From positions 124,001-188,000 of the forward strand of contig NZ_QLNP01000062.1 in NCBI RefSeq assembly GCF_003261175.1: DNA of 64,000 nt, in the 5' to 3' direction. The translations under genes were made by a program, and so were the position numbers. The DNA is from Arthrobacter globiformis (lineage in GTDB: Bacteria; Actinomycetota; Actinomycetes; Actinomycetales; Micrococcaceae). The notes under the pieces are model-generated. The model ran no database searches and had not been told where the DNA came from. It was given only the letters and a program-made list of their open reading frames with translations. Shown here piece after piece: positions 1 to 64,000 of the stretch. How positions within the stretch are numbered: the first letter of the stretch is position 1; each line of letters begins with the position of its first letter.

Positions 1-170
1 CCTTCGGCGGCCCGGATTCCCTCGGAGATGTCTTTCAGGTCATAAATGGAATGCTCGGCGTCAAGGCACACCGCCTTGAACCCGGCCCGGCCGAGAATCT
101 CAACCGAGGCCGGGTGCGGCATGTTGACGAACGTGCCGACCAGCGGCGCCGCCCGCAGCACTCCGCGCAT
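1..170 (-). CDS. HpcH/HpaI-type aldolase, N-terminal part (3' end outside window)
   Basis: About 56 codons are visible, beginning MRGVLRAAPLVGTFVNMPHP. The GTFVNMPHPASVEILGRAGF stretch followed by VCLDAEH matches the start of the HpcH/HpaI class II aldolase family (2,4-dihydroxyhept-2-enedioate aldolase and relatives), whose first strand ends in a Gly-Thr-Phe/Trp signature and whose D-x-E-H carries a metal ligand. These enzymes reversibly split hydroxy-keto acids into pyruvate or glyoxylate plus an aldehyde. The ATG lies inside the stop region of the upstream oxidase (TGATG), so the two genes are probably translationally coupled. The substrate cannot be told from this fragment. Confidence 0.8.
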   Translation of the reverse strand, partial: MRGVLRAAPLVGTFVNMPHPASVEILGRAGFKAVCLDAEHSIYDLKDISEGIRAAE

Positions 171-1414
171 CAGGCGATCGCGACCGGCACGGAGCGGGTA
201 AGCGCACGCACGTGGTCGCGGTTGAGTTCGCTAACGGAAGTGACCCCGAGCAGCGCCATGGTGCGCTCGATCTCGGAGGACAGGATATCGATGCAGCGGG
301 TGACGCCGGCTTCCCCGCCGGCCATCAGGCCGTAGAGGTACGCCCGTCCGATGAGGGTGAAGTCCGCACCGAGGGCGATGGCCGCCACAATGTCGGCCCC
401 GCTGGTGATTCCGGTATCAAGCATGACGGTTCCGCGGTCCCCCACCCGGTCCACGATCCGCGGGAGCAGGTGGAAGGGTACCGGCGCACGGTCCAACTGT
501 CGGCCGCCGTGGTTGGAGACCACGATGCCATCGGCCCCGTGCTCGAAGGCGCGTTCCGCGTCGTCGACGGTTTGGATGCCTTTCACGATCAGGTGGCCCT
601 TCCACACTTCCCGCATCCAGCGAAGATCCTCAAAGGTCACGCTCGAGTCGTAAAGGGTGGACACCAGGTCACCGAGCGATCCGCTGCCCTCCCGGTCGAA
701 AGCGAAGGTGTAGGGCTCGGTGGTGAGGAAGTTGATCCACCATTCCGGCCGATATGACGCGTCCAGCAGTGTCTTGAGAGTCAGCTGCGGCGGGATGCTC
801 ATGCCGTTGCGCAGGTCGCGGACCCGGTTGCCCGTCGTCGGGACGTCCACGGTAATGATCAGGGTGTCGTACCCCGACTTTGCGGCGTTCTCAATCAACT
901 CCAGGGACAGGTCGCGGTTCTTCCAAAGGTAGAGCTGGAACCATCGCCTGCCGTTCGGCGCCGTCGCTGCCACCTCCTCAATCGACGTCGTTCCCACGGT
1001 TGAAAGGGAATAGGGGATCCCGGCCCTGGCGGCTGCGGAAGCGACGGCCCGCTCCCCTGCCGAGTGCATCATCCTGGTGAACCCGGTGGGCGCCATGCCG
1101 AACGGAAGGGCGGATTCTTTCCCAAGTACCGTCGTCGTCATGTTAACGTCGGTGACATCGCGCAAAATGCCGGGCTGGAATTCGACGTCCAGGAAAGCCT
1201 GCCGCGACCGCTCGATGCTGATTTCGTGATCGGCGGCGCCGTCGGTGTAGTCAAACGGTCCGGCAGGGGTGCGCCGCTTGGCAATGCGCCGGAGGTCGGC
1301 GATCGTGTGCGCGTTGGACAACCTGCGGGCGGTGGCATTCGCCTCGGGCATTTTGAATTTGAGCAGCGGGGCGAAGTCCTTGACCTTGGGGACCTGACGC
1401 TTGAGTGACACCAT
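170..1414 (-). CDS. FMN-dependent alpha-hydroxy-acid oxidase/dehydrogenase
   Basis: A 414-residue cytoplasmic flavoprotein of the LldD/glycolate oxidase family, expected to oxidise a 2-hydroxy acid to the 2-oxo acid. The family's barrel signature is present: YTDGAADHE near residues 56-64, SNHGGRQLD at 300-308 with probable catalytic His302 and substrate-binding Arg305, Lys278 in VKGI, and DTGITSGADIV at 333-343, which replaces the more common D-G/S-G phosphate loop. An AGAGGA ribosome site precedes the ATG. It overlaps the aldolase by one base and follows an MHS carrier, so import, oxidation and C-C cleavage of a hydroxy acid is a reasonable inference. Lactate is only one candidate substrate. 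Confidence 0.9.
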   Translation of the reverse strand: MVSLKRQVPKVKDFAPLLKFKMPEANATARRLSNAHTIADLRRIAKRRTPAGPFDYTDGAADHEISIERSRQAFLDVEFQPGILRDVTDVNMTTTVLGKESALPFGMAPTGFTRMMHSAGERAVASAAARAGIPYSLSTVGTTSIEEVAATAPNGRRWFQLYLWKNRDLSLELIENAAKSGYDTLIITVDVPTTGNRVRDLRNGMSIPPQLTLKTLLDASYRPEWWINFLTTEPYTFAFDREGSGSLGDLVSTLYDSSVTFEDLRWMREVWKGHLIVKGIQTVDDAERAFEHGADGIVVSNHGGRQLDRAPVPFHLLPRIVDRVGDRGTVMLDTGITSGADIVAAIALGADFTLIGRAYLYGLMAGGEAGVTRCIDILSSEIERTMALLGVTSVSELNRDHVRALTRSVPVAIA

Positions 1415-1441
1415 TTCTTATCCTCTGTACTTTCGAAATCT

Positions 1442-2818
1442 TCAGACGCGGGCTGGATTGGCCTTGACGCTGGCCGCGTCCTGCTCCTGCTCCTGAACGG
1501 GGGCGTCGCCGACTGACTTGCCGACGGCGATCACAGCTATGACGGTGACCAGGCTGCAGGCGATGCTGAACAGGGACACCAGCCAGATGCCGCCGCCGTT
1601 GGCGGCGATGAGGGCGGTGGCGATGAAGGGTGTGGGCCCGGCGATGAGCGCGGCATTGATTTCCTTGCCCACCGCAATGCCCGTGTAGCGGTACTTGGCG
1701 GGGAACATGTTGGCGTTGAGGGCACCTCCGACGCCGTTCGTCGCTCCGGTGACGCCTCCGTAACCGATCACGAGGGCTATGATGGCCAGTGCGAGGTTCC
1801 CCGAGGAGAGCATGAGGAAGAACGGCACGGCCCAGAAGACGCAGAAGATCATCGAGCCCAGGTAGACCTTGCGGTAGCCGATCCGGTCACCGAGCATGCC
1901 CATGAGCGGCGTCATGATGACTGTGCTCAAGGCAGCGATGATCACGGCCGTGAGGGCGGACGGCCGGTCCATTCCAACCGTTCCGGTCAGGTAGCTCAGG
2001 GCGAAGGCGTTGGCCAGGTAGTTGTTGCAGTTGTGGCCGGTCCAGAGCAGGATGGCGCCGATGGTGTTGCGGGGGTACAGCCGGAACACTTCCAGGAACG
2101 GAACGCGCTTCTTGCCCTCGATTCCGTTCTTTTCCATGACCTCCCGGTATTCGGGCGTTTCGTCAAGGCTCTTGCGGATATACAGGGCCAGGAAGAAGAG
2201 CACCGCGGAAAGCAGGAATGGAATGCGCCAGCCCCAGGACATCAGATCGTCCTTGGGCAGACCTATGACAATGCTGAACGCAATGGTGGACAGCAGAACA
2301 CCGCCGCCGGCCGTGCCGTTGACCAGGCCGGTGACGAGTCCGCGGCGGCGCGGAGACACAAACTCGGACACCACGGTCAGGGCACCGGAGAGTTCCGCGC
2401 CGGCACCGAAGCCCTGGAGCGCCCGGAACAGGACCAGCAGAATGGGCGCCCAGATGCCGATGGCCGACGCCGGCGGCAGGAGGCCCACCGCAACCGTGGC
2501 GATGCCCATGAGCATGATGGTCAGAATCATGGCCGGCTTGCGGCCGATCGTATCGCCAAGATGGGCGATGAAGATGCCGCCCAGTGGCCGCACCACGAAG
2601 CCGACGGCGAACGTGGCAAAGGCGGCGAGGGTGGCGGTGGTCGAGTTTCCACCGGGAAAGAACAGCGGGCCGATGACCAGGCCGGCGGCCGCGCCATACA
2701 GGGCGTAGTCGTACCACTCGATGAGGGTGCCGACAGAAGAGGCGATGATTGCCTTCTTGGCCCCGGCAGGCATGCGGGTGGCCTGCCGAGAAGGCGGATT
2801 AGTTGCTGGGGAGGACAT
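1442..2818 (-). CDS. MFS transporter, metabolite:H+ symporter (MHS/ShiA-like)
   Basis: About 458 residues with 12 predicted membrane helices. The family-typical GTLIEWYDYALYG motif is in helix 1, FVVRPLGGIFIAHLGDTIGR covers the helix 2-3 loop, and RALQGFGAGAELSGA follows; these mark MHS organic-acid symporters. The frame is open 32 codons further upstream, but the extra residues are hydrophilic and would run over the operator palindromes. I therefore chose the ATG giving MSSPATN, which has a GGAAAGG ribosome site. It is 27 bp from the oxidase gene and likely supplies that enzyme with a carboxylate substrate. Confidence 0.85.
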   Translation of the reverse strand: MSSPATNPPSRQATRMPAGAKKAIIASSVGTLIEWYDYALYGAAAGLVIGPLFFPGGNSTTATLAAFATFAVGFVVRPLGGIFIAHLGDTIGRKPAMILTIMLMGIATVAVGLLPPASAIGIWAPILLVLFRALQGFGAGAELSGALTVVSEFVSPRRRGLVTGLVNGTAGGGVLLSTIAFSIVIGLPKDDLMSWGWRIPFLLSAVLFFLALYIRKSLDETPEYREVMEKNGIEGKKRVPFLEVFRLYPRNTIGAILLWTGHNCNNYLANAFALSYLTGTVGMDRPSALTAVIIAALSTVIMTPLMGMLGDRIGYRKVYLGSMIFCVFWAVPFFLMLSSGNLALAIIALVIGYGGVTGATNGVGGALNANMFPAKYRYTGIAVGKEINAALIAGPTPFIATALIAANGGGIWLVSLFSIACSLVTVIAVIAVGKSVGDAPVQEQEQDAASVKANPARV

Positions 2819-2869
2819 CGTTGACCTTTCCGAAACGGATGAACTCGGCGCTGTTCGCTGCTCTAGAGT

Positions 2870-2908
2870 TCTAGTGACACGTGTCACGTAGTGGCACGTG
2901 TCACTAGA
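2870..2908. promoter_or_regulatory. Nested operator palindromes between MHS carrier and LacI gene
   Basis: Two 14-bp palindromes, GTGACACGTGTCAC at 2874-2887 (perfect) and GTGGCACGTGTCAC at 2891-2904 (one mismatch), are 17 bp apart centre to centre. They are nested inside a perfect 14-bp inverted repeat, TCTAGTGACACGTG at 2870-2883 against its complement at 2895-2908. The site lies in the divergent promoter region. LacI-family proteins bind symmetrical sites of this type, so the neighbouring regulator is the obvious candidate. Confidence 0.75.
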
Positions 2909-2996
2909 GTACAATCGAGTCGACGACGACGCAAGGTCCTGCGTTTCCGGCCTGCGTCAGCGGCCGGAGGGCCGCTATTCAAGGAGGTGCTGCTTT

Positions 2997-3953
2997 TTGG
3001 CAGCTGTAGACAAGCCGGCCACCAGCGCGGACGTCGCGAAGCTTTCCAATGTCTCCCGGACGACGGTCAGCTACATCCTGAACAACGTTCCCGGCCGGCA
3101 TATCAGCACGGCCACCCGGGACCGGGTTCTTGCTGCCGCGGAGCAGCTTGGTTATACGCCCCATGCCGCCGCACGGGCACTTCGGGCCGGCCGGAACCAG
3201 CTGGTCCTGGCCCTCGTTCCTGACTGGGATATGGGACCCACCTTCTCGGCGGGAATGGAAGCGCTCAACCGGCTGCTCGCGGACCGCGGATACATCCTGG
3301 TGATCCACAGCCATTCAGATACTGTCCGGCCACTCACCGCCCTGTGGTCAGAAGTCCGCCCGGCGATCGTCATGGTCTTCGGCAGCCTGAAAGACGAGCA
3401 TTCGAAGGCCCTGCGGACCGCAGGGATCAAGTACACCGACGCGCGCATGTTCGAGTACCTCAGCGGAATCAGCCGGCTACAGTCCGAACATCTCTGGCGG
3501 TCGGGCCACCGGACCCTGGGTTACCTGCAGCCGTCCCACTATGTTCCGCGCGACATCCTCGAATTCCGGCGCGCGGGAGTGAACGAGTTCTGTGCGGAGT
3601 ATGGTCTGGCGTCGCCACGGCAATTCACGCTGGACTACGGACTAAAGTCCGTGCAGCAACTGCAGGAAGAGTGGTTTGAGAGCAAAGACCCCGTTACCGG
3701 GGTCATCGCCCACACCGATGAGCTCGCGGCTTTCGTGTGGACCGCCTCCTCCGCCGATTTCACTCCCGGTGCTAATGCGCTGATCGGCACGGGAGACCGT
3801 CCCATCGCCCGGCTCGGCCTCACAACCGTCGGCTTCGACTTCGACAAGGTTGCATTCTTCTGGGCAGAAAACGCGCTGGCCGCCCTAGAGAACCGGAGTC
3901 CATCGGAGCACCTGGAGTACCCCGGCTGGATCGTGCACCGGCAAACGGCATAG
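2997..3953 (+). CDS. LacI-family transcriptional regulator
   Basis: About 318 residues. The N-terminal helix-turn-helix is clear (SADVAKLSNVSRTTVSYILN, hinge RVLAAAEQLGYTPHAAARAL), followed by a periplasmic-binding-protein-like effector domain starting at LVLALVPDWD. I chose the TTG at 2997 because a strong AAGGAGG ribosome site precedes it and the HTH starts about 12 residues in. The in-frame ATG at 2898 would put 33 unrelated residues in front and overlap the operator. It is divergent from the MHS carrier and hydroxy-acid oxidase and probably represses them. Confidence 0.85.
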   Translation: MAAVDKPATSADVAKLSNVSRTTVSYILNNVPGRHISTATRDRVLAAAEQLGYTPHAAARALRAGRNQLVLALVPDWDMGPTFSAGMEALNRLLADRGYILVIHSHSDTVRPLTALWSEVRPAIVMVFGSLKDEHSKALRTAGIKYTDARMFEYLSGISRLQSEHLWRSGHRTLGYLQPSHYVPRDILEFRRAGVNEFCAEYGLASPRQFTLDYGLKSVQQLQEEWFESKDPVTGVIAHTDELAAFVWTASSADFTPGANALIGTGDRPIARLGLTTVGFDFDKVAFFWAENALAALENRSPSEHLEYPGWIVHRQTA

Positions 3954-4069
3954 TTGAATCCTCGCCCGCGCTTCCCTCAGCTCTCCATGGGGCCCAGTCG
4001 AACATGCATTGCGCCGACAGCGGCGACACCAGGACTGCCGCGCGGCCGAGGATCTCGTGCGAGAAGGGC

Positions 4070-4501
4070 TCACATCCCGGGCATCAGCCCCAGCTGGCCC
4101 ATCATGGAGGCGACGTCCGGGTGGGCGCGGAAGGAGACGATCTTTCCGTCCCTGACGGACGCAAAGTACGTCCCGGATCCGACCACCGACTTGCCCGTGG
4201 GCGGAATCTCCTTGTCCCCCATGTGGATCGGCCCGGTGTTGGTGCCGGTGAACTCGATTTCCGCCGCCACCTCGTCGTGGCTGACCACCCTTCTGGTGGT
4301 TCTGGCGTGCATGTCGGGGAACGCCTCGAACCAGGCGTCCATGTAGGCCTTGACCTCCTCCCGCGTGCGGAAGGGTGCAGGCGCCATCACATCCTCAAAG
4401 GTGAAATCATCGGCCAGCAGGCCGGCGAACGCCGCCGTGTCATGCTGGTCCCAGGCCGCAATTCCGCGGTCGTCGAGCTGCTCTACTTCAGCGCGTGACA
4501 T
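4070..4501 (-). CDS. SnoaL-like / ester cyclase family protein
   Basis: A 143-residue cytoplasmic protein of the NTF2-like fold. The pattern DQHDTAAFAGLLADDFTFED, then EAFPDMHARTTRRVV, then GTNTGPIHMGDKEIPPTGK is typical of SnoaL-like polyketide-cyclase relatives. An AAGGAGGAG ribosome site precedes the ATG at 4501; an in-frame GTG three bases upstream is an alternative. It stands alone between two transporter loci. Many family members have no known substrate, so no reaction is assigned. Confidence 0.75.
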   Translation of the reverse strand: MSRAEVEQLDDRGIAAWDQHDTAAFAGLLADDFTFEDVMAPAPFRTREEVKAYMDAWFEAFPDMHARTTRRVVSHDEVAAEIEFTGTNTGPIHMGDKEIPPTGKSVVGSGTYFASVRDGKIVSFRAHPDVASMMGQLGLMPGM

Positions 4502-4607
4502 CACACATCTCCTCCTTGAAATGTCCTGATGCGCCTCATCGTAGGCCTGTGCGGGCCGTAGTCAACGCTCAGTTGCTAAGGCCGAATCGGGACGGGGCCC
4601 CGCCCGC

Positions 4608-6122
4608 TCACATCACGGTCGGCCTGTCCGGGCGGTCCCCATGCGCCGCCTGCGCCTCCTCGTAGCTGCTGTCGAACGGCAAGGTTTCCATCTCCAGCAG
4701 GGGGTTGTGGTCCTGCGTGGCCACCAGCTCGCGGGCGGCTGCTTCCGAGTCCACGCTGGGCATGGAACCGGGCAGGTGCCGCTGGGCGGATTCCGGCAGG
4801 AAGTAGATGGCCACCGCGGCGATGGCCGACGTCGCCATGAGGTAGTACGCCGGCATCAGGTCGTTGCCGGTCGCCTGGATGAGCGCGGCAATGATGAACG
4901 GCGTGGTGCCGCCGAAGATTGCCACCGCGAAGTTGTAGGCGATGCCCATGGCAGAGTAGCGGTGCGCTGTGGGGAACAGTGCCGGCAGCGCAGACGCGAG
5001 AATGGCAACGAAAAACGCCACCGGAAACGCGACCAGGGCCAGCCCGGCGAGCGTGGCCGGCACGGTTCCGACCGAGATCAGAAGAAACGCGGGAAGCGAA
5101 AACACCACCGTGCTGATGGCCCCGATCCCGAGCACCGGCCGCCGCCCAATCCTGTCCGAGAGGCGTCCTGTCAGCGGGATGCACAGCGACATGACCACGA
5201 GGACGGGGACGGTCAGCAGAGTTCCGTGCACCTCGTCGTAGCCTTTGTTGGTGGTCAGGTAGGTCGGCATGTAGGACGTGAGCGCGTAGCCCACAGTGTT
5301 GCCCGCCGCCACGAGGATCATGGCCAGAATGATGCGGCGCCAGTGGTCCTTGAAGATCGCCACCGGGCCCACCGGGCGGAGCTCGTCTCCGGTCTCGTGG
5401 TGGGCGGCGGCCACGGCTTCGGCCTCCTGGGTGGCCTTGAAGGCGGGCGATTCCTCGATCTTCAGGCGGAAGTAGATCGCGACGGCGCCTAGCGGCCCGG
5501 CAATGAGGAACGGGATGCGCCAGCCCCACGCCTCCATCTGCTCCTGGCCCAGGATCAGCTGGAGGGCTGACACCAGCGCGGCCCCGAGCGCGAAGCCCAG
5601 GTAGCTGCCCATGTCCAGGAAGCTGACGAAGAACCCCCGGCGGTGGTCCGGCGCGTGTTCGGACACGAACGTGGTGGCACCCGAGTACTCGCCGCCGGTG
5701 GAGAAGCCCTGGATCAGCTTGGTGACCACCAGCAGCACGGCGGCCCAGATGCCCAGCACCGAGTACCCGGGAAGCAGGCCGACGACGAACGTCGCCCCGG
5801 CCATCATCAGCAGGGTCATGGCCAGGACCTTCTGGCGGCCGATCTTGTCGCCCAGCCAGCCGAAGAAGATGCCGCCCAGGGGCCGGGCGATGAACGTGGC
5901 GCCGAACGTTCCCAGCAGGAACAGGTTCTGTACGGCCTTGTCCGCTTCGGGCAGGAACACCGGACCCATCGTGGTGATCAGGTAGCCGAACACACCGACG
6001 TCGTACCATTCCATGGTGTTGCCCACGATGGTCCCGCCCAGCGCCTTCCGCAGGGTCCGGTGGTTGACGACGTTGACGTCGGACACGCGCAATCGCCGCT
6101 GCTGCAGATGGTGCTCTGTCAT
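4608..6122 (-). CDS. MFS transporter, metabolite:H+ symporter (ProP/ShiA-like)
   Basis: 504 residues, 12 predicted helices. Family motifs are GNTMEWYDVGVFGYLIT near residue 35, FIARPLGGIFFGWLGDKIGRQ near residue 80 and TKLIQGFSTGGEYSGA near residue 140. A long cytoplasmic loop (EAEAVAAAHHETGDE) sits mid-protein and a hydrophilic tail ends the chain. It is similar in type to, but clearly distinct from, the carriers at 1442-2818 and 58291-59742. No catabolic gene is adjacent, so the substrate is open (osmolyte, dicarboxylate or aromatic acid). The ribosome site at the chosen ATG is weak; an internal start near NVVNHRTLRKA is possible. Confidence 0.85.
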   Translation of the reverse strand: MTEHHLQQRRLRVSDVNVVNHRTLRKALGGTIVGNTMEWYDVGVFGYLITTMGPVFLPEADKAVQNLFLLGTFGATFIARPLGGIFFGWLGDKIGRQKVLAMTLLMMAGATFVVGLLPGYSVLGIWAAVLLVVTKLIQGFSTGGEYSGATTFVSEHAPDHRRGFFVSFLDMGSYLGFALGAALVSALQLILGQEQMEAWGWRIPFLIAGPLGAVAIYFRLKIEESPAFKATQEAEAVAAAHHETGDELRPVGPVAIFKDHWRRIILAMILVAAGNTVGYALTSYMPTYLTTNKGYDEVHGTLLTVPVLVVMSLCIPLTGRLSDRIGRRPVLGIGAISTVVFSLPAFLLISVGTVPATLAGLALVAFPVAFFVAILASALPALFPTAHRYSAMGIAYNFAVAIFGGTTPFIIAALIQATGNDLMPAYYLMATSAIAAVAIYFLPESAQRHLPGSMPSVDSEAAARELVATQDHNPLLEMETLPFDSSYEEAQAAHGDRPDRPTVM

Positions 6123-6356
6123 GGCTCGGTCACCGCCTGGTTACAGGCTGGGCACGTGCCGAAAGTTTTCCGGCATCCCCGGTTCGGTGGAAGCCCAACT
6201 CTCCGTCCATCTTCCCACCGCCCACCCGGCACAACAATGAAAACCCGCAGTTGCGCGCATAACGAGGGCTCCGCCGTCGTCCGTTTCCGGCACCGCCGAA
6301 GCCGCCGCACAACATTCCGCGCCTACAGCCCGGAACGCTCCGGAAAGCACCGTTTC
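6123..6356. other. Intergenic stretch, no gene seen
   Basis: Between the MHS carrier start and the conserved DUF4383 leader. I see no convincing coding frame or RNA gene here. The divergent promoter of the carrier must lie in it, but no clear -35/-10 pair stands out. Confidence 0.4.
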
Positions 6357-6475
6357 CCCTGCCCAGGCGCGGTTTTCAGGAGTAGGATTTGGGCGTCGGC
6401 AGGGAGTCCTGCGACTCCTGCCGCGAGGCCAGCTCTCCATCTGAAGAGCGGGTACCCAGCGTGAAAGGGAGACAA
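6357..6475 (+). promoter_or_regulatory. Conserved leader of DUF4383 gene, copy A
   Basis: About 120 bp upstream of the ATG at 6476 match the leader of the second DUF4383 gene (35786-35906) with few changes, although neither is coding. Shared blocks are GCGGTTTTCAGGAGTAGG, a TAGGAT/TAGGCT hexamer suitable as a -10 box, a short GCAGG...CCTGC hairpin, CGACTCC...TGCCGCGAGGCC, and GTGAAAGGGAGAC as ribosome site. Only about 14 of the first 148 residues differ between the two proteins, so the whole unit was duplicated with its control region. Confidence 0.65.
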
Positions 6476-6946
6476 ATGACCACCGCTTCACATCCCGCCC
6501 ACCACCACGCAATGGGGTTGTCCCTGCACAACACCGCCATGGGCCTGGGTGTGGTTTTCCTGCTGGTAGGCGTCCTCGGGTTCATCCCGGGAATCACCAC
6601 CAATTACGGCGCCATGACCTTCGCCGGACACGACTCCGGAGCAATGCTGCTCGGGGTCTTCCAAGTGTCCGTGCTGCACAACATCGTCCACATGCTGTTC
6701 GGCGCCGCCGGCATCGCCATGGCCCGCACCGACCGGACAGCCCGCCTGTTCCTGCTCGGCGGCGGCATCGTGTACATCGTCCTGTGGCTCTACGGCCTGG
6801 TCATCGACATGAACACCGGCGCCAACTTTGTCCCGTTCAACACCGCCGACAACTGGCTGCACCTGATCCTCGGCCTCGCCATGATCGGCCTGGGCCTCTG
6901 GCTCGGCAGGGACGCAATGGAGACCAGAAGGGGAAACGCCCCATAG
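6476..6946 (+). CDS. DUF4383 membrane protein, copy A
   Basis: 156 residues with four hydrophobic segments: about 21-40 (MGLGVVFLLVGVLGFIPG), 55-82, 90-112 (FLLGGGIVYIVLWLYGLVID) and 128-146 (WLHLILGLAMIGLGLWLG). The pattern with LHNIVHMLFGAAG and DNWLHLILG is that of the uncharacterised DUF4383 family of actinobacterial membrane proteins. The N-terminus carries a His cluster (HPAHHHAMG). Start chosen at ATG 6476 after GAAAGGGAGAC. A paralogue lies at 35907-36380. Function unknown. Confidence 0.85.
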   Translation: MTTASHPAHHHAMGLSLHNTAMGLGVVFLLVGVLGFIPGITTNYGAMTFAGHDSGAMLLGVFQVSVLHNIVHMLFGAAGIAMARTDRTARLFLLGGGIVYIVLWLYGLVIDMNTGANFVPFNTADNWLHLILGLAMIGLGLWLGRDAMETRRGNAP

Positions 6947-6977
6947 CGCCACCCCCGGTTCGTGGAAAACCGACGAC

Positions 6978-7023
6978 GGCGGCCGTCCCCCGGGCAGGAA
7001 ACCTGCCCCGGGGGGGGCGGCCT
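6978..7023 (+). terminator. Strong hairpin after DUF4383 copy A
   Basis: GGCCGTCCCCCGGGCAGG, an AAA loop and CCTGCCCCGGGGGGGGCGGCC form a very stable stem without a clear T run. It separates this gene from the convergent lipoprotein gene at 7072. The 38 bp after it resemble the bases after the hairpin at 41870-41906. Confidence 0.7.
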
Positions 7024-7071
7024 ACGCCATTATCAGAGGCGCGATCCTGGCCTGGTGTTGCCGGCCGCCCT

Positions 7072-8496
7072 CTAGTCATTCATCGTGCGCAGGGTGATGC
7101 GAAGGGATCGGGCGGCCTTGGCCGCAGCCGCGCGGGGGTCCGCCGTACCGGCGCTGACGTCCGCCACGGCCTGGGCAATTGCCGCGTCAGCCATCGCAGC
7201 GCCCGCAAGATCACCTTGGCCTTCGAGGATGCCCCAGTGCCTGAGGTCATTAACACCTTGGAGCAGGACGGAGAGAACCTCGGCGGAGTAGAACCTTCCC
7301 AGCGTATCCCTCCGGCCGACGCCCACCGGCATCGCCCGCCAGGCGTCAGCATATTCCGAGGGGTTTGCAGCGGTTCCGGCGCGAACCGGAAGACGTTCCT
7401 CCGGGGCAACCGACAGCCAGTCCGTGTAGCCCTCACTCAGGACGTACTCCACGAACTTCTTCGCCCGGTCAGTGTCGGAATCGTTGGTGATGGCCCAGGA
7501 GCTGATGTCGCCAAAGAGTGCTGGCCGATGGCCGCCGCTTCCCTGGATGCCAGCCACCACGCCTGTGGTCCTAGCCAGGAATCCAGGGTCCAGATTGCAG
7601 CCGGGGCAGCTGGGCCTGGCGTCGGCCCTCATTCCCGCCAGTTCATCCAGCAACAAGGTGGGCCAGACAGCCATTGCGACCGAGCCCGAAAAGTACGCAT
7701 TGCGGACTGTGCCGGGGTCCTGGATGCCGGGAACGGAGTAGTTCCTGAGCATGTCGCTGTAGAAGCCGAGTGCCCCCGCGCACTCGGGGCTGTCAAAGGT
7801 GATGACCCGCCGTGCATCGACCAGTTCACAGCCGTTGCCTTGGGCGATGTGCTCAAATGACTGCCGGGTAAAGGCTTGCCCTACCGTGTTGGCCGCAACG
7901 AAACCTGCCAGCCCGGGCCTGTGCAGCTTTTCTGCGGCGGCCCTGATGCGGGCGTAGGTGGTCGGTGCTGCCAAGCCGGCCTTCGCGAACAGGTCTTTGC
8001 GGTAGTACAGGACCTGCTGCCAGGACGCGGCGGGCACTGCCAACTGCCTTCCGCCGTCGCGGGTCAGCTCCAGTGAACGCCGTGACCACGTCCGTTCCCC
8101 CAGGGTTCTGACCACGCCGGCGTTGGCTTCGGCGCTGACGTGTTTGCCGACCGCGAGGGCGCGCACATCCCCCAGTGAAATGCCGCCAATGACGTCGGGC
8201 AGGTTGCCGGCAGCCGCTGAAGAGTTCAGGGTCTGGTTGAACGTGTGCTCAGGCACGCTGACGAGTTGCGCCCTTAGGCCAGTGGCGGCCGTGAAATCGG
8301 CGGCGAGCGCCTGCATTCTCACGACCCGGTCCGGAAGGACGTCCGAAATCCAGACGGTGATGTGCTCAGAATCCGGGACCTTTTCCGGGGAAGCACCGGG
8401 CCCGTGATTGGAGGTGCAGCCGGCGAATGCCGCTGCTGCCAGCGACGCTGCAGCCAAGAAGCGAACGGGCGCCCAGCCCCTGGTTCTGTTCACCAC
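7072..8496 (-). CDS. Extracellular sugar-binding lipoprotein (ABC substrate-binding), orphan
   Basis: About 474 residues. From the GTG at 8496 the chain begins with a lipoprotein signal (RFLAAASLAAAAFAGC, lipobox AFAGC) and continues as an ABC type 1 sugar-binding protein: ITVWISDVLPDRVVRMQALAADF, then LPDVIGGISLG, VLYYRKDLFAKAGL and the FSGSVAMAVWPTLLL lobe. The frame is open further upstream but those residues would precede the signal peptide. No permease or ATPase gene is nearby, so the partners must be encoded elsewhere or the protein works as a sensor. The specificity is unknown. Confidence 0.85.
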   Translation of the reverse strand: MVNRTRGWAPVRFLAAASLAAAAFAGCTSNHGPGASPEKVPDSEHITVWISDVLPDRVVRMQALAADFTAATGLRAQLVSVPEHTFNQTLNSSAAAGNLPDVIGGISLGDVRALAVGKHVSAEANAGVVRTLGERTWSRRSLELTRDGGRQLAVPAASWQQVLYYRKDLFAKAGLAAPTTYARIRAAAEKLHRPGLAGFVAANTVGQAFTRQSFEHIAQGNGCELVDARRVITFDSPECAGALGFYSDMLRNYSVPGIQDPGTVRNAYFSGSVAMAVWPTLLLDELAGMRADARPSCPGCNLDPGFLARTTGVVAGIQGSGGHRPALFGDISSWAITNDSDTDRAKKFVEYVLSEGYTDWLSVAPEERLPVRAGTAANPSEYADAWRAMPVGVGRRDTLGRFYSAEVLSVLLQGVNDLRHWGILEGQGDLAGAAMADAAIAQAVADVSAGTADPRAAAAKAARSLRITLRTMND

Positions 8497-8651
8497 GGGT
8501 GATCCTGCTTGGTTGGGTTTCGAATGTTTCCAATGCGGGTTCCGGCTGGTCAAAGACAGCCACACGCGGACTACCCTTCAAGGCTATCGCGGCGCTAAAG
8601 GAGTGTCAGGAGCATGCGGGTCCACCCTCACATGCATCCTTCCAGTCACGA

Positions 8652-8668
8652 TTCTTAAGACTTTCTTA
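8652..8668 (+). promoter_or_regulatory. TTCTTA direct repeat, candidate response-regulator site
   Basis: TTCTTA at 8652-8657 and again at 8663-8668 are exactly 11 bp apart, one helical turn. OmpR-type regulators bind such direct repeats. The site lies 85 bp before the GTG of the first gene of an operon that encodes its own OmpR-type regulator. Confidence 0.5.
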
Positions 8669-8752
8669 GCAACGGTGGGGAACGATCGAACGAGAGAAAC
8701 CGCGCGGCAGAGCACTGTCCAGCGCAGAACCACTGCCACCTCGGAGGATTAC

Positions 8753-9514
8753 GTGAACGGACCAATCCCGGCCAATCAGCCAACGGCACTCGAACCGCCC
8801 CGCACGCCCGCCGCTGCCAGCGCGATGTTTCCGGCACTCCCCCAGCCCCGGCGCTGGCTGCTGCTGGGTACGGTGCTCTGCGCCGCCGTCGTCGCGCTGG
8901 GTCTCGCCGTACAGCTGCTGCCCGGCGAGACCACGGCCGAACTGCAAGTGGACCAGGACCTCAGCCACTACCACGTTGCCGTGCTGACCGCCGTCGCGAT
9001 GCTAATCAATGTCCTGTTCGGCCCCGTTGCAGGCCTGGGCCTGGTTGCCGCCATCACCATGACCCTCTGGCTGGTGCGCCGCGACCTGGCCCGGGCCGCT
9101 GCCTTCTGCCTGGTGGCGTGTTCGGGCTGGTTGGCCAGCGAAGTCTTCAAGCTCATCATCGGCCGGCAGCGGCCCAACCCGGCGCTGCTCTTCGACCCGC
9201 TTGCCCCGGAAACCGGATCAAACAGCTTCCCCAGCGGTCACGTCTCGTTTGCCGTGGCCCTGACCTACGCCCTGTACTTCCTGAGCCGCGGCACCCGCTG
9301 GTCCAGGCCGGTGGCCGCAGCAGGGGCAGCCATGGCCGTGATCGTAGCCTGGTCCAGGGTGTACATAGGGGTGCACTACCCCACCGACGTCGTCGCCTCC
9401 TTCCTGGCGGCAACCGCCGCGGTGGTCCTGCTCGCCGGGCTCTGGAACCGCTTTGCTCCCCGGCTCCTGGACCGCCTGCCCGCAACGCTTTCCTCCCATC
9501 CCAGCCGACACTAA
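8753..9514 (+). CDS. PAP2-family membrane phosphatase
   Basis: 253 residues with about six membrane segments and the three phosphatase motifs of the PAP2 family: KLIIGRQRPNP (motif 1), NSFPSGHVSF (motif 2, with the catalytic-support His) and SRVYIGVHYPTDV (motif 3, nucleophilic His). These enzymes dephosphorylate lipid phosphates such as undecaprenyl pyrophosphate or phosphatidic acid on the outer face of the membrane. Start at GTG 8753 after a GGAGG ribosome site. It is the first gene of an operon with DedA and a two-component system, which suggests a cell-envelope lipid role. Confidence 0.88.
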   Translation: MNGPIPANQPTALEPPRTPAAASAMFPALPQPRRWLLLGTVLCAAVVALGLAVQLLPGETTAELQVDQDLSHYHVAVLTAVAMLINVLFGPVAGLGLVAAITMTLWLVRRDLARAAAFCLVACSGWLASEVFKLIIGRQRPNPALLFDPLAPETGSNSFPSGHVSFAVALTYALYFLSRGTRWSRPVAAAGAAMAVIVAWSRVYIGVHYPTDVVASFLAATAAVVLLAGLWNRFAPRLLDRLPATLSSHPSRH

Positions 9515-9524
9515 GGACCACACC

Positions 9525-10289
9525 ATGCACCCCATCCTTGCCCCTGAAGTGGTCTCCGCCCTGGCCAGTGCAAGCGGAACGCCCTCCCTGCTGGACCCGG
9601 CCAGCCTGCTGGGCGGACTCGGGCCGGCCGCCCTGGGCGTCATCGCCGCGATGGTCTTCATCGAATCCGGCGTACTGTTCCCGTTCCTGCCGGGAGATTC
9701 CCTGCTTTTCACTGCCGGGCTGCTGCACCAGCAGCTGAACCTGGCACTGCCCGTCCTCATCGGGGTAATCACCGTAGCCGCCGTGGCCGGGGACCAGGTG
9801 GGGTACATGCTGGGCCGCCGCTTCGGCCGGAGGTGGTTCAAGGACGACGCCAAAGTACTGAAAACCGCCCACCTGGCCGCCACCGAAGACTTCTTCCGCC
9901 GGCACGGGGGTGCAGCGGTGATCCTGGCACGCTTTGTGCCAATTATCCGGACCTTCGCGCCGCTCACCGCCGGCACCGCCCGCTACGGGTACAAAGCCTT
10001 CACGCTCTGGAACATTGTGGGCGCTGTGGCCTGGGCGACGTCAGTGACGCTGCTGGGCACCTGGCTGGGACACTACGAAATCATCGCCAAAAACATTGAC
10101 GTCATCGCCGTGCTGATGGTCCTGGCCTCCGTGGTGCCCTGGGCCGTGGAATACCTCAGGCGCCGCCGCAAAACCCGCGGCGCCGCCGACGAACGTTCCC
10201 AAAAGGACGACAACGCTTCTGCCGGCGACCCCAGGGAGCTCGGCACGGTGGCCGGCAGAGCCCGGGGAGACGCGGTCACGGAAGAATAG
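9525..10289 (+). CDS. DedA-family membrane protein
   Basis: 254 residues. The DedA (SNARE-associated) signature is present: FIESGVLFPFLPGDSLLF with the membrane-embedded Glu, GDQVGYMLGRRFGRRWF, and the R-x-x-P motif in ARFVPIIRTFAPLTAG. Bacterial DedA proteins are linked to polyprenyl- or phospholipid flipping and to envelope stress. A charged 50-residue tail ends the chain. It starts 10 bp after the PAP2 gene, so one protein may recycle the lipid carrier after the other dephosphorylates it; this is inference. Confidence 0.88.
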   Translation: MHPILAPEVVSALASASGTPSLLDPASLLGGLGPAALGVIAAMVFIESGVLFPFLPGDSLLFTAGLLHQQLNLALPVLIGVITVAAVAGDQVGYMLGRRFGRRWFKDDAKVLKTAHLAATEDFFRRHGGAAVILARFVPIIRTFAPLTAGTARYGYKAFTLWNIVGAVAWATSVTLLGTWLGHYEIIAKNIDVIAVLMVLASVVPWAVEYLRRRRKTRGAADERSQKDDNASAGDPRELGTVAGRARGDAVTEE

Positions 10290-10294
10290 ACGGC

Positions 10295-10966
10295 ATGACC
10301 ACCCCCGCCCGGCCCACCCTGCTGCTCGCCGAGGATGACCCCGCCCTGGGTCCGCTGATCGCAGAACTCCTGGAGGCGGACTACAGGATCCGGCTGGCGG
10401 CCACCGGCCAGGAAGCCCTGCACCTGGGGCTAACGCAGCCGTGGGACGTGATGGTGATTGATCGCGGCCTTCCCGTCGTGGACGGACTGGCGGTCATCGC
10501 GGCATTGAGGGCCAGGGGCATCGCGACACCCATATTGATACTCACGGCGCTGGGTGAGACGGACGAAAAGGTCCGCGGGCTGGATGCCGGCGCCAACGAC
10601 TACATGACCAAGCCGTTCGACGCCGGCGAGCTGGCAGCGCGCCTGCGCGCACTGACACGGACGTTCGCCCAGCCCGCGGGCCCGGTGAGCATCGGCACCT
10701 GGGAGCTCGACCCGGCGTCGCGCTCTGTCCGTTCCGTGTACGGCAACCTGGTGACGCTGACCGCGAAGGAAGCCGAACTCCTGGCAGCGCTGGCCGCCGA
10801 GCCCGGCAGGGTTTTCACCCGCGATGAACTGCTGGCCGCCCACTTCCACTCCACAGACCAGCCCGGCGTCATCGACACCTACGTCCACCACCTGCGCCGG
10901 AAAATCTCTCGGAACGTCATCCGCACCGTCCACGGCGTGGGCTACCAGATCGGCGACGCATCATGA
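10295..10966 (+). CDS. OmpR-type response regulator
   Basis: 223 residues. Receiver domain 1-120 with the acidic pair Asp14/Asp15, phospho-acceptor Asp56 in VIDRGLP, Thr84 in ILILTALGE and Lys106 in TKPFD. A winged-helix DNA-binding domain follows (LTAKEAELLAALA, TYVHHLRRKI, VRTVHGVGYQIG). It starts 5 bp after the DedA gene and its ATGA stop/start overlaps the kinase gene, so it is translated together with it. It probably controls its own operon through the TTCTTA repeat upstream of the PAP2 gene. Confidence 0.92.
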   Translation: MTTPARPTLLLAEDDPALGPLIAELLEADYRIRLAATGQEALHLGLTQPWDVMVIDRGLPVVDGLAVIAALRARGIATPILILTALGETDEKVRGLDAGANDYMTKPFDAGELAARLRALTRTFAQPAGPVSIGTWELDPASRSVRSVYGNLVTLTAKEAELLAALAAEPGRVFTRDELLAAHFHSTDQPGVIDTYVHHLRRKISRNVIRTVHGVGYQIGDAS

Positions 10967-11952
10967 CCCCAACCCCCAGCTCCGGCGACCCTGACCGGGA
11001 CACCCTCCGCCGCGCCTCGCTCAAGGTGGCGCTGCGCATCAGCGCCGGGGTGGCCGTGCTGGTCCTGGTCCTGATGGCCGCCGCCACCGTTTTCCTGATG
11101 AACAAGCTGGCACATCCGGTTCCGCCCGGGGCCACCGCGGGTGAGGCCTACACCTACCTGGATTCGAAGGACCTGATCGAAGGGATGATCCTCGCCGGCC
11201 TGGCAGGCATTCTGCTGGCTGGCGGGGTGGGGTGGGTCAGTGCACGCAGCGCCATCCGGCCGCTGGGAGAGGCCCTGGCCCGGCAACGCCGCTTTGTCCA
11301 GGATGCCAGTCACGAGCTCCGCACCCCCCTTGCCATTCTTGATGCCCGTATCCAGCTCGCGCAGCGCCAAGTGGACCCGGCGTCCGATCCGGCACAAGCC
11401 TTGGCCCGGATCCGCGAAGACACCGCCACTCTGACGGGAATCGTCAACGAACTTCTTCTTACCGCAACGGGGCCACTCAGGGGTGACGCGGGGCCTGTGG
11501 ACGTGGCCGGGATTGCCGGGTCCGTTACCGAGAGCCTGCAGGACCTCGCCGGCCGGCAGGGCGTCAGACTCGCCTTTTCCGATGGCGGCCCAACTCTGGT
11601 ACGCATGGACCCGGGCTCGTTGCGGCGCGCAGTGCTTGCCCTGGCGGACAATGCGCTGGCCCACACCCCAGCCGGCGGCAGCATCACCGTCGGCACCTCC
11701 ATTGAGGGTTCCCGCGTGGTGGTTTTGGTGACCGATACAGGTACCGGGATCACCGGAGTGGACCCGGAGCGGATTTTCGACCGGTTTGTCCGCGCCCCTG
11801 GACTGGATGGATCTTCCGGCAAGCGCAGCTTCGGGATTGGCTTGGCCCTGGTCCGCGATATTGCCAGCACGGCCGGCGGCACAGTGGAGGTGGTTCGCAC
11901 TGGGCCGGAGGGAACTGCCATGCGGCTTGCTCTGCCTCATGCCAGGCTCTGA
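10963..11952 (+). CDS. Sensor histidine kinase
   Basis: 329 residues. Two membrane segments (about 25-46 and 73-93) flank a short extracytoplasmic loop of about 25 residues, too small for a conventional sensor domain, so it may sense inside the membrane. The HisKA box DASHELRTPLA has its phosphorylated His at 117; N box DNALAH, G1 DTGTGI, F box FDRF and G2 GIGLAL complete the ATPase domain. There is hardly any HAMP domain. The cognate regulator is the overlapping upstream gene. Confidence 0.92.
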   Translation: MTPTPSSGDPDRDTLRRASLKVALRISAGVAVLVLVLMAAATVFLMNKLAHPVPPGATAGEAYTYLDSKDLIEGMILAGLAGILLAGGVGWVSARSAIRPLGEALARQRRFVQDASHELRTPLAILDARIQLAQRQVDPASDPAQALARIREDTATLTGIVNELLLTATGPLRGDAGPVDVAGIAGSVTESLQDLAGRQGVRLAFSDGGPTLVRMDPGSLRRAVLALADNALAHTPAGGSITVGTSIEGSRVVVLVTDTGTGITGVDPERIFDRFVRAPGLDGSSGKRSFGIGLALVRDIASTAGGTVEVVRTGPEGTAMRLALPHARL

Positions 11953-12064
11953 CGCGCCGGGCTTTGGGGAGGTTCTGAGCACGGCGACATTTGCCGATGC
12001 GGAGGTTCCGTGGGCACCGCGATGACTTCTTGCGGGCATAACTGCCGAGGGCTAACGTGATCCC

Positions 12065-12613
12065 ATGGCCGGCGCGCCGCGGGCCGCGACTTTCATTGCG
12101 GCCATCTTGCTTCTGGCGGGATGTACCTCTCCCCCGCCATCCTCCGATGGATCGACATCTGCGATTTCCATCCCGGAAGCTACTCTTTCCCATCCGACAG
12201 GCGGACCGGATGGGTTAGAACTCGTCACAGTGGCTGCCGACGAATTTGGACTCGCTCCCGTTTCGCAGTCGACGGACCCGTCGAAAGCGTCGATCACAGC
12301 CTGGGCCGAACAGTACTGCGCAAGGGCGGAACTCTCGCCGTGCACAGGAATTGAGGATCGCAGCGCGCCACTTTGCATCGAGAAATGGGACTGCCACCCG
12401 GCGCTCCTGGTGCCCTTCGAGCAAGGAGTGGCAGCATTCGTATCGGGCGGTGTCTTAGAGCAACCCCAGATCTTCGCAGTATGGCGACCCGAGTCCGACC
12501 CTGAAGCCGCCAAATATGGCGGCGCCCGGAAGATTCTTGACGGGTACCTTCTCACCGTGGGAGTGTGCCCTGACGATGGGCGCGGGAATCCACGAGGGAC
12601 TACTTGCCGGTAA
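12065..12613 (+). CDS. Predicted lipoprotein of unknown function
   Basis: 182 residues. It begins with an export signal and lipobox (AATFIAAILLLAGCTSPPPSS), then a Ser/Pro-rich linker and a Cys-containing domain (YCARAELSPC, CIEKWDCHP, CPDDGRG...TTC). Six or so cysteines after the lipid anchor suggest disulfides outside the cell. I recognise no family. Its codon use is less GC-biased than the neighbours, so it may be a recent arrival. Confidence 0.65.
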   Translation: MAGAPRAATFIAAILLLAGCTSPPPSSDGSTSAISIPEATLSHPTGGPDGLELVTVAADEFGLAPVSQSTDPSKASITAWAEQYCARAELSPCTGIEDRSAPLCIEKWDCHPALLVPFEQGVAAFVSGGVLEQPQIFAVWRPESDPEAAKYGGARKILDGYLLTVGVCPDDGRGNPRGTTCR

Positions 12614-12655
12614 ATGGGCTGACCCGCGAAGCCCGCGGTGAACCGACGCGGGAAT

Positions 12656-13218
12656 TCAGCGCCTGGTCTCGTACCTGGTCAGGACCACACCGTCGCTAAA
12701 CGTCCCGGTCTCCACCAGGTTCAGGTTCACCCAGTGGTCCAGGGCTGTGAAGAACGGCGTGCCGCCGCCCACCAGGACCGGATGCGTGGCGAGAACGTAC
12801 TCGTCGATCAGCCCGGCCCGCATGGCCGCCGCGGCGAGAGTTGCACCGGCGATGTCCATGGAGCCGCCGTCGTCGGCCTTGAGCCGGGTGATCTCGGTGA
12901 CCGCGTCCCCGGTGACCAGGCGGGTATTCCAGTCGACCGTGGTGATCGTCGAGGAGAACACCACTTTCGGCATGTCCCGCCAGCGGCGGGCAAACTCGAT
13001 CTGCGCAGGTATGGCGCCAGGCTGCTGGTCGGCGGTCGGCCAGTGGGAGCTCATCGTCTCCCACAGTTTGCGCCCGTACAGCGCCAGGCCCGTCGCCCCC
13101 ACCCGGTCGGACCACCATTGGAACAGCTCGTCGCTCGGTACGCTCCACCGAGGTCGTCGCCGGGCGCGGCGATATAGCCGTCCACGCTCACGTTCATGCC
13201 GAAGGTCAGCTTGCGCAT
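12656..13218 (-). pseudogene. DHFR/RibD C-terminal-like reductase, frameshifted
   Basis: The N-terminal part (MRKLTFGMNVSVDGYIAAPG, from the ATG at 13218) and the C-terminal part (RVGATGLALYGRKLWETM to the stop at 12656) belong to one protein of the DHFR-like RibD C-terminal family but lie in different frames. One base appears missing near 13147-13148: restoring it gives GDDLG-x-WSVPSDELFQWW, the normal continuity of the family. Either the gene is dead or the assembly has a one-base error. Confidence 0.8.
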
Positions 13219-13327
13219 GGCGTCAGTCTCCCGTGAGCCGGTATTCGTTGTACAGACCGGCACGGGGCCCGGAAATCACCGGCCGGGCCGCACAGAGGGC
13301 CAATTGGCCACACCACGCCCCTGGAAA

Positions 13328-14329
13328 TCAGTCCTTGGTGCTGAAGGCGGCGTCGAAGCTGGTTTGGGAGGCGGGGAAGTCGAATTTTTTGAGGGCGTTG
13401 AGGGCTTCGGGGGCGCCGTGGAGGCGGTCCATGCCGGCGTCTTCCCATTCGATGCTGATGGGGCCGGTGTAGCCGATCGCGGTGAGGGCGCGGAAGGAGG
13501 ATTCCCAGGGGACGTCGCCGCGTCCTGCGGAAACGAAGTCCCAGCCGCGGCGGGGGTCGCCCCAGGGCAGGTGCGAGCCCATCACGGTGTTCCGGCCGGT
13601 GAACCGGAGCTTGGTGTCTTTGCAGTCGACGTGGTAGATCCGGTCCTTGAAGTCCCAGATGAAGGAGACGGGGTCGATGCCCTGCCACATGAAGTGGGAG
13701 GGGTCCCAGTTCAGGCCGAACGCTTCGCGGTGACCGATTGCTTCGAGGGTGCGGACGGTGGTCCAGTAGTCGTAGGCGATCTCGGAGGGGTGGACTTCGT
13801 GGGCGAAACGGACGCCGTTTTCATCGAAGACGTCCAGGATGGGGTTCCAGCGGTCGGCGAAGTCCTGGTAGCCGGCGTCGATGACCTTTTCGGGGACGGG
13901 CGGGAACATGGCGACGTACTGCCAGATGGAGGAACCGGTGAACCCGACGACGGTGTCCACGCCCAAAGCGCGGGCGAGGCGGGCGGTGTGTTTCATTTCC
14001 TCGGCGGCACGCTGCCGGACGCCTTCGGGGTCGCCGTCGCCCCAGACCTTGGACCCGACGATGGCTTCGTGGCGGAAGTCGATCGGGTCATCGCACACGG
14101 CCTGGCCCTTGAGGTGGTTGGAGATCGCCCAGACCTTGAGGTTGTACTTTTCCAGGACTGCGAGTTTGGACTCGACGTAGCCGGGTTCGTCCCAGCGCCA
14201 GGCGTCCAGGTGGTCGCCGGAGACGGCGATTTCCAGGCCGTCGTAGCCCCAGCCGGAGGCGAGCCGGGCGACTTCCTCGAAGGGCAGGTCGGCCCACTGG
14301 CCGGTGAACAGGGTGTACGGGCGGGGCAT
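13328..14329 (-). CDS. Sugar phosphate isomerase/epimerase-like TIM barrel (LgdB candidate)
   Basis: 333 residues of the AP-endonuclease-2/xylose-isomerase-like fold. Metal-site segments are visible: GYDGLEIA near the N-terminus, FAHEVHPSEIAYDYWTT with a conserved Glu and His, GLNWDPSHFMWQG with Asp and His, YHVDCKDTK, and SIEWEDAGMDR near the C-terminus. It is the last gene of the levoglucosan-type operon. In the Bacillus smithii levoglucosan pathway two proteins of this superfamily, LgdB1 and LgdB2, eliminate and then hydrate 3-keto-levoglucosan; this gene and the one at 15998 are the candidates, but which does which step cannot be read here. Confidence 0.85.
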   Translation of the reverse strand: MPRPYTLFTGQWADLPFEEVARLASGWGYDGLEIAVSGDHLDAWRWDEPGYVESKLAVLEKYNLKVWAISNHLKGQAVCDDPIDFRHEAIVGSKVWGDGDPEGVRQRAAEEMKHTARLARALGVDTVVGFTGSSIWQYVAMFPPVPEKVIDAGYQDFADRWNPILDVFDENGVRFAHEVHPSEIAYDYWTTVRTLEAIGHREAFGLNWDPSHFMWQGIDPVSFIWDFKDRIYHVDCKDTKLRFTGRNTVMGSHLPWGDPRRGWDFVSAGRGDVPWESSFRALTAIGYTGPISIEWEDAGMDRLHGAPEALNALKKFDFPASQTSFDAAFSTKD

Positions 14330-14357
14330 TTGGCGTCCTTTTGAGCGGTGTCGAAGA

Positions 14358-14681
14358 TCAGACCAGGGGTGTGCAGGGAGTTACGGAGAACGGTACGGCC
14401 AAGAGGGGCTCCACCTCCTTCACGAAGTCCTTGACGTGGGCTTCCTCGTTATGGGCTTGGAGGTCTTCCCGACTAGCCCAGCCCTCGATAAGGACGAACG
14501 TACCGGGCCTCTGATCATCGGAGAAAACGGTGTACTCGAGACATCCTGGATCTTTTCGGCTTTCCGCCTGCAGAGCACGGAGCACATCCTGAAGATCGGT
14601 TTCATGCCCCGCTTTGGCAATGAAGACCGGCATCAGCCAGACTTCGGCAGTGTCCTGTGGGGCTGGGAGGGTGTTGGGCAT
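14358..14681 (-). CDS. ABM-family small monooxygenase-like protein
   Basis: 107 residues with the dimeric alpha/beta-barrel pattern of the antibiotic-biosynthesis-monooxygenase family: MPVFIAKAGHETDLQDVLRA, DPGCLEYTVFSD, FVLIEGWASREDLQAHN and HVKDFVKEVEPLL. It lies between the dehydrogenase and the last TIM barrel of the operon, with 28 bp to the latter. Such proteins are often quinol monooxygenases or bind reactive ketones. A role in handling a 3-keto-sugar or its enol is an open possibility, not shown. Confidence 0.8.
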   Translation of the reverse strand: MPNTLPAPQDTAEVWLMPVFIAKAGHETDLQDVLRALQAESRKDPGCLEYTVFSDDQRPGTFVLIEGWASREDLQAHNEEAHVKDFVKEVEPLLAVPFSVTPCTPLV

Positions 14682-14712
14682 TTTCCGTCCTTGGATGGTT
14701 CCTGGGGGTGGG

Positions 14713-14743
14713 CGCGAGGGACGGCCCAGGGCCGTCCCTCGCG
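14713..14743 (-). terminator. Intra-operon hairpin, 15-bp arms
   Basis: CGCGAGGGACGGCCC at 14713-14727 and its exact complement at 14729-14743 flank a single base, between the dehydrogenase stop and the ABM gene. There is no T run, so it is more likely an mRNA-stabilising or attenuating stem than a full terminator. A related CGCGAGGGAC sequence recurs in the next gap, near 15975-15985. Confidence 0.6.
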
Positions 14744-14754
14744 AGTTGGTCAGA

Positions 14755-15927
14755 TCAACTGTCGATCTGCGGGACCTCGACCCAGGATTCTTTTGCAGCC
14801 GACTCGACGATGGCGTCGTCGATCAGGGCGACCTGGTAGCCGTCCGCGAAGTTGGGGCTTACGCTGCCGCCTTCTGCGATGGCTTTGAAGAAGTCATGTG
14901 CTTCGATGATCTTCGTTTCGCCGTAGCCGATGCCGAGCGCCGGAATGGGCCAAAGACCGTCTCCGTACGGGTGGGCCGGCCCGGTGTAGACCGTGCGGAA
15001 TCCGCGGCGGTCGGCCTTGTCGGAGGCGAAGGCTACCTGCAGTTCGTCGCGTCGTTCGTAGTTGAAGACGATGCTTCCCTCGGTTCCGTGGATTTCGAAG
15101 GTGATGTAGTTGTTCCTTCCATGGGCGTTGCGTGTCGCTTCGACGGATCCGACGGCCCCGTTGGCGAAGCGGATCATGGTCATGACTTCATCATCGACAT
15201 CAACCTGGCCGCGCGGGCCTTCCCCGCCCCGTACGGTGCCAAGGGCGTCCGCCCCGCCAGCCTGAAGCGGTCGTTCCGGGATCCAGGTTGACAGGACTGC
15301 ATTGACGGCGCTGAACTCGCCGACGAGGTACCTTGCCATGTCAAAGACATGCGTGGCGATGTCACCAAGGGCACCGGAACCTGCAACGGATTTCTGGAAG
15401 CGCCAGGACAGCGGGGAGTTCGGGTCGGCGCTCCAGTCCTGCAGATAGGTGCCGCGGAAGTTGAGGATCTGTCCGATTGCCCCTTCCTCGATGTATTTCT
15501 TTGCCAGCGCGACTGCGGGGGTGCGCCGGTAGTTGAAGGCCACCATGTGGACGATGTCCTTGTCTTTGACAGCGTCGTACATCGCCTTGGATTCTTCGCC
15601 GGTGCGGGCCAGTGGCTTTTCGCAGATGATGTGCTTGCCTGCTTCGGCCGCGGCGATGGCAATTTCGGCGTGGAGATGGTTGGGTGTGGCGATGTCTACG
15701 ACGTGGATGTCCGGGTCGTCAATGATGCTGCGCCAGTCAGCGGTGGAGTTCTCGAACCCGAAGCGGCGGGCCGCTTCCGCGGCGAGATCGGGGTTGGCTT
15801 CAGCGATGACTTTGCGGACCGGGAGGGCCGGTGCCGGCCAAAAGAACATGGGCATGGCGGCGTAGGCCAGGGAGTGGGCCTTGCCCATGAAGCCGCCTCC
15901 GATGAGGCCGACGTTGAGGTTTTGCAT
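14755..15927 (-). CDS. lgdA: Levoglucosan dehydrogenase-like oxidoreductase (Gfo/Idh/MocA)
   Basis: 390 residues. N-terminal Rossmann domain with GLIGGGFMGKAHS, then TPNHLHAE and CEKPLA (Lys104), and the catalytic pair Asp189 and His193 in GALGDIATHVFDMARYLVG. The length, these residue numbers and much of the sequence agree with what I remember of the structurally solved Pseudarthrobacter phenanthrenivorans levoglucosan dehydrogenase, which oxidises the C3 hydroxyl of 1,6-anhydroglucose with NAD+. It lies in an operon with a second Gfo/Idh/MocA enzyme, two isomerase-like barrels and an ABC importer. The assignment is from memory of the family, not from an alignment. Confidence 0.85.
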   Translation of the reverse strand: MQNLNVGLIGGGFMGKAHSLAYAAMPMFFWPAPALPVRKVIAEANPDLAAEAARRFGFENSTADWRSIIDDPDIHVVDIATPNHLHAEIAIAAAEAGKHIICEKPLARTGEESKAMYDAVKDKDIVHMVAFNYRRTPAVALAKKYIEEGAIGQILNFRGTYLQDWSADPNSPLSWRFQKSVAGSGALGDIATHVFDMARYLVGEFSAVNAVLSTWIPERPLQAGGADALGTVRGGEGPRGQVDVDDEVMTMIRFANGAVGSVEATRNAHGRNNYITFEIHGTEGSIVFNYERRDELQVAFASDKADRRGFRTVYTGPAHPYGDGLWPIPALGIGYGETKIIEAHDFFKAIAEGGSVSPNFADGYQVALIDDAIVESAAKESWVEVPQIDS

Positions 15928-15997
15928 GTGAATCCTGTTCCTTCCGGAAAGTTCGGGACACGCTGGCTGCGGCTGTCCCTCGCGGGTTGAAAAATAG

Positions 15998-16813
15998 TTA
16001 AAGGAGCTTTTCGAGGTATTTCTTGCTCAGTTCCGCTGCGGCTCGCGGGTCACCGTCGTAGTTGTCGAGTTCGACCATGAGCCAGCTGTCGTATCCGCTT
16101 TCGCGGATCGCGGCGATGATGTCCGGGAAGTCAAGTTCTCCCTGTCCCAGGGGCAGGAAATTGAAGGGCTCCTTCTGGAAGTCCTTGAGGTGGACGTGCT
16201 GGATCCTGTCGGGGTATTTCCGGATGACCGCGGCCGGGTCTGCGCCGCCCGCTGCAAGGTGTGCGGTGTCCGGGCAGAAGCCGATTCGGGTGAGCGGCAT
16301 GAGCCGGTCCAGCTCCTCCGGGCTCTCGACGATGGTGCTCAGGTGCGGGTGGTAGCTTGCCGACAGGCCGAAGCTTTCTGCGATGTCCGCTACGCTGTCC
16401 AGCGCCTCACCGAGGCGCTGGTAGTCCTCGTCAGTGGTTCCGGCCGCGCGCCGTGCTCCGCCACCCACGACGAGCCGTTCCGCCCCGAAGCTCGCTGCCA
16501 ATTCGGCGGCGCGGTGAATGCGGTGCATTTCGTCCGGAAGGATGTCGGCGTAGATGAAGTTTGCCCCGGTATAGACACTTGTCAGTGCGACGCCTGAACT
16601 GCTCAGGATCTCTTTGAGTTCCTCGGGCTTTTCTGCGTACTCCGCAAGGTTGCCGTCGAACATCTCAACGCCCTGATAGCCAACAGATGCGATGTCCTTG
16701 ACGGCGTCCCTCATGGAGCCGTGGGTCATGTAAAAGAGGTCCTTGACGCTCGTCACGCCTTGCGGGTGGCCAACGACGCCGCCCCAAGTGATGGAACAGT
16801 AACCAAGTTTCAT
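15998..16813 (-). CDS. Sugar phosphate isomerase/epimerase-like TIM barrel (LgdB candidate)
   Basis: 271 residues of the same AP-endonuclease-2 superfamily as 13328-14329 but only distantly alike. It begins MKLGYCSITWGG and shows GYQGVEMFDGN, GAERLVVGGGARRA, ASYHPHLSTIVESPEELDRL (His and Glu), GFCPDTAHLAAGGADP (Asp, His), IQHVHLKDF and LMVELDNYDGDP. These are the usual metal-ligand strands. Its ATG overlaps the stop of the upstream oxidoreductase by four bases (ATGA). Likely one of the two 3-keto-levoglucosan lyase/hydratase steps. Confidence 0.85.
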   Translation of the reverse strand: MKLGYCSITWGGVVGHPQGVTSVKDLFYMTHGSMRDAVKDIASVGYQGVEMFDGNLAEYAEKPEELKEILSSSGVALTSVYTGANFIYADILPDEMHRIHRAAELAASFGAERLVVGGGARRAAGTTDEDYQRLGEALDSVADIAESFGLSASYHPHLSTIVESPEELDRLMPLTRIGFCPDTAHLAAGGADPAAVIRKYPDRIQHVHLKDFQKEPFNFLPLGQGELDFPDIIAAIRESGYDSWLMVELDNYDGDPRAAAELSKKYLEKLL

Positions 16814-17964
16814 TGCTTCTGCCTTTCAACTGCGGAGGAAGACTTGAGTAGATCGAATGGGGTGTCAGTGCCGGGAACGTCCACCCAGGACTGTTGTGCG
16901 GCGGAGGTGACGACTGCATCCGTCAGGAGAGCTGCGCGCAGGCCGTCCCGGAACGTGGGCAGGCCTTCGGGTGTCTGCCCCTGAACGGCTGCGTATATGT
17001 CGGCTACGAAGGAGTTGAAGCTGTCCTGGTATCCCTGCGGATGTCCGGGTGGGAGTTTCGCGTACCGTCGGCCGCCGGGCGTGCTGAGGGTCTGCGGGCC
17101 GACGGCGATTTCGGAACTGGACGCTGTACTTCCCACGTGCAGGGTGTCCGGTCGTTCCTGGTTGAAGCTGAATGACGCTTCAGTTCCGTCGAAGGAGAAC
17201 CACAGCCGGTTTTTGCGGCCCGGGCTGACCTGGCTGACGACGAGTGAGCCCGTGGCCCCCTTGTCGGTCTCGAACAGGAGCGTGGCCCCGTCCTCGGTAG
17301 CAACGGAGGACAACTGGCCGCCAGTTTCGCGTTGGTCGTAGGCCCGGCTGGTTTTGGCCACCAGCCTCGTGATTCTGTGGCCGGTGGTGAACTCCATCAG
17401 GTCACACCAGTGCACGCCGATGTCACCGAATGCCCTGGAGGCGCCTCCGAGTTTTGAATCGACCCGCCAGTTTGTGGCTTCCGCGCCCACCAGCCAGTCC
17501 TGCAGGTAGGAGCCGTGCAGGAGCCAGAGGTGGCCGGCGTCGCCGCGCCGGATACGATCGCGGGCCTCGCGGACGGCTGGATAAAACCTGTAGACGAAGG
17601 GCACACCCGTGACGACGCCTTCCCGTTCGGCGAGGTCTGTGAGTTCCCCGGCGTCCTCAACGCTGGTGGCGAGCGGCTTCTCACAGACAACCGGTTTCCC
17701 TGCTGCGATGGCCCTGCGTGCGAGGTCGGCGTGGGTGGCGTTCGGGGTGCAGATATGGATGACATCCACATCGTCCCGTGCGATCAGCGCCTCGGCGGAT
17801 TCGGCTGCGGTATGGGCGCCGAGCGCGGCGGCTGCCGCTTCGGCGGAAGCCGGGCTGCTTCCGGCGATTGCACTGACTTCGCCGCCTGCTGCGCGAACCG
17901 CCTGGGCATGGACTGAGCCCATGAATCCTGTCCCGATGATTCCGGACCGTAGTTTGAGGGTCAC
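16810..17964 (-). CDS. Gfo/Idh/MocA oxidoreductase (LgdC candidate)
   Basis: 384 residues. Rossmann motif GIIGTGFMGSVHAQAV, CTPNATHADLA, CEKPLATSVED and GGASRAFGDIGVHWCDLMEF, in which Asp and His repeat the D-I-x-x-H pattern of LgdA. The GTG at 17964 gives a start right at the nucleotide-binding domain and leaves 5 bp after the permease stop; the open frame continues upstream only because it overlaps the permease gene. In the known four-enzyme pathway LgdC reduces 3-ketoglucose to glucose with NADH, which this second enzyme of the operon would fit. Confidence 0.85.
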   Translation of the reverse strand: MTLKLRSGIIGTGFMGSVHAQAVRAAGGEVSAIAGSSPASAEAAAAALGAHTAAESAEALIARDDVDVIHICTPNATHADLARRAIAAGKPVVCEKPLATSVEDAGELTDLAEREGVVTGVPFVYRFYPAVREARDRIRRGDAGHLWLLHGSYLQDWLVGAEATNWRVDSKLGGASRAFGDIGVHWCDLMEFTTGHRITRLVAKTSRAYDQRETGGQLSSVATEDGATLLFETDKGATGSLVVSQVSPGRKNRLWFSFDGTEASFSFNQERPDTLHVGSTASSSEIAVGPQTLSTPGGRRYAKLPPGHPQGYQDSFNSFVADIYAAVQGQTPEGLPTFRDGLRAALLTDAVVTSAAQQSWVDVPGTDTPFDLLKSSSAVERQKQ

Positions 17965-17969
17965 GCGGT

Positions 17970-18956
17970 CTACTTCTTTCGGGCCAGGGCGACGGCCAGG
18001 ATGATGATGGCGCCGCGGACGACCTGTTGCTGGCTGCTGTCCAGGCCGGCCAGAATCAGGCCGTTGTTGATCAGGCCAATCAGGAGGGCACCGAAAAGAG
18101 TGCCCATGATGGAGCCGAATCCGCCGAAGAGGCTTGTTCCGCCGAGGATGACGGCTGCGATGGCGGAGAGCTCGTCGCCCGATCCCCACTGGAACCGGCC
18201 GGATTGGAGACGTCCCGCGTACAGCATGCCAGCCACGCTTGCGACCATGCCCGAGATGAGGAGCACCTGGAACTTGATGCGCTTGGTGTTGATGCCGGTG
18301 AACTCGGCAGCGTTGCGGTTGCCGCCGGTGGCCAGTACCTGGCGGCCGAACTTGGTGCGGTTCAGCACGACGGCGCCAATGGCCACGAAGATGGCGCTCC
18401 AGATGACCAACCCGGGAACGGGGCCGAAGTCGCCGGACCCGAACAACATGTTGAATGTGTCGTTAAGGATGGGCTGCGGGGCCGAGGCGGTGATCCACTG
18501 GGCAACGCCTACAGCGATACCCAACATTCCCAGCGTCACGAGGAAGGAAGGGATGCCGAGGAGACTGACCAGTGCGCCGTTGATGGAGCCGACCACGAGT
18601 CCAACGGCAAGCCCGGCGAGGACTCCGGGGATCAGACCCCACTGCGACAAGGCCATGGCCGTGCAGACGCTGGACAGCCCGGCTACGGATCCGACGCTCA
18701 GGTCGATTTCGGCGCAGGAGATAACGTAAGTCATGCCCACCGCGATGACAGTGATAGTAGCGGTCTGCCGGAAAATGTTCAGCAGGTTTTGCGGGGACAT
18801 GAAGCCTTGGTCCCGCAGCAGGACGGCGAAGAAGAGGAAGACGACGAGGAAGCCGATGTAGATGACGTAGCGGCGCCAGTCGAGCTCTTTCAGGACCGTT
18901 CCGAAACTGCGGGGTGCCGCGGTGTCGCGGGCGGGGATGGTGTTTGCCTTGCTCAC
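17970..18956 (-). CDS. Sugar ABC transporter permease (RbsC-like)
   Basis: 328 residues, about ten hydrophobic segments. The carbohydrate-uptake-2 permease pattern is clear: VGMTYVISCAEIDLSVGSV, GLVVGSINGALVS, VLNRTKFGRQVLATGGN, EFTGINTKRIK and GTSLFGGFGSIMGTLFGALLIG. It is the only permease of the cluster, so it would form a homodimer. It lies 3 bp downstream of the ATPase gene and 5 bp before the LgdC-like gene, so all are cotranscribed. Confidence 0.92.
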   Translation of the reverse strand: MSKANTIPARDTAAPRSFGTVLKELDWRRYVIYIGFLVVFLFFAVLLRDQGFMSPQNLLNIFRQTATITVIAVGMTYVISCAEIDLSVGSVAGLSSVCTAMALSQWGLIPGVLAGLAVGLVVGSINGALVSLLGIPSFLVTLGMLGIAVGVAQWITASAPQPILNDTFNMLFGSGDFGPVPGLVIWSAIFVAIGAVVLNRTKFGRQVLATGGNRNAAEFTGINTKRIKFQVLLISGMVASVAGMLYAGRLQSGRFQWGSGDELSAIAAVILGGTSLFGGFGSIMGTLFGALLIGLINNGLILAGLDSSQQQVVRGAIIILAVALARKK

Positions 18957-18959
18957 TGT

Positions 18960-20468
18960 TCAGACTCCCTGGACTGCAAGTTGGAGATATTCCTCGTCAG
19001 CGATCTCGCTGCGGGGGATGTCACGGATGACGGAGCCGTCCTTGAGGACGAGGACGCGGTCGCTGACCGCGAGTAGTTCGGGGTATTCGGAGGAGATGAC
19101 GATGACGGCCTTGCCGGCGCTGGCGAGTTCGCGAATCATGTCCAGGATCTCGCTCTTGGTGCCGATGTCGACGCCGGCTGTGGGTTCGTCCAGGATCAAG
19201 ATGTCCGGGTCGGTGCCTAGCCACTTGGCGATCACCACCTTCTGCTGGTTTCCGCCCGAAAGCAGCCGCACCGGGCGGTTGGGGTGGGCGACCTTGACAG
19301 CGAACTTCTTGATGAGGGAGGAGGACAGATCCTTGCCCTTCATGGAATCAAGCAGTGGTCCCCGCTTAATCTGGCCAAGCAGGGGCAACAGCAGGTTGTC
19401 GCGGACAGAGTGGTCCAGGACCAGGCCTTGAGCCCGCCGGTCCTCGGGAATGAGGGCGACGCCGGCGTCAATGGCCTGCTGGGGGGAGTTCAGATTGGCT
19501 TTCTCCCCGCGGATGAGGATGTCTCCGCTGTCCCGACGGTCGATTCCGAACAGTGCCCGGGCGAGTTCGGTGCGGCCGCTGCCCATGAGACCCGCCAGGC
19601 CCAGGATCTCCCCTGGGTGGAGCGAGAAGGAGACGTCCCTTACCCGTGGCCCGGCGTTCAGCCCGCGCACCTCCAGCAGGGGCGCTCCCTCGCGGGCGAT
19701 ATGGTCCCGCTCGCGGTAGGCAAGCTGGCCCTCGATCTTCTTGCCGACAATGCCCTCCACGATCTGTTCCGGTGTCACAGCACTAAGCGGCTCGGTGAGG
19801 AGTCCGCGGCCATCCCGGAGGATCGTGATCCGGTCGGCAAGCCGGTAGACCTCATCCATGCGGTGAGAGATGTAGATGATCGAGATCCCACGCTGCTTGA
19901 GCCGGTCAATCAGTTCGAAGAGCGCTTCCGATTCGTGACGGGCAAGGCTTGCTGTGGGCTCGTCCATGATCAGCACCTGGGCGTTCTGCGAGAGCGCTTT
20001 AGCGATCTCGGTCAACTGCCAGTAGGCCGTGCCGAGCCGGGAGACCTCGGCCTGGGGGTCGACGTCCACCTCCATCTCGGCGAAGATTTCCCTGGCCCGC
20101 CGCACCGAGGCGCGGTCGTCGATCAACCCGCCCGCACCGAGCGGCTCAGCGGCAAGAAAGATGTTTTGAGCGACATTCAGGCTCGGTACGAGGCTGAATT
20201 CTTGGAAGACCATCCCGATGCCGGCAGCCTTCGCGTCCTGAATCGAGTTGATGGTCGCCGGCTTGCCGCCAATGACGATCTCGCCGGCGTCGGCCTGATA
20301 CACACCCTGCAGGATCTTCATCAGCGTGGACTTTCCTGCCCCGTTGCCTCCTGCGAGGGCGTGGACCTCGCCCTTCCGGACGTCGAAGCTGACATCCTTC
20401 AGAACTGGAACGCCGTTGAAGCCCTTGGAAATCGAGCGCATCTCGACGACATTGTCTGCGGTGTTCAT
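18960..20468 (-). CDS. Sugar ABC transporter ATP-binding protein (RbsA-like, two domains)
   Basis: 502 residues with two nucleotide-binding domains, as in RbsA/MglA. Domain 1 has Walker A GGNGAGKST, Walker B VLIMDEPTASL and the switch YISHRMDEV. Domain 2 has the usual degenerate Walker A (GLMGSGRTE), signature LSGGNQQKV and DILILDEPTAGVD. It energises import through the downstream permease. A 12-bp-arm hairpin separates it from the binding-protein gene upstream. Confidence 0.93.
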   Translation of the reverse strand: MNTADNVVEMRSISKGFNGVPVLKDVSFDVRKGEVHALAGGNGAGKSTLMKILQGVYQADAGEIVIGGKPATINSIQDAKAAGIGMVFQEFSLVPSLNVAQNIFLAAEPLGAGGLIDDRASVRRAREIFAEMEVDVDPQAEVSRLGTAYWQLTEIAKALSQNAQVLIMDEPTASLARHESEALFELIDRLKQRGISIIYISHRMDEVYRLADRITILRDGRGLLTEPLSAVTPEQIVEGIVGKKIEGQLAYRERDHIAREGAPLLEVRGLNAGPRVRDVSFSLHPGEILGLAGLMGSGRTELARALFGIDRRDSGDILIRGEKANLNSPQQAIDAGVALIPEDRRAQGLVLDHSVRDNLLLPLLGQIKRGPLLDSMKGKDLSSSLIKKFAVKVAHPNRPVRLLSGGNQQKVVIAKWLGTDPDILILDEPTAGVDIGTKSEILDMIRELASAGKAVIVISSEYPELLAVSDRVLVLKDGSVIRDIPRSEIADEEYLQLAVQGV

Positions 20469-20482
20469 TGTTGCCCTTTCGG

Positions 20483-20512
20483 GACGGTGCGGGTTTGGGT
20501 ACCCGCACCGTC
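20483..20512 (-). terminator. Hairpin between binding-protein and ATPase genes
   Basis: GACGGTGCGGGT at 20483-20494 and its exact complement at 20501-20512 enclose a 6-base loop. It lies in the 52-bp gap between the two genes and is not followed by a T run. Such stems often protect the upstream mRNA end or lower readthrough, so the binding protein is made in excess of the ATPase. Confidence 0.7.
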
Positions 20513-20520
20513 GGCTCTGG

Positions 20521-21681
20521 CTACTTCTTGTAGGACTCTTGAATGTCCTTCGGAGCGTCCTCGTGGTAGACCTGCTTCCAGGCTTCCAGGACGTTGGAGT
20601 GGTCGACTGGGACGGCGCTCAAGGCCACATAAGCCGGGGCCTTCTTGCCGATCAGTGCGCCCGCGGCCAGCCGGGCCTCCGTGACTCCCTGGTCGAAAGG
20701 AACCTGGGCGCCGAGTCCAACGACGAGCTGGTCTTTGGCCAGGGCAATGGCAACGTTCTTACCGAGGTCCTCGGTGGCGATCTTCAGGTCCTGGCGGCCT
20801 GCGGCGCGCGCTGCGGCCATGACACCTTCTGCAGGGACGTCCCACACTGCCCAGATTCCGCTGAGGTCGGCGTATTTGCTCAGCATGGCGTTGGCAGCTG
20901 CCTGGGCGTCTCCGGCGAAATCGGGGCCTGCGATGCCCTTTTCCTCCACGATCTGGACATTCGGGTAGTCCTTGGTGATCGTTTCCTTGAAGCCCTGGTA
21001 GCGCTGCTTGGTCACGAAGAAATCAGCCTGGTGGAAGACAAGGCCAATCTTGCCCTTGCCGCCGATGGCCTTGGCCATCTGGTGCGCGGCGACGACACCG
21101 TTGCCGTAGTTGTCGGCGGAAACGACGGAAACGTAGTCCTTGCCTGCAGTCAGCCCCTGAGGAATGTTGTCCATGAAGACGAGCTTCGCTCCGGCGGCAG
21201 CTGCCTTCTTGTAGGCCGAGGCCGTGGCCACGGGGTCAGTGGGGATGGAAACAATGATGTTCGGGTTCTGCGTCATCACAGTCTCGATGTCCGACACCTG
21301 CTTGTCCGGCTTAAAGTTTGCGTCCGTTGTCGCGATGACTTTGATGCCGAGCTTGTCGAATTCGCTCTTGAGGCCGTTGGTCTGCGCGGTGGCCCAGTCG
21401 TTGCCGCCGTAGTGCATCACGATTGCAGCCTTGGCATTGAGCGCCTTGATCTTCGCAACCTCTTCGGGCGTGAGATCCGCTGCCGATGCCGGTGACGGCG
21501 TCTCGCCATTGGGGCCCTTGCTCAGGACCTGTCCCTTGATCTTGTCAAGGGCCTGCTGGGCTTTCTCGGACACGCCGGTATCAGGAGCGTTGGAGCTGGC
21601 CGAGGTCGAACTGCTGCAGGAAGCGACGGAAATTGACATTGCTGCGGCCAAGGCCACAAGGGGAAGCCTGCGGATCATCAT
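20521..21681 (-). CDS. Sugar-binding lipoprotein of ribose-type ABC importer
   Basis: 386 residues. A signal peptide with lipobox SVASC is followed by a Ser-rich linker and a periplasmic-binding-protein domain of the RbsB/XylF kind (AAIVMHYGGNDWATAQTNGLK, LGIKVIATTDANFKPDKQ, NIIVSIPTDPVAT, VFMDNIPQGL, DNYGNGVVAAHQMAKAI). A TGGAG site precedes the ATG pair. It is the receptor of the importer encoded downstream, and by context would bind levoglucosan or a similar anhydro- or glycosyl sugar. Confidence 0.9.
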   Translation of the reverse strand: MMIRRLPLVALAAAMSISVASCSSSTSASSNAPDTGVSEKAQQALDKIKGQVLSKGPNGETPSPASAADLTPEEVAKIKALNAKAAIVMHYGGNDWATAQTNGLKSEFDKLGIKVIATTDANFKPDKQVSDIETVMTQNPNIIVSIPTDPVATASAYKKAAAAGAKLVFMDNIPQGLTAGKDYVSVVSADNYGNGVVAAHQMAKAIGGKGKIGLVFHQADFFVTKQRYQGFKETITKDYPNVQIVEEKGIAGPDFAGDAQAAANAMLSKYADLSGIWAVWDVPAEGVMAAARAAGRQDLKIATEDLGKNVAIALAKDQLVVGLGAQVPFDQGVTEARLAAGALIGKKAPAYVALSAVPVDHSNVLEAWKQVYHEDAPKDIQESYKK

Positions 21682-21733
21682 TGTTCTCCAGTGCTTGTGA
21701 GAGGGATAGGTGGGTCGATGGATGGGGGGGTGG

Positions 21734-22216
21734 TCAGGCCAGGGCTATGGCGAGTGCAGGAGGTACCGGCGACAGGACGAGTCCACCGGCGGCGGAGGCG
21801 GTACGGACAGCAGCAGCCTTGTCTGAAGCCCTTAAAAGGGCCTCCGCATGTTTTTTGTCGACGAAGAGTCCAAGAGAGCACGGTCCGTGATGGGCCTGGA
21901 CCCACCTCACCGCCTCCCCTGCCGCCTTTGCCATTTCACCGGCCGCCGCAGCGGCAGGGCCGTCAATGGTCGACAGCGACTCGGGTGCGCCCGATTGGTC
22001 GACCGAGACGATCAGGCTCGCCCACAGGAGGTTGTCATCGAAGACGCCGACGACACCCGAGGAGCCGGCGGAAAGGAAGGTGCGGACAGCGACTGCGAGA
22101 TCATCACGTGCTACGTCCGCCAGGAGCAGTTCCAGATTTGCCCACTGGGCCTGGTCGATGTTCCGATGCCCAACGCTCGGATCACGTAAAAGTGCGTTGG
22201 CGTTGGTGTCGCTCAT
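21734..22216 (-). CDS. Unknown protein, first gene of the levoglucosan-type operon
   Basis: 160 residues, no signal peptide or clear membrane segment, Ala-rich. It runs HRNIDQAQWANLELLLADVA, then VAVRTFLSAGSSGVVGVFDDNLLWASLIVSVD, then EAVRWVQAHHGPCSLGLFVDKKHAEALL and a hydrophobic end. I recognise no family. A GGAGAGG ribosome site precedes the ATG. It is the gene nearest the two LacI operators and 52 bp ahead of the binding-protein gene, so it should be made whenever the importer is. The segment GPCSLGLFVDKKHAEALL resembles a small-molecule or regulatory domain, but no role is assigned. Confidence 0.7.
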   Translation of the reverse strand: MSDTNANALLRDPSVGHRNIDQAQWANLELLLADVARDDLAVAVRTFLSAGSSGVVGVFDDNLLWASLIVSVDQSGAPESLSTIDGPAAAAAGEMAKAAGEAVRWVQAHHGPCSLGLFVDKKHAEALLRASDKAAAVRTASAAGGLVLSPVPPALAIALA

Positions 22217-22253
22217 CCGCGCTGCCTCTCCATTGAAGTGCCATCTCCGTGAT

Positions 22254-22303
22254 CGTTTACGAAGCTCCGTAAACGTTTACGCTAGCGATCGTAAACGTTT
22301 ACG
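22254..22303. promoter_or_regulatory. Two perfect LacI operators plus a half-site
   Basis: CGTAAACGTTTACG occurs at 22268-22281 and again at 22290-22303, 22 bp apart (two helical turns, so same face). A third half, CGTTTACG at 22254-22261, forms a further inverted pair with 22268-22275. They sit between the 160-residue gene and the LacI gene. Binding by that regulator would control both directions. Confidence 0.85.
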
Positions 22304-22431
22304 GATTTGGGTGTCAAGCGTCACACGGAGTATCGCCCTGGATCCGGGGACAGCGCGGCGACGTAAGATGGTGGACGTACAGCACCGCCGTCGGCTCGGA
22401 CCGCAGAACGCAAGACAGGAGCATGACAGGC

Positions 22432-23493
22432 ATGGCCATCCCCCGCGACGCGAACGACCGGGTTGCGGACGCTCCTTTGCGCCGGAAGCCGACCATCAAC
22501 GATGTTGCTCAAATTGCCGGCGTCTCGTTCGGGACGGTCTCGAGGGTCCTCAACAACGCACCGGACGTCAGTCCGGCGACCCGCGAACGAGTACTCCAGA
22601 TCATCAAGGACATCGGCTACCGCCGCAACCGGGCAGCCACAGCACTGGTCACCAGCCGGTCGACTTCCATAGGCATACTGTCCGACGGCTCCCCGCGGTT
22701 CGGCCCGGTAGGGACACTCATGGCACTGGAGAATGTTGCGCGGAAGAAGGGCTACGCCACAACCGTCATCAGTGTCGACAAACCCTACGAAGATTCCGTG
22801 CAGGCCGCCCTCGACAGCCTCGACGACACCGGGGTTGGGGGGATCATCGTCATCGCTCCCCTCGTCGACATGGCGGCTGCGGTCTGGAACGCCACATGCC
22901 GTGTGCCACTGGAGATGATCGCAGCCGGAGCATCATCGACGCCAAATGTCTTCACGTACTCAGAAAATCAGGAGCTCGGAGCGAGGCTCGCAACCCAACA
23001 CCTCATAGAGCTGGGCCACACCGACATCGCCCACTTCGCCGGCTCAATGGACTGGTTCGATGGGCGGGTGCGAAAACGCGGCTGGGAGGCCGCCCTCCGC
23101 GAGGCTGGCCTCGAACCAGGCCTGTGCATCGAAGGGGACTGGAGCCCGCGATGGGCCTACGAAGCCGGGCTCCAACTCGTCCGCGATGGGAGGATTCCCC
23201 AAGCGGTCTTCGCAGCCAGTGACCACACCGCCCTTGGGCTAATCCGCGCCTTCGCCGAGAACGGCGTCCGCGTTCCCGATGATGTGAGCGTCGTTGGATT
23301 CGACGACATTGAAGGGTCAGACTTTTTCCTGCCTCCGCTAACCACGGTTCGCCAGGACTTCACCGCACTGGCACTCATGAGCACCGAAGTGCTTATCGGT
23401 GCCATGGAGGGGCGCGAAGTGGACCGCACGCCGATAGCGCCGAGCCTCATTGTGCGCAACAGTGCCGCACGCACCACTTCCCGCAGCAATTGA
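22432..23493 (+). CDS. LacI-family regulator of the levoglucosan-type operon
   Basis: About 353 residues. HTH KPTINDVAQIAGVSFGTVSRVLN followed by the hinge RVLQIIKDIGYRRNRAATALV, then a sugar-binding core with DHTALGLIRAFAENGVRVPDDVSVVGFDDIEGS, the classical LacI dimer-domain sequence. I prefer the ATG at 22432, which is 11 bases after AGGAG; the ATG at 22423 is too close to it. It is divergent from the operon at 13328-22216 and separated from it by the two operators. The inducer is likely the imported sugar or its first oxidation product. Confidence 0.88.
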   Translation: MAIPRDANDRVADAPLRRKPTINDVAQIAGVSFGTVSRVLNNAPDVSPATRERVLQIIKDIGYRRNRAATALVTSRSTSIGILSDGSPRFGPVGTLMALENVARKKGYATTVISVDKPYEDSVQAALDSLDDTGVGGIIVIAPLVDMAAAVWNATCRVPLEMIAAGASSTPNVFTYSENQELGARLATQHLIELGHTDIAHFAGSMDWFDGRVRKRGWEAALREAGLEPGLCIEGDWSPRWAYEAGLQLVRDGRIPQAVFAASDHTALGLIRAFAENGVRVPDDVSVVGFDDIEGSDFFLPPLTTVRQDFTALALMSTEVLIGAMEGREVDRTPIAPSLIVRNSAARTTSRSN

Positions 23494-23638
23494 GACGTCT
23501 AACGTCTGAACGACCGCGGCACCGGCAATTCCTTAGCCCGGTGGGAGTCGTACGAGTTCGTCCGTGACGAGATGCCGTGCTCCCCAGTAACGGCGAGGGT
23601 ACGGAGCCGGCCGCCCAAGCACGCGGGATAATGGAAGC

Positions 23639-23962
23639 ATGACGGATCGGGATCACGACGAGGACCTGTGGCAGGAGTTTGACAGGCTCCCGGCCGCAGG
23701 GCCCGACCGCGTCCAGGGATTGCCCGGCGGAGAGCCATGGGGCTTTGGCTTCCGCACAGGCGTGCGCAGCGCGAGGGTGGCCTTCGGCTTCGCCGTGTAC
23801 GCGCTGGTCCTTGGAACCGTGCTCGTTCTCACCGGCGCCATCGTCTTTATCAGCCAGGGCCGGTGGCTGCTGCTCGGACTGATGGTCCTGATTGAGACCA
23901 TCTTCATCTTTGCCTTCAGCTGGCTGGTGGGTCAGGCCCGCAACCGGCGCTCAGGCCAATAG
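23639..23962 (+). CDS. Small two-helix membrane protein
   Basis: 107 residues. An acidic N-terminus (MTDRDHDEDLWQEFDRL) and a Gly/Pro linker precede two membrane helices, about 46-70 (VAFGFAVYALVLGTVLVLTGAIVF) and 75-97, and a short basic tail, so both ends should face the cytoplasm. No family is recognised. It stands alone, convergent with the MFS pump gene; the ribosome site (ATGGAAGC) is weak. Confidence 0.6.
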   Translation: MTDRDHDEDLWQEFDRLPAAGPDRVQGLPGGEPWGFGFRTGVRSARVAFGFAVYALVLGTVLVLTGAIVFISQGRWLLLGLMVLIETIFIFAFSWLVGQARNRRSGQ

Positions 23963-23987
23963 CGGTGGCGGTGCCGCCGTCGTTCGT

Positions 23988-25352
23988 CTACGCCGCCTTC
24001 CGCTCCCGCCACAGCAGCGACACCACGAACGTCACCGCGCTGAGCGCCAACATGACCAGCACCACGCGGCCCCAGTTCTCCTGGTTGACGCCGGTGCCGT
24101 AGAAGATGCCGATCATCACCGTCGCGCTGATAGCGCCGACGTACCGGCAGGTCTGAAAGATCCCGGCGGCCATTCCCCTTTCCTCCGGTGCCGCGGAGAG
24201 GTACAGCCCCTGGTTGTAAGCGATGCTGGCCGACCCGTACGGGACGCCCATCAGGGCGGTCAGCAGCAGCACGAGCAGGACGGCGAACGACGCTGTCAGC
24301 AGCCAGAGTGCCGCTGCCGCCAAGGTCAAAAGTACGACGCCGGCGATCAGCACCCGCCGCGCGCCGAACCGGTCGATCGCACGCACGGCAAGCGGGGTGA
24401 CGACCACTGACATGGCCGCCAGCGGCAGCATCAGCACGCCCACCAGGCCGGGGTTGTAGCCGCCGGCCTCCTGCAGCAGCTGCGGCAGGCCAAAGAACGC
24501 GAAGTAGTAGACTCCGCTGAACACCGTAAAGCCCAGGTACACCAGCAGCAGAGGCCGGTTCCTGCCGAGCAGCCGCAGGTCCAGGAACGGCCGGTCGAAG
24601 CGCAGCTCGCGCCAGGCGAACAGCACCGCGAGGACCATGGCGCCGCCGAGGAGCCACCAGCGGTAGCCGGGCAGCGCGTTCAGCAGGCCCATGAGCAGCA
24701 GCACCATGCCGCCCGTGAACGCGAGGATGCCAGGGATGTCCGAGTCGCGCAGCAGGGTGGCGATGCTGCCCTGCTCCCGCCGCTCGTCCGGAGGTGCGGC
24801 CTTCCGCACGATGAGCAGGGCGGCGAGGGCCAGCGGCACATTGACCAGGAACAGCGCCTGCCAGCCGACCAGGCTCACCAGCAGCCCGCCGACCACCGGG
24901 CCCACCGCCGCCCCGGACGTGTTGGCCATCTGGATCCGGCCCAGCGGCCTGGTCGAGGTGGTGTCCGCCAGCCGTGCCAGGGTGCCGACCATGACGACGG
25001 CGCTCGGGTAGGCCGTCGCCGTTCCCAGCGCCATCAGCGCGCGGGCGATGCAGACGAACACGAAGTTCGGCGAGAAGGGCGCCAGCGCGCAGGACACGAG
25101 CACCAGGCCCATGCCGAGCATGAAGAGTTTCCGCGGACCGAACCTGTCAGCGAGCCTCCCCATCAGCGGCTGGCCAGCGGCGGAGGTGATGTAGAAGGCG
25201 GTGATCACCCACGTGACGGTGGCGACGTCGAGCCGGAAGTCCTGGCGCAACACCACCAGAGCGACGGCGATCATCGACGAATTCAGCGGGTTCAGCGCCG
25301 TGCCCAGGCTGAGGCCGGCTACGGCAAGGCCGGTGCGGGAAGAGTTGCTCAC
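23988..25352 (-). CDS. MFS efflux transporter, DHA2-like
   Basis: 454 residues, 14 predicted helices by the length of the hydrophobic pattern. Motifs: AVLVVLRQDFRLDVATVTWVITAFYI after helix 1, MGRLADRFGPRKLFMLGMGL (motif A), ARALMALGTATAYPSAVVMV, GAAVGPVVGGLLV (motif C, typical of antiporters) and FLVNVPLALAALL. These are the signs of drug/metabolite proton antiporters. GTG start. No regulator is next to it. Confidence 0.85.
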   Translation of the reverse strand: MSNSSRTGLAVAGLSLGTALNPLNSSMIAVALVVLRQDFRLDVATVTWVITAFYITSAAGQPLMGRLADRFGPRKLFMLGMGLVLVSCALAPFSPNFVFVCIARALMALGTATAYPSAVVMVGTLARLADTTSTRPLGRIQMANTSGAAVGPVVGGLLVSLVGWQALFLVNVPLALAALLIVRKAAPPDERREQGSIATLLRDSDIPGILAFTGGMVLLLMGLLNALPGYRWWLLGGAMVLAVLFAWRELRFDRPFLDLRLLGRNRPLLLVYLGFTVFSGVYYFAFFGLPQLLQEAGGYNPGLVGVLMLPLAAMSVVVTPLAVRAIDRFGARRVLIAGVVLLTLAAAALWLLTASFAVLLVLLLTALMGVPYGSASIAYNQGLYLSAAPEERGMAAGIFQTCRYVGAISATVMIGIFYGTGVNQENWGRVVLVMLALSAVTFVVSLLWRERKAA

Positions 25353-25744
25353 ACGTTCCAGTTTGGCCTACGGAGCGTCATCGTTGCCTTAGGCCACGAC
25401 ACATCCTGCTATGGCTCTGGTCATCTTGGGACCGGCTAAAGGCTACATATAGCGCTGGTGCCGGCCACCACGACAGGCTAGACCTGTAAGAGCCACGACT
25501 TCATCTCCAGTAAGGAGTCGCAGGTTCTGCCGTTCCCGCTCGTAACCGACCGCAACAGGCGGTGCATTGCTGCTCGCGCCAAACCACCGCCTTTTCTTCT
25601 TCCTGTTGCAGACGCCTGACGAGCGGCCGAAGCCACTCACAATAGGGCCTTCGCGAAACCTGCGAATTTCTTGCGGCTCCCTTGATTCCCCGGTCCTAGC
25701 GTGATTACGCTCGCTCGCACAACAACTTTCTTTGGGGAAAAACC
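25353..25744. other. 392-bp intergenic stretch, no gene seen
   Basis: It lies between the MFS pump start and the excalibur protein. An open minus-strand frame of 65 codons (25443-25640) has a poor codon pattern and no ribosome site, and I do not accept it. No hairpin stronger than background and no tRNA-like cloverleaf is seen. The lower GC of the last 120 bp probably holds the promoter of the next gene. Confidence 0.4.
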
Positions 25745-26677
25745 ATGAACGATAATTCCGCTATACCCGCGCGCCCGAGAACCGGCTGGCGTCCTGGTCT
25801 GCTTTTCTGGATCGTCACGGCGATCGTCCTGTTTATTCTCTCGGTTGCCGCCATTGCGGGTGGCTTTGCTGCCGTTTTGGTATTTCTGGGAATAATTGCG
25901 GTTCTCACGGGACTCTACGCCTTGCTACTCAAACGGCGTACATGGGTGGGCATTCCGCACCGCAAGAGCGCGTTGGCAGTCACCCTCTCTGGGGTCCTCG
26001 TGTTTATGCTGGGCGGCATCGCGGCAGCGGGAGCTGCGCCGAGCACTGATGGCAGCCAGGCGGCCCTCGTGGCCGCGCAGGAGACAACGCCCGCGGCCTC
26101 GGCCACGCCGACTGAGACGAATCCGGCTGAGACTACCTGCCTGACCGTCGACGAGTCCCAGACCTATAATGGCGAAACCTTCATCTGCACGCAGGGTGAC
26201 GACGCGCAGCTCGTATGGCTCTCGGAAGCTCAGTCCCGAAAAGTAGTCGAAGCGCGCGAGGCTAAGGCCAAAGTCTTGGCAGCGAAGATTGCAGCTGACA
26301 AGGTTGCCGCTCAAAAGGCCGCTGCAAAGGCGGCGGCGGACAAACTTGCCGCGGAAAAGGCAGCAGCCAAGGCAGCCGCGGACAAGCTCGCCGCCGAAAA
26401 AGCAGCCGCTCAAGAGGCAGCGGCACGAAAGGCAGCGGAAAAGTCGGCGGCAGATCAGGCGGCGGCTGCGCAAGCGGCAGCGGACCAGGCGGCGGCCCAG
26501 GCGGCCGCAGAGCAGGCCGCCCAGCAGGTGGTTGTCCCCGCCGCACCGGCGCCTGCCTCCGTCTACTACAAAAACTGCACCGCCGCTAGGGCCGCAGGAG
26601 CTGCACCTGTATACGCAGGTAGCCCTGGATACGCCGCCCACCTCGACCGTGACGGCGACGGCATCGGCTGCGAATAA
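25745..26677 (+). CDS. Membrane protein with Ala/Lys heptad stalk and excalibur domain
   Basis: 310 residues. Two or three membrane helices (about 19-60 and 79-99) are followed by an extracytoplasmic Thr/Pro segment, one Cys-bounded patch (TTCLTVDESQTYNGETFIC), a long Ala-Lys-Glu stalk from about 165 to 255 built of repeated KAAADKLAAEKAAA units, and a C-terminal excalibur calcium-binding domain (YYKNCTAARAAG ... DRDGDGIGCE). The DxDxDG loop would bind Ca2+. The stalk should be a long single helix or coiled coil projecting from the membrane. Role unknown; excalibur domains are common in surface proteins and nucleases. Confidence 0.8.
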   Translation: MNDNSAIPARPRTGWRPGLLFWIVTAIVLFILSVAAIAGGFAAVLVFLGIIAVLTGLYALLLKRRTWVGIPHRKSALAVTLSGVLVFMLGGIAAAGAAPSTDGSQAALVAAQETTPAASATPTETNPAETTCLTVDESQTYNGETFICTQGDDAQLVWLSEAQSRKVVEAREAKAKVLAAKIAADKVAAQKAAAKAAADKLAAEKAAAKAAADKLAAEKAAAQEAAARKAAEKSAADQAAAAQAAADQAAAQAAAEQAAQQVVVPAAPAPASVYYKNCTAARAAGAAPVYAGSPGYAAHLDRDGDGIGCE

Positions 26678-26686
26678 CTAACGCGA

Positions 26687-26731
26687 ATGAGAAACGGGTC
26701 CGCCGCTACTGCGGCGGGCCCGTTTCTCATT
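26687..26731 (+). terminator. Hairpin with long arms after excalibur gene
   Basis: AATGAGAAACGGGTCCGCCG and its near-complement CGGCGGGCCCGTTTCTCATT form a stem of about 19 bp with a 5-base loop. A-rich and T-rich ends make it a Rho-independent terminator usable from both sides, since the next gene is convergent. Confidence 0.85.
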
Positions 26732-26753
26732 GTGCACCAAGCAAACCGCGCCC

Positions 26754-27536
26754 CTACCCCAGCCGCCGCTGCCGGAACATAGGAAACTGCTCCCGCACGC
26801 GGGCCACGGTAGCGAGCGAAACCTCCACCGCCCGCACCCCCGGCGCAAGCCCGAGGTCCGCCTCGACATACCCCATCGGATCCACCAGCAGACTCCGTCC
26901 TACGGACACCGGCGGGGCCTGGCACACACCAGCCACGTAGACGCCGTTCTCAATCCCCCGCGCCGCGTTTAAAGCCAGCCACTGCTCCGTCTTGTGCGTT
27001 CCCGGCACCCACGACGAGCAGACCAGCAAAACCTGGGCGCCGGCGTCGGCCAGGGACCGGGCCAGCTCCGGGAACCGCAGGTCGTAGCAGGTCATCAGCC
27101 CGAACCGCGCTCCCCCGGCCTCGAACACCACCGGCTCGGTCGACGGCCCCGGCTTGATGTACGTCGACTCCCCGAAGCCCTGCGCGTCGAACAGGTGGAT
27201 CTTCCGGTAGACGGCCAGCCGCTCGCCGGAAGGCCCGAAAGCCACCAGCGTGTTGTACGCCCGGCCCTCCTCGCCGGAGGTTTCCACCACCCCCGCCACC
27301 AGCGTGATCCCGTGGCGGGCGGCGGTGGCCGCAAGTTCCCGGCAAACCGGCCCGTCCAGCGGCTCCGCCATCGCCGGGAACGAGGCGTCCACCACCTTCT
27401 TCTCGTACGTGGCGTACTCCGGGAAGGCCACCAGCATGGCGCCATCCGCGGCGGCGGACGCGGCGAACCGGTCGATCGCGGCCAGGTTGGCGGCAATGTC
27501 CGTGCCGGACTCCAGCTGCCCGAGCGCTATCCTCAC
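26754..27536 (-). CDS. Carbon-nitrogen hydrolase (nitrilase superfamily, amidase-type)
   Basis: 260 residues from the GTG at 27536, which follows GGAAGGGA; a TTG ten codons upstream also opens the frame. The catalytic triad is visible: Glu in VAFPEYA, Lys in YRKIHLFDA and Cys in MTCYDLRFPE. These enzymes hydrolyse amides or carbamoyl amines to acid plus ammonia. It is the third gene of an operon with a permease and a second nitrilase and is closer to Nit2/omega-amidase-like proteins in its CYDLRFPE box. Substrate not determined. Confidence 0.85.
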   Translation of the reverse strand: MRIALGQLESGTDIAANLAAIDRFAASAAADGAMLVAFPEYATYEKKVVDASFPAMAEPLDGPVCRELAATAARHGITLVAGVVETSGEEGRAYNTLVAFGPSGERLAVYRKIHLFDAQGFGESTYIKPGPSTEPVVFEAGGARFGLMTCYDLRFPELARSLADAGAQVLLVCSSWVPGTHKTEQWLALNAARGIENGVYVAGVCQAPPVSVGRSLLVDPMGYVEADLGLAPGVRAVEVSLATVARVREQFPMFRQRRLG

Positions 27537-27570
27537 GCCAGTCCCTTCCGTCCCGTAATCCAACAAAAAC

Positions 27571-28923
27571 CTAGGCGGCGGCCTCCACGGTGGCCTTCTC
27601 CGTCGTCGTCATTTCCGGCGGCGCCGCGCGGAAGCCGCGCGTGATCAGCGCCAGCACCACGATGCCCAGCGCCAGCCAGGACAGTCCCAGCGTAATGGCG
27701 TTGCTGTCCAGCTGGGAGAGCAGGTAGGCGCAGACGAGGGCGCCCACCGCCGGGACCACCACGTACGATGCAAAGTTCAGCTGCTCCCCGGCACGGCGCC
27801 GGCGCACGTAGTGGAACACCACGGACACATTCACCAGCGTGAAGGCGGTGAACGCGCCGAAGTTGATGAACGACGTCGACGTCGCCACGTCCAGGAAAAT
27901 CGCGATCAGGCCCACGATTCCGGTGACCACCAGGTTCACCACGGGGGTGTGGAACTTCGCGTTCAGCCGGCCGAACACCGCCTTGGGCAGCACCGAGTCG
28001 CGGCCCATGGCGTAGACCAGGCGGGAGGCGCTGGCCTGCGCGGCCAGGCCGGAGGCGAACTGCGCCACCACCAGCCCGGCGAGGAACACCGCGCCGAAGA
28101 GCTGCCCGCCGATCTGCAGCGCGATCGCGCTGGCCGCGGAGGCCGAGTCCTCGAACACGCCGCCCGGGTGCACCAGCTGCGTAATGTAGGAGACGGCCAC
28201 GAAAATGCCGCCGCCGATCAGCGCGATGAGCATGATGGCCCGGGGCACGTTCCGGCGCGGGTCCACCGTTTCCTCGGTGAGGGTGGTGACGGCGTCGAAC
28301 CCGAGGAACGAGTATGCCGCGATGGCCGCGCCGGCGGAGACGGTGGCGAAGCTGGACGTGCCGTTGAAGAACGGCTCCGTGCTGGCCAGGCCGCCCGCGC
28401 CGGAGGTGGACACCACGTTGCCGATGGCCAGCGCCACGAAAATCACGATCACCAGCAGCTGGAACGCCATCAGCACGTAGTTGGCCTTGTCCGCCACCTT
28501 GATGCCCAGGATGTTCAGCACCGTGGTGACGAGGATGAAGGCAACAATCCACAGCCACATGGGCACGCCCGGGAACTGCGCGTTCAGGTACGAACTGCCG
28601 ATCAGCCAGATCACCATGGGCAGGAACAGGTAGTCCAGCAGGATCGCCCAGCCCACCAGGAACCCCACCCGGGGATCGATGGACCGGCGCACGTACGTGT
28701 ACGCGGAGCCGGCCACCGGGTAGGCCACCGCCATCCGGCCGTAGCTGTGCGCCGTGAACAGCATGGCCACCATCGCCACGAGGTAGGCCGACGGCGCCGC
28801 CCCGCCCGTGGTCTCGGCGATCAGGCCGAAGATGGCCAGGACGATCAGCGGGGTCAGGTACGCCAGGCCGAACAGCACCAGCGACGGCAGCTTCAGCGTG
28901 CGGGTCAGGGTTGGAGTGGTCAC
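27571..28923 (-). CDS. APC-family amino acid/amine permease
   Basis: About 450 residues, 12 helices. The APC signature starts at LPSLVLFGLAYLTPLIVLAIFGLIAE and continues with YPVAGSAYTYVRRSIDPRVGFLVGWAILLDYLFLP and SFLGFDAVTTLTEETVDPRRNVPRAI. The GTG at 28923 has an AAGGA site at the right distance. An ATG at 28941 would overlap the upstream nitrilase stop by 8 bp and has no good site. It probably imports the amide or amine used by the two flanking hydrolases. Confidence 0.88.
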   Translation of the reverse strand: MTTPTLTRTLKLPSLVLFGLAYLTPLIVLAIFGLIAETTGGAAPSAYLVAMVAMLFTAHSYGRMAVAYPVAGSAYTYVRRSIDPRVGFLVGWAILLDYLFLPMVIWLIGSSYLNAQFPGVPMWLWIVAFILVTTVLNILGIKVADKANYVLMAFQLLVIVIFVALAIGNVVSTSGAGGLASTEPFFNGTSSFATVSAGAAIAAYSFLGFDAVTTLTEETVDPRRNVPRAIMLIALIGGGIFVAVSYITQLVHPGGVFEDSASAASAIALQIGGQLFGAVFLAGLVVAQFASGLAAQASASRLVYAMGRDSVLPKAVFGRLNAKFHTPVVNLVVTGIVGLIAIFLDVATSTSFINFGAFTAFTLVNVSVVFHYVRRRRAGEQLNFASYVVVPAVGALVCAYLLSQLDSNAITLGLSWLALGIVVLALITRGFRAAPPEMTTTEKATVEAAA

Positions 28924-28933
28924 GTGGTTGTCC

Positions 28934-29812
28934 TTAAGCATTGAAAGTGGGGGGCGTCCAGGTCAGCGGATTGATCCGCCCCTGGTAGACGGGAAGTTCG
29001 ACGGCGGCCTCGCCGTCCCGGAACTGGGACCAGGGACGGTTGAGGTTCTCCGTCCCGTGGGTGCGGACGTGCCCGACGGCGGCCAGGTCCAGGTCCGCCG
29101 TGAGCAGCACCCGGGCGTCGTCCCCGGATTCGGCGATGGTGTTGCCCTCGGGGTCGACGATGATGCTCTTGCCCTGGCCGGTGGGGCCGGCGCAGTTGAC
29201 GCTGACCACAAACACCTGGTTCACGATGGCGTTCGCCTTGGCCAGCACCAGCTCCTGCCGCCGATCCGGGGTGGTGGTCTTGACGACGTTGAGGATCACC
29301 TCGGCGCCCATCCAGGCGAGCTGGCGGGACACCTCCGGATACCAGGCGTCGTAGCAGATGTTCAGGCCCAGCCTGCCGATGCCGGCCAGGTCCACGGTGG
29401 TGAACCGGTCGCCGGGATCGTAGGGCTCGAACGGGCGCCAGGGGAAGATCTTCCGGTAATAGCCGGCCAGCTCCCCCTCCGGGGAGAGGACCAGCTGGGT
29501 GTTGAACAGCTGGCCTTCCGGGCCGCGCTCGCAGACGCTGCCCGGGACGAGCCAGATGCCCAGGTCCGCGGCCAGCTCCTTCAGTTCCTTGACGCGCGGC
29601 CCGTCCAGCGGTTCGGCCGCGTCCTGCAGCGCTTCGGTGCGCTGCCGGTCCGGGTTCCCGTCGCCGAAGAGGTGCAGCTCCGGGAAGACCACGAGTTTGC
29701 TGTCCGGCTTGGTTTCCAGGGCTACTTTGACCTCTTCGGCGAAGGCCGAGACGGGTTCACCGATGAGCCTGGGCCGGGCCTGGGCAGCAATGAGGGGAAG
29801 GATTCGTTGCAT
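28934..29812 (-). CDS. Carbon-nitrogen hydrolase (nitrilase superfamily)
   Basis: 292 residues. Triad: Glu in VVFPELHLF, Lys in YYRKIFPWRPFEPYD and Cys in NICYDAWYPEVSRQLAW. The CYDAWYPE box and the length place it in a different branch from the partner at 26754-27536. First gene of the operon; its leader contains the TGATCT operator sites. The pair may attack different bonds of one substrate, or one enzyme may follow the other. Confidence 0.85.
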   Translation of the reverse strand: MQRILPLIAAQARPRLIGEPVSAFAEEVKVALETKPDSKLVVFPELHLFGDGNPDRQRTEALQDAAEPLDGPRVKELKELAADLGIWLVPGSVCERGPEGQLFNTQLVLSPEGELAGYYRKIFPWRPFEPYDPGDRFTTVDLAGIGRLGLNICYDAWYPEVSRQLAWMGAEVILNVVKTTTPDRRQELVLAKANAIVNQVFVVSVNCAGPTGQGKSIIVDPEGNTIAESGDDARVLLTADLDLAAVGHVRTHGTENLNRPWSQFRDGEAAVELPVYQGRINPLTWTPPTFNA

Positions 29813-29835
29813 GGGTTTTTCTCCGAGCTGGGGTG

Positions 29836-29866
29836 TGATCTGAGTTATATTAGATCAGAATGATCC
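29836..29866. promoter_or_regulatory. TGATC-type operator for the GntR regulator
   Basis: TGATCT at 29836-29841 and AGATCA at 29852-29857 form an inverted repeat around an AT-rich centre, and TGATCC follows at 29861-29866. The AT-rich core is unusual in this GC-rich DNA and may include the -10 box. It lies in the 75-bp divergent region between the nitrilase operon and the GntR gene. Confidence 0.65.
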
Positions 29867-29887
29867 AATTATGGGAAGGGGCTGCGG

Positions 29888-30727
29888 ATGGGCCGTAAAG
29901 TAGCGGATATGACCCGTCAGTTGGAGGACGCCGCGGGCGCCTCCCCCGCTTCCGCCGGCGACGCCGCTTCGGGCGGCGCCTCGCGCACTGATGCTTCGAG
30001 AATTGGATCCAGGGCGCTGGCCGGCATGGACCGCCGCAGCGCGATCGATGCCGTCCGACTGCGCATCGGCATGGCCATTTCGCTCGGACTGCTGAAACCC
30101 GGCGAGCGCCTGCCCGACCAGGAGGACGTGGCGCTCGGCCTGTCGGTCAGCCCGATCACGGCCCGTCGGGCCCTGGCGAGCCTGGCGGACCAGGGCGTGG
30201 TGGTGCGGCGCCGCGGCCGGGCCGGCGGAACCTTCGTGGCGGACGAGCCGCCGCGGGACGTACTGGCCGAACTGACGGCATCACCCGCCGAGTCCCAGGC
30301 GGTGAACCGGCTGGTGGACCGGCGGCTGCTCTTCGAATGCGCGGTGACCCATTACGCGGCCGTCAACGCCACCGCCGAACAGCTGGACGAGCTGGAGCGG
30401 CTGACCCGCGAGATGGCGGCGTCGACGGACTGGTCCGGCTACCACCAGGCTGACGAGCAGTTCCACCAGCTGGTGGGCACCGCGTCCTGCCTGGGGACCG
30501 CCGTCGGGGTTTACCACGAGACCCTGGCCGAGCTCTATGCCTACTTCATCCCCTACCCCATCGAGCTGCTGCACAAGTCCAACTGCGACCACATCGAGCT
30601 GGTGGCAGCGCTGCGGGCACACGACGGAGATACCGCAGTCGAGATCTCCCGCAAGCACGTGGACATCCTGCACCGGACCATGTTCATGGGACTGGCCCCG
30701 GGTGGATCCCAACCTGCGCACGCCTGA
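29888..30727 (+). CDS. GntR-family regulator, FCD type
   Basis: 279 residues. After a disordered Ala/Ser-rich 45-residue leader comes a winged HTH (AVRLRIGMAISLGLLKPGERLPDQEDVALGLSVSPITARRALASL) and an FCD effector domain (RRLLFECAVTHYAA, ADEQFHQLV, HIELVAALRAHD, ISRKHVDILHRT) whose spaced His and Asp residues can bind a metal. GGAAGGGG precedes the ATG at 29888. It is divergent from the nitrilase-permease operon and should respond to the carboxylate or amide of that pathway. Confidence 0.88.
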   Translation: MGRKVADMTRQLEDAAGASPASAGDAASGGASRTDASRIGSRALAGMDRRSAIDAVRLRIGMAISLGLLKPGERLPDQEDVALGLSVSPITARRALASLADQGVVVRRRGRAGGTFVADEPPRDVLAELTASPAESQAVNRLVDRRLLFECAVTHYAAVNATAEQLDELERLTREMAASTDWSGYHQADEQFHQLVGTASCLGTAVGVYHETLAELYAYFIPYPIELLHKSNCDHIELVAALRAHDGDTAVEISRKHVDILHRTMFMGLAPGGSQPAHA

Positions 30728-30820
30728 ACCAGTCCGCCGCCCGGCCTGCCGCCCAGTGCGGCACAACACTTCGTGTCCGGATCCGGAATAGGGAAGTCCG
30801 GCCACGCGGTTGTGGCAAAC

Positions 30821-31750
30821 ATGAAGGCAATCACCTACAGCACCTACGGAAACCCGGACGTCCTCGAATACGGCGATCAGCCGATGCCTAAAGTCGGGCC
30901 GGGAATGGTCTTGGTCAAGGTCAGGGCAGCCGCAGTGAACCCTGTGGACTGGAAGATCATGGCCGGCTACCTGGACGCAGTAATGGACCTGGAGTTCCCC
31001 GCGATCCCAGGCTGGGACGTGACGGGGGTGGTGGAGTCTGTGGGCATCGATGCCCGGCAGTTCAAGCCCGGCGACGAGGTCATCGCCTATGGCCGCAAGG
31101 ACTACGTCCACGGCGGAAGTTTTGCCGAGTACATCGCGCTGCCGGAGCGGGTGTTGGCGCGGAAGCCTGCCTCGCTGGGGTGGAACGAATCGGCTGGCCT
31201 GCCCCTGGCCGGGCTGACCGCCTATCAGGTCCTCAACCGGCTGGGCCTGAAGGCGGGCGAAACTGTTCTGATCCACGGTGGTTCCGGGGGCGTGGGGTCG
31301 CTTGGCATCCAGATCGCCGTAGCCAGGGGCGCCAGTGTCATTGCCACCGCCTCGGAGAAGAACCACGAATTCCTCCGCTCCCTGGGTGCCGAGCCGGTTG
31401 CCTACGGGGATGGACTTGCAGACCGCGTGCGTGCGCTGCGCCCTGACGGCGTGGATGTCGTTGCCGATTTCGTGGGTGGAAACCTCGAAGCAACGCTGGC
31501 GGTGTTGGCCGAAGGAGGCCGGCATGCTTCGATCGCCGACAGTGAAGCGGAGAAGCATGGCGGTACCTGGATGTGGGTCAGCCCCGTAGGTGCCGACCTG
31601 CAGGAACTGGCCGACTTGGTGGACAGCCGGAACATCCATGTTGAAGTTGCCGAAGTCTTCCCGCTGGAACAGGCCGCGGATGCCTTCCGGTCCAACATGG
31701 AGGGACATACCCGCGGCAAGATCATCGTTGCCGTGGACCAGGATTCCTGA
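30821..31750 (+). CDS. Zinc-independent MDR oxidoreductase (quinone reductase-like)
   Basis: 309 residues of the medium-chain dehydrogenase/reductase family: MKAITYSTYGNPDVLEYGD, AAVNPVDWKIMAG, GWDVTGVVESVG, FKPGDEVIAYG and the NADPH loop VLIHGGSGGVGSLGIQIA. It lacks the Cys/His zinc ligands of classical alcohol dehydrogenases, so an enone or quinone reductase is likely. The ATG at 30821 starts right at the domain; no good ribosome site is seen. It shares a bidirectional terminator with the TerC gene. Confidence 0.85.
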   Translation: MKAITYSTYGNPDVLEYGDQPMPKVGPGMVLVKVRAAAVNPVDWKIMAGYLDAVMDLEFPAIPGWDVTGVVESVGIDARQFKPGDEVIAYGRKDYVHGGSFAEYIALPERVLARKPASLGWNESAGLPLAGLTAYQVLNRLGLKAGETVLIHGGSGGVGSLGIQIAVARGASVIATASEKNHEFLRSLGAEPVAYGDGLADRVRALRPDGVDVVADFVGGNLEATLAVLAEGGRHASIADSEAEKHGGTWMWVSPVGADLQELADLVDSRNIHVEVAEVFPLEQAADAFRSNMEGHTRGKIIVAVDQDS

Positions 31751-31784
31751 TCCCGCAGTTGGTCGCCTAAGGCCCCGTCCCACC

Positions 31785-31832
31785 GGACGCACGACGGCGG
31801 CACCTAACACTTGGTGCCGCCGTCGTGCGTCC
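31785..31832. terminator. Bidirectional terminator, perfect 20-bp stem
   Basis: GGACGCACGACGGCGGCACC at 31785-31804 and its exact complement at 31813-31832 enclose an 8-base loop. It lies between convergent genes (MDR oxidoreductase and TerC) and can serve both. Confidence 0.85.
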
Positions 31833-31854
31833 TGCAGGGGTAGCCGGCCGGAGG

Positions 31855-32934
31855 CTACCGCCTGCTGCGGGCCGTGCTGTCCGTGTCCTCATCCACGCCA
31901 GCGTCCGCATCCTGGTATGCCGCGGAGGTGCGGTCATGGGACACTCCGTCACCGAGGACACCGTCGCCAACCCCGCCTCTGCGGGTCTTGGCCAGGCTGG
32001 CCCCCGTGGCCACCAGGATGGCGGCAGCGATGAAGAGCAGTGAGAACCAGATGGGGATCTCAGGCACCCACAGGAGCGGCTGGCCACCGTTGATGAAGGA
32101 CACCTCGTTGACGTGCAGGGCGTGGAAGACCAGCTTTACACCGATGAACGCCAGGATGACGGCCAGGCCCTGCGCGAGGTACACCAGGCGTTCCAGCAGT
32201 CCTCCGATGAGGAAGAACAGCTGCCGCAGGCCCATCAGGGCGAAGGCGTTGGCGGTGAAGACGATATACGCCTCGCTCGTCAGGCCGTAGATTGCGGGAA
32301 TCGAGTCGACCGCGAAGATCAGGTCCACGAAGCCGATGGCAATGATGGTGAGCAGCATCGGCGTCACGAACCGCTTGCCGCCCAGGTTCACAGTGAGCCT
32401 GTCCCGGTGGTAGTCCGGGGTGACCGGCAGGACGCGGCGCACGAATTTCATGAACCTGCCGTCGGCTGGGTTGCTGTCATGGCCGCCGAAGGCTTGCCGG
32501 TACGCGAGGAAGAGCAGCAGGGCGCCGAAGATGTAGAACACCCAGGAGAAGTTCTCAATCAGCGTGGCCCCGATGGCGATGAAGCCGCCGCGCAGGATGA
32601 GGGCGATGATGATGCCCACCATCAGCACCTTCTGTTGGTACTTCCTGGGGACGGCGAACCCTGCCATCACGATGAGGAAGACGAACAGGTTGTCGACGGA
32701 CAGGGCTTTTTCGGTGAGGTAGCCGGCGAAGTACTCTCCGCCGAACGTCCAGCCCGATACCATGCCAATCCCGACGCCGAACAGCAGCGCCAGTCCGATG
32801 TAAAACGCCGACCAGCGCGCCGATTCGGCGATTGACGGTTCGTGGGGTTTGCGGACGTGGGCGAAGAACTCGTAGACAAAGAACAGGATGGTCACGGCGA
32901 TGGTGATGATCCAGACCAGAGGGGTTACCTGCAT
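31855..32934 (-). CDS. TerC/Alx-family membrane protein, probable Mn2+ exporter
   Basis: 359 residues, about nine helices. Family core motifs are EKALSVDNLFVFLIVMAGF and, in the second repeat, FVDLIFAVDSIPAIYGL, each with a membrane-embedded Asp-Asn or Asp pair that binds metal. The chain ends with a hydrophilic acidic tail (DADAGVDEDTDSTARS). Alx/TerC members export Mn2+. The ATG at 32934 gives MQVTPLVW directly before helix 1 and has a GGAG site; further upstream the frame runs through the riboswitch. Confidence 0.9.
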   Translation of the reverse strand: MQVTPLVWIITIAVTILFFVYEFFAHVRKPHEPSIAESARWSAFYIGLALLFGVGIGMVSGWTFGGEYFAGYLTEKALSVDNLFVFLIVMAGFAVPRKYQQKVLMVGIIIALILRGGFIAIGATLIENFSWVFYIFGALLLFLAYRQAFGGHDSNPADGRFMKFVRRVLPVTPDYHRDRLTVNLGGKRFVTPMLLTIIAIGFVDLIFAVDSIPAIYGLTSEAYIVFTANAFALMGLRQLFFLIGGLLERLVYLAQGLAVILAFIGVKLVFHALHVNEVSFINGGQPLLWVPEIPIWFSLLFIAAAILVATGASLAKTRRGGVGDGVLGDGVSHDRTSAAYQDADAGVDEDTDSTARSRR

Positions 32935-32973
32935 GGTGGGTACTCCAAAGGGGTAGGCGTTGACATGTACGCC

Positions 32974-33069
32974 AAGGTCTCCTCCGCCCGGCTGAGCCGG
33001 AGCCGGTGGCCCGGGATGCATCGCTGCATCCGTACTGACGGGCCACTCACAGACGGGAGTACTCCCCTT
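32974..33069 (-). ncRNA. yybP-ykoY (manganese) riboswitch aptamer
   Basis: Reading the minus strand, the leader of the TerC gene begins AAGGGGAGTACTCC and ends GGAGACCTT about 96 bases later. This is the yybP-ykoY arrangement: P1 from AAGG with CCTT, the conserved GGGGAGTA loop, and the conserved GACC of the facing loop, with a GC-rich variable arm between. The family binds Mn2+ and is typically found before TerC/Alx/MntP genes, as here. The ribosome site 30 bp downstream, GGAGTAC, is the exact complement of GTACTCC in the 5' arm (33056-33062), which suggests control of translation. Confidence 0.88.
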
Positions 33070-33111
33070 GATGGGTTAAATCGTAACTGATCAACGTGGC
33101 TGACGCCGTCC

Positions 33112-33852
33112 TCAGCCTTCGTTCCGCTGCTGCTTTTTGGCCTGCCGTGATGTCCATCCCTGCCGATGGAGCCGTTCAAAGCCGTCCAGGAGCAGGTCGA
33201 GGGCAAATTCAAACTCAAACTGGTCGTCGCAGCCACGGCCCACAACAGAGCCTTCATCATGCCTCGCTGCGGTGGCCACCTGAAGGATGTTCGGATAGCG
33301 TGCCGCGATCTGCTCGAACATTGCAGCCTGCACCTCGGGTGCCACCTCAACAGCGTCTCCCCCACCCCGGCCGGCGGAGTCATCAAACAGCTCTTGGGTG
33401 AATCCCCAGATGCGGCTGCCCATGGCGTGCATGACGTGATGGGTGAGGTCCACTGAGAAGCCAGCGGCCAGGAACATGGCGATGAAGGAGTCCATGTAGC
33501 CGAGGACGGCGGGGGTCTGGTTGGTTCGTGATTCCAGGACCTGCCGGGCCCACCGGTGCCGCTGGAGCACCGCCCTGGCCGACAGCACCCGCAGCCTGAC
33601 AGCGTTCTTCCAATCGGCGCCGCCTACCGCAGGGTCGATCTCGGAGATGATTGCCTCGACCATGCCGTCGAGGAGCTCCTCCTTGTTGGCGACGTGCTTG
33701 TAGAGCGCCATCGGCACAACGCCCAGTTCCTGCCCGAGCCGGCGCATGCTGAGCTCGTCGAGTCCGGCCTCGTCCGCCAGCGAAACGGCAGCCTGCAGCA
33801 CCCGGTTTCGGTTCAGCCGCACCCGGCGCTGCCCGTCAATCTGCTGGGTCAC
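33112..33852 (-). CDS. TetR-family regulator
   Basis: About 246 residues from the GTG at 33852, preceded by GGAAAGGAAGG. HTH at residues 15-60 (RVLQAAVSLADEAGLDELSMRRLGQELGVVPMALYKHVANKEELL) and a C-terminal domain of the TetR/Rv-type kind (RWARQVLESRTNQTPAVLGYMDSFIAMFLAAGFS). It is divergent from the MDR and DUF2306 genes across two GTGTAC-n3-GTACAC operators and probably represses them and itself. Confidence 0.88.
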   Translation of the reverse strand: MTQQIDGQRRVRLNRNRVLQAAVSLADEAGLDELSMRRLGQELGVVPMALYKHVANKEELLDGMVEAIISEIDPAVGGADWKNAVRLRVLSARAVLQRHRWARQVLESRTNQTPAVLGYMDSFIAMFLAAGFSVDLTHHVMHAMGSRIWGFTQELFDDSAGRGGGDAVEVAPEVQAAMFEQIAARYPNILQVATAARHDEGSVVGRGCDDQFEFEFALDLLLDGFERLHRQGWTSRQAKKQQRNEG

Positions 33853-33892
33853 GAACCTTCCTTTCCCTGATCCAAACTTACGCCATTGACAG

Positions 33893-33942
33893 GTGTACTG
33901 CGTACACTTTATCCTCCTTCCATAAAGGTGTACGTCGTACAC
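33893..33942. promoter_or_regulatory. Twin GTGTAC-n3-GTACAC operators
   Basis: GTGTACTGCGTACAC at 33893-33907 and GTGTACGTCGTACAC at 33928-33942 have identical 6-bp arms and are 35 bp apart. They lie between the TetR gene and the MDR gene; the second is just ahead of the MDR ribosome site (GAGGAG). Confidence 0.8.
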
Positions 33943-33964
33943 CAACGGGTACGAGGAGTTCCCC

Positions 33965-35026
33965 ATGAATACCAAGCAAGCAGGCACGGATGTCGGCCAC
34001 CGTCCGGCTGACGCAGGCGGCAGCGGCCGCCCCGGCAGCACGATGAGGGCGGCTACCTACCGCCGGTTCGGCGCACCCGAAGTGGTCCACGTCGAGGAAA
34101 TCCCCAAGCCGTCACCGCGTCCGGACGAGGTCCTCATCAAAGTCCACGCCAGCACGGTCAGCGCCGCCGACCACCGCGCCCGCAGCCGCACCGTCCCCGC
34201 GGGCCTGGGAATCCCGACGGCGCTCGGACTCGGCGCCTTCCGTCCACGGCACAGGGTTTTGGGAATGGACGTCGCGGGCGTGGTCGAAGCCACGGGATCC
34301 GCAGTAAGCAGGTTCGGGGTGGGTGACGAGGTGGTCGCCATGCTCGGGGCAAAGTTCGGCGGCCACGCCGAATACGTGACGGTCGTGCAGGACGCAGCCA
34401 TCACGGCCAAACCGCGGACCATGGGTTTCGAGGAGGCAGTCACGATCGTTTTCGGCGGCCTCACGGCCCGCGGCTTCCTGGCCCGCGCCGACGTCAAACC
34501 CGGCGACACCGTCCTCATCAACGGAGCCTCCGGCGCCGTGGGGACAGCCGCGGTGCAGCTCGCCAAGAACATGGGAGCCCATGTCACTGCAGTCTGCAGC
34601 AACGGAAACCGCGATCTGGTGACCTCTCTGGGTGCGGACCGGGTGATCGACTACAGCGCCCAGGACTTCGCCGCCGGGGACCACACCTACGACGTGATCG
34701 TCGACTGCGTCGGCAACGCCCCCTTCAGCCGGGTATCCGGCAGCCTGAACCCGGGCGGAAAACTGCTTCTCGTCGTCGCCGACCTGAAGGGGATTCTCCA
34801 GGCGTCAGCCAACACCCGCAGAAGCGGAAAACTCGTCACTGCCGGCGACCTGAAGCTCAGCTACACCGCCGACGACCTCGCCGACCTCGTCCGCCTCGCG
34901 GAAGCGGGCCGGTACCGGCCCGTCATCGACCGGACCTACACCCTTTCCCAGATCGTCCAGGCGCACCGCTTTGTCGATGCCGGACGCAAAAAGGGAAACG
35001 CCATCCTCCGCATCGCCGGCGAATAG
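33965..35026 (+). CDS. MDR-family NAD(P)H oxidoreductase (quinone reductase-like)
   Basis: 353 residues. The catalytic core begins at MRAATYRRFGAPEVVHVEE (residue 27); motifs include ASTVSAADHRARS, RVLGMDVAGVVEATG, GVGDEVVAMLG, DTVLINGASGAVGTAAVQLAKNMGAHV and the C-terminal VDAGRKKGNAILRI. No zinc-ligand set is visible. A GAGGAG site precedes the ATG at 33965. It is under the TetR operators and 9 bp ahead of the DUF2306 gene. Likely an enone or quinone reductase, possibly induced by an electrophile. Confidence 0.87.
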   Translation: MNTKQAGTDVGHRPADAGGSGRPGSTMRAATYRRFGAPEVVHVEEIPKPSPRPDEVLIKVHASTVSAADHRARSRTVPAGLGIPTALGLGAFRPRHRVLGMDVAGVVEATGSAVSRFGVGDEVVAMLGAKFGGHAEYVTVVQDAAITAKPRTMGFEEAVTIVFGGLTARGFLARADVKPGDTVLINGASGAVGTAAVQLAKNMGAHVTAVCSNGNRDLVTSLGADRVIDYSAQDFAAGDHTYDVIVDCVGNAPFSRVSGSLNPGGKLLLVVADLKGILQASANTRRSGKLVTAGDLKLSYTADDLADLVRLAEAGRYRPVIDRTYTLSQIVQAHRFVDAGRKKGNAILRIAGE

Positions 35027-35035
35027 GAGGCTCCC

Positions 35036-35743
35036 GTGAACGCCACCGAAAACACCGCCGCCCAGGCTCCAGGTCCTACCGTCAACCACAGGCCCGGTTC
35101 CCGACGACGGCCCCGGCATCACTGGCTGGTGCCTGCAGGCCTGATCTTCCTCACGCTCATCCCCATAATCGCCGGAGCGGCACGCCTAACCGAACTGACC
35201 GGCGGCGCCACCATCACCCCGAGGAACGAGAGGTTCTTCGCCTCCCCCGTCCCGGTGGTCACGCACATCATCAGCGTCACCGTCTACTCCCTCCTGGGGG
35301 CTTTCCAATTCACCCCGTCCCTGCACCGGGGCAGGCGCAGCTGGCACCGCACGGCGGGACGTATCCTGATACCCGCCGGCTTCCTGGCGGCCCTGTCCGG
35401 ACTGTGGATGGCCCTGTTCTACGCGCTGCCACCCAGCGACGGGCTCCTCCTGCTCATCCTCCGGCTGGTCTTCGGCAGCGCCATGCTGGTGAGCCTGATC
35501 CTCGGAGTCCTGGCCATCACCCGCCGGGACTTCGCCAAACACGGCGCCTGGATGACCCGCGCGTACGCCATCGGAATTGCGGCAGGAACACAGGCCCTCA
35601 TCCTCATCATCCCCGAGCTGCTGACGGGTCCGCCCGATGTGACAAGCCGGGCCGTCCTCATGGGAGCAGCCTGGGTCATCAACCTGGCAGTGGCCGAATA
35701 CGTCATCCGCCGAGGGTGGGGCACCCCAAAAATGGGGGCGTAG
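35036..35743 (+). CDS. DUF2306-family membrane protein
   Basis: 235 residues, about seven helices, starting at a GTG after AGGAGG. The pattern FASPVPVVTHIISVTVYSLLGAFQF, RSWHRTAGRILIPAGFLAALSGLWMALFYALPP and FAKHGAWMTRAYAIGIAAGTQ contains the His-rich intramembrane pairs (VTHI, WHRTAG, KHGAWM) of the DUF2306 family. Those His residues could bind haem or metal. It is the second gene of the TetR-controlled operon. Function unknown. Confidence 0.8.
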   Translation: MNATENTAAQAPGPTVNHRPGSRRRPRHHWLVPAGLIFLTLIPIIAGAARLTELTGGATITPRNERFFASPVPVVTHIISVTVYSLLGAFQFTPSLHRGRRSWHRTAGRILIPAGFLAALSGLWMALFYALPPSDGLLLLILRLVFGSAMLVSLILGVLAITRRDFAKHGAWMTRAYAIGIAAGTQALILIIPELLTGPPDVTSRAVLMGAAWVINLAVAEYVIRRGWGTPKMGA

Positions 35744-35785
35744 GCGCCCCGTTGCGCAGCCGCCCTGCCTTTGCCTTGCCACGAG

Positions 35786-35906
35786 GCACCTGCCCTCGCG
35801 CGGTTTTCAGGAGTAGGCTGTGGACGTCGGCAGGATTCCTGCGACTCCTTGCCGCGAGGCCGGTTCTCCATTTGAAGAGCTGGCAGTCACCGTGAAAGGG
35901 AGACTA
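35786..35906 (+). promoter_or_regulatory. Conserved leader of DUF4383 gene, copy B
   Basis: It matches the leader at 6357-6475 base for base over most of its length. The hairpin is kept although its bases changed: GCAGGA-T-TCCTGC here, GCAGG-n4-CCTGC in copy A. TAGGCT at 35814-35819 stands where copy A has TAGGAT. Ribosome site GAAAGGGAGAC is identical. Confidence 0.65.
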
Positions 35907-36380
35907 ATGACTACCGCTTCACACCCCACCCACCACCACGCCATGGGGTTGTCCCTTCACAACACCGCCATGGGTCTTGGTGCGGTTTTCCTGCTGGTCG
36001 GCGTCCTCGGGTTCATCCCGGGAATCACCAGCAACTACGGCGCCATGAGCTTTGCCGGGTATGACTCCGGGGCAATGCTGCTCGGAGTGTTCCAGGTGTC
36101 CGTGCTGCACAACATCGTCCATTTACTGTTCGGCGCGGCCGGCATCGCAATGGCCCGGACCGCCTCGACGGCCCGCTGGTTCCTGCTTGGCGGCGGCATC
36201 GTGTACATCGTTCTGTGGATCTACGGCCTGGTCATTGACATGGACGGGAGCGCCAACTTCGTACCGTTCAACACTGCCGATAACTGGCTCCATCTGATCC
36301 TCGGCCTCGCCATGGTCGGTTTGGGCCTCTGGCTCGGCAGGGATGCCATGGACCGGACGAGGGGAACCGCCACGCCCTAG
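35907..36380 (+). CDS. DUF4383 membrane protein, copy B
   Basis: 157 residues, four membrane segments, with about 14 differences from copy A (6476-6946) in the first 148 positions. The changes are mostly conservative (Val/Ala, Leu/Ile, Met/Leu), and the loop between helices 3 and 4 differs most (DMDGSANF against DMNTGANF). Both copies keep LHNIVH, the N-terminal HHH and DNWLHLILG, so both look functional. Function unknown. Confidence 0.85.
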   Translation: MTTASHPTHHHAMGLSLHNTAMGLGAVFLLVGVLGFIPGITSNYGAMSFAGYDSGAMLLGVFQVSVLHNIVHLLFGAAGIAMARTASTARWFLLGGGIVYIVLWIYGLVIDMDGSANFVPFNTADNWLHLILGLAMVGLGLWLGRDAMDRTRGTATP

Positions 36381-36408
36381 CGCGGACCCGCGGTCCTGAA
36401 TCAACCAA

Positions 36409-36462
36409 CGACGACGGCCGTCCCCTGAGCGGGCAATCTGGTCTAGGGGGACGGCTGTCGTC
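36409..36462. terminator. Terminator hairpin after DUF4383 copy B
   Basis: ACGACGACGGCCGTCCCCT and AGGGGGACGGCTGTCGT form a stem of about 16 bp around an 18-base loop. It belongs to the same ACGACGGCCGTCCCC type as the hairpin at 56935-56980. It separates this gene from the convergent LysR gene. Confidence 0.8.
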
Positions 36463-36485
36463 ATGTTCAAAGATCCCCCCGGCCG

Positions 36486-37424
36486 CTACAGATAGTCTTC
36501 GGCATGTTCGCGGGCGACTTCCAGCAGGGTGGAGTGGAAAGCAACCTCCGCCGGAGCGTAGACCTTGTCCTGGCGCTGGGCCAGCAATACCCGCCGCAGG
36601 GGTGCCGCGGAGCCGAGGCTGATGACCCTGACGTCCGGGTGCTGCAGGGCCACAGCAGTCTTGGGCACCATCGCCACGCCCATCCCGACGCTCACCATCG
36701 CCTGGGCTTCCTGATAATCATTGGCCAGGAAGCCAATCGTTGGTTCGAACCCCGCCTCATGGGCCGAGCGCTGCAGTACTTCCACCACGGGGTGCGCCTC
36801 GGCCCGCACTATCCACGATTCCTTCCGTAGCTCCTCCATGCGGATCTCTTGCCGGTCGGCGAGAGGGTGCCCGCGGGAGAGCAGGAGGACGGTGCTTTCC
36901 TGGAACACTTCGGTGGTCCGGATGGAATCGTCATGAAAGCGGTTCCAAGGGTAGTCCCAGAGCAGGCACAGCCCGGTGACTCCCGACTGCAGGTCATCAA
37001 CAAGCTCCTCGAAGCGTGCACTTCGCAGCGAGAGCCCAATCGCCGGGTACCTCTTCTTGAAGGCCCGGATGACAACGGGCATGAATGACCCGGCGAGAGT
37101 CGGAAACGTCCCTACCGTCAGGGAACCGCGTTTCAGGCCCGCGATTTGGTCGAGGTCGGACTGGGCGGCCCGCATCTGCCCGACGATTTTGCGGGCATGG
37201 CCGGCAAGCACCTGACCCGCCTCCGTGGGGACCACCCCGCGCGAGCGCCGGGTGAGGAGAGGCTGCCCGACTTCCTGTTCGAGCTTTCGCAGCTGCTGGG
37301 AGACTGCCGAGGGCGTGTACAGCATCAGTTCGGCCGCAGCAGTGATCGATCCTTGCTCGACGACCTCCACCAGCAACGCCAGCCGCCGAATATCGAATAA
37401 ATCTTGGGCTTCATCGTTAAGCAC
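36486..37424 (-). CDS. LysR-family regulator
   Basis: 312 residues. HTH: FDIRRLALLVEVVEQGSITAAAELMLYTPSAVSQQLRKLEQEVG, followed by RRSRGVVPTEAG and a LysR substrate domain (GSLTVGTFPTLAGSFMPVVIRAFKKRYPAIGLSL). It is divergent from the prpF-carrier pair with 242 bp between the starts. The co-inducer is probably the carboxylate carried by that transporter. Confidence 0.88.
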   Translation of the reverse strand: MLNDEAQDLFDIRRLALLVEVVEQGSITAAAELMLYTPSAVSQQLRKLEQEVGQPLLTRRSRGVVPTEAGQVLAGHARKIVGQMRAAQSDLDQIAGLKRGSLTVGTFPTLAGSFMPVVIRAFKKRYPAIGLSLRSARFEELVDDLQSGVTGLCLLWDYPWNRFHDDSIRTTEVFQESTVLLLSRGHPLADRQEIRMEELRKESWIVRAEAHPVVEVLQRSAHEAGFEPTIGFLANDYQEAQAMVSVGMGVAMVPKTAVALQHPDVRVISLGSAAPLRRVLLAQRQDKVYAPAEVAFHSTLLEVAREHAEDYL

Positions 37425-37666
37425 TTGTTTACCCTTCTCCGCAATTGGTTCATTCTATGCAGGCCGCTCTTAAAAGGCAGGAGTTCGGGGGCCATTGGGG
37501 GTGGGTTTTCTCTGCGACGCACCATCAGTATCCGTGCAACAGCAGTGAATGAAGCAACACTACATAGGAGGACAGAAATCCAACATTGTCTTCATTTGTG
37601 ATCTGGCTCATTCTCGAAACAGGAAGTCCGGAACGGTCCGGTCAGTCGAGAAGCAAGGAACGGATC

Positions 37667-38785
37667 ATGAAGATCGAAGCAGAGTGGATGCGCGGAGGCA
37701 CCAGCAAGTGCTGGGTCTTCGAAACCGGACAGCTGGACGAGACGGGAACCAGCCCGGATGTGCTGCTTCCCCGCCTGTTCGGCAGCCCGGACCATCGGCA
37801 GATCGACGGCGTCGGCGGTGCAACCTCCACCACCAGCAAAGCGATGATCCTTCACCGCCCCGCAGACGATGACGTTGATGTCGAGTTCACCTTCGCTCAG
37901 GTGGGCATCGAAGAGGCCGCTGTGGATTGGGGCAGCAATTGCGGCAACTGCTCCGCGGTGGTCGGCCTGTACGCCATCGAAAAGGGCTGGGTGGTGCCCA
38001 CCGGCGACGTCACGCGCATCATTACCCGCAACACCAACACGGGCCAGATCATCATCCAGCGGGTATCCACACCGTCCGGCGCCCTGCCGATCGTCCCGGA
38101 AGCACAGATGCCGGGCGTGCCGTTCCCCGGATACCGGGTTGGCCTCGGCTTCCAGGACCCTGCCGGCAAAACCACCGGACAGCTGCTTCCAACAGGTTCT
38201 GCCTCAGACACCATCACGGCCGGCGGAACCCGCTGGACCGTCTCCATGGTCGACGCCGGAGCACCAGTAGTCATTCTCCGGGCTGAGGACCTGGGCCTTG
38301 ACCCGGAGCGGTACGACAGCTGGTCCGCCGGGGTAGAGCTGCAACTGGAGACACTGGAGCACATCCGCCGCCAGGCAGCAGTGCGGATGGGCCTCGCCGC
38401 CACCACGGCCGAAGCGGCCCGAGCCGTGCCCAAGGTCGCGATCGCAGCGTCACCCGCCAAGGCCGACGACGAAAGCGACGTCAGCGTCATGATGCTCTCG
38501 ATGGGCAAGCCCCACCCGGCGCTTGCCATTACCGGAAGCATCGCACTGACCCTCGCCGCCCGTACCCCGGGCACTGTGCTTAACAACATCACCGGCAGCA
38601 CCGTTCGCCCTACCCTGCGGCTGCAGACACCGGCCGGCGTGATCGAAACCTGGAGCGAGGAACGGGACGGATCGCTGCTCGTCGGCGTCGACCGGACCGC
38701 CCGCACCATCGCCACCACCACCATCCACCTCCCCGAGGCCCTCGGCAGCGCCGTCGACGCCTCTTTCGCCAGCGCCACCAACTGA
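37667..38785 (+). CDS. prpF: PrpF-family isomerase
   Basis: 372 residues. MKIEAEWMRGGTSKCWVFE, GVGGATSTTSKAMIL, WGSNCGNCSAVVGLYAIEKGWV and SVMMLSMGKPHPALAITGSI are the family signatures, including the Cys residues of the diaminopimelate-epimerase-like active site. PrpF-type enzymes move double bonds in unsaturated tricarboxylates (2-methylaconitate, 4-oxalomesaconate, methylitaconate). No prpBCD genes are next to it, so a methylcitrate role is not established. The ATG at 37667 begins the domain; a TTG at 37586 in frame would add 27 residues. Followed 29 bp later by a carboxylate carrier. Confidence 0.87.
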   Translation: MKIEAEWMRGGTSKCWVFETGQLDETGTSPDVLLPRLFGSPDHRQIDGVGGATSTTSKAMILHRPADDDVDVEFTFAQVGIEEAAVDWGSNCGNCSAVVGLYAIEKGWVVPTGDVTRIITRNTNTGQIIIQRVSTPSGALPIVPEAQMPGVPFPGYRVGLGFQDPAGKTTGQLLPTGSASDTITAGGTRWTVSMVDAGAPVVILRAEDLGLDPERYDSWSAGVELQLETLEHIRRQAAVRMGLAATTAEAARAVPKVAIAASPAKADDESDVSVMMLSMGKPHPALAITGSIALTLAARTPGTVLNNITGSTVRPTLRLQTPAGVIETWSEERDGSLLVGVDRTARTIATTTIHLPEALGSAVDASFASATN

Positions 38786-38814
38786 CCAGCGCCACTCAAC
38801 GAGGAGACAGCATC

Positions 38815-40260
38815 ATGACTAAGACTCAAGAACAACCAGCACTCCTGGACACCGACACCCTCGACGACCGCTCCCCGCGGCCCAACCGTCGCCGCCGTAT
38901 CCTGCTGATGACGGTAGTCGCCACCGCTATTCTGGGTCTGGCCGCCCTCCTGTTCGGGGGTGTCTTGTTCAGCCCCGCGGCCGCCTCGGAATCGGAGCCG
39001 ACCATGACAGCCACCCAGATCATCCCGCTCGTCATTCTCGTCGTGATGTTCGTCGTCGCCACCAAATGGCCGCTGAACATCGGCGTGATGGGGCTGGTTG
39101 CCTCCTTCGGCGTCGGCTACTTCATGCTCGGAATGAGCGACAAGCAGATCCTTGAGGACTTCCCGGCCAGCATCGTCCTGACGATCATCGGCGTCACCTA
39201 CTTCTTCAGCATGGCCCAGCGAAACGGGTCCATCGACATCATCGTCCAGACCTGCGTCCGCCTGGTCAGGGGCAAGACAATGCTCCTGCCGTGGGTGTTC
39301 TTCCTCATGGCCGCCGCACTGACGGCGCTGGGCACCTTCTCCCCGGCCGCCGTCGCACTCCTGGCCCCGGCAGCACTGGGACTTGCCTACGAATCACGCA
39401 TCCACCCGGTCCTCATGGGCGCCTTCGTCATCAACGGAGCCCACGCCGGCGGCTTCTCCCCGCTGTCCGTCGCCGGCGTGCTGGTGCATGACATCTCCGT
39501 GAAAAACGGATTCCCCATCGAGCAGGGCGCGCTGTTCACGGCAAGCTTCGCCCTCAACTTCATCCTTTCGGCCCTGACCATCGTGGTGTTCGCCCTCCTC
39601 GGCAAGCTGCGCGACAAGCACGCCAACGAGTACGCCGGCCTGGACACGCCCCGCGCCGGACGTCCCCAGGGCCAGCAGATCTTCACGCTCGCACTGATCG
39701 CTGCGATCCTCGTGTGCACCCTGGGCTTCCACATGCCCATCGGATTCGTTGCCCTCTCCGCCGGGCTCCTGCTGGCCTTCGTCAACATCAAGGAACACAA
39801 GACCGTTATCGGCGGCGTTTCCTGGTCCACCGTCCTGCTCGTGGCCGGCATGATCACCTACGTCTCACTGCTCCAGCACGTCGGCGTCATCGACACCCTC
39901 GCCGAGATGGCCCTCGCCCTGGGAGCACCGCTCCTGATCGCCCTCGTCCTTTGCTACGTCATCGGCGTCGGCTCCGCGTTCGCCTCCTCCACGGCACTGC
40001 TGACCGCATTCATCCCCATGGCCGGCCCGCTGCTGGCAACCAGCTCACTGAGCGCCTCCGGAACCGTCGCAGCACTCGCCATCGCGGCCACCGTGGTGGA
40101 CGTCTCCCCCTTCTCCACCGACGGCGCCCTCGTCGTCGCCAACGCCCGCGACAACGACCGCCAGCGCGTCTACAAGCAGCTCATGATGTACGCCGGCGGC
40201 GTGGTCCTCGCGGCGCCGGCCCTGGCCTGGGCCCTGCTGGTACCCACCGGCATCATGTGA
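38815..40260 (+). CDS. Carboxylate transporter, SLC13/MatC-like
   Basis: 481 residues, 12 or so helices in two similar halves. Helical pairs such as ALGTFSPAAVALLAPAALGL, VINGAHAGGFSPLSVAGVL and the matching VIGVGSAFASSTALLTAFIPMAGPLL with VVDVSPFSTDGALVVANA resemble the re-entrant loops of ion-transporter-superfamily anion carriers (MatC, CitT, NhaD-like). It most likely imports the unsaturated carboxylate handled by the PrpF gene before it. A GAGGAG site precedes the ATG. Confidence 0.8.
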   Translation: MTKTQEQPALLDTDTLDDRSPRPNRRRRILLMTVVATAILGLAALLFGGVLFSPAAASESEPTMTATQIIPLVILVVMFVVATKWPLNIGVMGLVASFGVGYFMLGMSDKQILEDFPASIVLTIIGVTYFFSMAQRNGSIDIIVQTCVRLVRGKTMLLPWVFFLMAAALTALGTFSPAAVALLAPAALGLAYESRIHPVLMGAFVINGAHAGGFSPLSVAGVLVHDISVKNGFPIEQGALFTASFALNFILSALTIVVFALLGKLRDKHANEYAGLDTPRAGRPQGQQIFTLALIAAILVCTLGFHMPIGFVALSAGLLLAFVNIKEHKTVIGGVSWSTVLLVAGMITYVSLLQHVGVIDTLAEMALALGAPLLIALVLCYVIGVGSAFASSTALLTAFIPMAGPLLATSSLSASGTVAALAIAATVVDVSPFSTDGALVVANARDNDRQRVYKQLMMYAGGVVLAAPALAWALLVPTGIM

Positions 40261-40594
40261 TCCCCTCCCGGATGGAACTCACCAGGTTTCTGCCGGCCGG
40301 TGACCACCGGCCGGCAGGACTGCCGGATACACATCCGGCAAGCGGACGGAACGGCCCTGCACTCCATCGCAACAGGTAGCCCGAAAGCCGGGCGCAGGAA
40401 TGAACCCGTACGCACCACAGGCAGGGCGGCTCAGCCGCCCTGCCTTTTGGCGTGCCAGGCCCAACGTACCGGAGGAAGAGGCGGCGGTCCGGGCCTGGGT
40501 GGCGGCGTAAGGGCAGCGCTCACAGACACGTGAGGCCCCCGTCTTATAGGGGACAGGTCTATCCAGCCGGTGCAGGCTGGCGCAATATAACCCC
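40261..40594 (+). terminator. Intergenic stretch with stacked hairpins and one true terminator
   Basis: Three hairpins follow the carrier gene: CTGCCGGCCGGT-n4-complement at 40290-40317, TGCCGGAT-n4-complement at 40320-40339, and AGGCAGGGCGGC-TCA-complement at 40419-40445, which is followed by TTTT and is a classical Rho-independent terminator. The rest of the gap up to 40594 must hold the subtilase promoter. No gene is seen. Confidence 0.75.
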
Positions 40595-41842
40595 ATGAAA
40601 AAACTCATCATGGCCAGTGTCACCGCTGCAGTTCTCGGGTTCGGCACCACCAGCCTGGCAGCCACAGGCACCGCGGCGGCCCCCGAGCCTTCGCCGGGTA
40701 CCGGACAAATCATCGTCAAGTTCCGCGACAACGGCGCCGCGGCCAGCCTCCTGCGCCGGCAGGGCCTCGGCGAGGGATCCGGCGTCGTGAGCACCGGAGC
40801 CCGCGTCGTCAGGGTTCCGGCCGGTAAGGAATCCCAGCTGATCGACGCCCTGAACCGCAACCCCGCAGTTGAGTACGCCGAGCCGGACGAGTCGGTTACT
40901 GCCACTACAGCGGACACGTATTTCCCGCGCCAGTACGCCCTGCAGAACACCGGCCAGTCGTTTACCAACACCGCCGGCACGCTGACAGTACCGGCGGGCA
41001 CGCCGGACGCCGACGTGGACGCCGTCGAAGCGTGGGATGTCACGACGGGCAACGGCATTAAAGTGGCCGTTCTCGATTCGGGAGTCGCAACCGACAACCC
41101 GGACATCAACCCGAAGGTTGTCCTCCGGGCCAACTTCAGCGGTGCAACAAGCAATGAAGACAATTACGGCCACGGGACCCATGTTGCCGGCATTGTCGCC
41201 GCCACTCACAACAACGAGGGTGTGGCCGGCGTCTGCCCGGGATGCACCATCCTGGCCGGCAAGGTGCTCAACGACAGCGGGGTTGGCTCCAGCTCGGGCC
41301 TTGCGAACGGGATCAACTGGGCCGTCAACAATGGCGCCAAGGTGATCAACATGAGCATCGGAGTGCGGGCGTCACGCACCCTCGAAACCGCCGTCAACAA
41401 CGCCTGGAGCAAGGGTGTGGTGCTGGTTGCCGCAGCAGGCAACGGCGGCAACCAGACCAAGATCTACCCGGGCGCATACCCCAACGTCATCGCCGTTGCC
41501 GCTACCGACAACAGGGACGTCAAAGCATCCTTCTCAACCTACGGGGCCAGCTGGGTGGACATCGCGGCACCCGGGGTCAACGTCTACTCGACGTTCCCGA
41601 ACCACAAGTTCGTGATCGGGACGCAGAACAACCGCTCCTTCGGTTACGACGTGGGCAACGGCACCTCCATGTCCGCACCCATCGTGGCTGCAACTGCCGC
41701 TCTTGCCTGGAGCTCACACCCGGGCGCCACGAACACATCAGTCCGCGCAAAGGTGGAATCCAGCGCCGAAGATGTTGCTGGCACGGGCACCTACTGGGCG
41801 CATGGCCGGGTGGATACGTTCGAGGCCGTCACCGCCCCGTAG
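40595..41842 (+). CDS. Secreted subtilisin-like serine protease (S8, thermitase type)
   Basis: 415 residues. Signal peptide 1-29, an inhibitor-type propeptide (GQIIVKFRDNGAAASLLRRQG ... AVEYAEPDES), then the catalytic domain: Asp161 in VAVLDSGV, His193 in YGHGTHVAGI and Ser358 in NGTSMSAP. The length is typical of thermitase-like subtilases with no extra C-terminal domain. It carries a Cys pair (AGVCPGCTIL) that may form a disulfide. It is alone in its transcription unit. Probably degrades extracellular protein for nutrition. Confidence 0.92.
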   Translation: MKKLIMASVTAAVLGFGTTSLAATGTAAAPEPSPGTGQIIVKFRDNGAAASLLRRQGLGEGSGVVSTGARVVRVPAGKESQLIDALNRNPAVEYAEPDESVTATTADTYFPRQYALQNTGQSFTNTAGTLTVPAGTPDADVDAVEAWDVTTGNGIKVAVLDSGVATDNPDINPKVVLRANFSGATSNEDNYGHGTHVAGIVAATHNNEGVAGVCPGCTILAGKVLNDSGVGSSSGLANGINWAVNNGAKVINMSIGVRASRTLETAVNNAWSKGVVLVAAAGNGGNQTKIYPGAYPNVIAVAATDNRDVKASFSTYGASWVDIAAPGVNVYSTFPNHKFVIGTQNNRSFGYDVGNGTSMSAPIVAATAALAWSSHPGATNTSVRAKVESSAEDVAGTGTYWAHGRVDTFEAVTAP

Positions 41843-41869
41843 CAACGGCGGTCCGTTGCCGGCCGTCCT

Positions 41870-41906
41870 GGCCGCCCCCGAGCAGGAAAACCGCTCTGGG
41901 GCGGCC
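41870..41906 (+). terminator. Hairpin after subtilase gene
   Basis: GGCCGCCCC at 41870-41878 pairs with its complement at 41898-41906, with AGC/GCT extending the stem inward. The following 38 bp resemble those after the hairpin at 6978-7023. Further on, GCGATCCTG-AC-CAGGATCGC at 41925-41944 is a perfect small inverted repeat. Confidence 0.65.
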
Positions 41907-41974
41907 TTCGTCATCATCAGACGCGCGATCCTGACCAGGATCGCTTTGGGTCCAGCCGCCGATCAAAGGAGATC

Positions 41975-42376
41975 ATGATGCTGGGAGAACAAATCGGTGA
42001 ACTCACCGGCTAAACCATCAGCACGCGGGTTCTGGAAGACACTGGCCGCGGTCCGCGCACCGAAGTGACCGACCATCAGGTCGGCACGCTCTGCGGCGCC
42101 CAGGTTGACGTCACTGTCACCTACGTCGGCACGATTCGTCCCAGCGGCACAGTCGCCGGCAACGATGACGGTTTTGTCGCCACCGCAGGCCGGCAGACTG
42201 CCACCCTAACCGGCCACGGCGTAACCAGTTTCGGTTCGGGGCAACTCACCGGGCGGGGTGCGTTGTTCTGCGAAACCACGTCCGACGAGTTGAGCCGCCT
42301 CAACGGGATCGCAGTCCTGTTCGAGTACCAGGTGGCCGACGGCAAGTCCGAGGGCCGCCTGTTCGAGTGGAAGTAG
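41975..42376 (+). pseudogene. Small conserved protein gene interrupted by an in-frame TAA
   Basis: After AAAGGAG the frame starts MMLGEQIGELTG, meets TAA at 42011-42013, and continues without shift as TISTRVLEDTGRGPRTEVTD through to the stop at 42376 (LFEYQVADGKSEGRLFEWK). The whole reads as one protein of about 134 codons of a family I know as a small LGEQIGE...TRVL...FEYEV...LWEWK protein, in which the interrupted position is normally an ordinary residue. One base change (for example AAA to TAA) would explain it. The remaining 103 codons might be reached from an internal start, such as the GTG at 42050. Confidence 0.75.
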
Positions 42377-42456
42377 CTGGGAACCGGCTGTATTTCACGG
42401 ACGGGACCGCAGGTTCCGTCATTGCTCCTGCACCGTGCTCTTGGCATACTGCCTGC

Positions 42457-42954
42457 ATGCCTTTCCTTCCCGCCACCTTCGCCGAGGACGTCACCAATCA
42501 GCCCGCGCGTGCACAGTATGACGCGTTCCTTGATGAGCACCGCGCCATGCTCAATGCCTGCCTCGACGGGCTGACCGAAGAGCAGGCACGCCAGTCCCTG
42601 GTGCCGTCCCGGACAACGCTGCTGGGCCTGGTCAAGCACGCGACCTTCGTGGAAAAGGTCTGGTTCGACGAAGCGATCACGTGCCGTTCACGCGTGGAAA
42701 TCGGCATCCCGGCCACGCCGGATGAGTCGTTCATCCTTGCGGACCAGGACACCATCGCCACAATCCAGGCCGCCCACCGCAACGCCTGCGAGGCATCGCG
42801 GCAGGCGGCGTCGCAGTTGGACCTCGACGACATGGTCAGCGGCAACCGCCGCGGCCCGCTCCCGCTGCGCTGGGTGTACCTGCACATGCTGCGCGAACTC
42901 GCCCAGCACTGCGGGCACGCGGACATCCTGCGCGAGCAGATCCTCAGCCGCTGA
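42457..42954 (+). CDS. DinB-like (DUF664) family protein
   Basis: 165 residues, four-helix-bundle pattern of DinB/DUF664: NACLDGLTEEQARQSLVPSRTTLLGLVKHATFVEKVWFDEA and the C-terminal WVYLHMLRELAQHCGHADILREQI. The His residues of HATFVEKVW and LREL-AQHCGHAD are the usual metal ligands of this fold; in Actinobacteria some members are thiol-dependent (mycothiol) transferases. Cytoplasmic, single gene. No strong ribosome site precedes the ATG at 42457. Confidence 0.83.
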   Translation: MPFLPATFAEDVTNQPARAQYDAFLDEHRAMLNACLDGLTEEQARQSLVPSRTTLLGLVKHATFVEKVWFDEAITCRSRVEIGIPATPDESFILADQDTIATIQAAHRNACEASRQAASQLDLDDMVSGNRRGPLPLRWVYLHMLRELAQHCGHADILREQILSR

Positions 42955-43058
42955 CAGGGACCGAGGCTGGCCCCCGCCGCCGGCTCGCGCCGTCGGGCAT
43001 TTCATCAAAACCAAGGCGGGCAGGTTGCTTCCCTACAGCCCGCCCTACTGACCTGCCC

Positions 43059-43379
43059 CTACTGACCGGGGGCCCGGTAGGACGGGGTCTTTTTTGCCGC
43101 CTCGTCGATCTCCTCCGGCGTCAAGAGCGGCTTCAGCCTGACGTTCACGTTGCCGGACGAATTAATCATCAGCGACAGGGCTGCCGCGCCAGCCGGATCG
43201 GGGACATCGAAGACGCCCAGGACGTCAGTGTCCCCGAAGGCGTAGTAGAAACTCTCGAGTGAACCGCCAACAGACTTGAGGGCGTCGGTCAGCGCGGCAC
43301 GCCTCGCCGTCCCGCCTTCGCGCATGAGCCCCTTGATTCCTTCACCCACGTAATTGGCCTCAAACAAATACTTGGTCAT
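43059..43379 (-). CDS. GYD-domain protein
   Basis: 106 residues: MTKYLFEANYVGEGIKGLMREGG, then SVGGSLESFYYAFGDTDVLGVFDVPDPAGAAAL and VNVRLKPLLTPEEIDEAAKK. This is the small GYD family (ferredoxin-like fold, F-G-D-T/Y-D motif). A GAGGAAAG site precedes the ATG at 43379. No catalytic function is known for the family. It stands alone with a 285-bp divergent gap to the nuclease gene, in which I see no gene. Confidence 0.83.
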   Translation of the reverse strand: MTKYLFEANYVGEGIKGLMREGGTARRAALTDALKSVGGSLESFYYAFGDTDVLGVFDVPDPAGAAALSLMINSSGNVNVRLKPLLTPEEIDEAAKKTPSYRAPGQ

Positions 43380-43664
43380 GGTCTTTCCTCTTCCGCGATA
43401 TCCAGGACACAGGCACCCGCGGGCATGCTGGCACCCTCGCCGGCAGGTCCTGGAACAGTCCCCGAATGGGGCCGTGCGCACAGCGTAGGCCCACTTCCGT
43501 GCACTGACAACGGTCCTCCGGAAAGTCCGCGGGCGGCTCGGGTTGGCGGCCCGGCGAGCTCCATGGAACCCGTGCCATGGATTCATAATTTAGGTCTATT
43601 GCAGCTGGCTGTGGCGGAGTAGGATCCGGCCACAACCATGACGTGCAAAGGGCAGGGCATTGCG

Positions 43665-44747
43665 ATGAAGCGAGCTGTGAAGCACTGCACAACTTTGGTA
43701 GCGGCCAGTCTTCTGGCACTCTGCGGGAACGGGGCCGCCAATCCGGCCGAGCAGTTCGCGGCTGGCGCCGGCAATCAAAGCGTGGCGGCTCCCAACAGGT
43801 ACCCCTTCGAAAGCCAGACCATAGGCAAGGCGCTGCTGAACACCCTGGTCCTCCAAGCGCCACGAGGTCCCGAATTCCATAAGTCCGCCTTTGAATACCC
43901 CATAGTCGGGCCCGACGGCTGCACCACCCGCGAAAGGGTAATCATCGACGGCGCCAGCGAGCATACGCTCGCCTCACCCTGCACCGTGCTCTACCCGCAG
44001 TGGGTGTCCGTCTGGGACGCGAACGTCCTGGTCGATCCCGCTGATGTGGACGTCGCGCACATGGTCCCACTGGAGGAAGCCTGGTACTCCGGGGCTTGGG
44101 CGTGGACAGCCAAACAGCGCCGCGACTTCGCCAACGACCTGACCAACAGCTACTCGCTGAGGGTGCTGACGGAGAGCACGAACGCGGAGCGGGGATCGTC
44201 GGACCCGGCCCATTGGTGGCCGACCATCGACGGCTACCGCTGCAACTACGCCGCAGAATGGGTCTGGGTGAAAGCCCGGTGGAACCTCAGCGTAGACCCG
44301 GCCGAGTTCGAAGCGCTCATGACCGAACTCGACGAAACCGAGGACAACTACTGCCGTGACAAGCCCGTCTACGTTCCACCCCTCGGCCTTAACCCCGGCC
44401 GGGGTCCGGCATCCATCATCGGAGGCATCTTTACCCCGTCCGGCACCCCGTACAGCCACATTGGGGTGCAGGCGTACGACGCACACCACGCCCTGGTCCG
44501 CGAGACCCGTGTCCGGGTGGAGGGAAGTTACGAACTGACCGGGCTGCCGCCGGGCAGCTACACCGTCAAGTTCCTCGGCGGCACCAGCGGCACGTCGGAC
44601 CAGTGGTACAGCGAGGTGCCGGGCGGCCCGCCCGAGGTGATCACGTTGAAGGCCGGCAGCATCGCCAGCGGCATAACGGTGGCGATGGTGGCCGCACCCG
44701 GTCCGGCAAGTTCTGCTCCACCGGTTCCGGGCTCGATGCCAGGATAG
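43665..44747 (+). CDS. Secreted HNH (DUF1524-like) nuclease with C-terminal Ig-like domain
   Basis: About 360 residues. A signal peptide (MKRAVKHCTTLVAASLLALCG) is followed by a DUF1524/GmrSD-type HNH region: CTTRERVIIDGAS, WVSVWDANVLVDPADVDVAHMVPLEEAWYSGAWAW, RRDFANDLTN and the closing WWPTIDGYRCNYAAEWVWVKARWNL. The catalytic His is kept in DVAHMVPL, while the residue before it is Ala where relatives often have Asp. Residues about 250-340 form a carboxypeptidase-regulatory-like beta domain (IGGIFTPSGTPYSHIGVQAYD, GSYELTGLPPGSYTVKFLGG). Probably an extracellular DNase. ATG 43665 preferred over 43638 because it opens the signal peptide. Confidence 0.82.
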   Translation: MKRAVKHCTTLVAASLLALCGNGAANPAEQFAAGAGNQSVAAPNRYPFESQTIGKALLNTLVLQAPRGPEFHKSAFEYPIVGPDGCTTRERVIIDGASEHTLASPCTVLYPQWVSVWDANVLVDPADVDVAHMVPLEEAWYSGAWAWTAKQRRDFANDLTNSYSLRVLTESTNAERGSSDPAHWWPTIDGYRCNYAAEWVWVKARWNLSVDPAEFEALMTELDETEDNYCRDKPVYVPPLGLNPGRGPASIIGGIFTPSGTPYSHIGVQAYDAHHALVRETRVRVEGSYELTGLPPGSYTVKFLGGTSGTSDQWYSEVPGGPPEVITLKAGSIASGITVAMVAAPGPASSAPPVPGSMPG

Positions 44748-44768
44748 ATTCCGTGGAGGTGGGCAACG

Positions 44769-45887
44769 ATGCTCGAGACTGCGCGCAACACCAGAACTGA
44801 CAGCCGCCGCGACCTGGTCACCGAACTCCTCGGCCTGTGGCTGCTGCTGGCCGTCTTTCTTGACGGCTGGGCGCACATTAACCTGCCCAGCCTCGAGACG
44901 TTCTTCACGCCCTGGCACGCTGCCCTCTACTCCGGCATGCTGGCGACGGCGGCGTGGACCGCCGTCGTGATCTGGCGGAACCGGACACCCGGGCAGCCGC
45001 TGCTGCAGGCTGCCCCGCCCGGATACCGCGGGACCGCGGTGGGCGTGGTCCTCTTCGGCCTGGCCGGCGGCCTGGACCTGCTGTGGCACGAGCTCCTCGG
45101 CATCGAGGTTTCATTGGATGCCCTGGTCAGCCCCACCCACCTGCTGCTCGGCTTCAGCCTCTTCCTCATCCTGGGCACCGCCGTGCGCAGCGCCCGGGCA
45201 TCCGGCCACAGCACAACAAAACACAGCGCAGCCGGCCACCCCGCGGACCTGGCGTGGACCCCGGCGGCGATGTTCGCCGTCGTGCTCATGACCGGGCTGG
45301 GGGCGTTCTTCCTCGTTTACGCCTCCATCTTCGTCCGGCCGGGGCCGACGGCCGAGTTCACCCCGTTGCCGGTGGGCACGCCCGGCCGCATTCAGGCCGA
45401 GATGCCGGTGATCATTACCCTGATGAGCTACCTGCTGACCACGGCGCTGATCGTCGCGCCGTTCCTCTTCACGCTCTCCTCCGCCCGGCGCCCTACCCGC
45501 GGAATCGTCACCCTGCTGGTGGTGGCGGCGGCCTGGCTGCCCGTGGTGATGATCGGCCTGCGCCCCTACTCGATCGCCGGGGCCGCGGGGGCGACGGTGG
45601 CCGCCGTCGTCGTCGACCTGCTGCTGACCCGGGTGCCGGAAGTCTGGCTGACTCGGAGGCTGCCGGCGGTCACGGCAGGCATCGCAGCACTACTGTGGAC
45701 GGGCCAGCTCGTGGCGTTCGCGGTGACGGACGCGATCCGCTGGCCGGTCTCGCTCTGGCTGGGCGCGGTGGTGCTCAGCGCCGCGGTAGCCGGAGGCCTC
45801 GCCCTCCTCAGCTCCTGGGGAGCGCGACCGGTGCCGGACGCAACGTACCAGGGCGGGGGAACAGCCCGGACGGGACAGCCTCTGTAA
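44769..45887 (+). CDS. Polytopic membrane protein with intramembrane His residues, unknown
   Basis: 372 residues, about nine or ten helices. Conserved-looking polar residues lie inside helices: FLDGWAHINLPSLE, FFTPWHAALYSG, GLDLLWHELLGIEVSLDALVSPTHLLLG. This spacing of His, Asp and Glu near the membrane resembles metal- or haem-binding integral proteins, but I do not recognise a named family. GGAGG precedes the ATG. It starts 21 bp after the secreted nuclease and is probably cotranscribed with it. Confidence 0.75.
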   Translation: MLETARNTRTDSRRDLVTELLGLWLLLAVFLDGWAHINLPSLETFFTPWHAALYSGMLATAAWTAVVIWRNRTPGQPLLQAAPPGYRGTAVGVVLFGLAGGLDLLWHELLGIEVSLDALVSPTHLLLGFSLFLILGTAVRSARASGHSTTKHSAAGHPADLAWTPAAMFAVVLMTGLGAFFLVYASIFVRPGPTAEFTPLPVGTPGRIQAEMPVIITLMSYLLTTALIVAPFLFTLSSARRPTRGIVTLLVVAAAWLPVVMIGLRPYSIAGAAGATVAAVVVDLLLTRVPEVWLTRRLPAVTAGIAALLWTGQLVAFAVTDAIRWPVSLWLGAVVLSAAVAGGLALLSSWGARPVPDATYQGGGTARTGQPL

Positions 45888-45901
45888 ACTGGCGGATGCT
45901 A

Positions 45902-45916
45902 CGCGAAACGTTCGCG
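45902..45916. promoter_or_regulatory. LacI-type operator before first tandem LacI gene
   Basis: CGCGAAACGTTCGCG is a near-perfect palindrome around AACGTT. It shares the CGAAACGTT core with two sites before the second LacI gene (46984-47027). Position, 26 bp before the ATG, suggests autoregulation. Confidence 0.65.
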
Positions 45917-45941
45917 TAAACGATTCCCGAGGGCGGCGACG

Positions 45942-46946
45942 ATGACGACGATGGTAAAAGTGGCCAAGCTTGCCGGCGTCTCCATCTCCACTGTTTCCCA
46001 CGTCCTGAACGGCACCCGACACGTGGGCGAAGAGACGCGGCAGCGCGTACTGAAAGCCATCGAGGAAACGTCCTACCGCCAGGACGCGCTCGCTCGTGCC
46101 ATGCGGCGCTCCCGGACGGACAGCATCGGGCTCATAGTTTCCGACGGCGGTGAACCGGCTTTCGCCGAAATGATCCGTGGCGTGGAGGAAACCGCCACCA
46201 GCCAGGGCATCACGCTGCTGCTGGCCAATTCCGCCGAAGATCCGCGACGTGAAGCCCGTGCTGTGCGGACCCTGCTGGAGCGCAGGGTTGACGGCATCAT
46301 TCTCGCCCGTGCAGCCGGCTCCGGACCTGACGCCCTGGCGGAATTCGCCAACCAGGACACTCCGCTGGTGCTGATGGACCGGCTGTCCGAGGACCCGTTC
46401 GACCAGGTGGGCGTGGAAAACCGCGAGCCCACCAAGGAGCTCGTGAAGCACCTCCTGTCGCAGGGACATGAGCGGATCCTGCTCGTGGCCGGCGACACCC
46501 GCGTCTCCACGCTCCGGGAACGGCACGAAGCCTTCACCGAAGCCATGACCGCTGCCGGGATCCCGGCAAAGAAGCAGATGGCCATCACCACCGCAGAGCC
46601 AGAAAAGACCGACGACAGCATCGCCGCCGCGCTGTCGGCCGCCAGCCGTCCCACAGCCCTGATCGCCTGCAGCACCGTCCTGGCCGCGGCCGCGCTTCGG
46701 CACGTCCAGCAGCGCGGGCTGCGCATGCCCGAGGACATCGCCTTCGCCACATTCGACGGCTTCGCCTACGCCGAGCTGTTCGAACCCCAGCTCACCACCG
46801 TCCGGCAGCCCGCATTCGAGGTGGGGGCCACCGCCGCGGAGCTGCTGACCAAGAGAATCGCCGACAAGGCAGCCGAGCCCTCTATCGTCCGGCTGGCGCC
46901 CATGATCGAATACCGGTCCTCCACGGGCGCGCGGTCTGCCTCCTAA
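45942..46946 (+). CDS. LacI-family regulator, tandem copy 1
   Basis: 334 residues. HTH MVKVAKLAGVSISTVSHVLNGTRHV and hinge RVLKAIEETSYRQDALARAM, then the sugar-binding domain with DSIGLIVSDGGEPAFAEMIRGVE and the C-terminal DIAFATFDGFAYAELFEPQLTTVRQP. By eye about half the residues match the next gene, and the strings TDSIGL, LLLANSAEDP and AFATFDGF are shared. Paralogous and likely to recognise the same type of CGAAACGTT operator. It opens the fructan-type gene cluster. Confidence 0.9.
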   Translation: MTTMVKVAKLAGVSISTVSHVLNGTRHVGEETRQRVLKAIEETSYRQDALARAMRRSRTDSIGLIVSDGGEPAFAEMIRGVEETATSQGITLLLANSAEDPRREARAVRTLLERRVDGIILARAAGSGPDALAEFANQDTPLVLMDRLSEDPFDQVGVENREPTKELVKHLLSQGHERILLVAGDTRVSTLRERHEAFTEAMTAAGIPAKKQMAITTAEPEKTDDSIAAALSAASRPTALIACSTVLAAAALRHVQQRGLRMPEDIAFATFDGFAYAELFEPQLTTVRQPAFEVGATAAELLTKRIADKAAEPSIVRLAPMIEYRSSTGARSAS

Positions 46947-46983
46947 AAAACTTCCAGAAAATCTTCCTGTGATCCATTGCACA

Positions 46984-47027
46984 GCGAAACGTTTGCGCCT
47001 ACCATCGAAACGTTCGCGCAATCGTTT
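46984..47027. promoter_or_regulatory. Two LacI-type operators before second tandem LacI gene
   Basis: GCGAAACGTTTGCGC at 46984-46998 and TCGAAACGTTCGCGCAATCG from 47005 both contain the CGAAACGTT core, 21 bp apart. A TAGGAGGAAC ribosome site follows directly. The common core in front of both LacI genes implies cross-regulation. Confidence 0.7.
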
Positions 47028-47041
47028 TTCTAGGAGGAACA

Positions 47042-48037
47042 GTGGCAACCATCGTCGACGTCGCATCCCTGGCAGGCGTGTCGACGTCGACCGTCTCGCA
47101 CGTCCTTAACGAAACCCGGCACGTCGAACCGGAGACCAAGGCCCGGGTCATGGACGCCGTGCAGGCGACCGGTTACCGACGGGACGCGCTGGCTCGCTCC
47201 ATGCGCCGCGCCAGGACCGACTCGATCGGCCTCGTCGTGTCGGACGCCGGGGAGCCGGCCTTCGCGGACATGGTGCACGGCGTGGAAGAGGCCGCGGCAC
47301 AGCACGGACTGTCCCTGCTGCTGGCGAACTCGGCGGAAGATCCCGCCCGGGAACGCGCTGCGGTGGAGGCCCTCCTCGACCGCAGGGTCGACGGCCTGAT
47401 CATCGCCCGGGCAGCCGGCTCGAGTGCCGGGTTGCTTGAGCGGATCCGCGGCGAGAAGAAGCCGCTGGTCCTGCTGGACCGGCTCGCGGACCTGGACGTG
47501 GACCAGGTGGGGGTGAACAACCGGTCCGCCATGGCTGCCCTGGTTGAACACCTCGCCGACCGCGGCCACGAGCGGATCATGCTCGTCTCGGGCGATCTGC
47601 GCGTCTCCTCACTCCGCGAGCGCCATGACGGCTTCCGGGCCGCCATGCAGCGGCTGGGCCTGAAAGCGCGGGAAGGCTTGCTGTGCGAAGGCACGGTCAC
47701 CGCAGCCGCCACTTTCGACCGGGTCCGGCCACTGCTGGCGGCCGGGCCAAAGCGCCCGACCGCGATCCTGGCCTGCAGCACGCTTCTGGCGGCCGGGGCT
47801 CTGCGGGCCGTCCAGCACGAAGGGCTGCGGGTGCCCGGGAACATGGCCTTCGCCACGTTCGACGGCTTCACTTATTCGGACTTGTTCCAGCCCCAGATCA
47901 CCACCGTCCGCCAGCCGGCGTTCCAACTCGGCGAGAGCGCTGTCAGCTTGCTGCTGCGGCGTCTCGAGAGCCCTTCTGCTCCCACCAGGACCCTCCGGCT
48001 CGAATCCGAGATCGAGTTCCGCCGCTCGACCGAATAG
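47042..48037 (+). CDS. LacI-family regulator, tandem copy 2
   Basis: 331 residues, GTG start after TAGGAGG. HTH TIVDVASLAGVSTSTVSHVLNETRHV, hinge RVMDAVQATGYRRDALARSM, effector core TDSIGLVVSDAGEPAFADMVHG, and C-terminal MAFATFDGFTYSDLFQPQITTVRQP. It is the regulator closest to the ABC importer genes, 94 bp ahead of the binding protein, with no operator or terminator in that gap, so regulator and importer may be cotranscribed. The two copies may form hetero-oligomers or respond to different sugars. Confidence 0.9.
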   Translation: MATIVDVASLAGVSTSTVSHVLNETRHVEPETKARVMDAVQATGYRRDALARSMRRARTDSIGLVVSDAGEPAFADMVHGVEEAAAQHGLSLLLANSAEDPARERAAVEALLDRRVDGLIIARAAGSSAGLLERIRGEKKPLVLLDRLADLDVDQVGVNNRSAMAALVEHLADRGHERIMLVSGDLRVSSLRERHDGFRAAMQRLGLKAREGLLCEGTVTAAATFDRVRPLLAAGPKRPTAILACSTLLAAGALRAVQHEGLRVPGNMAFATFDGFTYSDLFQPQITTVRQPAFQLGESAVSLLLRRLESPSAPTRTLRLESEIEFRRSTE

Positions 48038-48131
48038 CTGCACCACCCAGTACCTGCCCCCTCAAATGACATCCGCACACCCCACCGCATCCCGTCAGCG
48101 CGCCTCTGCGCCGCATGCAAAGGAGCATCAC

Positions 48132-49436
48132 ATGAGAAAAACAGTCCGCACGTCCATCGCCGCGGCGGCCGCCGCGGCCCTGCTGGCCCTCACCGCCTGC
48201 GGAAGCAGCACGGATTCCTCGGCGCCGGCAGCAGACGGACCATACACGGCCCCGGCAAAGGACATCACGGCTACCATCTCCGTCTCCAACTGGGGCGACC
48301 CGGGAGACAAAGCCGTGTACGACGGCGTCGCCAAGCGCTTCAAGGAGAAGTACCCGAACGTAACGGTGAACAACAACTTCACCCCCATCACCACATGGAC
48401 CGAATACGTCAACAAGCTCGTCACCCAGGCCGCAGCAGGGCAGGCGCCGGACGTCATCAACATCGCCACCGAAGGTGTGGAGCTCGGCATGTCCAACGAG
48501 CTGTTCACTCCCCTGGACGGCTTCCTCAAGAACGACCCCGAGGCAGCATCCCTGCGGAAAGACATCGACCCGAAACTGCTGGAGGGATTCAGCAAGGACG
48601 GCTCCACCTACCTGATGCCCAACACGTTCAACACCATGGTCATCTACTACAACACCAAAATGTTCAAGGCGGCCGGTATCGAACGGCCCAGCGATGACTG
48701 GACCTGGGATGACTTCCTGGCGATCGCCAAGAAGCTGACCACGGGCTCCGGCGCTAACAAAGTGTACGGGTTCGCCATGCCGTACTACTCCTTCGGCATC
48801 ACCCCGTGGCTGTACTCGAACGGCACGTCCATGATGAGCGCTGACCTGCAAACAGCACAGCTCACCGATCCGAAGGTCAAGGAGACACTTGGCTGGGTCC
48901 GCGACCTGGTCACCGAGCACGGAGTGTCGCCGCAGCCCAAGGGAGCGGACCCCTACCAGTTGTTCCCCGCGGGCAAGGCAGCCATGACCGGCGCCGGCCA
49001 CTTCGTCACGGGCGGGTTCGCGAAGGCAGGCTTCTCCGACTACGACATCCTCCCGTGGCCGAAGGGAACCACCAAGTCCACGGTGTTCGGCGCCGGAGCG
49101 TTCGCCATCTCCAAGACATCCGAGAACCCGGCGCTGTCCTGGGAGTTCATCAAGATGCTCACCGACCAGCAGACGCAGAAGCAATGGGCCGACGCCGGCG
49201 CCGCCGTTCCGTCCACCAAGACTGCCGCTTCAACACCGGAGTTCCTTGCCTCCCCAAAGCACGCGGACGAGTTCTATAACTCCCTGTCCTACGCCAAGCC
49301 GGTAGCTGCTCCCCGCGCCTACAACGTGCTGGACCCCGCGTTCATGCGGGCCATGGACGAGATCATGTCCGGCCAGGACATCGGCTCCTCGCTGGAAAAG
49401 GCCGAAAAGGATGTTGAGGAGGCGTTGCAGCAGTGA
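48132..49436 (+). CDS. Sugar-binding lipoprotein of a CUT1-type ABC importer
   Basis: 434 residues. Lipoprotein signal MRKTVRTSIAAAAAAALLAL with lipobox LTAC, then a binding domain of the extracellular solute-binding family 1 (SVSNWGDPGDKAVYDGVAKRFKEKYPNV, AAAGQAPDVINIATEG, TFNTMVIYYNTKMFKAAGIERP, GAGHFVTGGFAKAGFSDYDILPWPKG). AAAGGAG precedes the ATG. The gene downstream overlaps by four bases. By context it should bind a fructo-oligosaccharide or difructose anhydride. Confidence 0.9.
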   Translation: MRKTVRTSIAAAAAAALLALTACGSSTDSSAPAADGPYTAPAKDITATISVSNWGDPGDKAVYDGVAKRFKEKYPNVTVNNNFTPITTWTEYVNKLVTQAAAGQAPDVINIATEGVELGMSNELFTPLDGFLKNDPEAASLRKDIDPKLLEGFSKDGSTYLMPNTFNTMVIYYNTKMFKAAGIERPSDDWTWDDFLAIAKKLTTGSGANKVYGFAMPYYSFGITPWLYSNGTSMMSADLQTAQLTDPKVKETLGWVRDLVTEHGVSPQPKGADPYQLFPAGKAAMTGAGHFVTGGFAKAGFSDYDILPWPKGTTKSTVFGAGAFAISKTSENPALSWEFIKMLTDQQTQKQWADAGAAVPSTKTAASTPEFLASPKHADEFYNSLSYAKPVAAPRAYNVLDPAFMRAMDEIMSGQDIGSSLEKAEKDVEEALQQ

Positions 49437-50389
49437 CTGTCACCGCCCACAAGACCGCGCCACTGCCTGCGCCCCCTTCCGGGCGCGGGAGGCGCCCCGC
49501 GCACCTCAGCGGCGCCCGCCGTCGGGAAGCCCTCACCGGGTACGCCTTCACGGCACCCACCGTCATCGGGTTCCTGGTTTTCGTCCTGGGACCACTGGTC
49601 GCCGCCCTCTACCTCAGCCTCACCAAGTACAACATCCTGACGGCACCGAAGTTCGTGGGCCTCGACAACTACGCCCGGATGTTCCGGGACGAACGGCTGG
49701 CCACCACCTACGGCAACACGGTCCTCTACGTCGGGGCCGCCGTCGTCCTTATCAACGGCTTCGCGCTCCTGTTCGCCGTCCTGATCAACCAGCGGCTCCC
49801 CCGGGCCCTGACCTACGTGTTCCGCTCGGCGTATTTCTTTCCCTACCTCGTGGCCCTCGTGTACGTGTCCATCATCTGGCAGGCACTGTTCCAGAAGGAT
49901 ACGGGCATCCTGAATTACTACATCACCGCTATGGGTGGGGAACGGATCGACTGGCTCAACAGTTCCGAGTTCTCCAAGGTCTCCGTGATCATCGTGGACA
50001 CTTGGCGGAACGTGGGGTTCGCCATGCTGATCTACGTGGCAGCCCTGCAGGAAGTCCCCAAGGACATGGTAGAGGCCGCCCGCATGGACGGAGCCAACGA
50101 ATGGCAGGTCTTCCGCCGGATCGTCCTGCCGATGATCAGCCAGGCAACGTTCTTCAACATCACCATCACCATCATCGGCGCGTTCCAGATCTACGAATCC
50201 ATCATCGTGCTGACCAGGGGCGGCCCGGGCGATGCCAGCCGCAGCGTGGTCATGTACATCGCCGAGGTGGCCTTTAACAAGTTCGACATGGGCTATGCCT
50301 CAGCTATCGCGGTGACACTGTTCCTGATCATCATGCTGGTGACCATGGTCCAGTTCCGCCTCAGGAAGTCATGGGTGAACAATGAGTAA
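49433..50389 (+). CDS. Sugar ABC permease (MalF-like)
   Basis: 318 residues, six helices, with a Pro/Arg-rich cytoplasmic N-terminus. LTGYAFTAPTVIGFLVFVLGPLVAALYLSL is the first helix region, and the cytoplasmic EAA loop EVPKDMVEAARMDGANEWQVFRRIVLPMI is intact for contact with an ATPase. It overlaps the binding-protein gene by four bases (GTGA) and the next permease by eight. Confidence 0.92.
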   Translation: MTVTAHKTAPLPAPPSGRGRRPAHLSGARRREALTGYAFTAPTVIGFLVFVLGPLVAALYLSLTKYNILTAPKFVGLDNYARMFRDERLATTYGNTVLYVGAAVVLINGFALLFAVLINQRLPRALTYVFRSAYFFPYLVALVYVSIIWQALFQKDTGILNYYITAMGGERIDWLNSSEFSKVSVIIVDTWRNVGFAMLIYVAALQEVPKDMVEAARMDGANEWQVFRRIVLPMISQATFFNITITIIGAFQIYESIIVLTRGGPGDASRSVVMYIAEVAFNKFDMGYASAIAVTLFLIIMLVTMVQFRLRKSWVNNE

Positions 50390-51269
50390 TCTCAACGCCC
50401 CAATCCTTGCGTCCCGCAAAGGTGCCGGAAAAGCCGTACGACGGCGGCCCGGCGTCGGGAAGTCCGTTTCCGTGGCTCTCCTGATCCTCGGTGCCATCGG
50501 CATGGTGGCCCCCTTCCTGTGGATGTTCACCACATCGCTCCGGGACGCCAGCCACGCGTACGACCTGCCGCCGCAGTGGCTGCCCACGGAATGGGACTGG
50601 TCCAACTATGCCGGGGCCGTCACGGGACCCGTGCCTATCCTCCGGAACATGTTCAACAGCGCAGTCATCGCCATCGCGGTGAGCGTCGGCATGATCATCA
50701 CGGCACCCATGGCGGGATATGCCTTCGCCAAGCTGGAATTCCCCGGCCGCAACTCGATCTTTGTGGGACTGCTGTCCTCGCTGATGGTGCCGGCTCAGGT
50801 GACCATCATTCCGCTGTTCCTCCTGATGCGGACGTTCGGCCTCCTGGACAACCCGCTCAGCCTGATCCTGCCCGGCATCACCGGGGCACTGGGCGTATTC
50901 CTGCTCCGGCAGTTCTTCCTGGGGCTGCCGCAGGAAATCATCGACGCCGCCCGAATGGACGGTGCCACCGCGTGGCAGACCTATCGCCTGATCGCGCTGC
51001 CCCTGGCCAAGAACGCAGTCAGCACGCTCGGCGTCATCACGTTCCTGGGCAGCTGGAATGCCTACTTCGCCCCGTCAATCTTCCTCAACAGCACCGACAC
51101 CGCCACCCTCCCGCTGGGCCTGGTCCTGATGCTCGGCCCCTACGGCGCAGGGAACGTGGCCCAGGTGATGGCGGCAACCACCATCGCGATCGCCCCGGCA
51201 CTCATCGTCTTCCTCGTGGCCCAGCGGTGGATCATCGCAAGCCTCACCCAGTCAGCCGTCAAAGGCTAA
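50382..51269 (+). CDS. Sugar ABC permease (MalG-like)
   Basis: 295 residues, six helices. EAA loop: GLPQEIIDAARMDGATAWQTYRLIALPLAKNA. The MalF/MalG pair is complete but no ATPase gene follows, so the system should rely on a shared MsiK-type ATPase encoded elsewhere, as is usual for actinobacterial sugar importers. It is followed 28 bp later by the GH172 gene. Confidence 0.92.
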   Translation: MSNLNAPILASRKGAGKAVRRRPGVGKSVSVALLILGAIGMVAPFLWMFTTSLRDASHAYDLPPQWLPTEWDWSNYAGAVTGPVPILRNMFNSAVIAIAVSVGMIITAPMAGYAFAKLEFPGRNSIFVGLLSSLMVPAQVTIIPLFLLMRTFGLLDNPLSLILPGITGALGVFLLRQFFLGLPQEIIDAARMDGATAWQTYRLIALPLAKNAVSTLGVITFLGSWNAYFAPSIFLNSTDTATLPLGLVLMLGPYGAGNVAQVMAATTIAIAPALIVFLVAQRWIIASLTQSAVKG

Positions 51270-51297
51270 AACACCACTCTTCGAAAGGGACACCACC

Positions 51298-52662
51298 TTG
51301 GCTTCATCACCGCGCTCCGGTCTGCTCTCAAGCCTGACCAAGCTCTCCACCGCCCGCACCGCCCGCGCCTCCAGCTGGGACCAGACCGGCCGCAACCGCG
51401 ACAACTGGATTATCATGCCCGGCGAGGAACGGGTCCTGGCCGACATTGAAGGCCCAGGCGCCATCACCCACATCTGGATGACCCAGTCGTGCCGGATCCA
51501 GCCGGGCCCCGGCCAGATCTCCCCGGAACTGGTGGGCGTGCCCATGCTGGAAATCCACAACGCCCTCGGCGTTAGTTGGGAAGTGGTGGACCCGGACTAC
51601 TACCGCAAGATCGTCCTCAAAATGTACTGGGACGGCCAGGACACCCCCAGCGTCATCGCACCCCTGGGCGACTTCTTCGGACTGCTGAACTCCCTGTCCG
51701 GCTCCTACGACTCCCTCCCGCTCTCCGTCTCGGCCAAGGAAGGGGAACTGAACACCTTCGGCGGCAGTGCAGCGTTCAACAGCTACTTCGAGATGCCGTT
51801 CAACTCCCGGGCCCGGATCGTCGTCGAAAACCAGAACGATATCCCGTACCTGCAGTACTTCTACATCGACTACGAGCTCTACACCGACCCCCTTCCCGAG
51901 GACACCGCCTACTTCCACGCCCACTGGCGCCGGCAGAAGCCCAACGCCGGCTGGGCGCCGGACCTGCAGACCAACAGCATTGAGGTGGCCATCCCCAACC
52001 TCACCGGTGAGGACAACTACGTGGTCCTGGAGACGGAGGGCCAGGGCCACTACGTGGGCTGCAACCTCGCCGTCCGTCACTTCCAAGGCTCCTGGTGGGG
52101 TGAGGGAGACGACATGATCTTCATCGACGACGACACCTGGCCGCCCAGCCTCCACGGCACCGGCATGGAGGACTACTTCGGCCACGCCTGGGGCATGCAG
52201 CACAACGCCTTCCTCATGAACGGCACCATGGTCCACGAGGAAAACGTCCCCGGCTTCCACCACAGCTACCGCTTCCACATGACTGACCCCATCAGGTTCC
52301 AGAAGCGCATCAAGGTCACCTTCGAGCACGGCCACGCCAACCACCTCTCCGATGACTGGTCCTCCACCGCCTACTGGTACCAGACCCTCCCCTCCCCGAC
52401 GCTGGACATCGACCCCGTCGAGGAACGCCTGCCGCTGCGGCCGCGCGACCAGGTGGAAGAACGTCCCCTGCCGGAACTGACGCCCACCCAGCAGGCCGCG
52501 CGGGACGCGGCCGCCGAGCGGATGCAGCGGTTCACGGAGGCGCGCGACGCCGTCCGGAACGAACGGCGGGCAGAGATTGACGAATGGGAGAAGGCCAACG
52601 CCGAGCAGGCGCGGGAAATCCGGCAACGGTACCTCGCCGCCAGCAGCGTTCCGGCCCTCTGA
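51298..52662 (+). CDS. GH172 (DUF2961) glycoside hydrolase
   Basis: 454 residues, TTG start after GAAAGGG. The DUF2961 fold is clear: ASSWDQTGRNRDNWIIMPGEERVLADIEGPGAITHIWMT, HYVGCNLAVRHFQGSWWGEGDDMIFIDD and HGTGMEDYFGHAWGMQHN. GH172 includes the Bifidobacterium dentium difructose-dianhydride-I synthase/hydrolase and actinobacterial D-arabinofuranosidases. Glu269 (GEGDD) and Glu291 (GMEDYF) are my candidates for acid/base and nucleophile. No signal peptide, so it acts on imported sugar in the cytoplasm. The GH32 neighbour favours a fructose-containing substrate. The last 75 residues are a charged helix (coiled-coil-like) tail. Confidence 0.87.
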   Translation: MASSPRSGLLSSLTKLSTARTARASSWDQTGRNRDNWIIMPGEERVLADIEGPGAITHIWMTQSCRIQPGPGQISPELVGVPMLEIHNALGVSWEVVDPDYYRKIVLKMYWDGQDTPSVIAPLGDFFGLLNSLSGSYDSLPLSVSAKEGELNTFGGSAAFNSYFEMPFNSRARIVVENQNDIPYLQYFYIDYELYTDPLPEDTAYFHAHWRRQKPNAGWAPDLQTNSIEVAIPNLTGEDNYVVLETEGQGHYVGCNLAVRHFQGSWWGEGDDMIFIDDDTWPPSLHGTGMEDYFGHAWGMQHNAFLMNGTMVHEENVPGFHHSYRFHMTDPIRFQKRIKVTFEHGHANHLSDDWSSTAYWYQTLPSPTLDIDPVEERLPLRPRDQVEERPLPELTPTQQAARDAAAERMQRFTEARDAVRNERRAEIDEWEKANAEQAREIRQRYLAASSVPAL

Positions 52663-52687
52663 CCACCCACCGCACGGAAGGATCAGC

Positions 52688-54094
52688 ATGAACACGCAGG
52701 ACCCCCGCCCCGCCCTCCACTTCACCGCCGCCGAGGGGTGGATCAACGACCCGCTGGGCGTGACCTGGAAGGACGGCCAGTACCACCTCTTCTATCAGTA
52801 TGTTCCCGGCCGCACCACGTGGGCGCCCAACTGCCACTGGGGCCACGCCACCTCTCTGGACCTGATCGCCTGGACCGAGCAGGGTGTTGCGGTGGCACCC
52901 GGGGAAGGGGACGACGGCGTCTGGTCGGGTTCCATCGTCACCGGCCCGGATGGTGCTGCCACCATGTTCTACACGTCGGTCACCGAACCCGAGATTGGCA
53001 TCGGCACGGTCCGCACCGCCACGCCTGAAGACGCCTCCTGGAACACGTGGACCAAGGGCGCGAAACTAATGACTGCGCCGGACCTTGGCGTGGTGGCTTA
53101 CCGGGACCCGTTCGTTTTCCGCGACGGCGAACAATGGCGCATGTTCGTAGGCGCCGGGCTGGAGGGCGGGACGGCCGCCGCGGTTTCCTACAGCTCGCCC
53201 GATCTCGCCGAATGGACCCTGGACGGGATCGCCGCGCAGCGGAACGGCACCAAAAAGGACCCCGTCTGGACCGGCACCATGTGGGAATGCCCGCAGCTGT
53301 TCGAGATCGACGGCTCACACGTCCTGGTCACCTCCATCTGGGAGGACGACGTGCTGCACTACGTGGCCTACGGCGTGGGCAGCTACGCCGGCGGACAGTT
53401 CACCGCCCGGTCGTGGGGCCAGCTCAGCTTTGGCAAGAGCTACTACGCACCGTCCTTCTTCCGGGACAAGGACGGTACACCGTCCTTGATCTTCTGGGTC
53501 CGCGGCGTGCTGGACCCCGGCGGGAAGTGGGCCAGCGCGCTCAGCATCCCGCACACCCTGAACCTCGACGGCGACGTCCTGGTGGCCACGCCGCACGCGG
53601 ACCTTGCCAACTACTCGCAGCCGGGCCGGCTGGAGGAGATGCGTCCCGGGGTTTTCGAGACCGTGCTCGACGGCGGCGCGGACCTGCGCTGCACCGTCAC
53701 CGCCGGGACCGTCATCCGCCTGTCGGCTGCCGAAGGAGGCTTGTCCCGTTCCGAGGCCGCGATCCTGGCCACCGTCAGTCACGACGGCGAGGGCATCCGG
53801 GTGACGGTCGACGGGAACGCCGACTTCGCCGAATCGTTCCTCCCTGCGGATAAGGAGTCCGAGTTGCGCCTGATCATCGACGCCGGCGTGCTGGAACTCT
53901 CCGGCCGGCACGGGATCATGGCGGTGCCGCTGCCAATCGCGGAGTCACCGGTGACGCTGAGCGTGAGCGGTGCTGCCGGAACTCCCCTGCTCAGCACTGT
54001 GGCCACGCCGGTCAGCAGAGCGGCGGCAAACGAGGAGGCCGACGAGGAGGATCTGTATCTGGCTGCGACCTCGCTGCCGTACATCCTCGGCTAA
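52688..54094 (+). CDS. GH32 beta-fructofuranosidase (sucrase/inulinase type)
   Basis: 468 residues. All three GH32 carboxylates are in place: nucleophile Asp21 in WINDPLG, transition-state Asp140 in YRDPFVF and acid/base Glu200 in MWECPQLF. A C-terminal beta-sandwich covers about 345-450. No signal peptide, so it is cytoplasmic. NDPLG in place of the more common NDPNG is a small deviation. Together with the GH172 enzyme it would release fructose from inulobiose or similar products. AAGGATCAGC ribosome site precedes ATG 52688, 25 bp after the GH172 stop. Confidence 0.92.
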   Translation: MNTQDPRPALHFTAAEGWINDPLGVTWKDGQYHLFYQYVPGRTTWAPNCHWGHATSLDLIAWTEQGVAVAPGEGDDGVWSGSIVTGPDGAATMFYTSVTEPEIGIGTVRTATPEDASWNTWTKGAKLMTAPDLGVVAYRDPFVFRDGEQWRMFVGAGLEGGTAAAVSYSSPDLAEWTLDGIAAQRNGTKKDPVWTGTMWECPQLFEIDGSHVLVTSIWEDDVLHYVAYGVGSYAGGQFTARSWGQLSFGKSYYAPSFFRDKDGTPSLIFWVRGVLDPGGKWASALSIPHTLNLDGDVLVATPHADLANYSQPGRLEEMRPGVFETVLDGGADLRCTVTAGTVIRLSAAEGGLSRSEAAILATVSHDGEGIRVTVDGNADFAESFLPADKESELRLIIDAGVLELSGRHGIMAVPLPIAESPVTLSVSGAAGTPLLSTVATPVSRAAANEEADEEDLYLAATSLPYILG

Positions 54095-54129
54095 CACCGC
54101 CGTCGGGAAGTCTCGGCTTCCCCTGCGGC

Positions 54130-54430
54130 CGCGATCCGTGTGCAGGAATTGCGGCCGCAGTGGACAGCAATATCCTTCGGGGTTGTCCGGCAGCACCCGC
54201 CAACGAGGCGGGCACCAAGTTCACGCCAGATCGCGGTCCCGTCAGCAAGGCCGGGAGCTGTTGACAGTTCACGCCAATGGCCACAACGAGCGGCTGCGCC
54301 CTGCTGAGCTTTGCCACCTGCGCCCGCGGCGTACCGTCGCTGATGTGCCCGCCGTCCCGCAGCGTGAACGAGAGCCAGCCTTCGACGTAGAACTCTTCCA
54401 TGAGCGCCCCCAGGGGCTCAATCCCCCTGT
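54130..54430 (-). pseudogene. Remnant of a homocysteine S-methyltransferase
   Basis: On the minus strand a stretch ending near 54265 reads EEFYVEGWLSFTLRDGGHIS, then DGTPRAQVAKL and VVAIGVNC, the middle of the homocysteine S-methyltransferase (MmuM) family. From about 54240 down, in another frame, comes TAIWRELGARLVGGCCRTTP, the family's C-terminal zinc-binding GGCC motif. The roughly 60 residues normally between GVNC and this end are missing, as is the N-terminal third. It is a decayed gene fragment; a complete copy may exist elsewhere in the genome. Confidence 0.75.
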
Positions 54431-54554
54431 GCTGCAGCGTGAGCAGACGGATACAAAAACGAAACGTTGAGTCGTCCCAGTGAAACATGCCGTGGCTACG
54501 CTAATTCCTACCTGAGAGACGGTCCGTCCGCAGGTCGATTGAGAGGAAATAGCC
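54431..54554. other. Intergenic rest between methyltransferase remnant and small ORF
   Basis: No gene seen. TACGCTAAT near 54495 could be a -10 region for the small ORF at 54555, but no convincing -35 partner stands at the right distance. Confidence 0.35.
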
Positions 54555-54704
54555 ATGCTTTGGAATACCTTGAACCTGTTCTTCACCTCGCGCACTGACG
54601 GAAACTCACAAATTGGCGAGGCCGGGTCGCACACCGATTTCCCCCAGGGCCAGCTCACGTCCGCTGCTTGGGAAGGCTGGTGGGACAGCGCCGCGCAGGC
54701 ATGA
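54555..54704 (+). CDS. Possible small protein, 49 residues
   Basis: ATG 54555 follows GAGAGGAAATAGCC, a reasonable ribosome site, and the frame runs 49 codons: MLWNTLNLFFTSRTDGNSQI, then a Gly/Thr-rich middle and SAAWEGWWDSAAQA at the end. Three Trp in the tail and a hydrophobic N-terminus are unusual. No family recognised. It is too short to be sure that it is translated. Confidence 0.4.
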   Translation: MLWNTLNLFFTSRTDGNSQIGEAGSHTDFPQGQLTSAAWEGWWDSAAQA

Positions 54705-54774
54705 CAAGCATGGGGTTCCCTTGCCGCCGGGGGTAGGCTCGCCAGCAGTAATCCACGACGGCGGGAGGCGAGGC

Positions 54775-55722
54775 ATGACTGAACCTACAGGCAGTACCGA
54801 ACTCGAGGACCAAGGGCTGCCATTGACAGCCCTTGCAGTGGCCGCGGGCCGTGCCGTTGAGACGTCACGGGCCGACCCGTTGGTGGCGGATCCGTTCGCC
54901 TCCGCCCTGGTGGTTGCCGCCCGCTCCCACCTGGACCTGCCGACGGTGTGGCCGGCGGAACCGGCGGAGGCCCCTCCCCTGCAGCAGCCGCTCCTGCTCG
55001 CGTCCATCTACATCGGGATGCGGACCCGGTTCATCGACGACTTCCTGCAGTCCGACTCGCCCACCCCGCAGACGGTGGTTCTCGGTGCGGGCCTCGACAC
55101 CAGGGCGTTCCGGCTGCGCTGGCCGGAGGGCGCCAAGGTCATTGAGATTGACAGCGCCAACGTTCTGGACTTCAAGGCCCATGTGATGAGCCGGCTTTCG
55201 GCGGAGCCCGCGTGCGACCTGATCAGTCTGCCCGCCAACCTTTCCGTGCCGTGGCGGGAGGCGCTCCTCGCCACAGGCTTTGATCCTGGGCAGCCCACCA
55301 CCTGGGTCCTCGAGGGCCTACTGCCGTACCTGGATGCCGGCTCACAGCAAACCTTGCTGGGCGAAGTTGCGGCGCTGTCGGCGCCGGGATCGCGGGCGGT
55401 AATTGAGCGGGCCGTGGCCCTGCCGAAGACGGATGACATAGAAGCCAAGCTGCGCGAGTTCAGTGAACAGACGGGCCTGCCCATGAGCGAGCTGCTGGCG
55501 CGGGCCGATCCGCCGGACCCGGTGGAGCTGCTCGAACCAGCAGGCTGGCGGTGCAGCGGGCACACGGTGGAGGAGCTCTGTTCGATGTACGGCCGCGTGC
55601 TGTCGCTGGACGCCTCTGTTGGCGGGCCCGATGCAGAGCAGCCCGGACCAGGCGAAACAGCGCTTGGCCAGCCAAACCAGGACCAGTCCCGGGGCGGCTT
55701 CGTCACCGCCTGGCTGCCGTGA
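54775..55722 (+). CDS. LCM/PPM-type SAM-dependent methyltransferase
   Basis: 315 residues. Class I methyltransferase of the leucine-carboxyl-methyltransferase-like family common in Actinobacteria: LTALAVAAGRAVETSRADPLVADPFA, MRTRFIDDFLQ, VVLGAGLDTRAFRLRWPEGAKVIEIDS (SAM loop GAGLDTR and acidic Asp), and TTWVLEGLLPYLDAGSQQTLL. GCGGGAGGCGAGGC precedes the ATG. Substrate unknown; many relatives methylate small carboxylates or hydroxyls. Single gene. Confidence 0.85.
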   Translation: MTEPTGSTELEDQGLPLTALAVAAGRAVETSRADPLVADPFASALVVAARSHLDLPTVWPAEPAEAPPLQQPLLLASIYIGMRTRFIDDFLQSDSPTPQTVVLGAGLDTRAFRLRWPEGAKVIEIDSANVLDFKAHVMSRLSAEPACDLISLPANLSVPWREALLATGFDPGQPTTWVLEGLLPYLDAGSQQTLLGEVAALSAPGSRAVIERAVALPKTDDIEAKLREFSEQTGLPMSELLARADPPDPVELLEPAGWRCSGHTVEELCSMYGRVLSLDASVGGPDAEQPGPGETALGQPNQDQSRGGFVTAWLP

Positions 55723-55834
55723 GCCTGTTCACCTCAGCGCCACCTTCCTGAAGACCGCAGGCCACTTGGCCTTCCTAGGGTGAACGGGTCGGCGGCTCAG
55801 CGCCGGCCACCGTCATCCGGGAGGAACCAAAACC

Positions 55835-56914
55835 ATGCGCAAAGTCCTGACCGCAGCGGCCGCCGTCGCGCTTTTCACCGCAGCCATCGGCTCGACGGCT
55901 GGCCCCGCCGTCGCTGCCCCGTCGGCGGACGCCGGCACGCCGTCGTCGAACGCTGCCCGTACCGCCACGTCCGCCATCAAGACGAACGAAGGCAACGGCT
56001 CCTTCGACCTGCAGTCGCACCGCGGCGGCCGCGGCGAGTGGACCGAGGAATCGCTGGCCGCCTTCGCGAACTCGCTGAAGCTGGGCGTGAGCACGCTCGA
56101 ACTGGACACCCACCTGACCGAGGACGGCAAGGTGATCGTCTGGCACGACGACACGATGCAGGCCAACAAGTGCGCGGACACCGCGCCGGCCACGCCGAAC
56201 GACCCCGAGTTCCCCTACGCCGGCGACCGGGTGGCGGAGCTGTCGCTGGCCCAGATCAGGACCCTCAACTGTGGCTACACCCAGCTTGCCGGATACCCGG
56301 AGCAGCAGGTGATCGAGGGCAACCGCATCGCCGAACTCAAGGATGTGTTCCAGCTGGTGCGTGACCTCGGCGCCAAGAAGGTCCGCTTCAACGTGGAGAC
56401 CAAGGTGGAGGACGGCCAGGCCGGCGGCGAGAGTTCCGTGACGCTCACCAAGGCCGTGGTCACCGAGATCTACATGGCGGGGATGTCCGGCCGCACCACG
56501 GTGCAGTCGTTCGACTGGTCAACGCTAAACTACACCAGGAAGATCGCCCCGCAGCTGCCGGTCGTGGCGCTCTCCAGCGGCGACGGGTGGCTGCAGGTGG
56601 GCAAGCCCGGCGCGGCCCCGGAGCTGGGCGGCATCGACATCGACGATTACGACGGCTCCCTCGCCAAGGCCGCCAAGGCCCTGGGCTACGACGTCATCTC
56701 CCCCATGTTCCGTTCCGTCACCCCGCAGATGATCGCGGAAGCCCACGAGTACGGCCTGCCCGTCATCCCGTGGACCGTGAACACCACCGCGGACATGGCG
56801 AACCTGATGGACCTCGGCGTGGACGGCATCATCACCGACTACCCCACCCGCCTGCGCACCCTCATGGAGGAGCGGGGGCTGAAGCTGCCGAAGGCTTACG
56901 CTGCGGCTGGCTAG
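55835..56914 (+). CDS. Secreted glycerophosphodiester phosphodiesterase
   Basis: 359 residues. Signal peptide 1-32 (VLTAAAAVALFTAAIGSTAG ... AVAAPSA), then the GDPD barrel: DLQSHRGGRGEWTEESLAAF with the HRG catalytic motif, STLELDTHLTEDGKVIVWHDDTM (Glu, Asp and second His), FNVETKVEDG and the C-terminal TTADMANLMDLGVDGIITDYPTRLRTLM. It hydrolyses glycerophosphodiesters (from phospholipids or teichoic acids) to glycerol-3-phosphate outside the cell. GGGAGGAACC precedes the ATG. A strong terminator follows. Confidence 0.92.
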   Translation: MRKVLTAAAAVALFTAAIGSTAGPAVAAPSADAGTPSSNAARTATSAIKTNEGNGSFDLQSHRGGRGEWTEESLAAFANSLKLGVSTLELDTHLTEDGKVIVWHDDTMQANKCADTAPATPNDPEFPYAGDRVAELSLAQIRTLNCGYTQLAGYPEQQVIEGNRIAELKDVFQLVRDLGAKKVRFNVETKVEDGQAGGESSVTLTKAVVTEIYMAGMSGRTTVQSFDWSTLNYTRKIAPQLPVVALSSGDGWLQVGKPGAAPELGGIDIDDYDGSLAKAAKALGYDVISPMFRSVTPQMIAEAHEYGLPVIPWTVNTTADMANLMDLGVDGIITDYPTRLRTLMEERGLKLPKAYAAAG

Positions 56915-56934
56915 GCGCTTTACTGCTAGAACGT

Positions 56935-56980
56935 ACGACGGCCGGCCGTCCCCTTTGAGGGCGGCCTGCCGTCGTCATTT
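56935..56980 (+). terminator. Terminator after GDPD gene
   Basis: ACGACGGCCGGCCGTCCCC and the near-complement AGGGCGGCCTGCCGTCGT form a long stem with a 4-base loop, followed by CATTTCTTC. It is the same ACGACGGC...GCCGTCGT type as at 36409-36462. Confidence 0.8.
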
Positions 56981-56986
56981 CTTCTA

Positions 56987-57044
56987 TCGATTGCTCCATA
57001 ACCGCCGTTTTGCGGCTCCAGAAGGGCAGTTATGGAGCAACCGA
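56987..57044. repeat. 16-bp inverted repeat around a small internal hairpin
   Basis: TCGATTGCTCCATAAC at 56987-57002 and GTTATGGAGCAACCGA at 57029-57044 are inverse complements with one mismatch in 16. The 26 bases inside hold a CCGC...GCGG hairpin. The right arm contains the ATG of a 71-codon frame starting at 57032. It could be a structured terminator, a REP-like element or a tiny non-autonomous insertion. Confidence 0.6.
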
Positions 57045-57247
57045 TGAGTTGGGGAGACGAGAAATGGCCCAGTGTCGTTCTTGCGTCTCCGTTTGGGGGG
57101 AACGTTTGCGGCGGGCCGCAAATACGATTCAGCATGATCGCAGACTACTTTTCCCGCCGGTTTGCGGAAAGGGGACGGCCCGGAATCGACGGGCTCTCCA
57201 CAGAACAGCTTCTGGCGCGGACCCGGGCCGCGGAACACTACAATTAG
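57032..57247 (+). CDS. Doubtful small ORF, 71 residues
   Basis: Starts at the ATG inside the right arm of the inverted repeat (MEQPMSWGDEKWPSVVLASP) and ends LLARTRAAEHYN. Codon use is less GC3-rich than in the neighbours and no good ribosome site is present. No family recognised. In the remaining gap (57248-57460) a 42-codon frame from ATG 57251 ending MELPDELEVLLTR is also open; both may be gene remnants. Confidence 0.25.
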   Translation: MEQPMSWGDEKWPSVVLASPFGGNVCGGPQIRFSMIADYFSRRFAERGRPGIDGLSTEQLLARTRAAEHYN

Positions 57248-57460
57248 CCCATGGGCTGCTCGGTTGCCGTTGGTGATGGCGTTCGATGGAGAGGACAGCA
57301 TCGCTTACCTCCGCGATTCCCACACGGCTCACTGGCGATGGAGCTTCCCGACGAACTTGAAGTCCTTCTCACCCGGTAACCGCTCCCCGCAAGGCCTTCC
57401 GCCGGCACCCAAGCTGCGCGAGACTGGGCGTGACTAGCCGTTGCAGATGGAGCCGCACCC

Positions 57461-58144
57461 GTGCCTAAACAACCGACGGTCATCATCTTTGACGTCAACG
57501 AAACCCTGTCCGACTTGTCGCCGCTGGCCGACCGGTTCGCCGAAACCGGTGCACCGAGGACGCTCGCCAAGCTGTGGTTCGCCACCCTCCTTCGCGACGG
57601 CTTCGCCCTCGCCGCGGCCGGCGACAATAAGACCTTCGCCGAAATCGGGGCGGAGGCACTGCGCGGACTGCTCACCGGCTCGGACCTGAACAGGGAGACC
57701 GACGCCGCCGTGGACCACATCATGCAGGGCATGGCCGGCCTGGGGCTCCATCCCGATGTACCGGACGGCGTGTCCGCTCTGAAGGCTTCCGGCTACCGTC
57801 TGGTCACGCTCACCAACGGCTCCGCCAGCGTCGCGGAGAGGCTTTTCAACGCCGCCGGAATCCGGGACAGCTTCGACCTTCCTCTATCGGTCGAGGATGC
57901 CCCGGCATGGAAGCCAGCCCGCGCGGCCTACGACCACGCCGCCAGGACCTGCGGTGCCGATCCGGAGCAGCTACTCCTGGCGGCGGTCCATCCCTGGGAC
58001 ATCCACGGTGCCGCACGGGCCGGGCTGCAGACCGCCTGGATAAACCGCTCGGGCGCGCCCTACCCGGCGTACTTCACCGCACCCGACTGCACGGCGTCGT
58101 CCCTGCCGGACCTGGCCGGCGCGCTGGCCAGCGCCGCGGGTTGA
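57461..58144 (+). CDS. HAD-superfamily hydrolase, haloacid dehalogenase type II
   Basis: 227 residues, GTG start. Motif 1 VIIFDVNETLSDLSP (nucleophilic Asp), motif 2 LVTLTNGSASV, Lys in EDAPAWKPARAAY and motif 4 LAAVHPWDIHGAARAGLQTAWINR. The FDVNETL sequence and cap size match type II (S)-2-haloacid dehalogenases and their close phosphatase relatives. The cap helix FAETGAPRTLAKLWFATLLRDGFALAAAG replaces the usual substrate lid. The reaction, dehalogenation or phosphate removal, cannot be decided here. Confidence 0.85.
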   Translation: MPKQPTVIIFDVNETLSDLSPLADRFAETGAPRTLAKLWFATLLRDGFALAAAGDNKTFAEIGAEALRGLLTGSDLNRETDAAVDHIMQGMAGLGLHPDVPDGVSALKASGYRLVTLTNGSASVAERLFNAAGIRDSFDLPLSVEDAPAWKPARAAYDHAARTCGADPEQLLLAAVHPWDIHGAARAGLQTAWINRSGAPYPAYFTAPDCTASSLPDLAGALASAAG

Positions 58145-58172
58145 ACGCTGCCTCCGGCGGCCGCCCCTTAAC

Positions 58173-58238
58173 CCCAACTGACCCGCAGCTGATATCGTCC
58201 TGGGCGTTTAAAACGACATTAGCTGCGAGTCAGCTGGG
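58173..58238. repeat. Long imperfect palindrome between convergent genes
   Basis: CCCAACTGACCCGCAGCTGA (from 58173) pairs with TAGCTGCGAGTCAGCTGGG (to 58238), extended inward by TATCGTC/CGACATT, with four to five mismatches over 27 bases, all transitions. The centre is GTTTAAAAC. It may serve as a two-way terminator, but the drifted symmetrical structure also fits a repeated palindromic element. Confidence 0.6.
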
Positions 58239-58290
58239 CCCGCGGGGGACAAGGCTCAGCCAGCCGGTTCGGTTCAGAACCGGAGTCAAT

Positions 58291-59742
58291 TTAGAAGCTG
58301 GCGCGCTTCGCCTCAGCGTCCTGGCGGTTCCGTTCCACGTAGCTCGGCTTGGGCAGGCCAACGGATCCGGGCGCACCCGGGAGCTCCTCGCCGCGGAGCG
58401 TGGCCTGCGCGGTCTCCCTCATGCAGAGGACACTCACCAGACCGATCACACCGGCAATCGCCATGTACCAGCCCGGCACCAACTGGTTGCCCGTGGTCTC
58501 AATCAGCTGGTTGGCCACGGTCTGCGACGGTCCCGCGAAGAACGCCGTGGAAAAGTTGTAGGCAATGGCAAAACCCGTGTACCGCACGGCCGTGGGGAAC
58601 AGCGCCGGCAGCGTCGAGGACACCGAGGCGACCAGGATCACCAGCAGGAAGCCCAGCACGGCCAGGCCCAGGAACTGCAGGAGCAGGTTCTGCATGCCCA
58701 GCAGCATCACCGCCGGCACGGACAGGAGCGTGTAGCCGACCGCAGCTGTGAGCAGCAGCGGCTTGCGCCCCACGCGGTCGGACAGTGCGCCCACCGGGGG
58801 AATGGCCACCAGCATCAGGGCCATGATGGCCACCAGCATCCAGTTGCCCTGCGCCGTGCTGTGCCCCAGCTGGCCGCTCAGATACGTGGGCATGTAGCCC
58901 AAGATCAGGTAGAATGCCACGTTCAGCAGCACCACGAAGCCCGCCAGGATCAGCAGTTGCCGCCAGTTGTTGCGCAGGACGTGCCGCAGCGGCGACTTGA
59001 TGGTCTCCTTGTGCTGGGAGGCCTCGGAGAACACCGGCGCCTCCACCAGCCGGGTGCGGATCCACAGCGCGGTGAGGCCCAGCGGGATGGTCAGCAGGAA
59101 CGGCAACCGCCACCAGCCGGCCTCCATGCCGCCGTCGCCCACGATGGCGATCAGCATGGTGCACACGATCGCGGCCAGCATGAACCCGACCGTGGTGCCG
59201 AACTCCAGGAAGGAGCCCAGGAATCCGCGGCGCCGGTCCGGGGCCGACTCCGCCATGTACACCGCCGCGCCGCCGTATTCACCGCCGGCGGAGAAGCCCT
59301 GCACCAGGCGGCAGACCAGCAGCAGCACCGGCGCGAGCAGGCCCACCGTGTCCAGCGTCGGCAGCAGGCCGATTGCCCCGGTGGCCAGGGTCATCAGGGT
59401 CACTGTGAGCACCATAACCTTCTGCCGGCCCACCCTGTCCCCCAGCGGCCCCAGGATCAGGCCGCCCAGCGGCCGGACCAGGAAGGACAGCGCCAGGGTG
59501 GCGAGCGTCAGCGTGACGCCGAGCCCGCCGTCGCCCTTCGCCGAACCGAAAAAGTTGGTGGCCATGTAGATGGTCAGGTAGCCGTAAACGCCGTAGTCGA
59601 ACCATTCGACGGCGTTGCCCAGCGCCGATCCGAGGATGGAACGGTGCAGCGCCTGCTTGCCCGCCTGGGTGCAGGGTTCCGCACCGGGCGCGGTGTCTGG
59701 TTCCGGATGCATGTCCTGCACCGGCTGGGGACTGGTCATCAT
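58291..59742 (-). CDS. MFS transporter, metabolite:H+ symporter (MHS family)
   Basis: 483 residues, 12 helices. Motifs: GNAVEWFDYGVYGYLTIYMA, FLVRPLGGLILGPLGDRVGRQK and CRLVQGFSAGGEYGGAAVYMAESAPDRRRGFLGSFLEFG. The ATG at 59742 has a GAAGGA site 7 bases away; the one ten codons upstream has none. It is downstream of the aldehyde dehydrogenase and the flavin/Fe-S dehydrogenase in the same direction, so it probably imports the hydroxy- or semialdehyde-forming acid they use. Confidence 0.88.
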   Translation of the reverse strand: MMTSPQPVQDMHPEPDTAPGAEPCTQAGKQALHRSILGSALGNAVEWFDYGVYGYLTIYMATNFFGSAKGDGGLGVTLTLATLALSFLVRPLGGLILGPLGDRVGRQKVMVLTVTLMTLATGAIGLLPTLDTVGLLAPVLLLVCRLVQGFSAGGEYGGAAVYMAESAPDRRRGFLGSFLEFGTTVGFMLAAIVCTMLIAIVGDGGMEAGWWRLPFLLTIPLGLTALWIRTRLVEAPVFSEASQHKETIKSPLRHVLRNNWRQLLILAGFVVLLNVAFYLILGYMPTYLSGQLGHSTAQGNWMLVAIMALMLVAIPPVGALSDRVGRKPLLLTAAVGYTLLSVPAVMLLGMQNLLLQFLGLAVLGFLLVILVASVSSTLPALFPTAVRYTGFAIAYNFSTAFFAGPSQTVANQLIETTGNQLVPGWYMAIAGVIGLVSVLCMRETAQATLRGEELPGAPGSVGLPKPSYVERNRQDAEAKRASF

Positions 59743-59796
59743 TGGTTCGTCCTTCAGGAAAGTGGTTTTCATTGGTTGCCGCCTGGGTATGCGGGG

Positions 59797-61287
59797 TCAG
59801 CCGCGGGGCACTGCCATGTACTTGGTCTCGAGGAATTCCTCGATCCCCACGCGTCCGCCTTCACGGCCCAGACCGGAGGCCTTGACTCCGCCGAACGGTG
59901 CCGCTGGGTTGGATACGATCCCGGTGTTGAGGCCCACCATGCCCACCTCCAGGGCATCGCCCATCCGGAAGCCGCGGTCCACATCTTGCGTGAACAGGTA
60001 GCCCACCAGTCCCCACGGGGTGTCGTTGGCCAGCCGGGTGACTTCCTCCTCGGTGTCGAACGGCACCACGGGGGCCACCGGTCCGAAGATTTCCTGGCTC
60101 ATCAGGTCCGACTCCGGGCTCACCCCGGACAGCACCGTGGGTGAGTAGAAGTAGCCGGGCCGCTCCGGACGGGAGCCGCCGCACACCACGGTGGCACCCT
60201 TGGCGACGGCGTCGTCCACCAGTTCCTGCACCTTGGTGAGCGCCTTCTCCTCGACGAGGGGTCCGACGTCGGTCCCCGACTCGGCGCCGTCGCCCACCTG
60301 CAGTGCGCCCAAGCGGGCGGCCAGCTTGCGTGCGAACTCGTCGGCGACGGGGCGCTGCACGAAGAGCCGGTTGGCGGCGGTGCAGGCCTCGCCCATGTTG
60401 CGCATCTTCGCGGCGACGGCGCCTTCCACGGCGCGGTCCAGGTCCGCGTCCTCGAACACGATGAACGGCGCGTTGCCGCCCAGTTCCATCGAGGAGCGCA
60501 TGACGTGCTCGGCGGCCTGCTCCAGCAGGCGCACTCCCACCCCGGTCGATCCGGTGAAGCTGACCTTGCGGGCAATGCCGCTGGACATCCACGGCGACAC
60601 CACGTCCGAGGCCTTGGTGGTGCACACCACGTTGAGGACGCCCTTGGGCAGCCCGGCCTCGATGAGGATGTCCACCAGCGCCAGGGAGGACAGCGGCGTC
60701 AGGTTGGCGGGCTTGAACACCATGGTGCAGCCTGCGGCGATGGCGGGGCCGATCTTACGCGTGCCCATGGCCAGCGGGAAGTTCCACGGCGTGACCAGCA
60801 CGCATGGGCCCACGGGCTCCTTGGAGACGAGGATCCGGTTCTTGCCGTCACCGGTGGTGGTGAGATCGCCGCCGATTCGCACGGCCTCCTCGGAGAACCA
60901 TCGGAAGAACTCGGCGGCGTAGGCCACCTCGCCCTTGGCCTCGGCGAAGGGCTTGCCCATCTCCGAGGTCATGATGAGGGCCAGCTCGTCCTGTCGGGCC
61001 ATGATCAGGTCATAGGCGCGGCGCAGGATCTCGCTGCGCTCCCGCGGCGCGGTCTTGGCCCACTCCTTCTGCACGCGGCCCGCGGTTGCGATGGCGCGCT
61101 GGGCGTCCTCCGGCCCGCCGTCGGCCACCGTGGCGATGACCTCTTCGGTGGCGGGGTTGACGACGTCGAAACGCTTGCCGGAGGTCGCTTCCGCCCACTC
61201 GCCGTCGATGAACAGGCCGGTGCTGACCTTGGCGATGGCATCCAGTGCCTGCTGCGAGGTGCGGGCGTTGGTGGTCTGGGTAGTCAT
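59797..61287 (-). CDS. gabD: NAD(P)-dependent succinate-semialdehyde dehydrogenase-like
   Basis: 496 residues. Aldehyde dehydrogenase family with the GabD-type layout: LFIDGEWAEATSGKRFDVVNPATEEVIATVADG, TPWNFPLAMGTRKIGPAIAAGCTMVFKPA, VSFTGSTGVGVRLL, catalytic Glu in MELGGNAPFIVFEDAD and Cys in MGEACTAANRLFV, and the C-terminal GRVGIEEFLETKYM. Proposed reaction: succinate semialdehyde to succinate. It sits one base after the upstream stop of the dehydrogenase gene (TGA then T, then ATG) and before the MHS carrier. Other small semialdehydes are possible. Confidence 0.88.
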   Translation of the reverse strand: MTTQTTNARTSQQALDAIAKVSTGLFIDGEWAEATSGKRFDVVNPATEEVIATVADGGPEDAQRAIATAGRVQKEWAKTAPRERSEILRRAYDLIMARQDELALIMTSEMGKPFAEAKGEVAYAAEFFRWFSEEAVRIGGDLTTTGDGKNRILVSKEPVGPCVLVTPWNFPLAMGTRKIGPAIAAGCTMVFKPANLTPLSSLALVDILIEAGLPKGVLNVVCTTKASDVVSPWMSSGIARKVSFTGSTGVGVRLLEQAAEHVMRSSMELGGNAPFIVFEDADLDRAVEGAVAAKMRNMGEACTAANRLFVQRPVADEFARKLAARLGALQVGDGAESGTDVGPLVEEKALTKVQELVDDAVAKGATVVCGGSRPERPGYFYSPTVLSGVSPESDLMSQEIFGPVAPVVPFDTEEEVTRLANDTPWGLVGYLFTQDVDRGFRMGDALEVGMVGLNTGIVSNPAAPFGGVKASGLGREGGRVGIEEFLETKYMAVPRG

Positions 61288-61288
61288 G

Positions 61289-64000
61289 TCAGGAATCCTT
61301 TTCGGTTGGTAACTGGAAAGTTTTTGGGTCGGCGGGTTGGCGCCCGGGGTCCAGGAGCTGGGCGAGATGGGTTCCGGGGCGCTCCGCTTCGGCGTCCAGC
61401 TGCGTGACCTGCATGGCGCAGGAGAACCCGTCCGTGAGGACCACGGACTCCGCGCCGGTGCTGCGCAGCGCCGGCGCCAGCGCCTGCTCGGCCACCTGCA
61501 TGCTCACCCCGTAGTGCTCCTTCTCGAAGCCGAAGTTGCCCGCCACGCCGCAGCAGCCGGTGGCGTCCACCACTCCGGAAACCCCGACGGCGGCCAGCGC
61601 GGCTTTCTGGGTTCCGGCACCGAAGACGGCGTACTCGTGGCAGTGCGTCTGCAGCACCACCTGCTCCGGCAGCGGTTCCGCCGGCGCCGGCGTCCAGCCG
61701 GCCTTGGCCAGCTCGCCGACGTGCGCCGCGAAGCTTCGGACCCGGGCCGCCACCCTGCGCGCCTGCTCGGTGTGGACCAGCTCGGGCAGGTCCTTCCTGA
61801 GGGCCGCGGCGCAGCTGGGTTCCACCACCACGATGGGGCGGTCGGTGCCGTCGTCCAGCACGTCTGCAGCGTTGCCCAGCAGCTTCTTTGCGGTGTCCAG
61901 CTGGCCGGTGGAGATCCAGGTCAGGCCGCAGCAGGCGTCCGCGGAACATTCGGTGCGCTCCCCCGCGCTGGCCAGCACACGTGCCGCGGCGCCCGCCACC
62001 TCGGGGCGGAAGCCCTTGGTGAAGGTGTCCACGAACAGCACCACGCCGTCGGTGTTGATCTCATTGACGGCGTCGGCAACCAGGCGGGTGCCGACGCCGT
62101 GCTTTTTGCCCTTGCCGGAGGGGCGACGGCCCGGCATTTCCACGCCCGTGGCCGCCACCTCGGCCTGCCATTCACCGGCGCCGGCAAACCGGGGCAGCGT
62201 GCGCTCGGTGGTGAGGCCGCCCAGTGCGGCGGCCAACTTGCCCAGCGGCGTGGCGAGCACGGCGTTGACCAACGGCGCCACGCGGCCGGTGATCTTCAGC
62301 CAGCGCGGCAGCCAGCCCAGGGAGAAATGCGAGAGCGGGCGGATCCGGCCGCGGTAGTAGTGGTCGAAGAACTCGGACTTGTAGCTGGCCATGTCCACGC
62401 CGGTTGGGCAGTCACTGGAACAGGCCTTGCAGGAAAGGCAGAGGTCCAGGGCCTCGCGGACCTCCTCGGACTTCCAGCCCTCCTCCACGGTGCGGGCACC
62501 GCGGACCATGTCCTGCAGCACGCGCGAGCGTCCCCGGGTGGAGTCCTTCTCGTCCCGGGTGGCGCGGTAGCTGGGGCACATCACGCCGCCGGCGTCCGTG
62601 CGGCAGCGGCCAACGCCGATGCAGCCCTGGACGGCATGGACCCACGGGTCAATGCCGCTGCCGGCCGCGTGCGCAGGGTTGTCCGTTTCCGCCGAGGATC
62701 CGCCGCCGGAGTGCAGCGGGCGCAGGTCGAAGCTGGTGCGCCACTCGCGCTGCGGCACGCCGTCCAGCGCCAGGTTCGCGTCTATGGGATCCGGGTCCGT
62801 GAGCGAGCCCGGGTTCAGGATGCCTGCCGGGTCCCACAGCCGGCGGTAGGCGGCGAACGCCTCCAGCATCCGCGGGGAGTACATCAGCGGCAACAGTTGG
62901 GACCGTGCGCGGCCGTCGCCGTGCTCGCCGGAGAGCGAGCCGCCATGCCGGACCACCAGCTTCGCCGCCTCGCCGGAAAACGCGCGGAAGACCGCCCGGC
63001 CTTCCTCGGTGCGCAGGTCGTAGGTGATGCGGATGTGCATGCAACCTGCGCCGAAGTGCCCGTACATGACGCCCTGCAGCCCGAACCGGGTCAGCAGGTC
63101 GCGGAACTCGGCCAGGTAGCCGGCCAGGTTTTCCGGCGCGACGGCGGAGTCCTCCCAGCCGGGCCAGGACTCGCCGCCGGTGGACAGCCGGGATGAGAGC
63201 CCGGCGCCGTCCTCGCGGACGCGCCACAGCGACGCCCGCTCAACGCTGTCCGGGACGGGACGGCCCTCGACGAGCCGGCCGTTTTCCTGCAGCCGTTCCA
63301 GCAGCCTGCCGGCCTCGGCGTGGACTTCGGCGGGGTCGTCGCCGTCGAGGTCCACGTACAGCCATGCCTTGCCGGCCGGCAGGCCCAGCACCGCGCCGTC
63401 GCCGCGGCGGAAGCGCATGGTGTCCACGATGGCCTCGTCGATCCCTTCGACGGCGGCCGGCGAGAATTCCAGGATGGTTTCGATGTCCCGCGCCGCATCC
63501 ACCACGTCCCCATAGCCCAGGCACACCAGCAGGGCGCTCGCCGGCTTGGGCACGAGCTTCATTCGGGCGCCGGTGACAACAACGCAGGTGCCCTCGGATC
63601 CCACCAGGGCGCGGGCCACGTTGAAGCCCTTTTCCGGCAGCAGGTTGGCCAGGTGGTAACCCGAGACCTGCCGCTGGATGCGGCCCAGCTCCACCCGGAA
63701 GGCGGCCAGGTTGTTTTGCGCCAGCTCCTTCAGCTCCGCCGTCAGGGCGGCGGAGCGCTGTCCGGCGAACGTGTCCTCCGGGTCCGTGGCGCGCAGCCCG
63801 CCGGCAGTGGCGGTGAGCCGCGCGCCGTCGGAGGTGACGACGTCGATCTCCGCCACGTGGTCCGAGGTGCGGCCGTAGCGCACAGAGTGGTTCCCGCACG
63901 CGTCGTTGCCGAGAGAACCGCCCACGGTGGCCCGGTTCTTCGACGACGGGTCCGGCGCGAAGGTGAACCGGTTGCCGGTTGCCTTCTCCACTTCGCGGGA
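61289..64000 (-). CDS. FAD/Fe-S dehydrogenase, D-2-hydroxyacid type (5' end outside window)
   Basis: At least 903 residues. The N-terminal FAD-binding domain is cut by the window edge but shows NRATVGGSLGNDACGNHSVRYGRTSDHV. An FAD-oxidase C-terminal domain follows (VMYGHFGAGCMHIRI, GSLSGEHGDGRARSQLLPLMYSP), then a ferredoxin-type stretch (GCIGVGRCRTDAGG, CLSCKACSSDCPTGVDMA) and CCG domains (CCGVAGNFGFEKEHYG). This is the layout of YdiJ/Dld-II-type D-lactate or D-2-hydroxyglutarate dehydrogenases. A GTG at 63991 is not the true start because the domain continues upstream. The neighbouring semialdehyde dehydrogenase and carrier suggest a C4-C5 hydroxy acid. Confidence 0.88.
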   Translation of the reverse strand, partial: SREVEKATGNRFTFAPDPSSKNRATVGGSLGNDACGNHSVRYGRTSDHVAEIDVVTSDGARLTATAGGLRATDPEDTFAGQRSAALTAELKELAQNNLAAFRVELGRIQRQVSGYHLANLLPEKGFNVARALVGSEGTCVVVTGARMKLVPKPASALLVCLGYGDVVDAARDIETILEFSPAAVEGIDEAIVDTMRFRRGDGAVLGLPAGKAWLYVDLDGDDPAEVHAEAGRLLERLQENGRLVEGRPVPDSVERASLWRVREDGAGLSSRLSTGGESWPGWEDSAVAPENLAGYLAEFRDLLTRFGLQGVMYGHFGAGCMHIRITYDLRTEEGRAVFRAFSGEAAKLVVRHGGSLSGEHGDGRARSQLLPLMYSPRMLEAFAAYRRLWDPAGILNPGSLTDPDPIDANLALDGVPQREWRTSFDLRPLHSGGGSSAETDNPAHAAGSGIDPWVHAVQGCIGVGRCRTDAGGVMCPSYRATRDEKDSTRGRSRVLQDMVRGARTVEEGWKSEEVREALDLCLSCKACSSDCPTGVDMASYKSEFFDHYYRGRIRPLSHFSLGWLPRWLKITGRVAPLVNAVLATPLGKLAAALGGLTTERTLPRFAGAGEWQAEVAATGVEMPGRRPSGKGKKHGVGTRLVADAVNEINTDGVVLFVDTFTKGFRPEVAGAAARVLASAGERTECSADACCGLTWISTGQLDTAKKLLGNAADVLDDGTDRPIVVVEPSCAAALRKDLPELVHTEQARRVAARVRSFAAHVGELAKAGWTPAPAEPLPEQVVLQTHCHEYAVFGAGTQKAALAAVGVSGVVDATGCCGVAGNFGFEKEHYGVSMQVAEQALAPALRSTGAESVVLTDGFSCAMQVTQLDAEAERPGTHLAQLLDPGRQPADPKTFQLPTEKDS

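Follow-up and report, generated by a model that had tools for sequence, protein, structure and literature searches.

The window, a 64,000-nucleotide stretch of Arthrobacter globiformis DNA, carries a minus-strand gene cluster and a divergent LacI-family regulator. An earlier note on this DNA had named seven genes running in one direction with small gaps or overlaps. All seven are open frames on the minus strand (13328–21681), and by their coordinates adjacent operon genes share 4 bases or lie 3–73 bases apart. The assigned families were also recovered: AP_endonuc_2 at 13328 and 15998, Gfo/Idh/MocA at 14755 and 16810, and an importer made up of BPD_transp_2 (17970), ABC_tran (18960) and Peripla_BP_4 (20521). 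That note passed over the ABM gene (14358–14681) and the divergent LacI regulator (22423–23493) with its three operator-like sites; the gene at 21734–22216 lies inside its range, unnamed. Percentages in the list that follows are protein identities to Paenarthrobacter nitroguajacolicus LG01.

13328..14329, minus strand: 333-aa barrel, candidate 2-hydroxy-3-keto-glucal hydratase (LgdB3-type); AP_endonuc_2; 2zds, 8ro4
14358..14681, minus strand: ABM-domain protein, 107 aa, conserved lgd partner; PF03992, 60.6 bits
14755..15927, minus strand: LgdA, levoglucosan 3-dehydrogenase, 390 aa; 6a3f, NF052479; 96.7%
15998..16813, minus strand: LgdB1, 3-keto-levoglucosan beta-eliminase, 271 aa; AP_endonuc_2; named by homology
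16810..17964, minus strand: LgdC, 3-keto-glucose reductase / glucose 3-dehydrogenase, 384 aa; Gfo/Idh/MocA; 81.3% to LgdC; named by homology
17970..18956, minus strand: ABC importer permease; BPD_transp_2; 92.4%
18960..20468, minus strand: ABC importer ATPase with two ABC stretches; ABC_tran twice; 88.2%
20521..21681, minus strand: sugar-binding protein of the importer; Peripla_BP_4; 89.6%
21734..22216, minus strand: 160-aa conserved protein, first gene of the operon; tblastn matches in 32 of 80 loci
22248..22303, no strand: three LacI-type operator-like sites, at 22248 (two mismatches), 22268 and 22290 (both perfect); CGTAAACGTTTACG
22288..22317, minus strand: sigma-70-like promoter, overlapped by the 22290 operator; TTGACA-18-TACGAT
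22423..23493, plus strand: divergent LacI-family regulator; LacI, Peripla_BP_3; 85.3%

The frame at 16810 is open up to 18189, and a start near 17964 agrees with the LG01 relative. For the 160-aa protein we found no Pfam or NCBIfam match, and a fold search returned only weak, sterol-carrier-like matches (best E 5.2e-3; TM-scores to the query of at most 0.42 among them).

Three operator-like sites were found where 0.05 would be expected, and similar palindromes occur in 25 of the 28 relatives examined. Perfect copies are present nowhere else in the genome, which has two one-mismatch sites elsewhere. The promoter match is not significant alone (1 found, where chance would give 1.2 in the scanned region), and terminator-like sites are at chance level (7 found, 7.9 expected).

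Enzymes of the probable levoglucosan route

LgdA matches 6a3f, a levoglucosan dehydrogenase of known crystal structure, at approximately 96% identity (374 of 389 residues, counted from the alignment; E 7.6e-258) and passes the NCBIfam equivalog for levoglucosan dehydrogenase (NF052479) with 747.2 bits against a cut-off of 650. The earlier note had pointed to Asp189 and His193; both are present, together with Glu103 and Lys104, and we take K104 and D189 to be catalytic residues of the family. E103 and H193 are named as the LgdA catalytic residues in the text of PMC10066097. Judged by its sequence, the 14755 product is very probably an NAD-dependent levoglucosan 3-dehydrogenase. The earlier note had set an identity below about 40%, or a best match to an inositol enzyme, against its levoglucosan reading; neither was found, and that reading is borne out by the identity to 6a3f, the equivalog, the catalytic residues and the presence of the same operon in LG01, which was isolated by growth on levoglucosan (text of PMC10066097).

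The assignments of LgdB1 and LgdC, like that of LgdA, are based on close homologues of published proteins. LgdB1 is 90.0% identical to the protein at the corresponding position in LG01 and 51.9% and 52.8% identical to its counterparts in loci L096 and L098; its related solved structures are all remote. LgdC has E95, K96, D181 and H185, and the text of PMC10066097 gives E95 and H185 as putative catalytic residues of LG01 LgdC. The order of genes for the sugar-binding protein, ATPase, permease, LgdC, LgdB1, LgdA and ABM protein is identical in LG01, with protein identities of 65–97%, and proteomics of LG01 on levoglucosan detected expression of LgdA, LgdB1 and LgdC as well as of an ABC cassette (text of PMC10066097).

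Gfo/Idh/MocA enzymes are broad, the more distant structure matches of LgdA include the inositol and L-glucose dehydrogenases 5ya8 and 6ktj, and the ABC ATPase and permease fall below every sugar-specific NCBIfam cut-off among the matches listed. It is nevertheless very improbable that the operon serves some other sugar or glycoside that can be oxidised at C3 (scyllo-inositol, L-glucose or another anhydrosugar) with levoglucosan incidental: LgdA scores 858 bits to 6a3f, whereas the next solved structure reaches 313 and 5ya8 241, it exceeds the equivalog cut-off, and the counterpart operon in LG01 is the published levoglucosan locus. An inositol or L-glucose dehydrogenase is rejected as the best reading of the 14755 product by the scores to 6a3f and 5ya8.

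The window very probably contains a LacI-regulated operon for levoglucosan (1,6-anhydroglucose) in which each pathway step has its gene, and we infer that A. globiformis grows on this sugar, which is released by burning plants. Levoglucosan would enter through the ABC importer and be oxidized at C3 by LgdA with NAD; LgdB1 would eliminate the C1–O6 bridge to give 2-hydroxy-3-keto-glucal, which the 333-aa barrel may hydrate to 3-keto-glucose, and LgdC would reduce this to glucose with NADH. The glucose would then be phosphorylated by ordinary metabolism. The earlier note had proposed a route without an ATP-dependent kinase. Genome-wide, the AnmK family, which we assume to be that of levoglucosan kinase, stays below its cut-off (one partial match, 23.1 bits versus 24), in agreement with that part of the claim; the route is not free of ATP, because import by an ABC transporter uses it and glucose has still to be phosphorylated.

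The 333-aa barrel and its second copy

Only two solved structures are related to the 333-aa barrel below E 0.001: 2zds (E 4.4e-167) and 8ro4, a ‘2-hydroxy-3-keto-glucal hydratase’ (131 bits, E 5.1e-37). The LgdB2-type barrel of L096 likewise has 2zds and 8ro4 as its two best structure matches. Residues 17–326 of the window barrel align with 8ro4, and its E178, D209/H212 and E294 are shared with both 8ro4 and the LgdB2-type barrels, unlike the position of the strand-7 histidine. Strand 7 reads HVDCKD in the window barrel and the 8ro4 histidine lies two residues later, so one expected metal-ligand position is off; the metal-ligand roles are those we presume from the family fold. As a Bacillus-type LgdB2 the 13328 product is ruled out, with 29.1–29.8% identity over 238–251 columns to L096 and L098.

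Near lgdA, a barrel like that of the window (B333-type) occurs in 22 of 80 loci and an LgdB2-type or third-type barrel in 13, with both in none. The other 58 loci have no full-length B333-type barrel within the fetched stretch, and in L025 it is reduced to a 129-bp remnant. Among 60 distinct, hand-picked lgdA genomes, 41 have a full-length or nearly full-length relative of the barrel at 68% identity or more; in one further genome it reaches 50%. Another 13 carry an LgdB2-type or third-type barrel without a close relative of the 333-aa protein. Five fit poorly (G303, no match; G263, a weak partial match; G271 and G302, full-length at 32–33%; G280, fragments).

The text of PMC10066097 reports LG01 without LgdB2, and suggests overlapping functions for LgdB2 and LgdB3, which it regards as not essential for levoglucosan metabolism. 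LG01 has two matches of the 333-aa type (97% and 68%), so its LgdB3 may be one of these. The barrel most likely supplies the hydration step left without an LgdB2 in LG01; this role is suggested by the remote homology to 8ro4 and by the observation that it and LgdB2-type barrels exclude each other. It is also suggested by a second, nearly identical copy (98% protein identity) that the genome carries in another dehydrogenase/barrel cluster, which would use the same intermediate. The hydratase would then be common to two pathways in one cell. It is unlikely, in our judgement, that the barrel serves only that other pathway while the glucal is hydrated spontaneously, by LgdB1 or by the ABM protein. 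The limited number of loci with a full-length copy (22 of 80, in the fetched stretch), the suggested dispensability of LgdB2 and LgdB3 and the strand-7 ligand position unlike that of 8ro4 are in its favour. Against it, the barrel and an LgdB2-type or third-type one never occur together near lgdA, the 13 genomes with those barrels lack a close-identity copy, and the Sinomonas copy stays after the ABM gene while its sequence is homogenized with the second copy.

In a tree of 51 picked copies (partial copies and some near-duplicates were left out), the lgd copy pairs with the other copy of its own genome in 6 of the 8 genomes that hold both. Rows L151 and L170 are labelled as second-operon type without neighbour evidence, and L099 is labelled lgd although it has no ABM gene. 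A single origin with plain descent of the lgd-adjacent barrel is rejected (p-AU 2.8e-11 when the 14 lgd rows are made a single clade). In Sinomonas, the sequences indicate that the two barrel positions evolve in concert. Instead of gene conversion, the within-genome pairing may stem from many independent insertions, a substantial possibility though somewhat short of even: spacers and downstream flanks differ between lgd copies of the Arthrobacter group, and starred branches force at least 11 changes. However, the lgd-copy flanks of Sinomonas DS1018 and DS1015 resemble each other on both sides (upstream 84%; two downstream stretches 82% and 94%), those of ASV486 less so (upstream 74–86%, downstream 69–71%), yet the gene bodies pair with the other copy of their own genome, and the three Sinomonas lgd copies as one clade are rejected (p-AU 4e-81, for a subset chosen after the tree was seen).

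The ABM protein and comparison with known systems

By iterated profile matches with E of 1e-4 or better that cover at least half of the profile, the ABM gene lies immediately 3′ of lgdA in 43 of 80 loci and at another position in 13; the remaining 24 lack it. Foldseek matches of its product are ABM-type proteins, including LsrG (TM-score of 0.84 to 3qmq_A). It shares the fold of the LsrG-type proteins 3qmq and 2gff at only 18–23% identity, and its match to PRK10486, which we take to be the LsrG model, is weak (29.9 bits, far under the cut-off of 135). Tentatively, and with considerable doubt, the protein might be a so far unrecognised fifth enzyme of the actinobacterial pathway, an LsrG-like isomerase, tautomerase or mutarotase that needs no cofactor, acts on the reactive 2-hydroxy-3-keto-glucal (or its 2,3-dione tautomer) or 3-keto-glucose and would keep material flowing from LgdB1 through the hydratase to LgdC. 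Our literature search returned nothing joining levoglucosan with ‘antibiotic biosynthesis monooxygenase’, or ‘3-keto-glucoside’ with hydratase and lyase. ‘Monooxygenase’ and word-initial ‘hydratase’ are absent from the main text of PMC10066097, whose figures or supplement may show the ABM gene. Two points become testable: the LgdB3-type barrel as hydratase and the role of this small conserved protein.

Beyond the levoglucosan systems, another parallel is 8ro4, a hydratase of the non-hydrolytic route for glucosides (probably that of Kastner et al. 2024), which acts on O-glucosides, not levoglucosan; its likeness to the window barrel is remote. The pathway chemistry comes from the lgdA–lgdB1–lgdB2–lgdC system of Bacillus smithii (text of PMC7676230), and the same four reactions are expected of the window operon. 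The earlier note had claimed the same enzyme mix; the second barrel is not an orthologue of the Bacillus LgdB2 (about 29–30% identity), so the claim holds by inferred function alone. In the counterparts compared, those of Bacillus sp. REN16 and Peribacillus saganii, LgdA is about 71% and LgdB1 52–53% identical, LgdC just 37–38%, and the LgdB2-type barrel about 29–30% over part of the chain. The LG01 locus (L021), with the gene order given above, also has similar operators before the operon. It differs in that the 160-aa gene has no clear counterpart there, and its 97% identical 333-aa barrel lies in another operon on the same contig rather than after the ABM gene. The window operon is a good but ordinary example of the published pathway and closely reproduces a bacterial operon already in the literature.

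Operon layout, dehydrogenase and control

The gene families named in an earlier note (two Gfo/Idh/MocA enzymes, two barrels and an importer, all in one direction) are present on the minus strand, with intergenic gaps inside the operon of at most 73 bases by coordinates. The host genome is 4.88 Mb in length, in 88 contigs.

The probable levoglucosan (lgd) operon, with identities to Paenarthrobacter nitroguajacolicus LG01
21734-22216, minus: 160-aa protein, first gene of the run
20521-21681, minus: sugar-binding protein, 89.6%
18960-20468, minus: ABC ATPase, 88.2%
17970-18956, minus: permease, 92.4%
16810-17964, minus: Gfo/Idh/MocA oxidoreductase, LgdC, 81.3%
15998-16813, minus: 271-aa barrel, LgdB1, 90.0%
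14755-15927, minus: Gfo/Idh/MocA enzyme, LgdA, 96.7%
14358-14681, minus: ABM-domain protein, 65.1%
13328-14329, minus: 333-aa barrel (B333), last gene of the run
from 22423, divergent to the operon: LacI-family gene, 85.3%

The assignment of the 14755 protein as a levoglucosan dehydrogenase, proposed in the earlier note, is borne out: it matches the solved structure 6a3f (E = 7.6e-258, 858 bits; next solved structure, 313 bits) with 374 of 389 aligned residues identical by hand count, and scores 747 bits with NCBIfam's model for levoglucosan dehydrogenase, above its cut-off of 650. E103, K104, D189 and H193 are all present, including the Asp189/His193 pair named in the earlier note. Entry 6a3i, with the same sequence as 6a3f, is described as the Pseudarthrobacter phenanthrenivorans enzyme, and E95 and H185, both carried by the window's LgdC, as putative catalytic residues of LG01 LgdC (PMC10066097). 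When 245 genomes of the family were sampled, 19 passed the LgdA cut-off, a patchy distribution; many genomes of the family encode LgdA-like enzymes that score about 340-380 bits and fall well short of it. A contig scan with a nine-sequence LgdA alignment gave 203 relatives, the best 80 of which were taken as loci. Locus L076, from a metagenome-assembled record labelled Bifidobacterium breve, has the same lgd layout as L074 (Actinomycetia bacterium LanE43) and nearly equal identities to the window; its label is probably wrong.

The 160-aa protein has relatives in 32 of the 80 loci (best of 203) and no match in Pfam or NCBIfam; its predicted structure is weakly sterol-carrier-like. Upstream lie three operator-like sites (22248, 22268 and 22290; 0.05 expected), one overlapping the -10 box of the sole promoter-like match. 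The genome has no exact copy beyond the two perfect sites, and two one-mismatch sites lie elsewhere in it. Among 28 loci that have a LacI match running divergently, 25 carry similar palindromes in the same intergenic region; with the filter applied, none was found in L029, L036 and L046. The simplest reading of these sequences would be a dedicated local LacI-family repressor.

The earlier claim that the sugar is used without an ATP-dependent kinase stands in part. No AnmK-family gene scored above cut-off in the window's genome, but ATP is still spent on ABC-transporter import and on later glucose phosphorylation. NADH made by LgdA is described as reusable by LgdC (PMC7676230), so the route can be redox-neutral.

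A candidate barrel for the hydration step

In Bacillus smithii, LgdB1 is reported to yield 2-hydroxy-3-keto-glucal and LgdB2 to carry out hydration, enhanced by Mn2+ (PMC7676230); the account of LG01 reports no LgdB2 and puts forward LgdB3, of unproven function, instead (PMC10066097). The Bacillus enzyme mix previously suggested for the window holds only at the level of predicted function: the second barrel is no orthologue of the Bacillus LgdB2, B333 being about 29-30% identical to the LgdB2-type barrels of two Bacillaceae loci. Solved relatives of B333 are 2zds (E = 4.4e-167) and 8ro4 (E = 5.1e-37), the latter named 2-hydroxy-3-keto-glucal hydratase; the LgdB2-type barrel of one of these Bacillaceae loci (L096) likewise has these as its two best matches, across its second half. 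E178, D209/H212 and E294 are common to B333, 8ro4 and other barrel types, and with the strand-7 histidine are what we take to be the metal-carrying positions of this fold. That histidine is not cleanly shared (HVDCKD in the window; two residues later in 8ro4).

Among the 80 loci (best of 203), a B333-type barrel lies near lgdA in 22, an LgdB2-type or third-type barrel in 13 and neither in 45; no locus holds B333-type together with either other type. The third type (11 of these 80) is about 25-29% identical to the others; its loci (L060, L062, L064, L065, L070, L073, L074, L076, L079, L083 and L089; 67-95% to that of L060) hold no 333-aa type there. The 45 include three contigs cut off within a B333-type gene (L032, L036 and L050), a remnant (L025) and a truncated copy (L044). 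In Arthrobacter silvisoli (L025, 11590-11724) the barrel gene after ABM is reduced to this remnant; in Arthrobacter sp. EPSL27 (L044, 11653-11931) it is broken off, and the genome holds only fragments.

Across 60 distinct genomes (hand-chosen sets of 22, 20 and 21), 41 carry a B333 relative, full-length or nearly so, with at least 68% identity (an orthologue or else a close paralogue), and one carries a relative at 50%. An LgdB2-type or third-type barrel without a close B333 occurs in 13, and the remaining five are poor fits (G263, weak; G271 and G302, 32-33%; G280, fragments; G303, none). LG01 has a 97% copy of B333 as part of another operon. That operon also encodes a binding protein, a pair of permeases, a 253-aa protein whose start resembles that of the 251-aa barrel in L143 (a stretch of the window's genome), and two Gfo/Idh/MocA-like proteins (84% and 85% against their L143 counterparts). 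From these comparisons, we infer that the LgdB3 of LG01 would be either this barrel or the paralogue that is 68% identical to it in the same strain, and that it would act as the hydratase.

Two barrel copies probably evolving in concert

A second B333 copy is found on contig C6 of the window's genome (98% in protein; 96.0% in DNA across 13328-14353), with Gfo/Idh/MocA genes and a 251-aa barrel as neighbours. Within this genome, L143 holds this near-identical second copy (8388-9386) and L144 a 68% paralogue (9278-10228), both adjoining Gfo/Idh/MocA-like genes.

On a tree of 51 hand-picked copies, the 14 rows labelled as neighbours of lgd require 14 changes of that label, no fewer than 11 of them forced by well-supported branches; a single clade of all 14 was rejected (p-AU 2.8e-11). 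The lgd copy groups with the other copy of its own genome in six of eight two-copy genomes (the window, ISL-85, CC185, Sinomonas DS1018, DS1015 and ASV486); the AL07 copy forms a three-row group with its own genome's other copy and another strain's lgd copy, and the C9C5 copies are not paired. In Sinomonas, the sequence on either side of the lgd copy is similar from strain to strain and the gene bodies pair within genomes, which is the mark of gene conversion between the two copies. A single clade of the three Sinomonas lgd copies was rejected (p-AU 4e-81; subset picked after the tree was seen). In the Arthrobacter group the flanks of the lgd copies differ, as expected had the copies been placed by repeated insertion, an account that we consider plausible but somewhat short of probable. 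Under conversion or insertion alike, the two operons seem to share a need for this enzyme.

The ABM gene and comparison with LG01

Only seven PF03992 genes occur in the window's genome. Directly 3' of lgdA, an ABM gene is found in 43 of the 80 loci (best of 203): Micrococcaceae 34 of 38, Microbacteriaceae 7 of 17, Micropruina 1 and Kineococcus 1; because the loci are kin, the 43 cases do not count as independent. A further 13 have it at another position within the fetched stretch (weaker matches, 68-98 bits; eight right after a 333-aa or third-type barrel); of these, the opposite-strand matches of L083 and L095 may be unrelated. The remaining 24 lack it in the stretch, four of them being contigs under 9 kb. 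In 14 genomes whose lgd locus lacks ABM, the rest of the genome gives only 31-37% matches in seven and none at E 1e-5 in the other seven, which counts against a strict need for the gene. The Paenarthrobacter histidinolovorans match (L030) shows one internal stop. In L147, also from the window's genome (contig C46), Gfo/Idh/MocA genes, an AP_endonuc_2 barrel, ABM and LacI stand together at 6149-12450.

Y50, E66 and H77 are invariant across 33 aligned ABM sequences. The predicted structure (mean pLDDT 92.8) resembles ABM-type proteins, including LsrG, at TM 0.84. The LsrG model is named pentane-2,3-dione isomerase, and 2-hydroxy-3-keto-glucal would be the enol of a 2,3-dione, which motivates an isomerase-type role; that ABM is a fifth pathway enzyme, an LsrG-like isomerase, tautomerase or mutarotase, nevertheless seems to us unlikely.

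One of the closest known systems is LG01, reported to have been isolated by growth on levoglucosan, on which 19 proteins, in two regions, were raised in its proteome (PMC10066097). Its locus is among the best 80 of 203, and its identities to the window span 65.1% (ABM) to 96.7% (LgdA).
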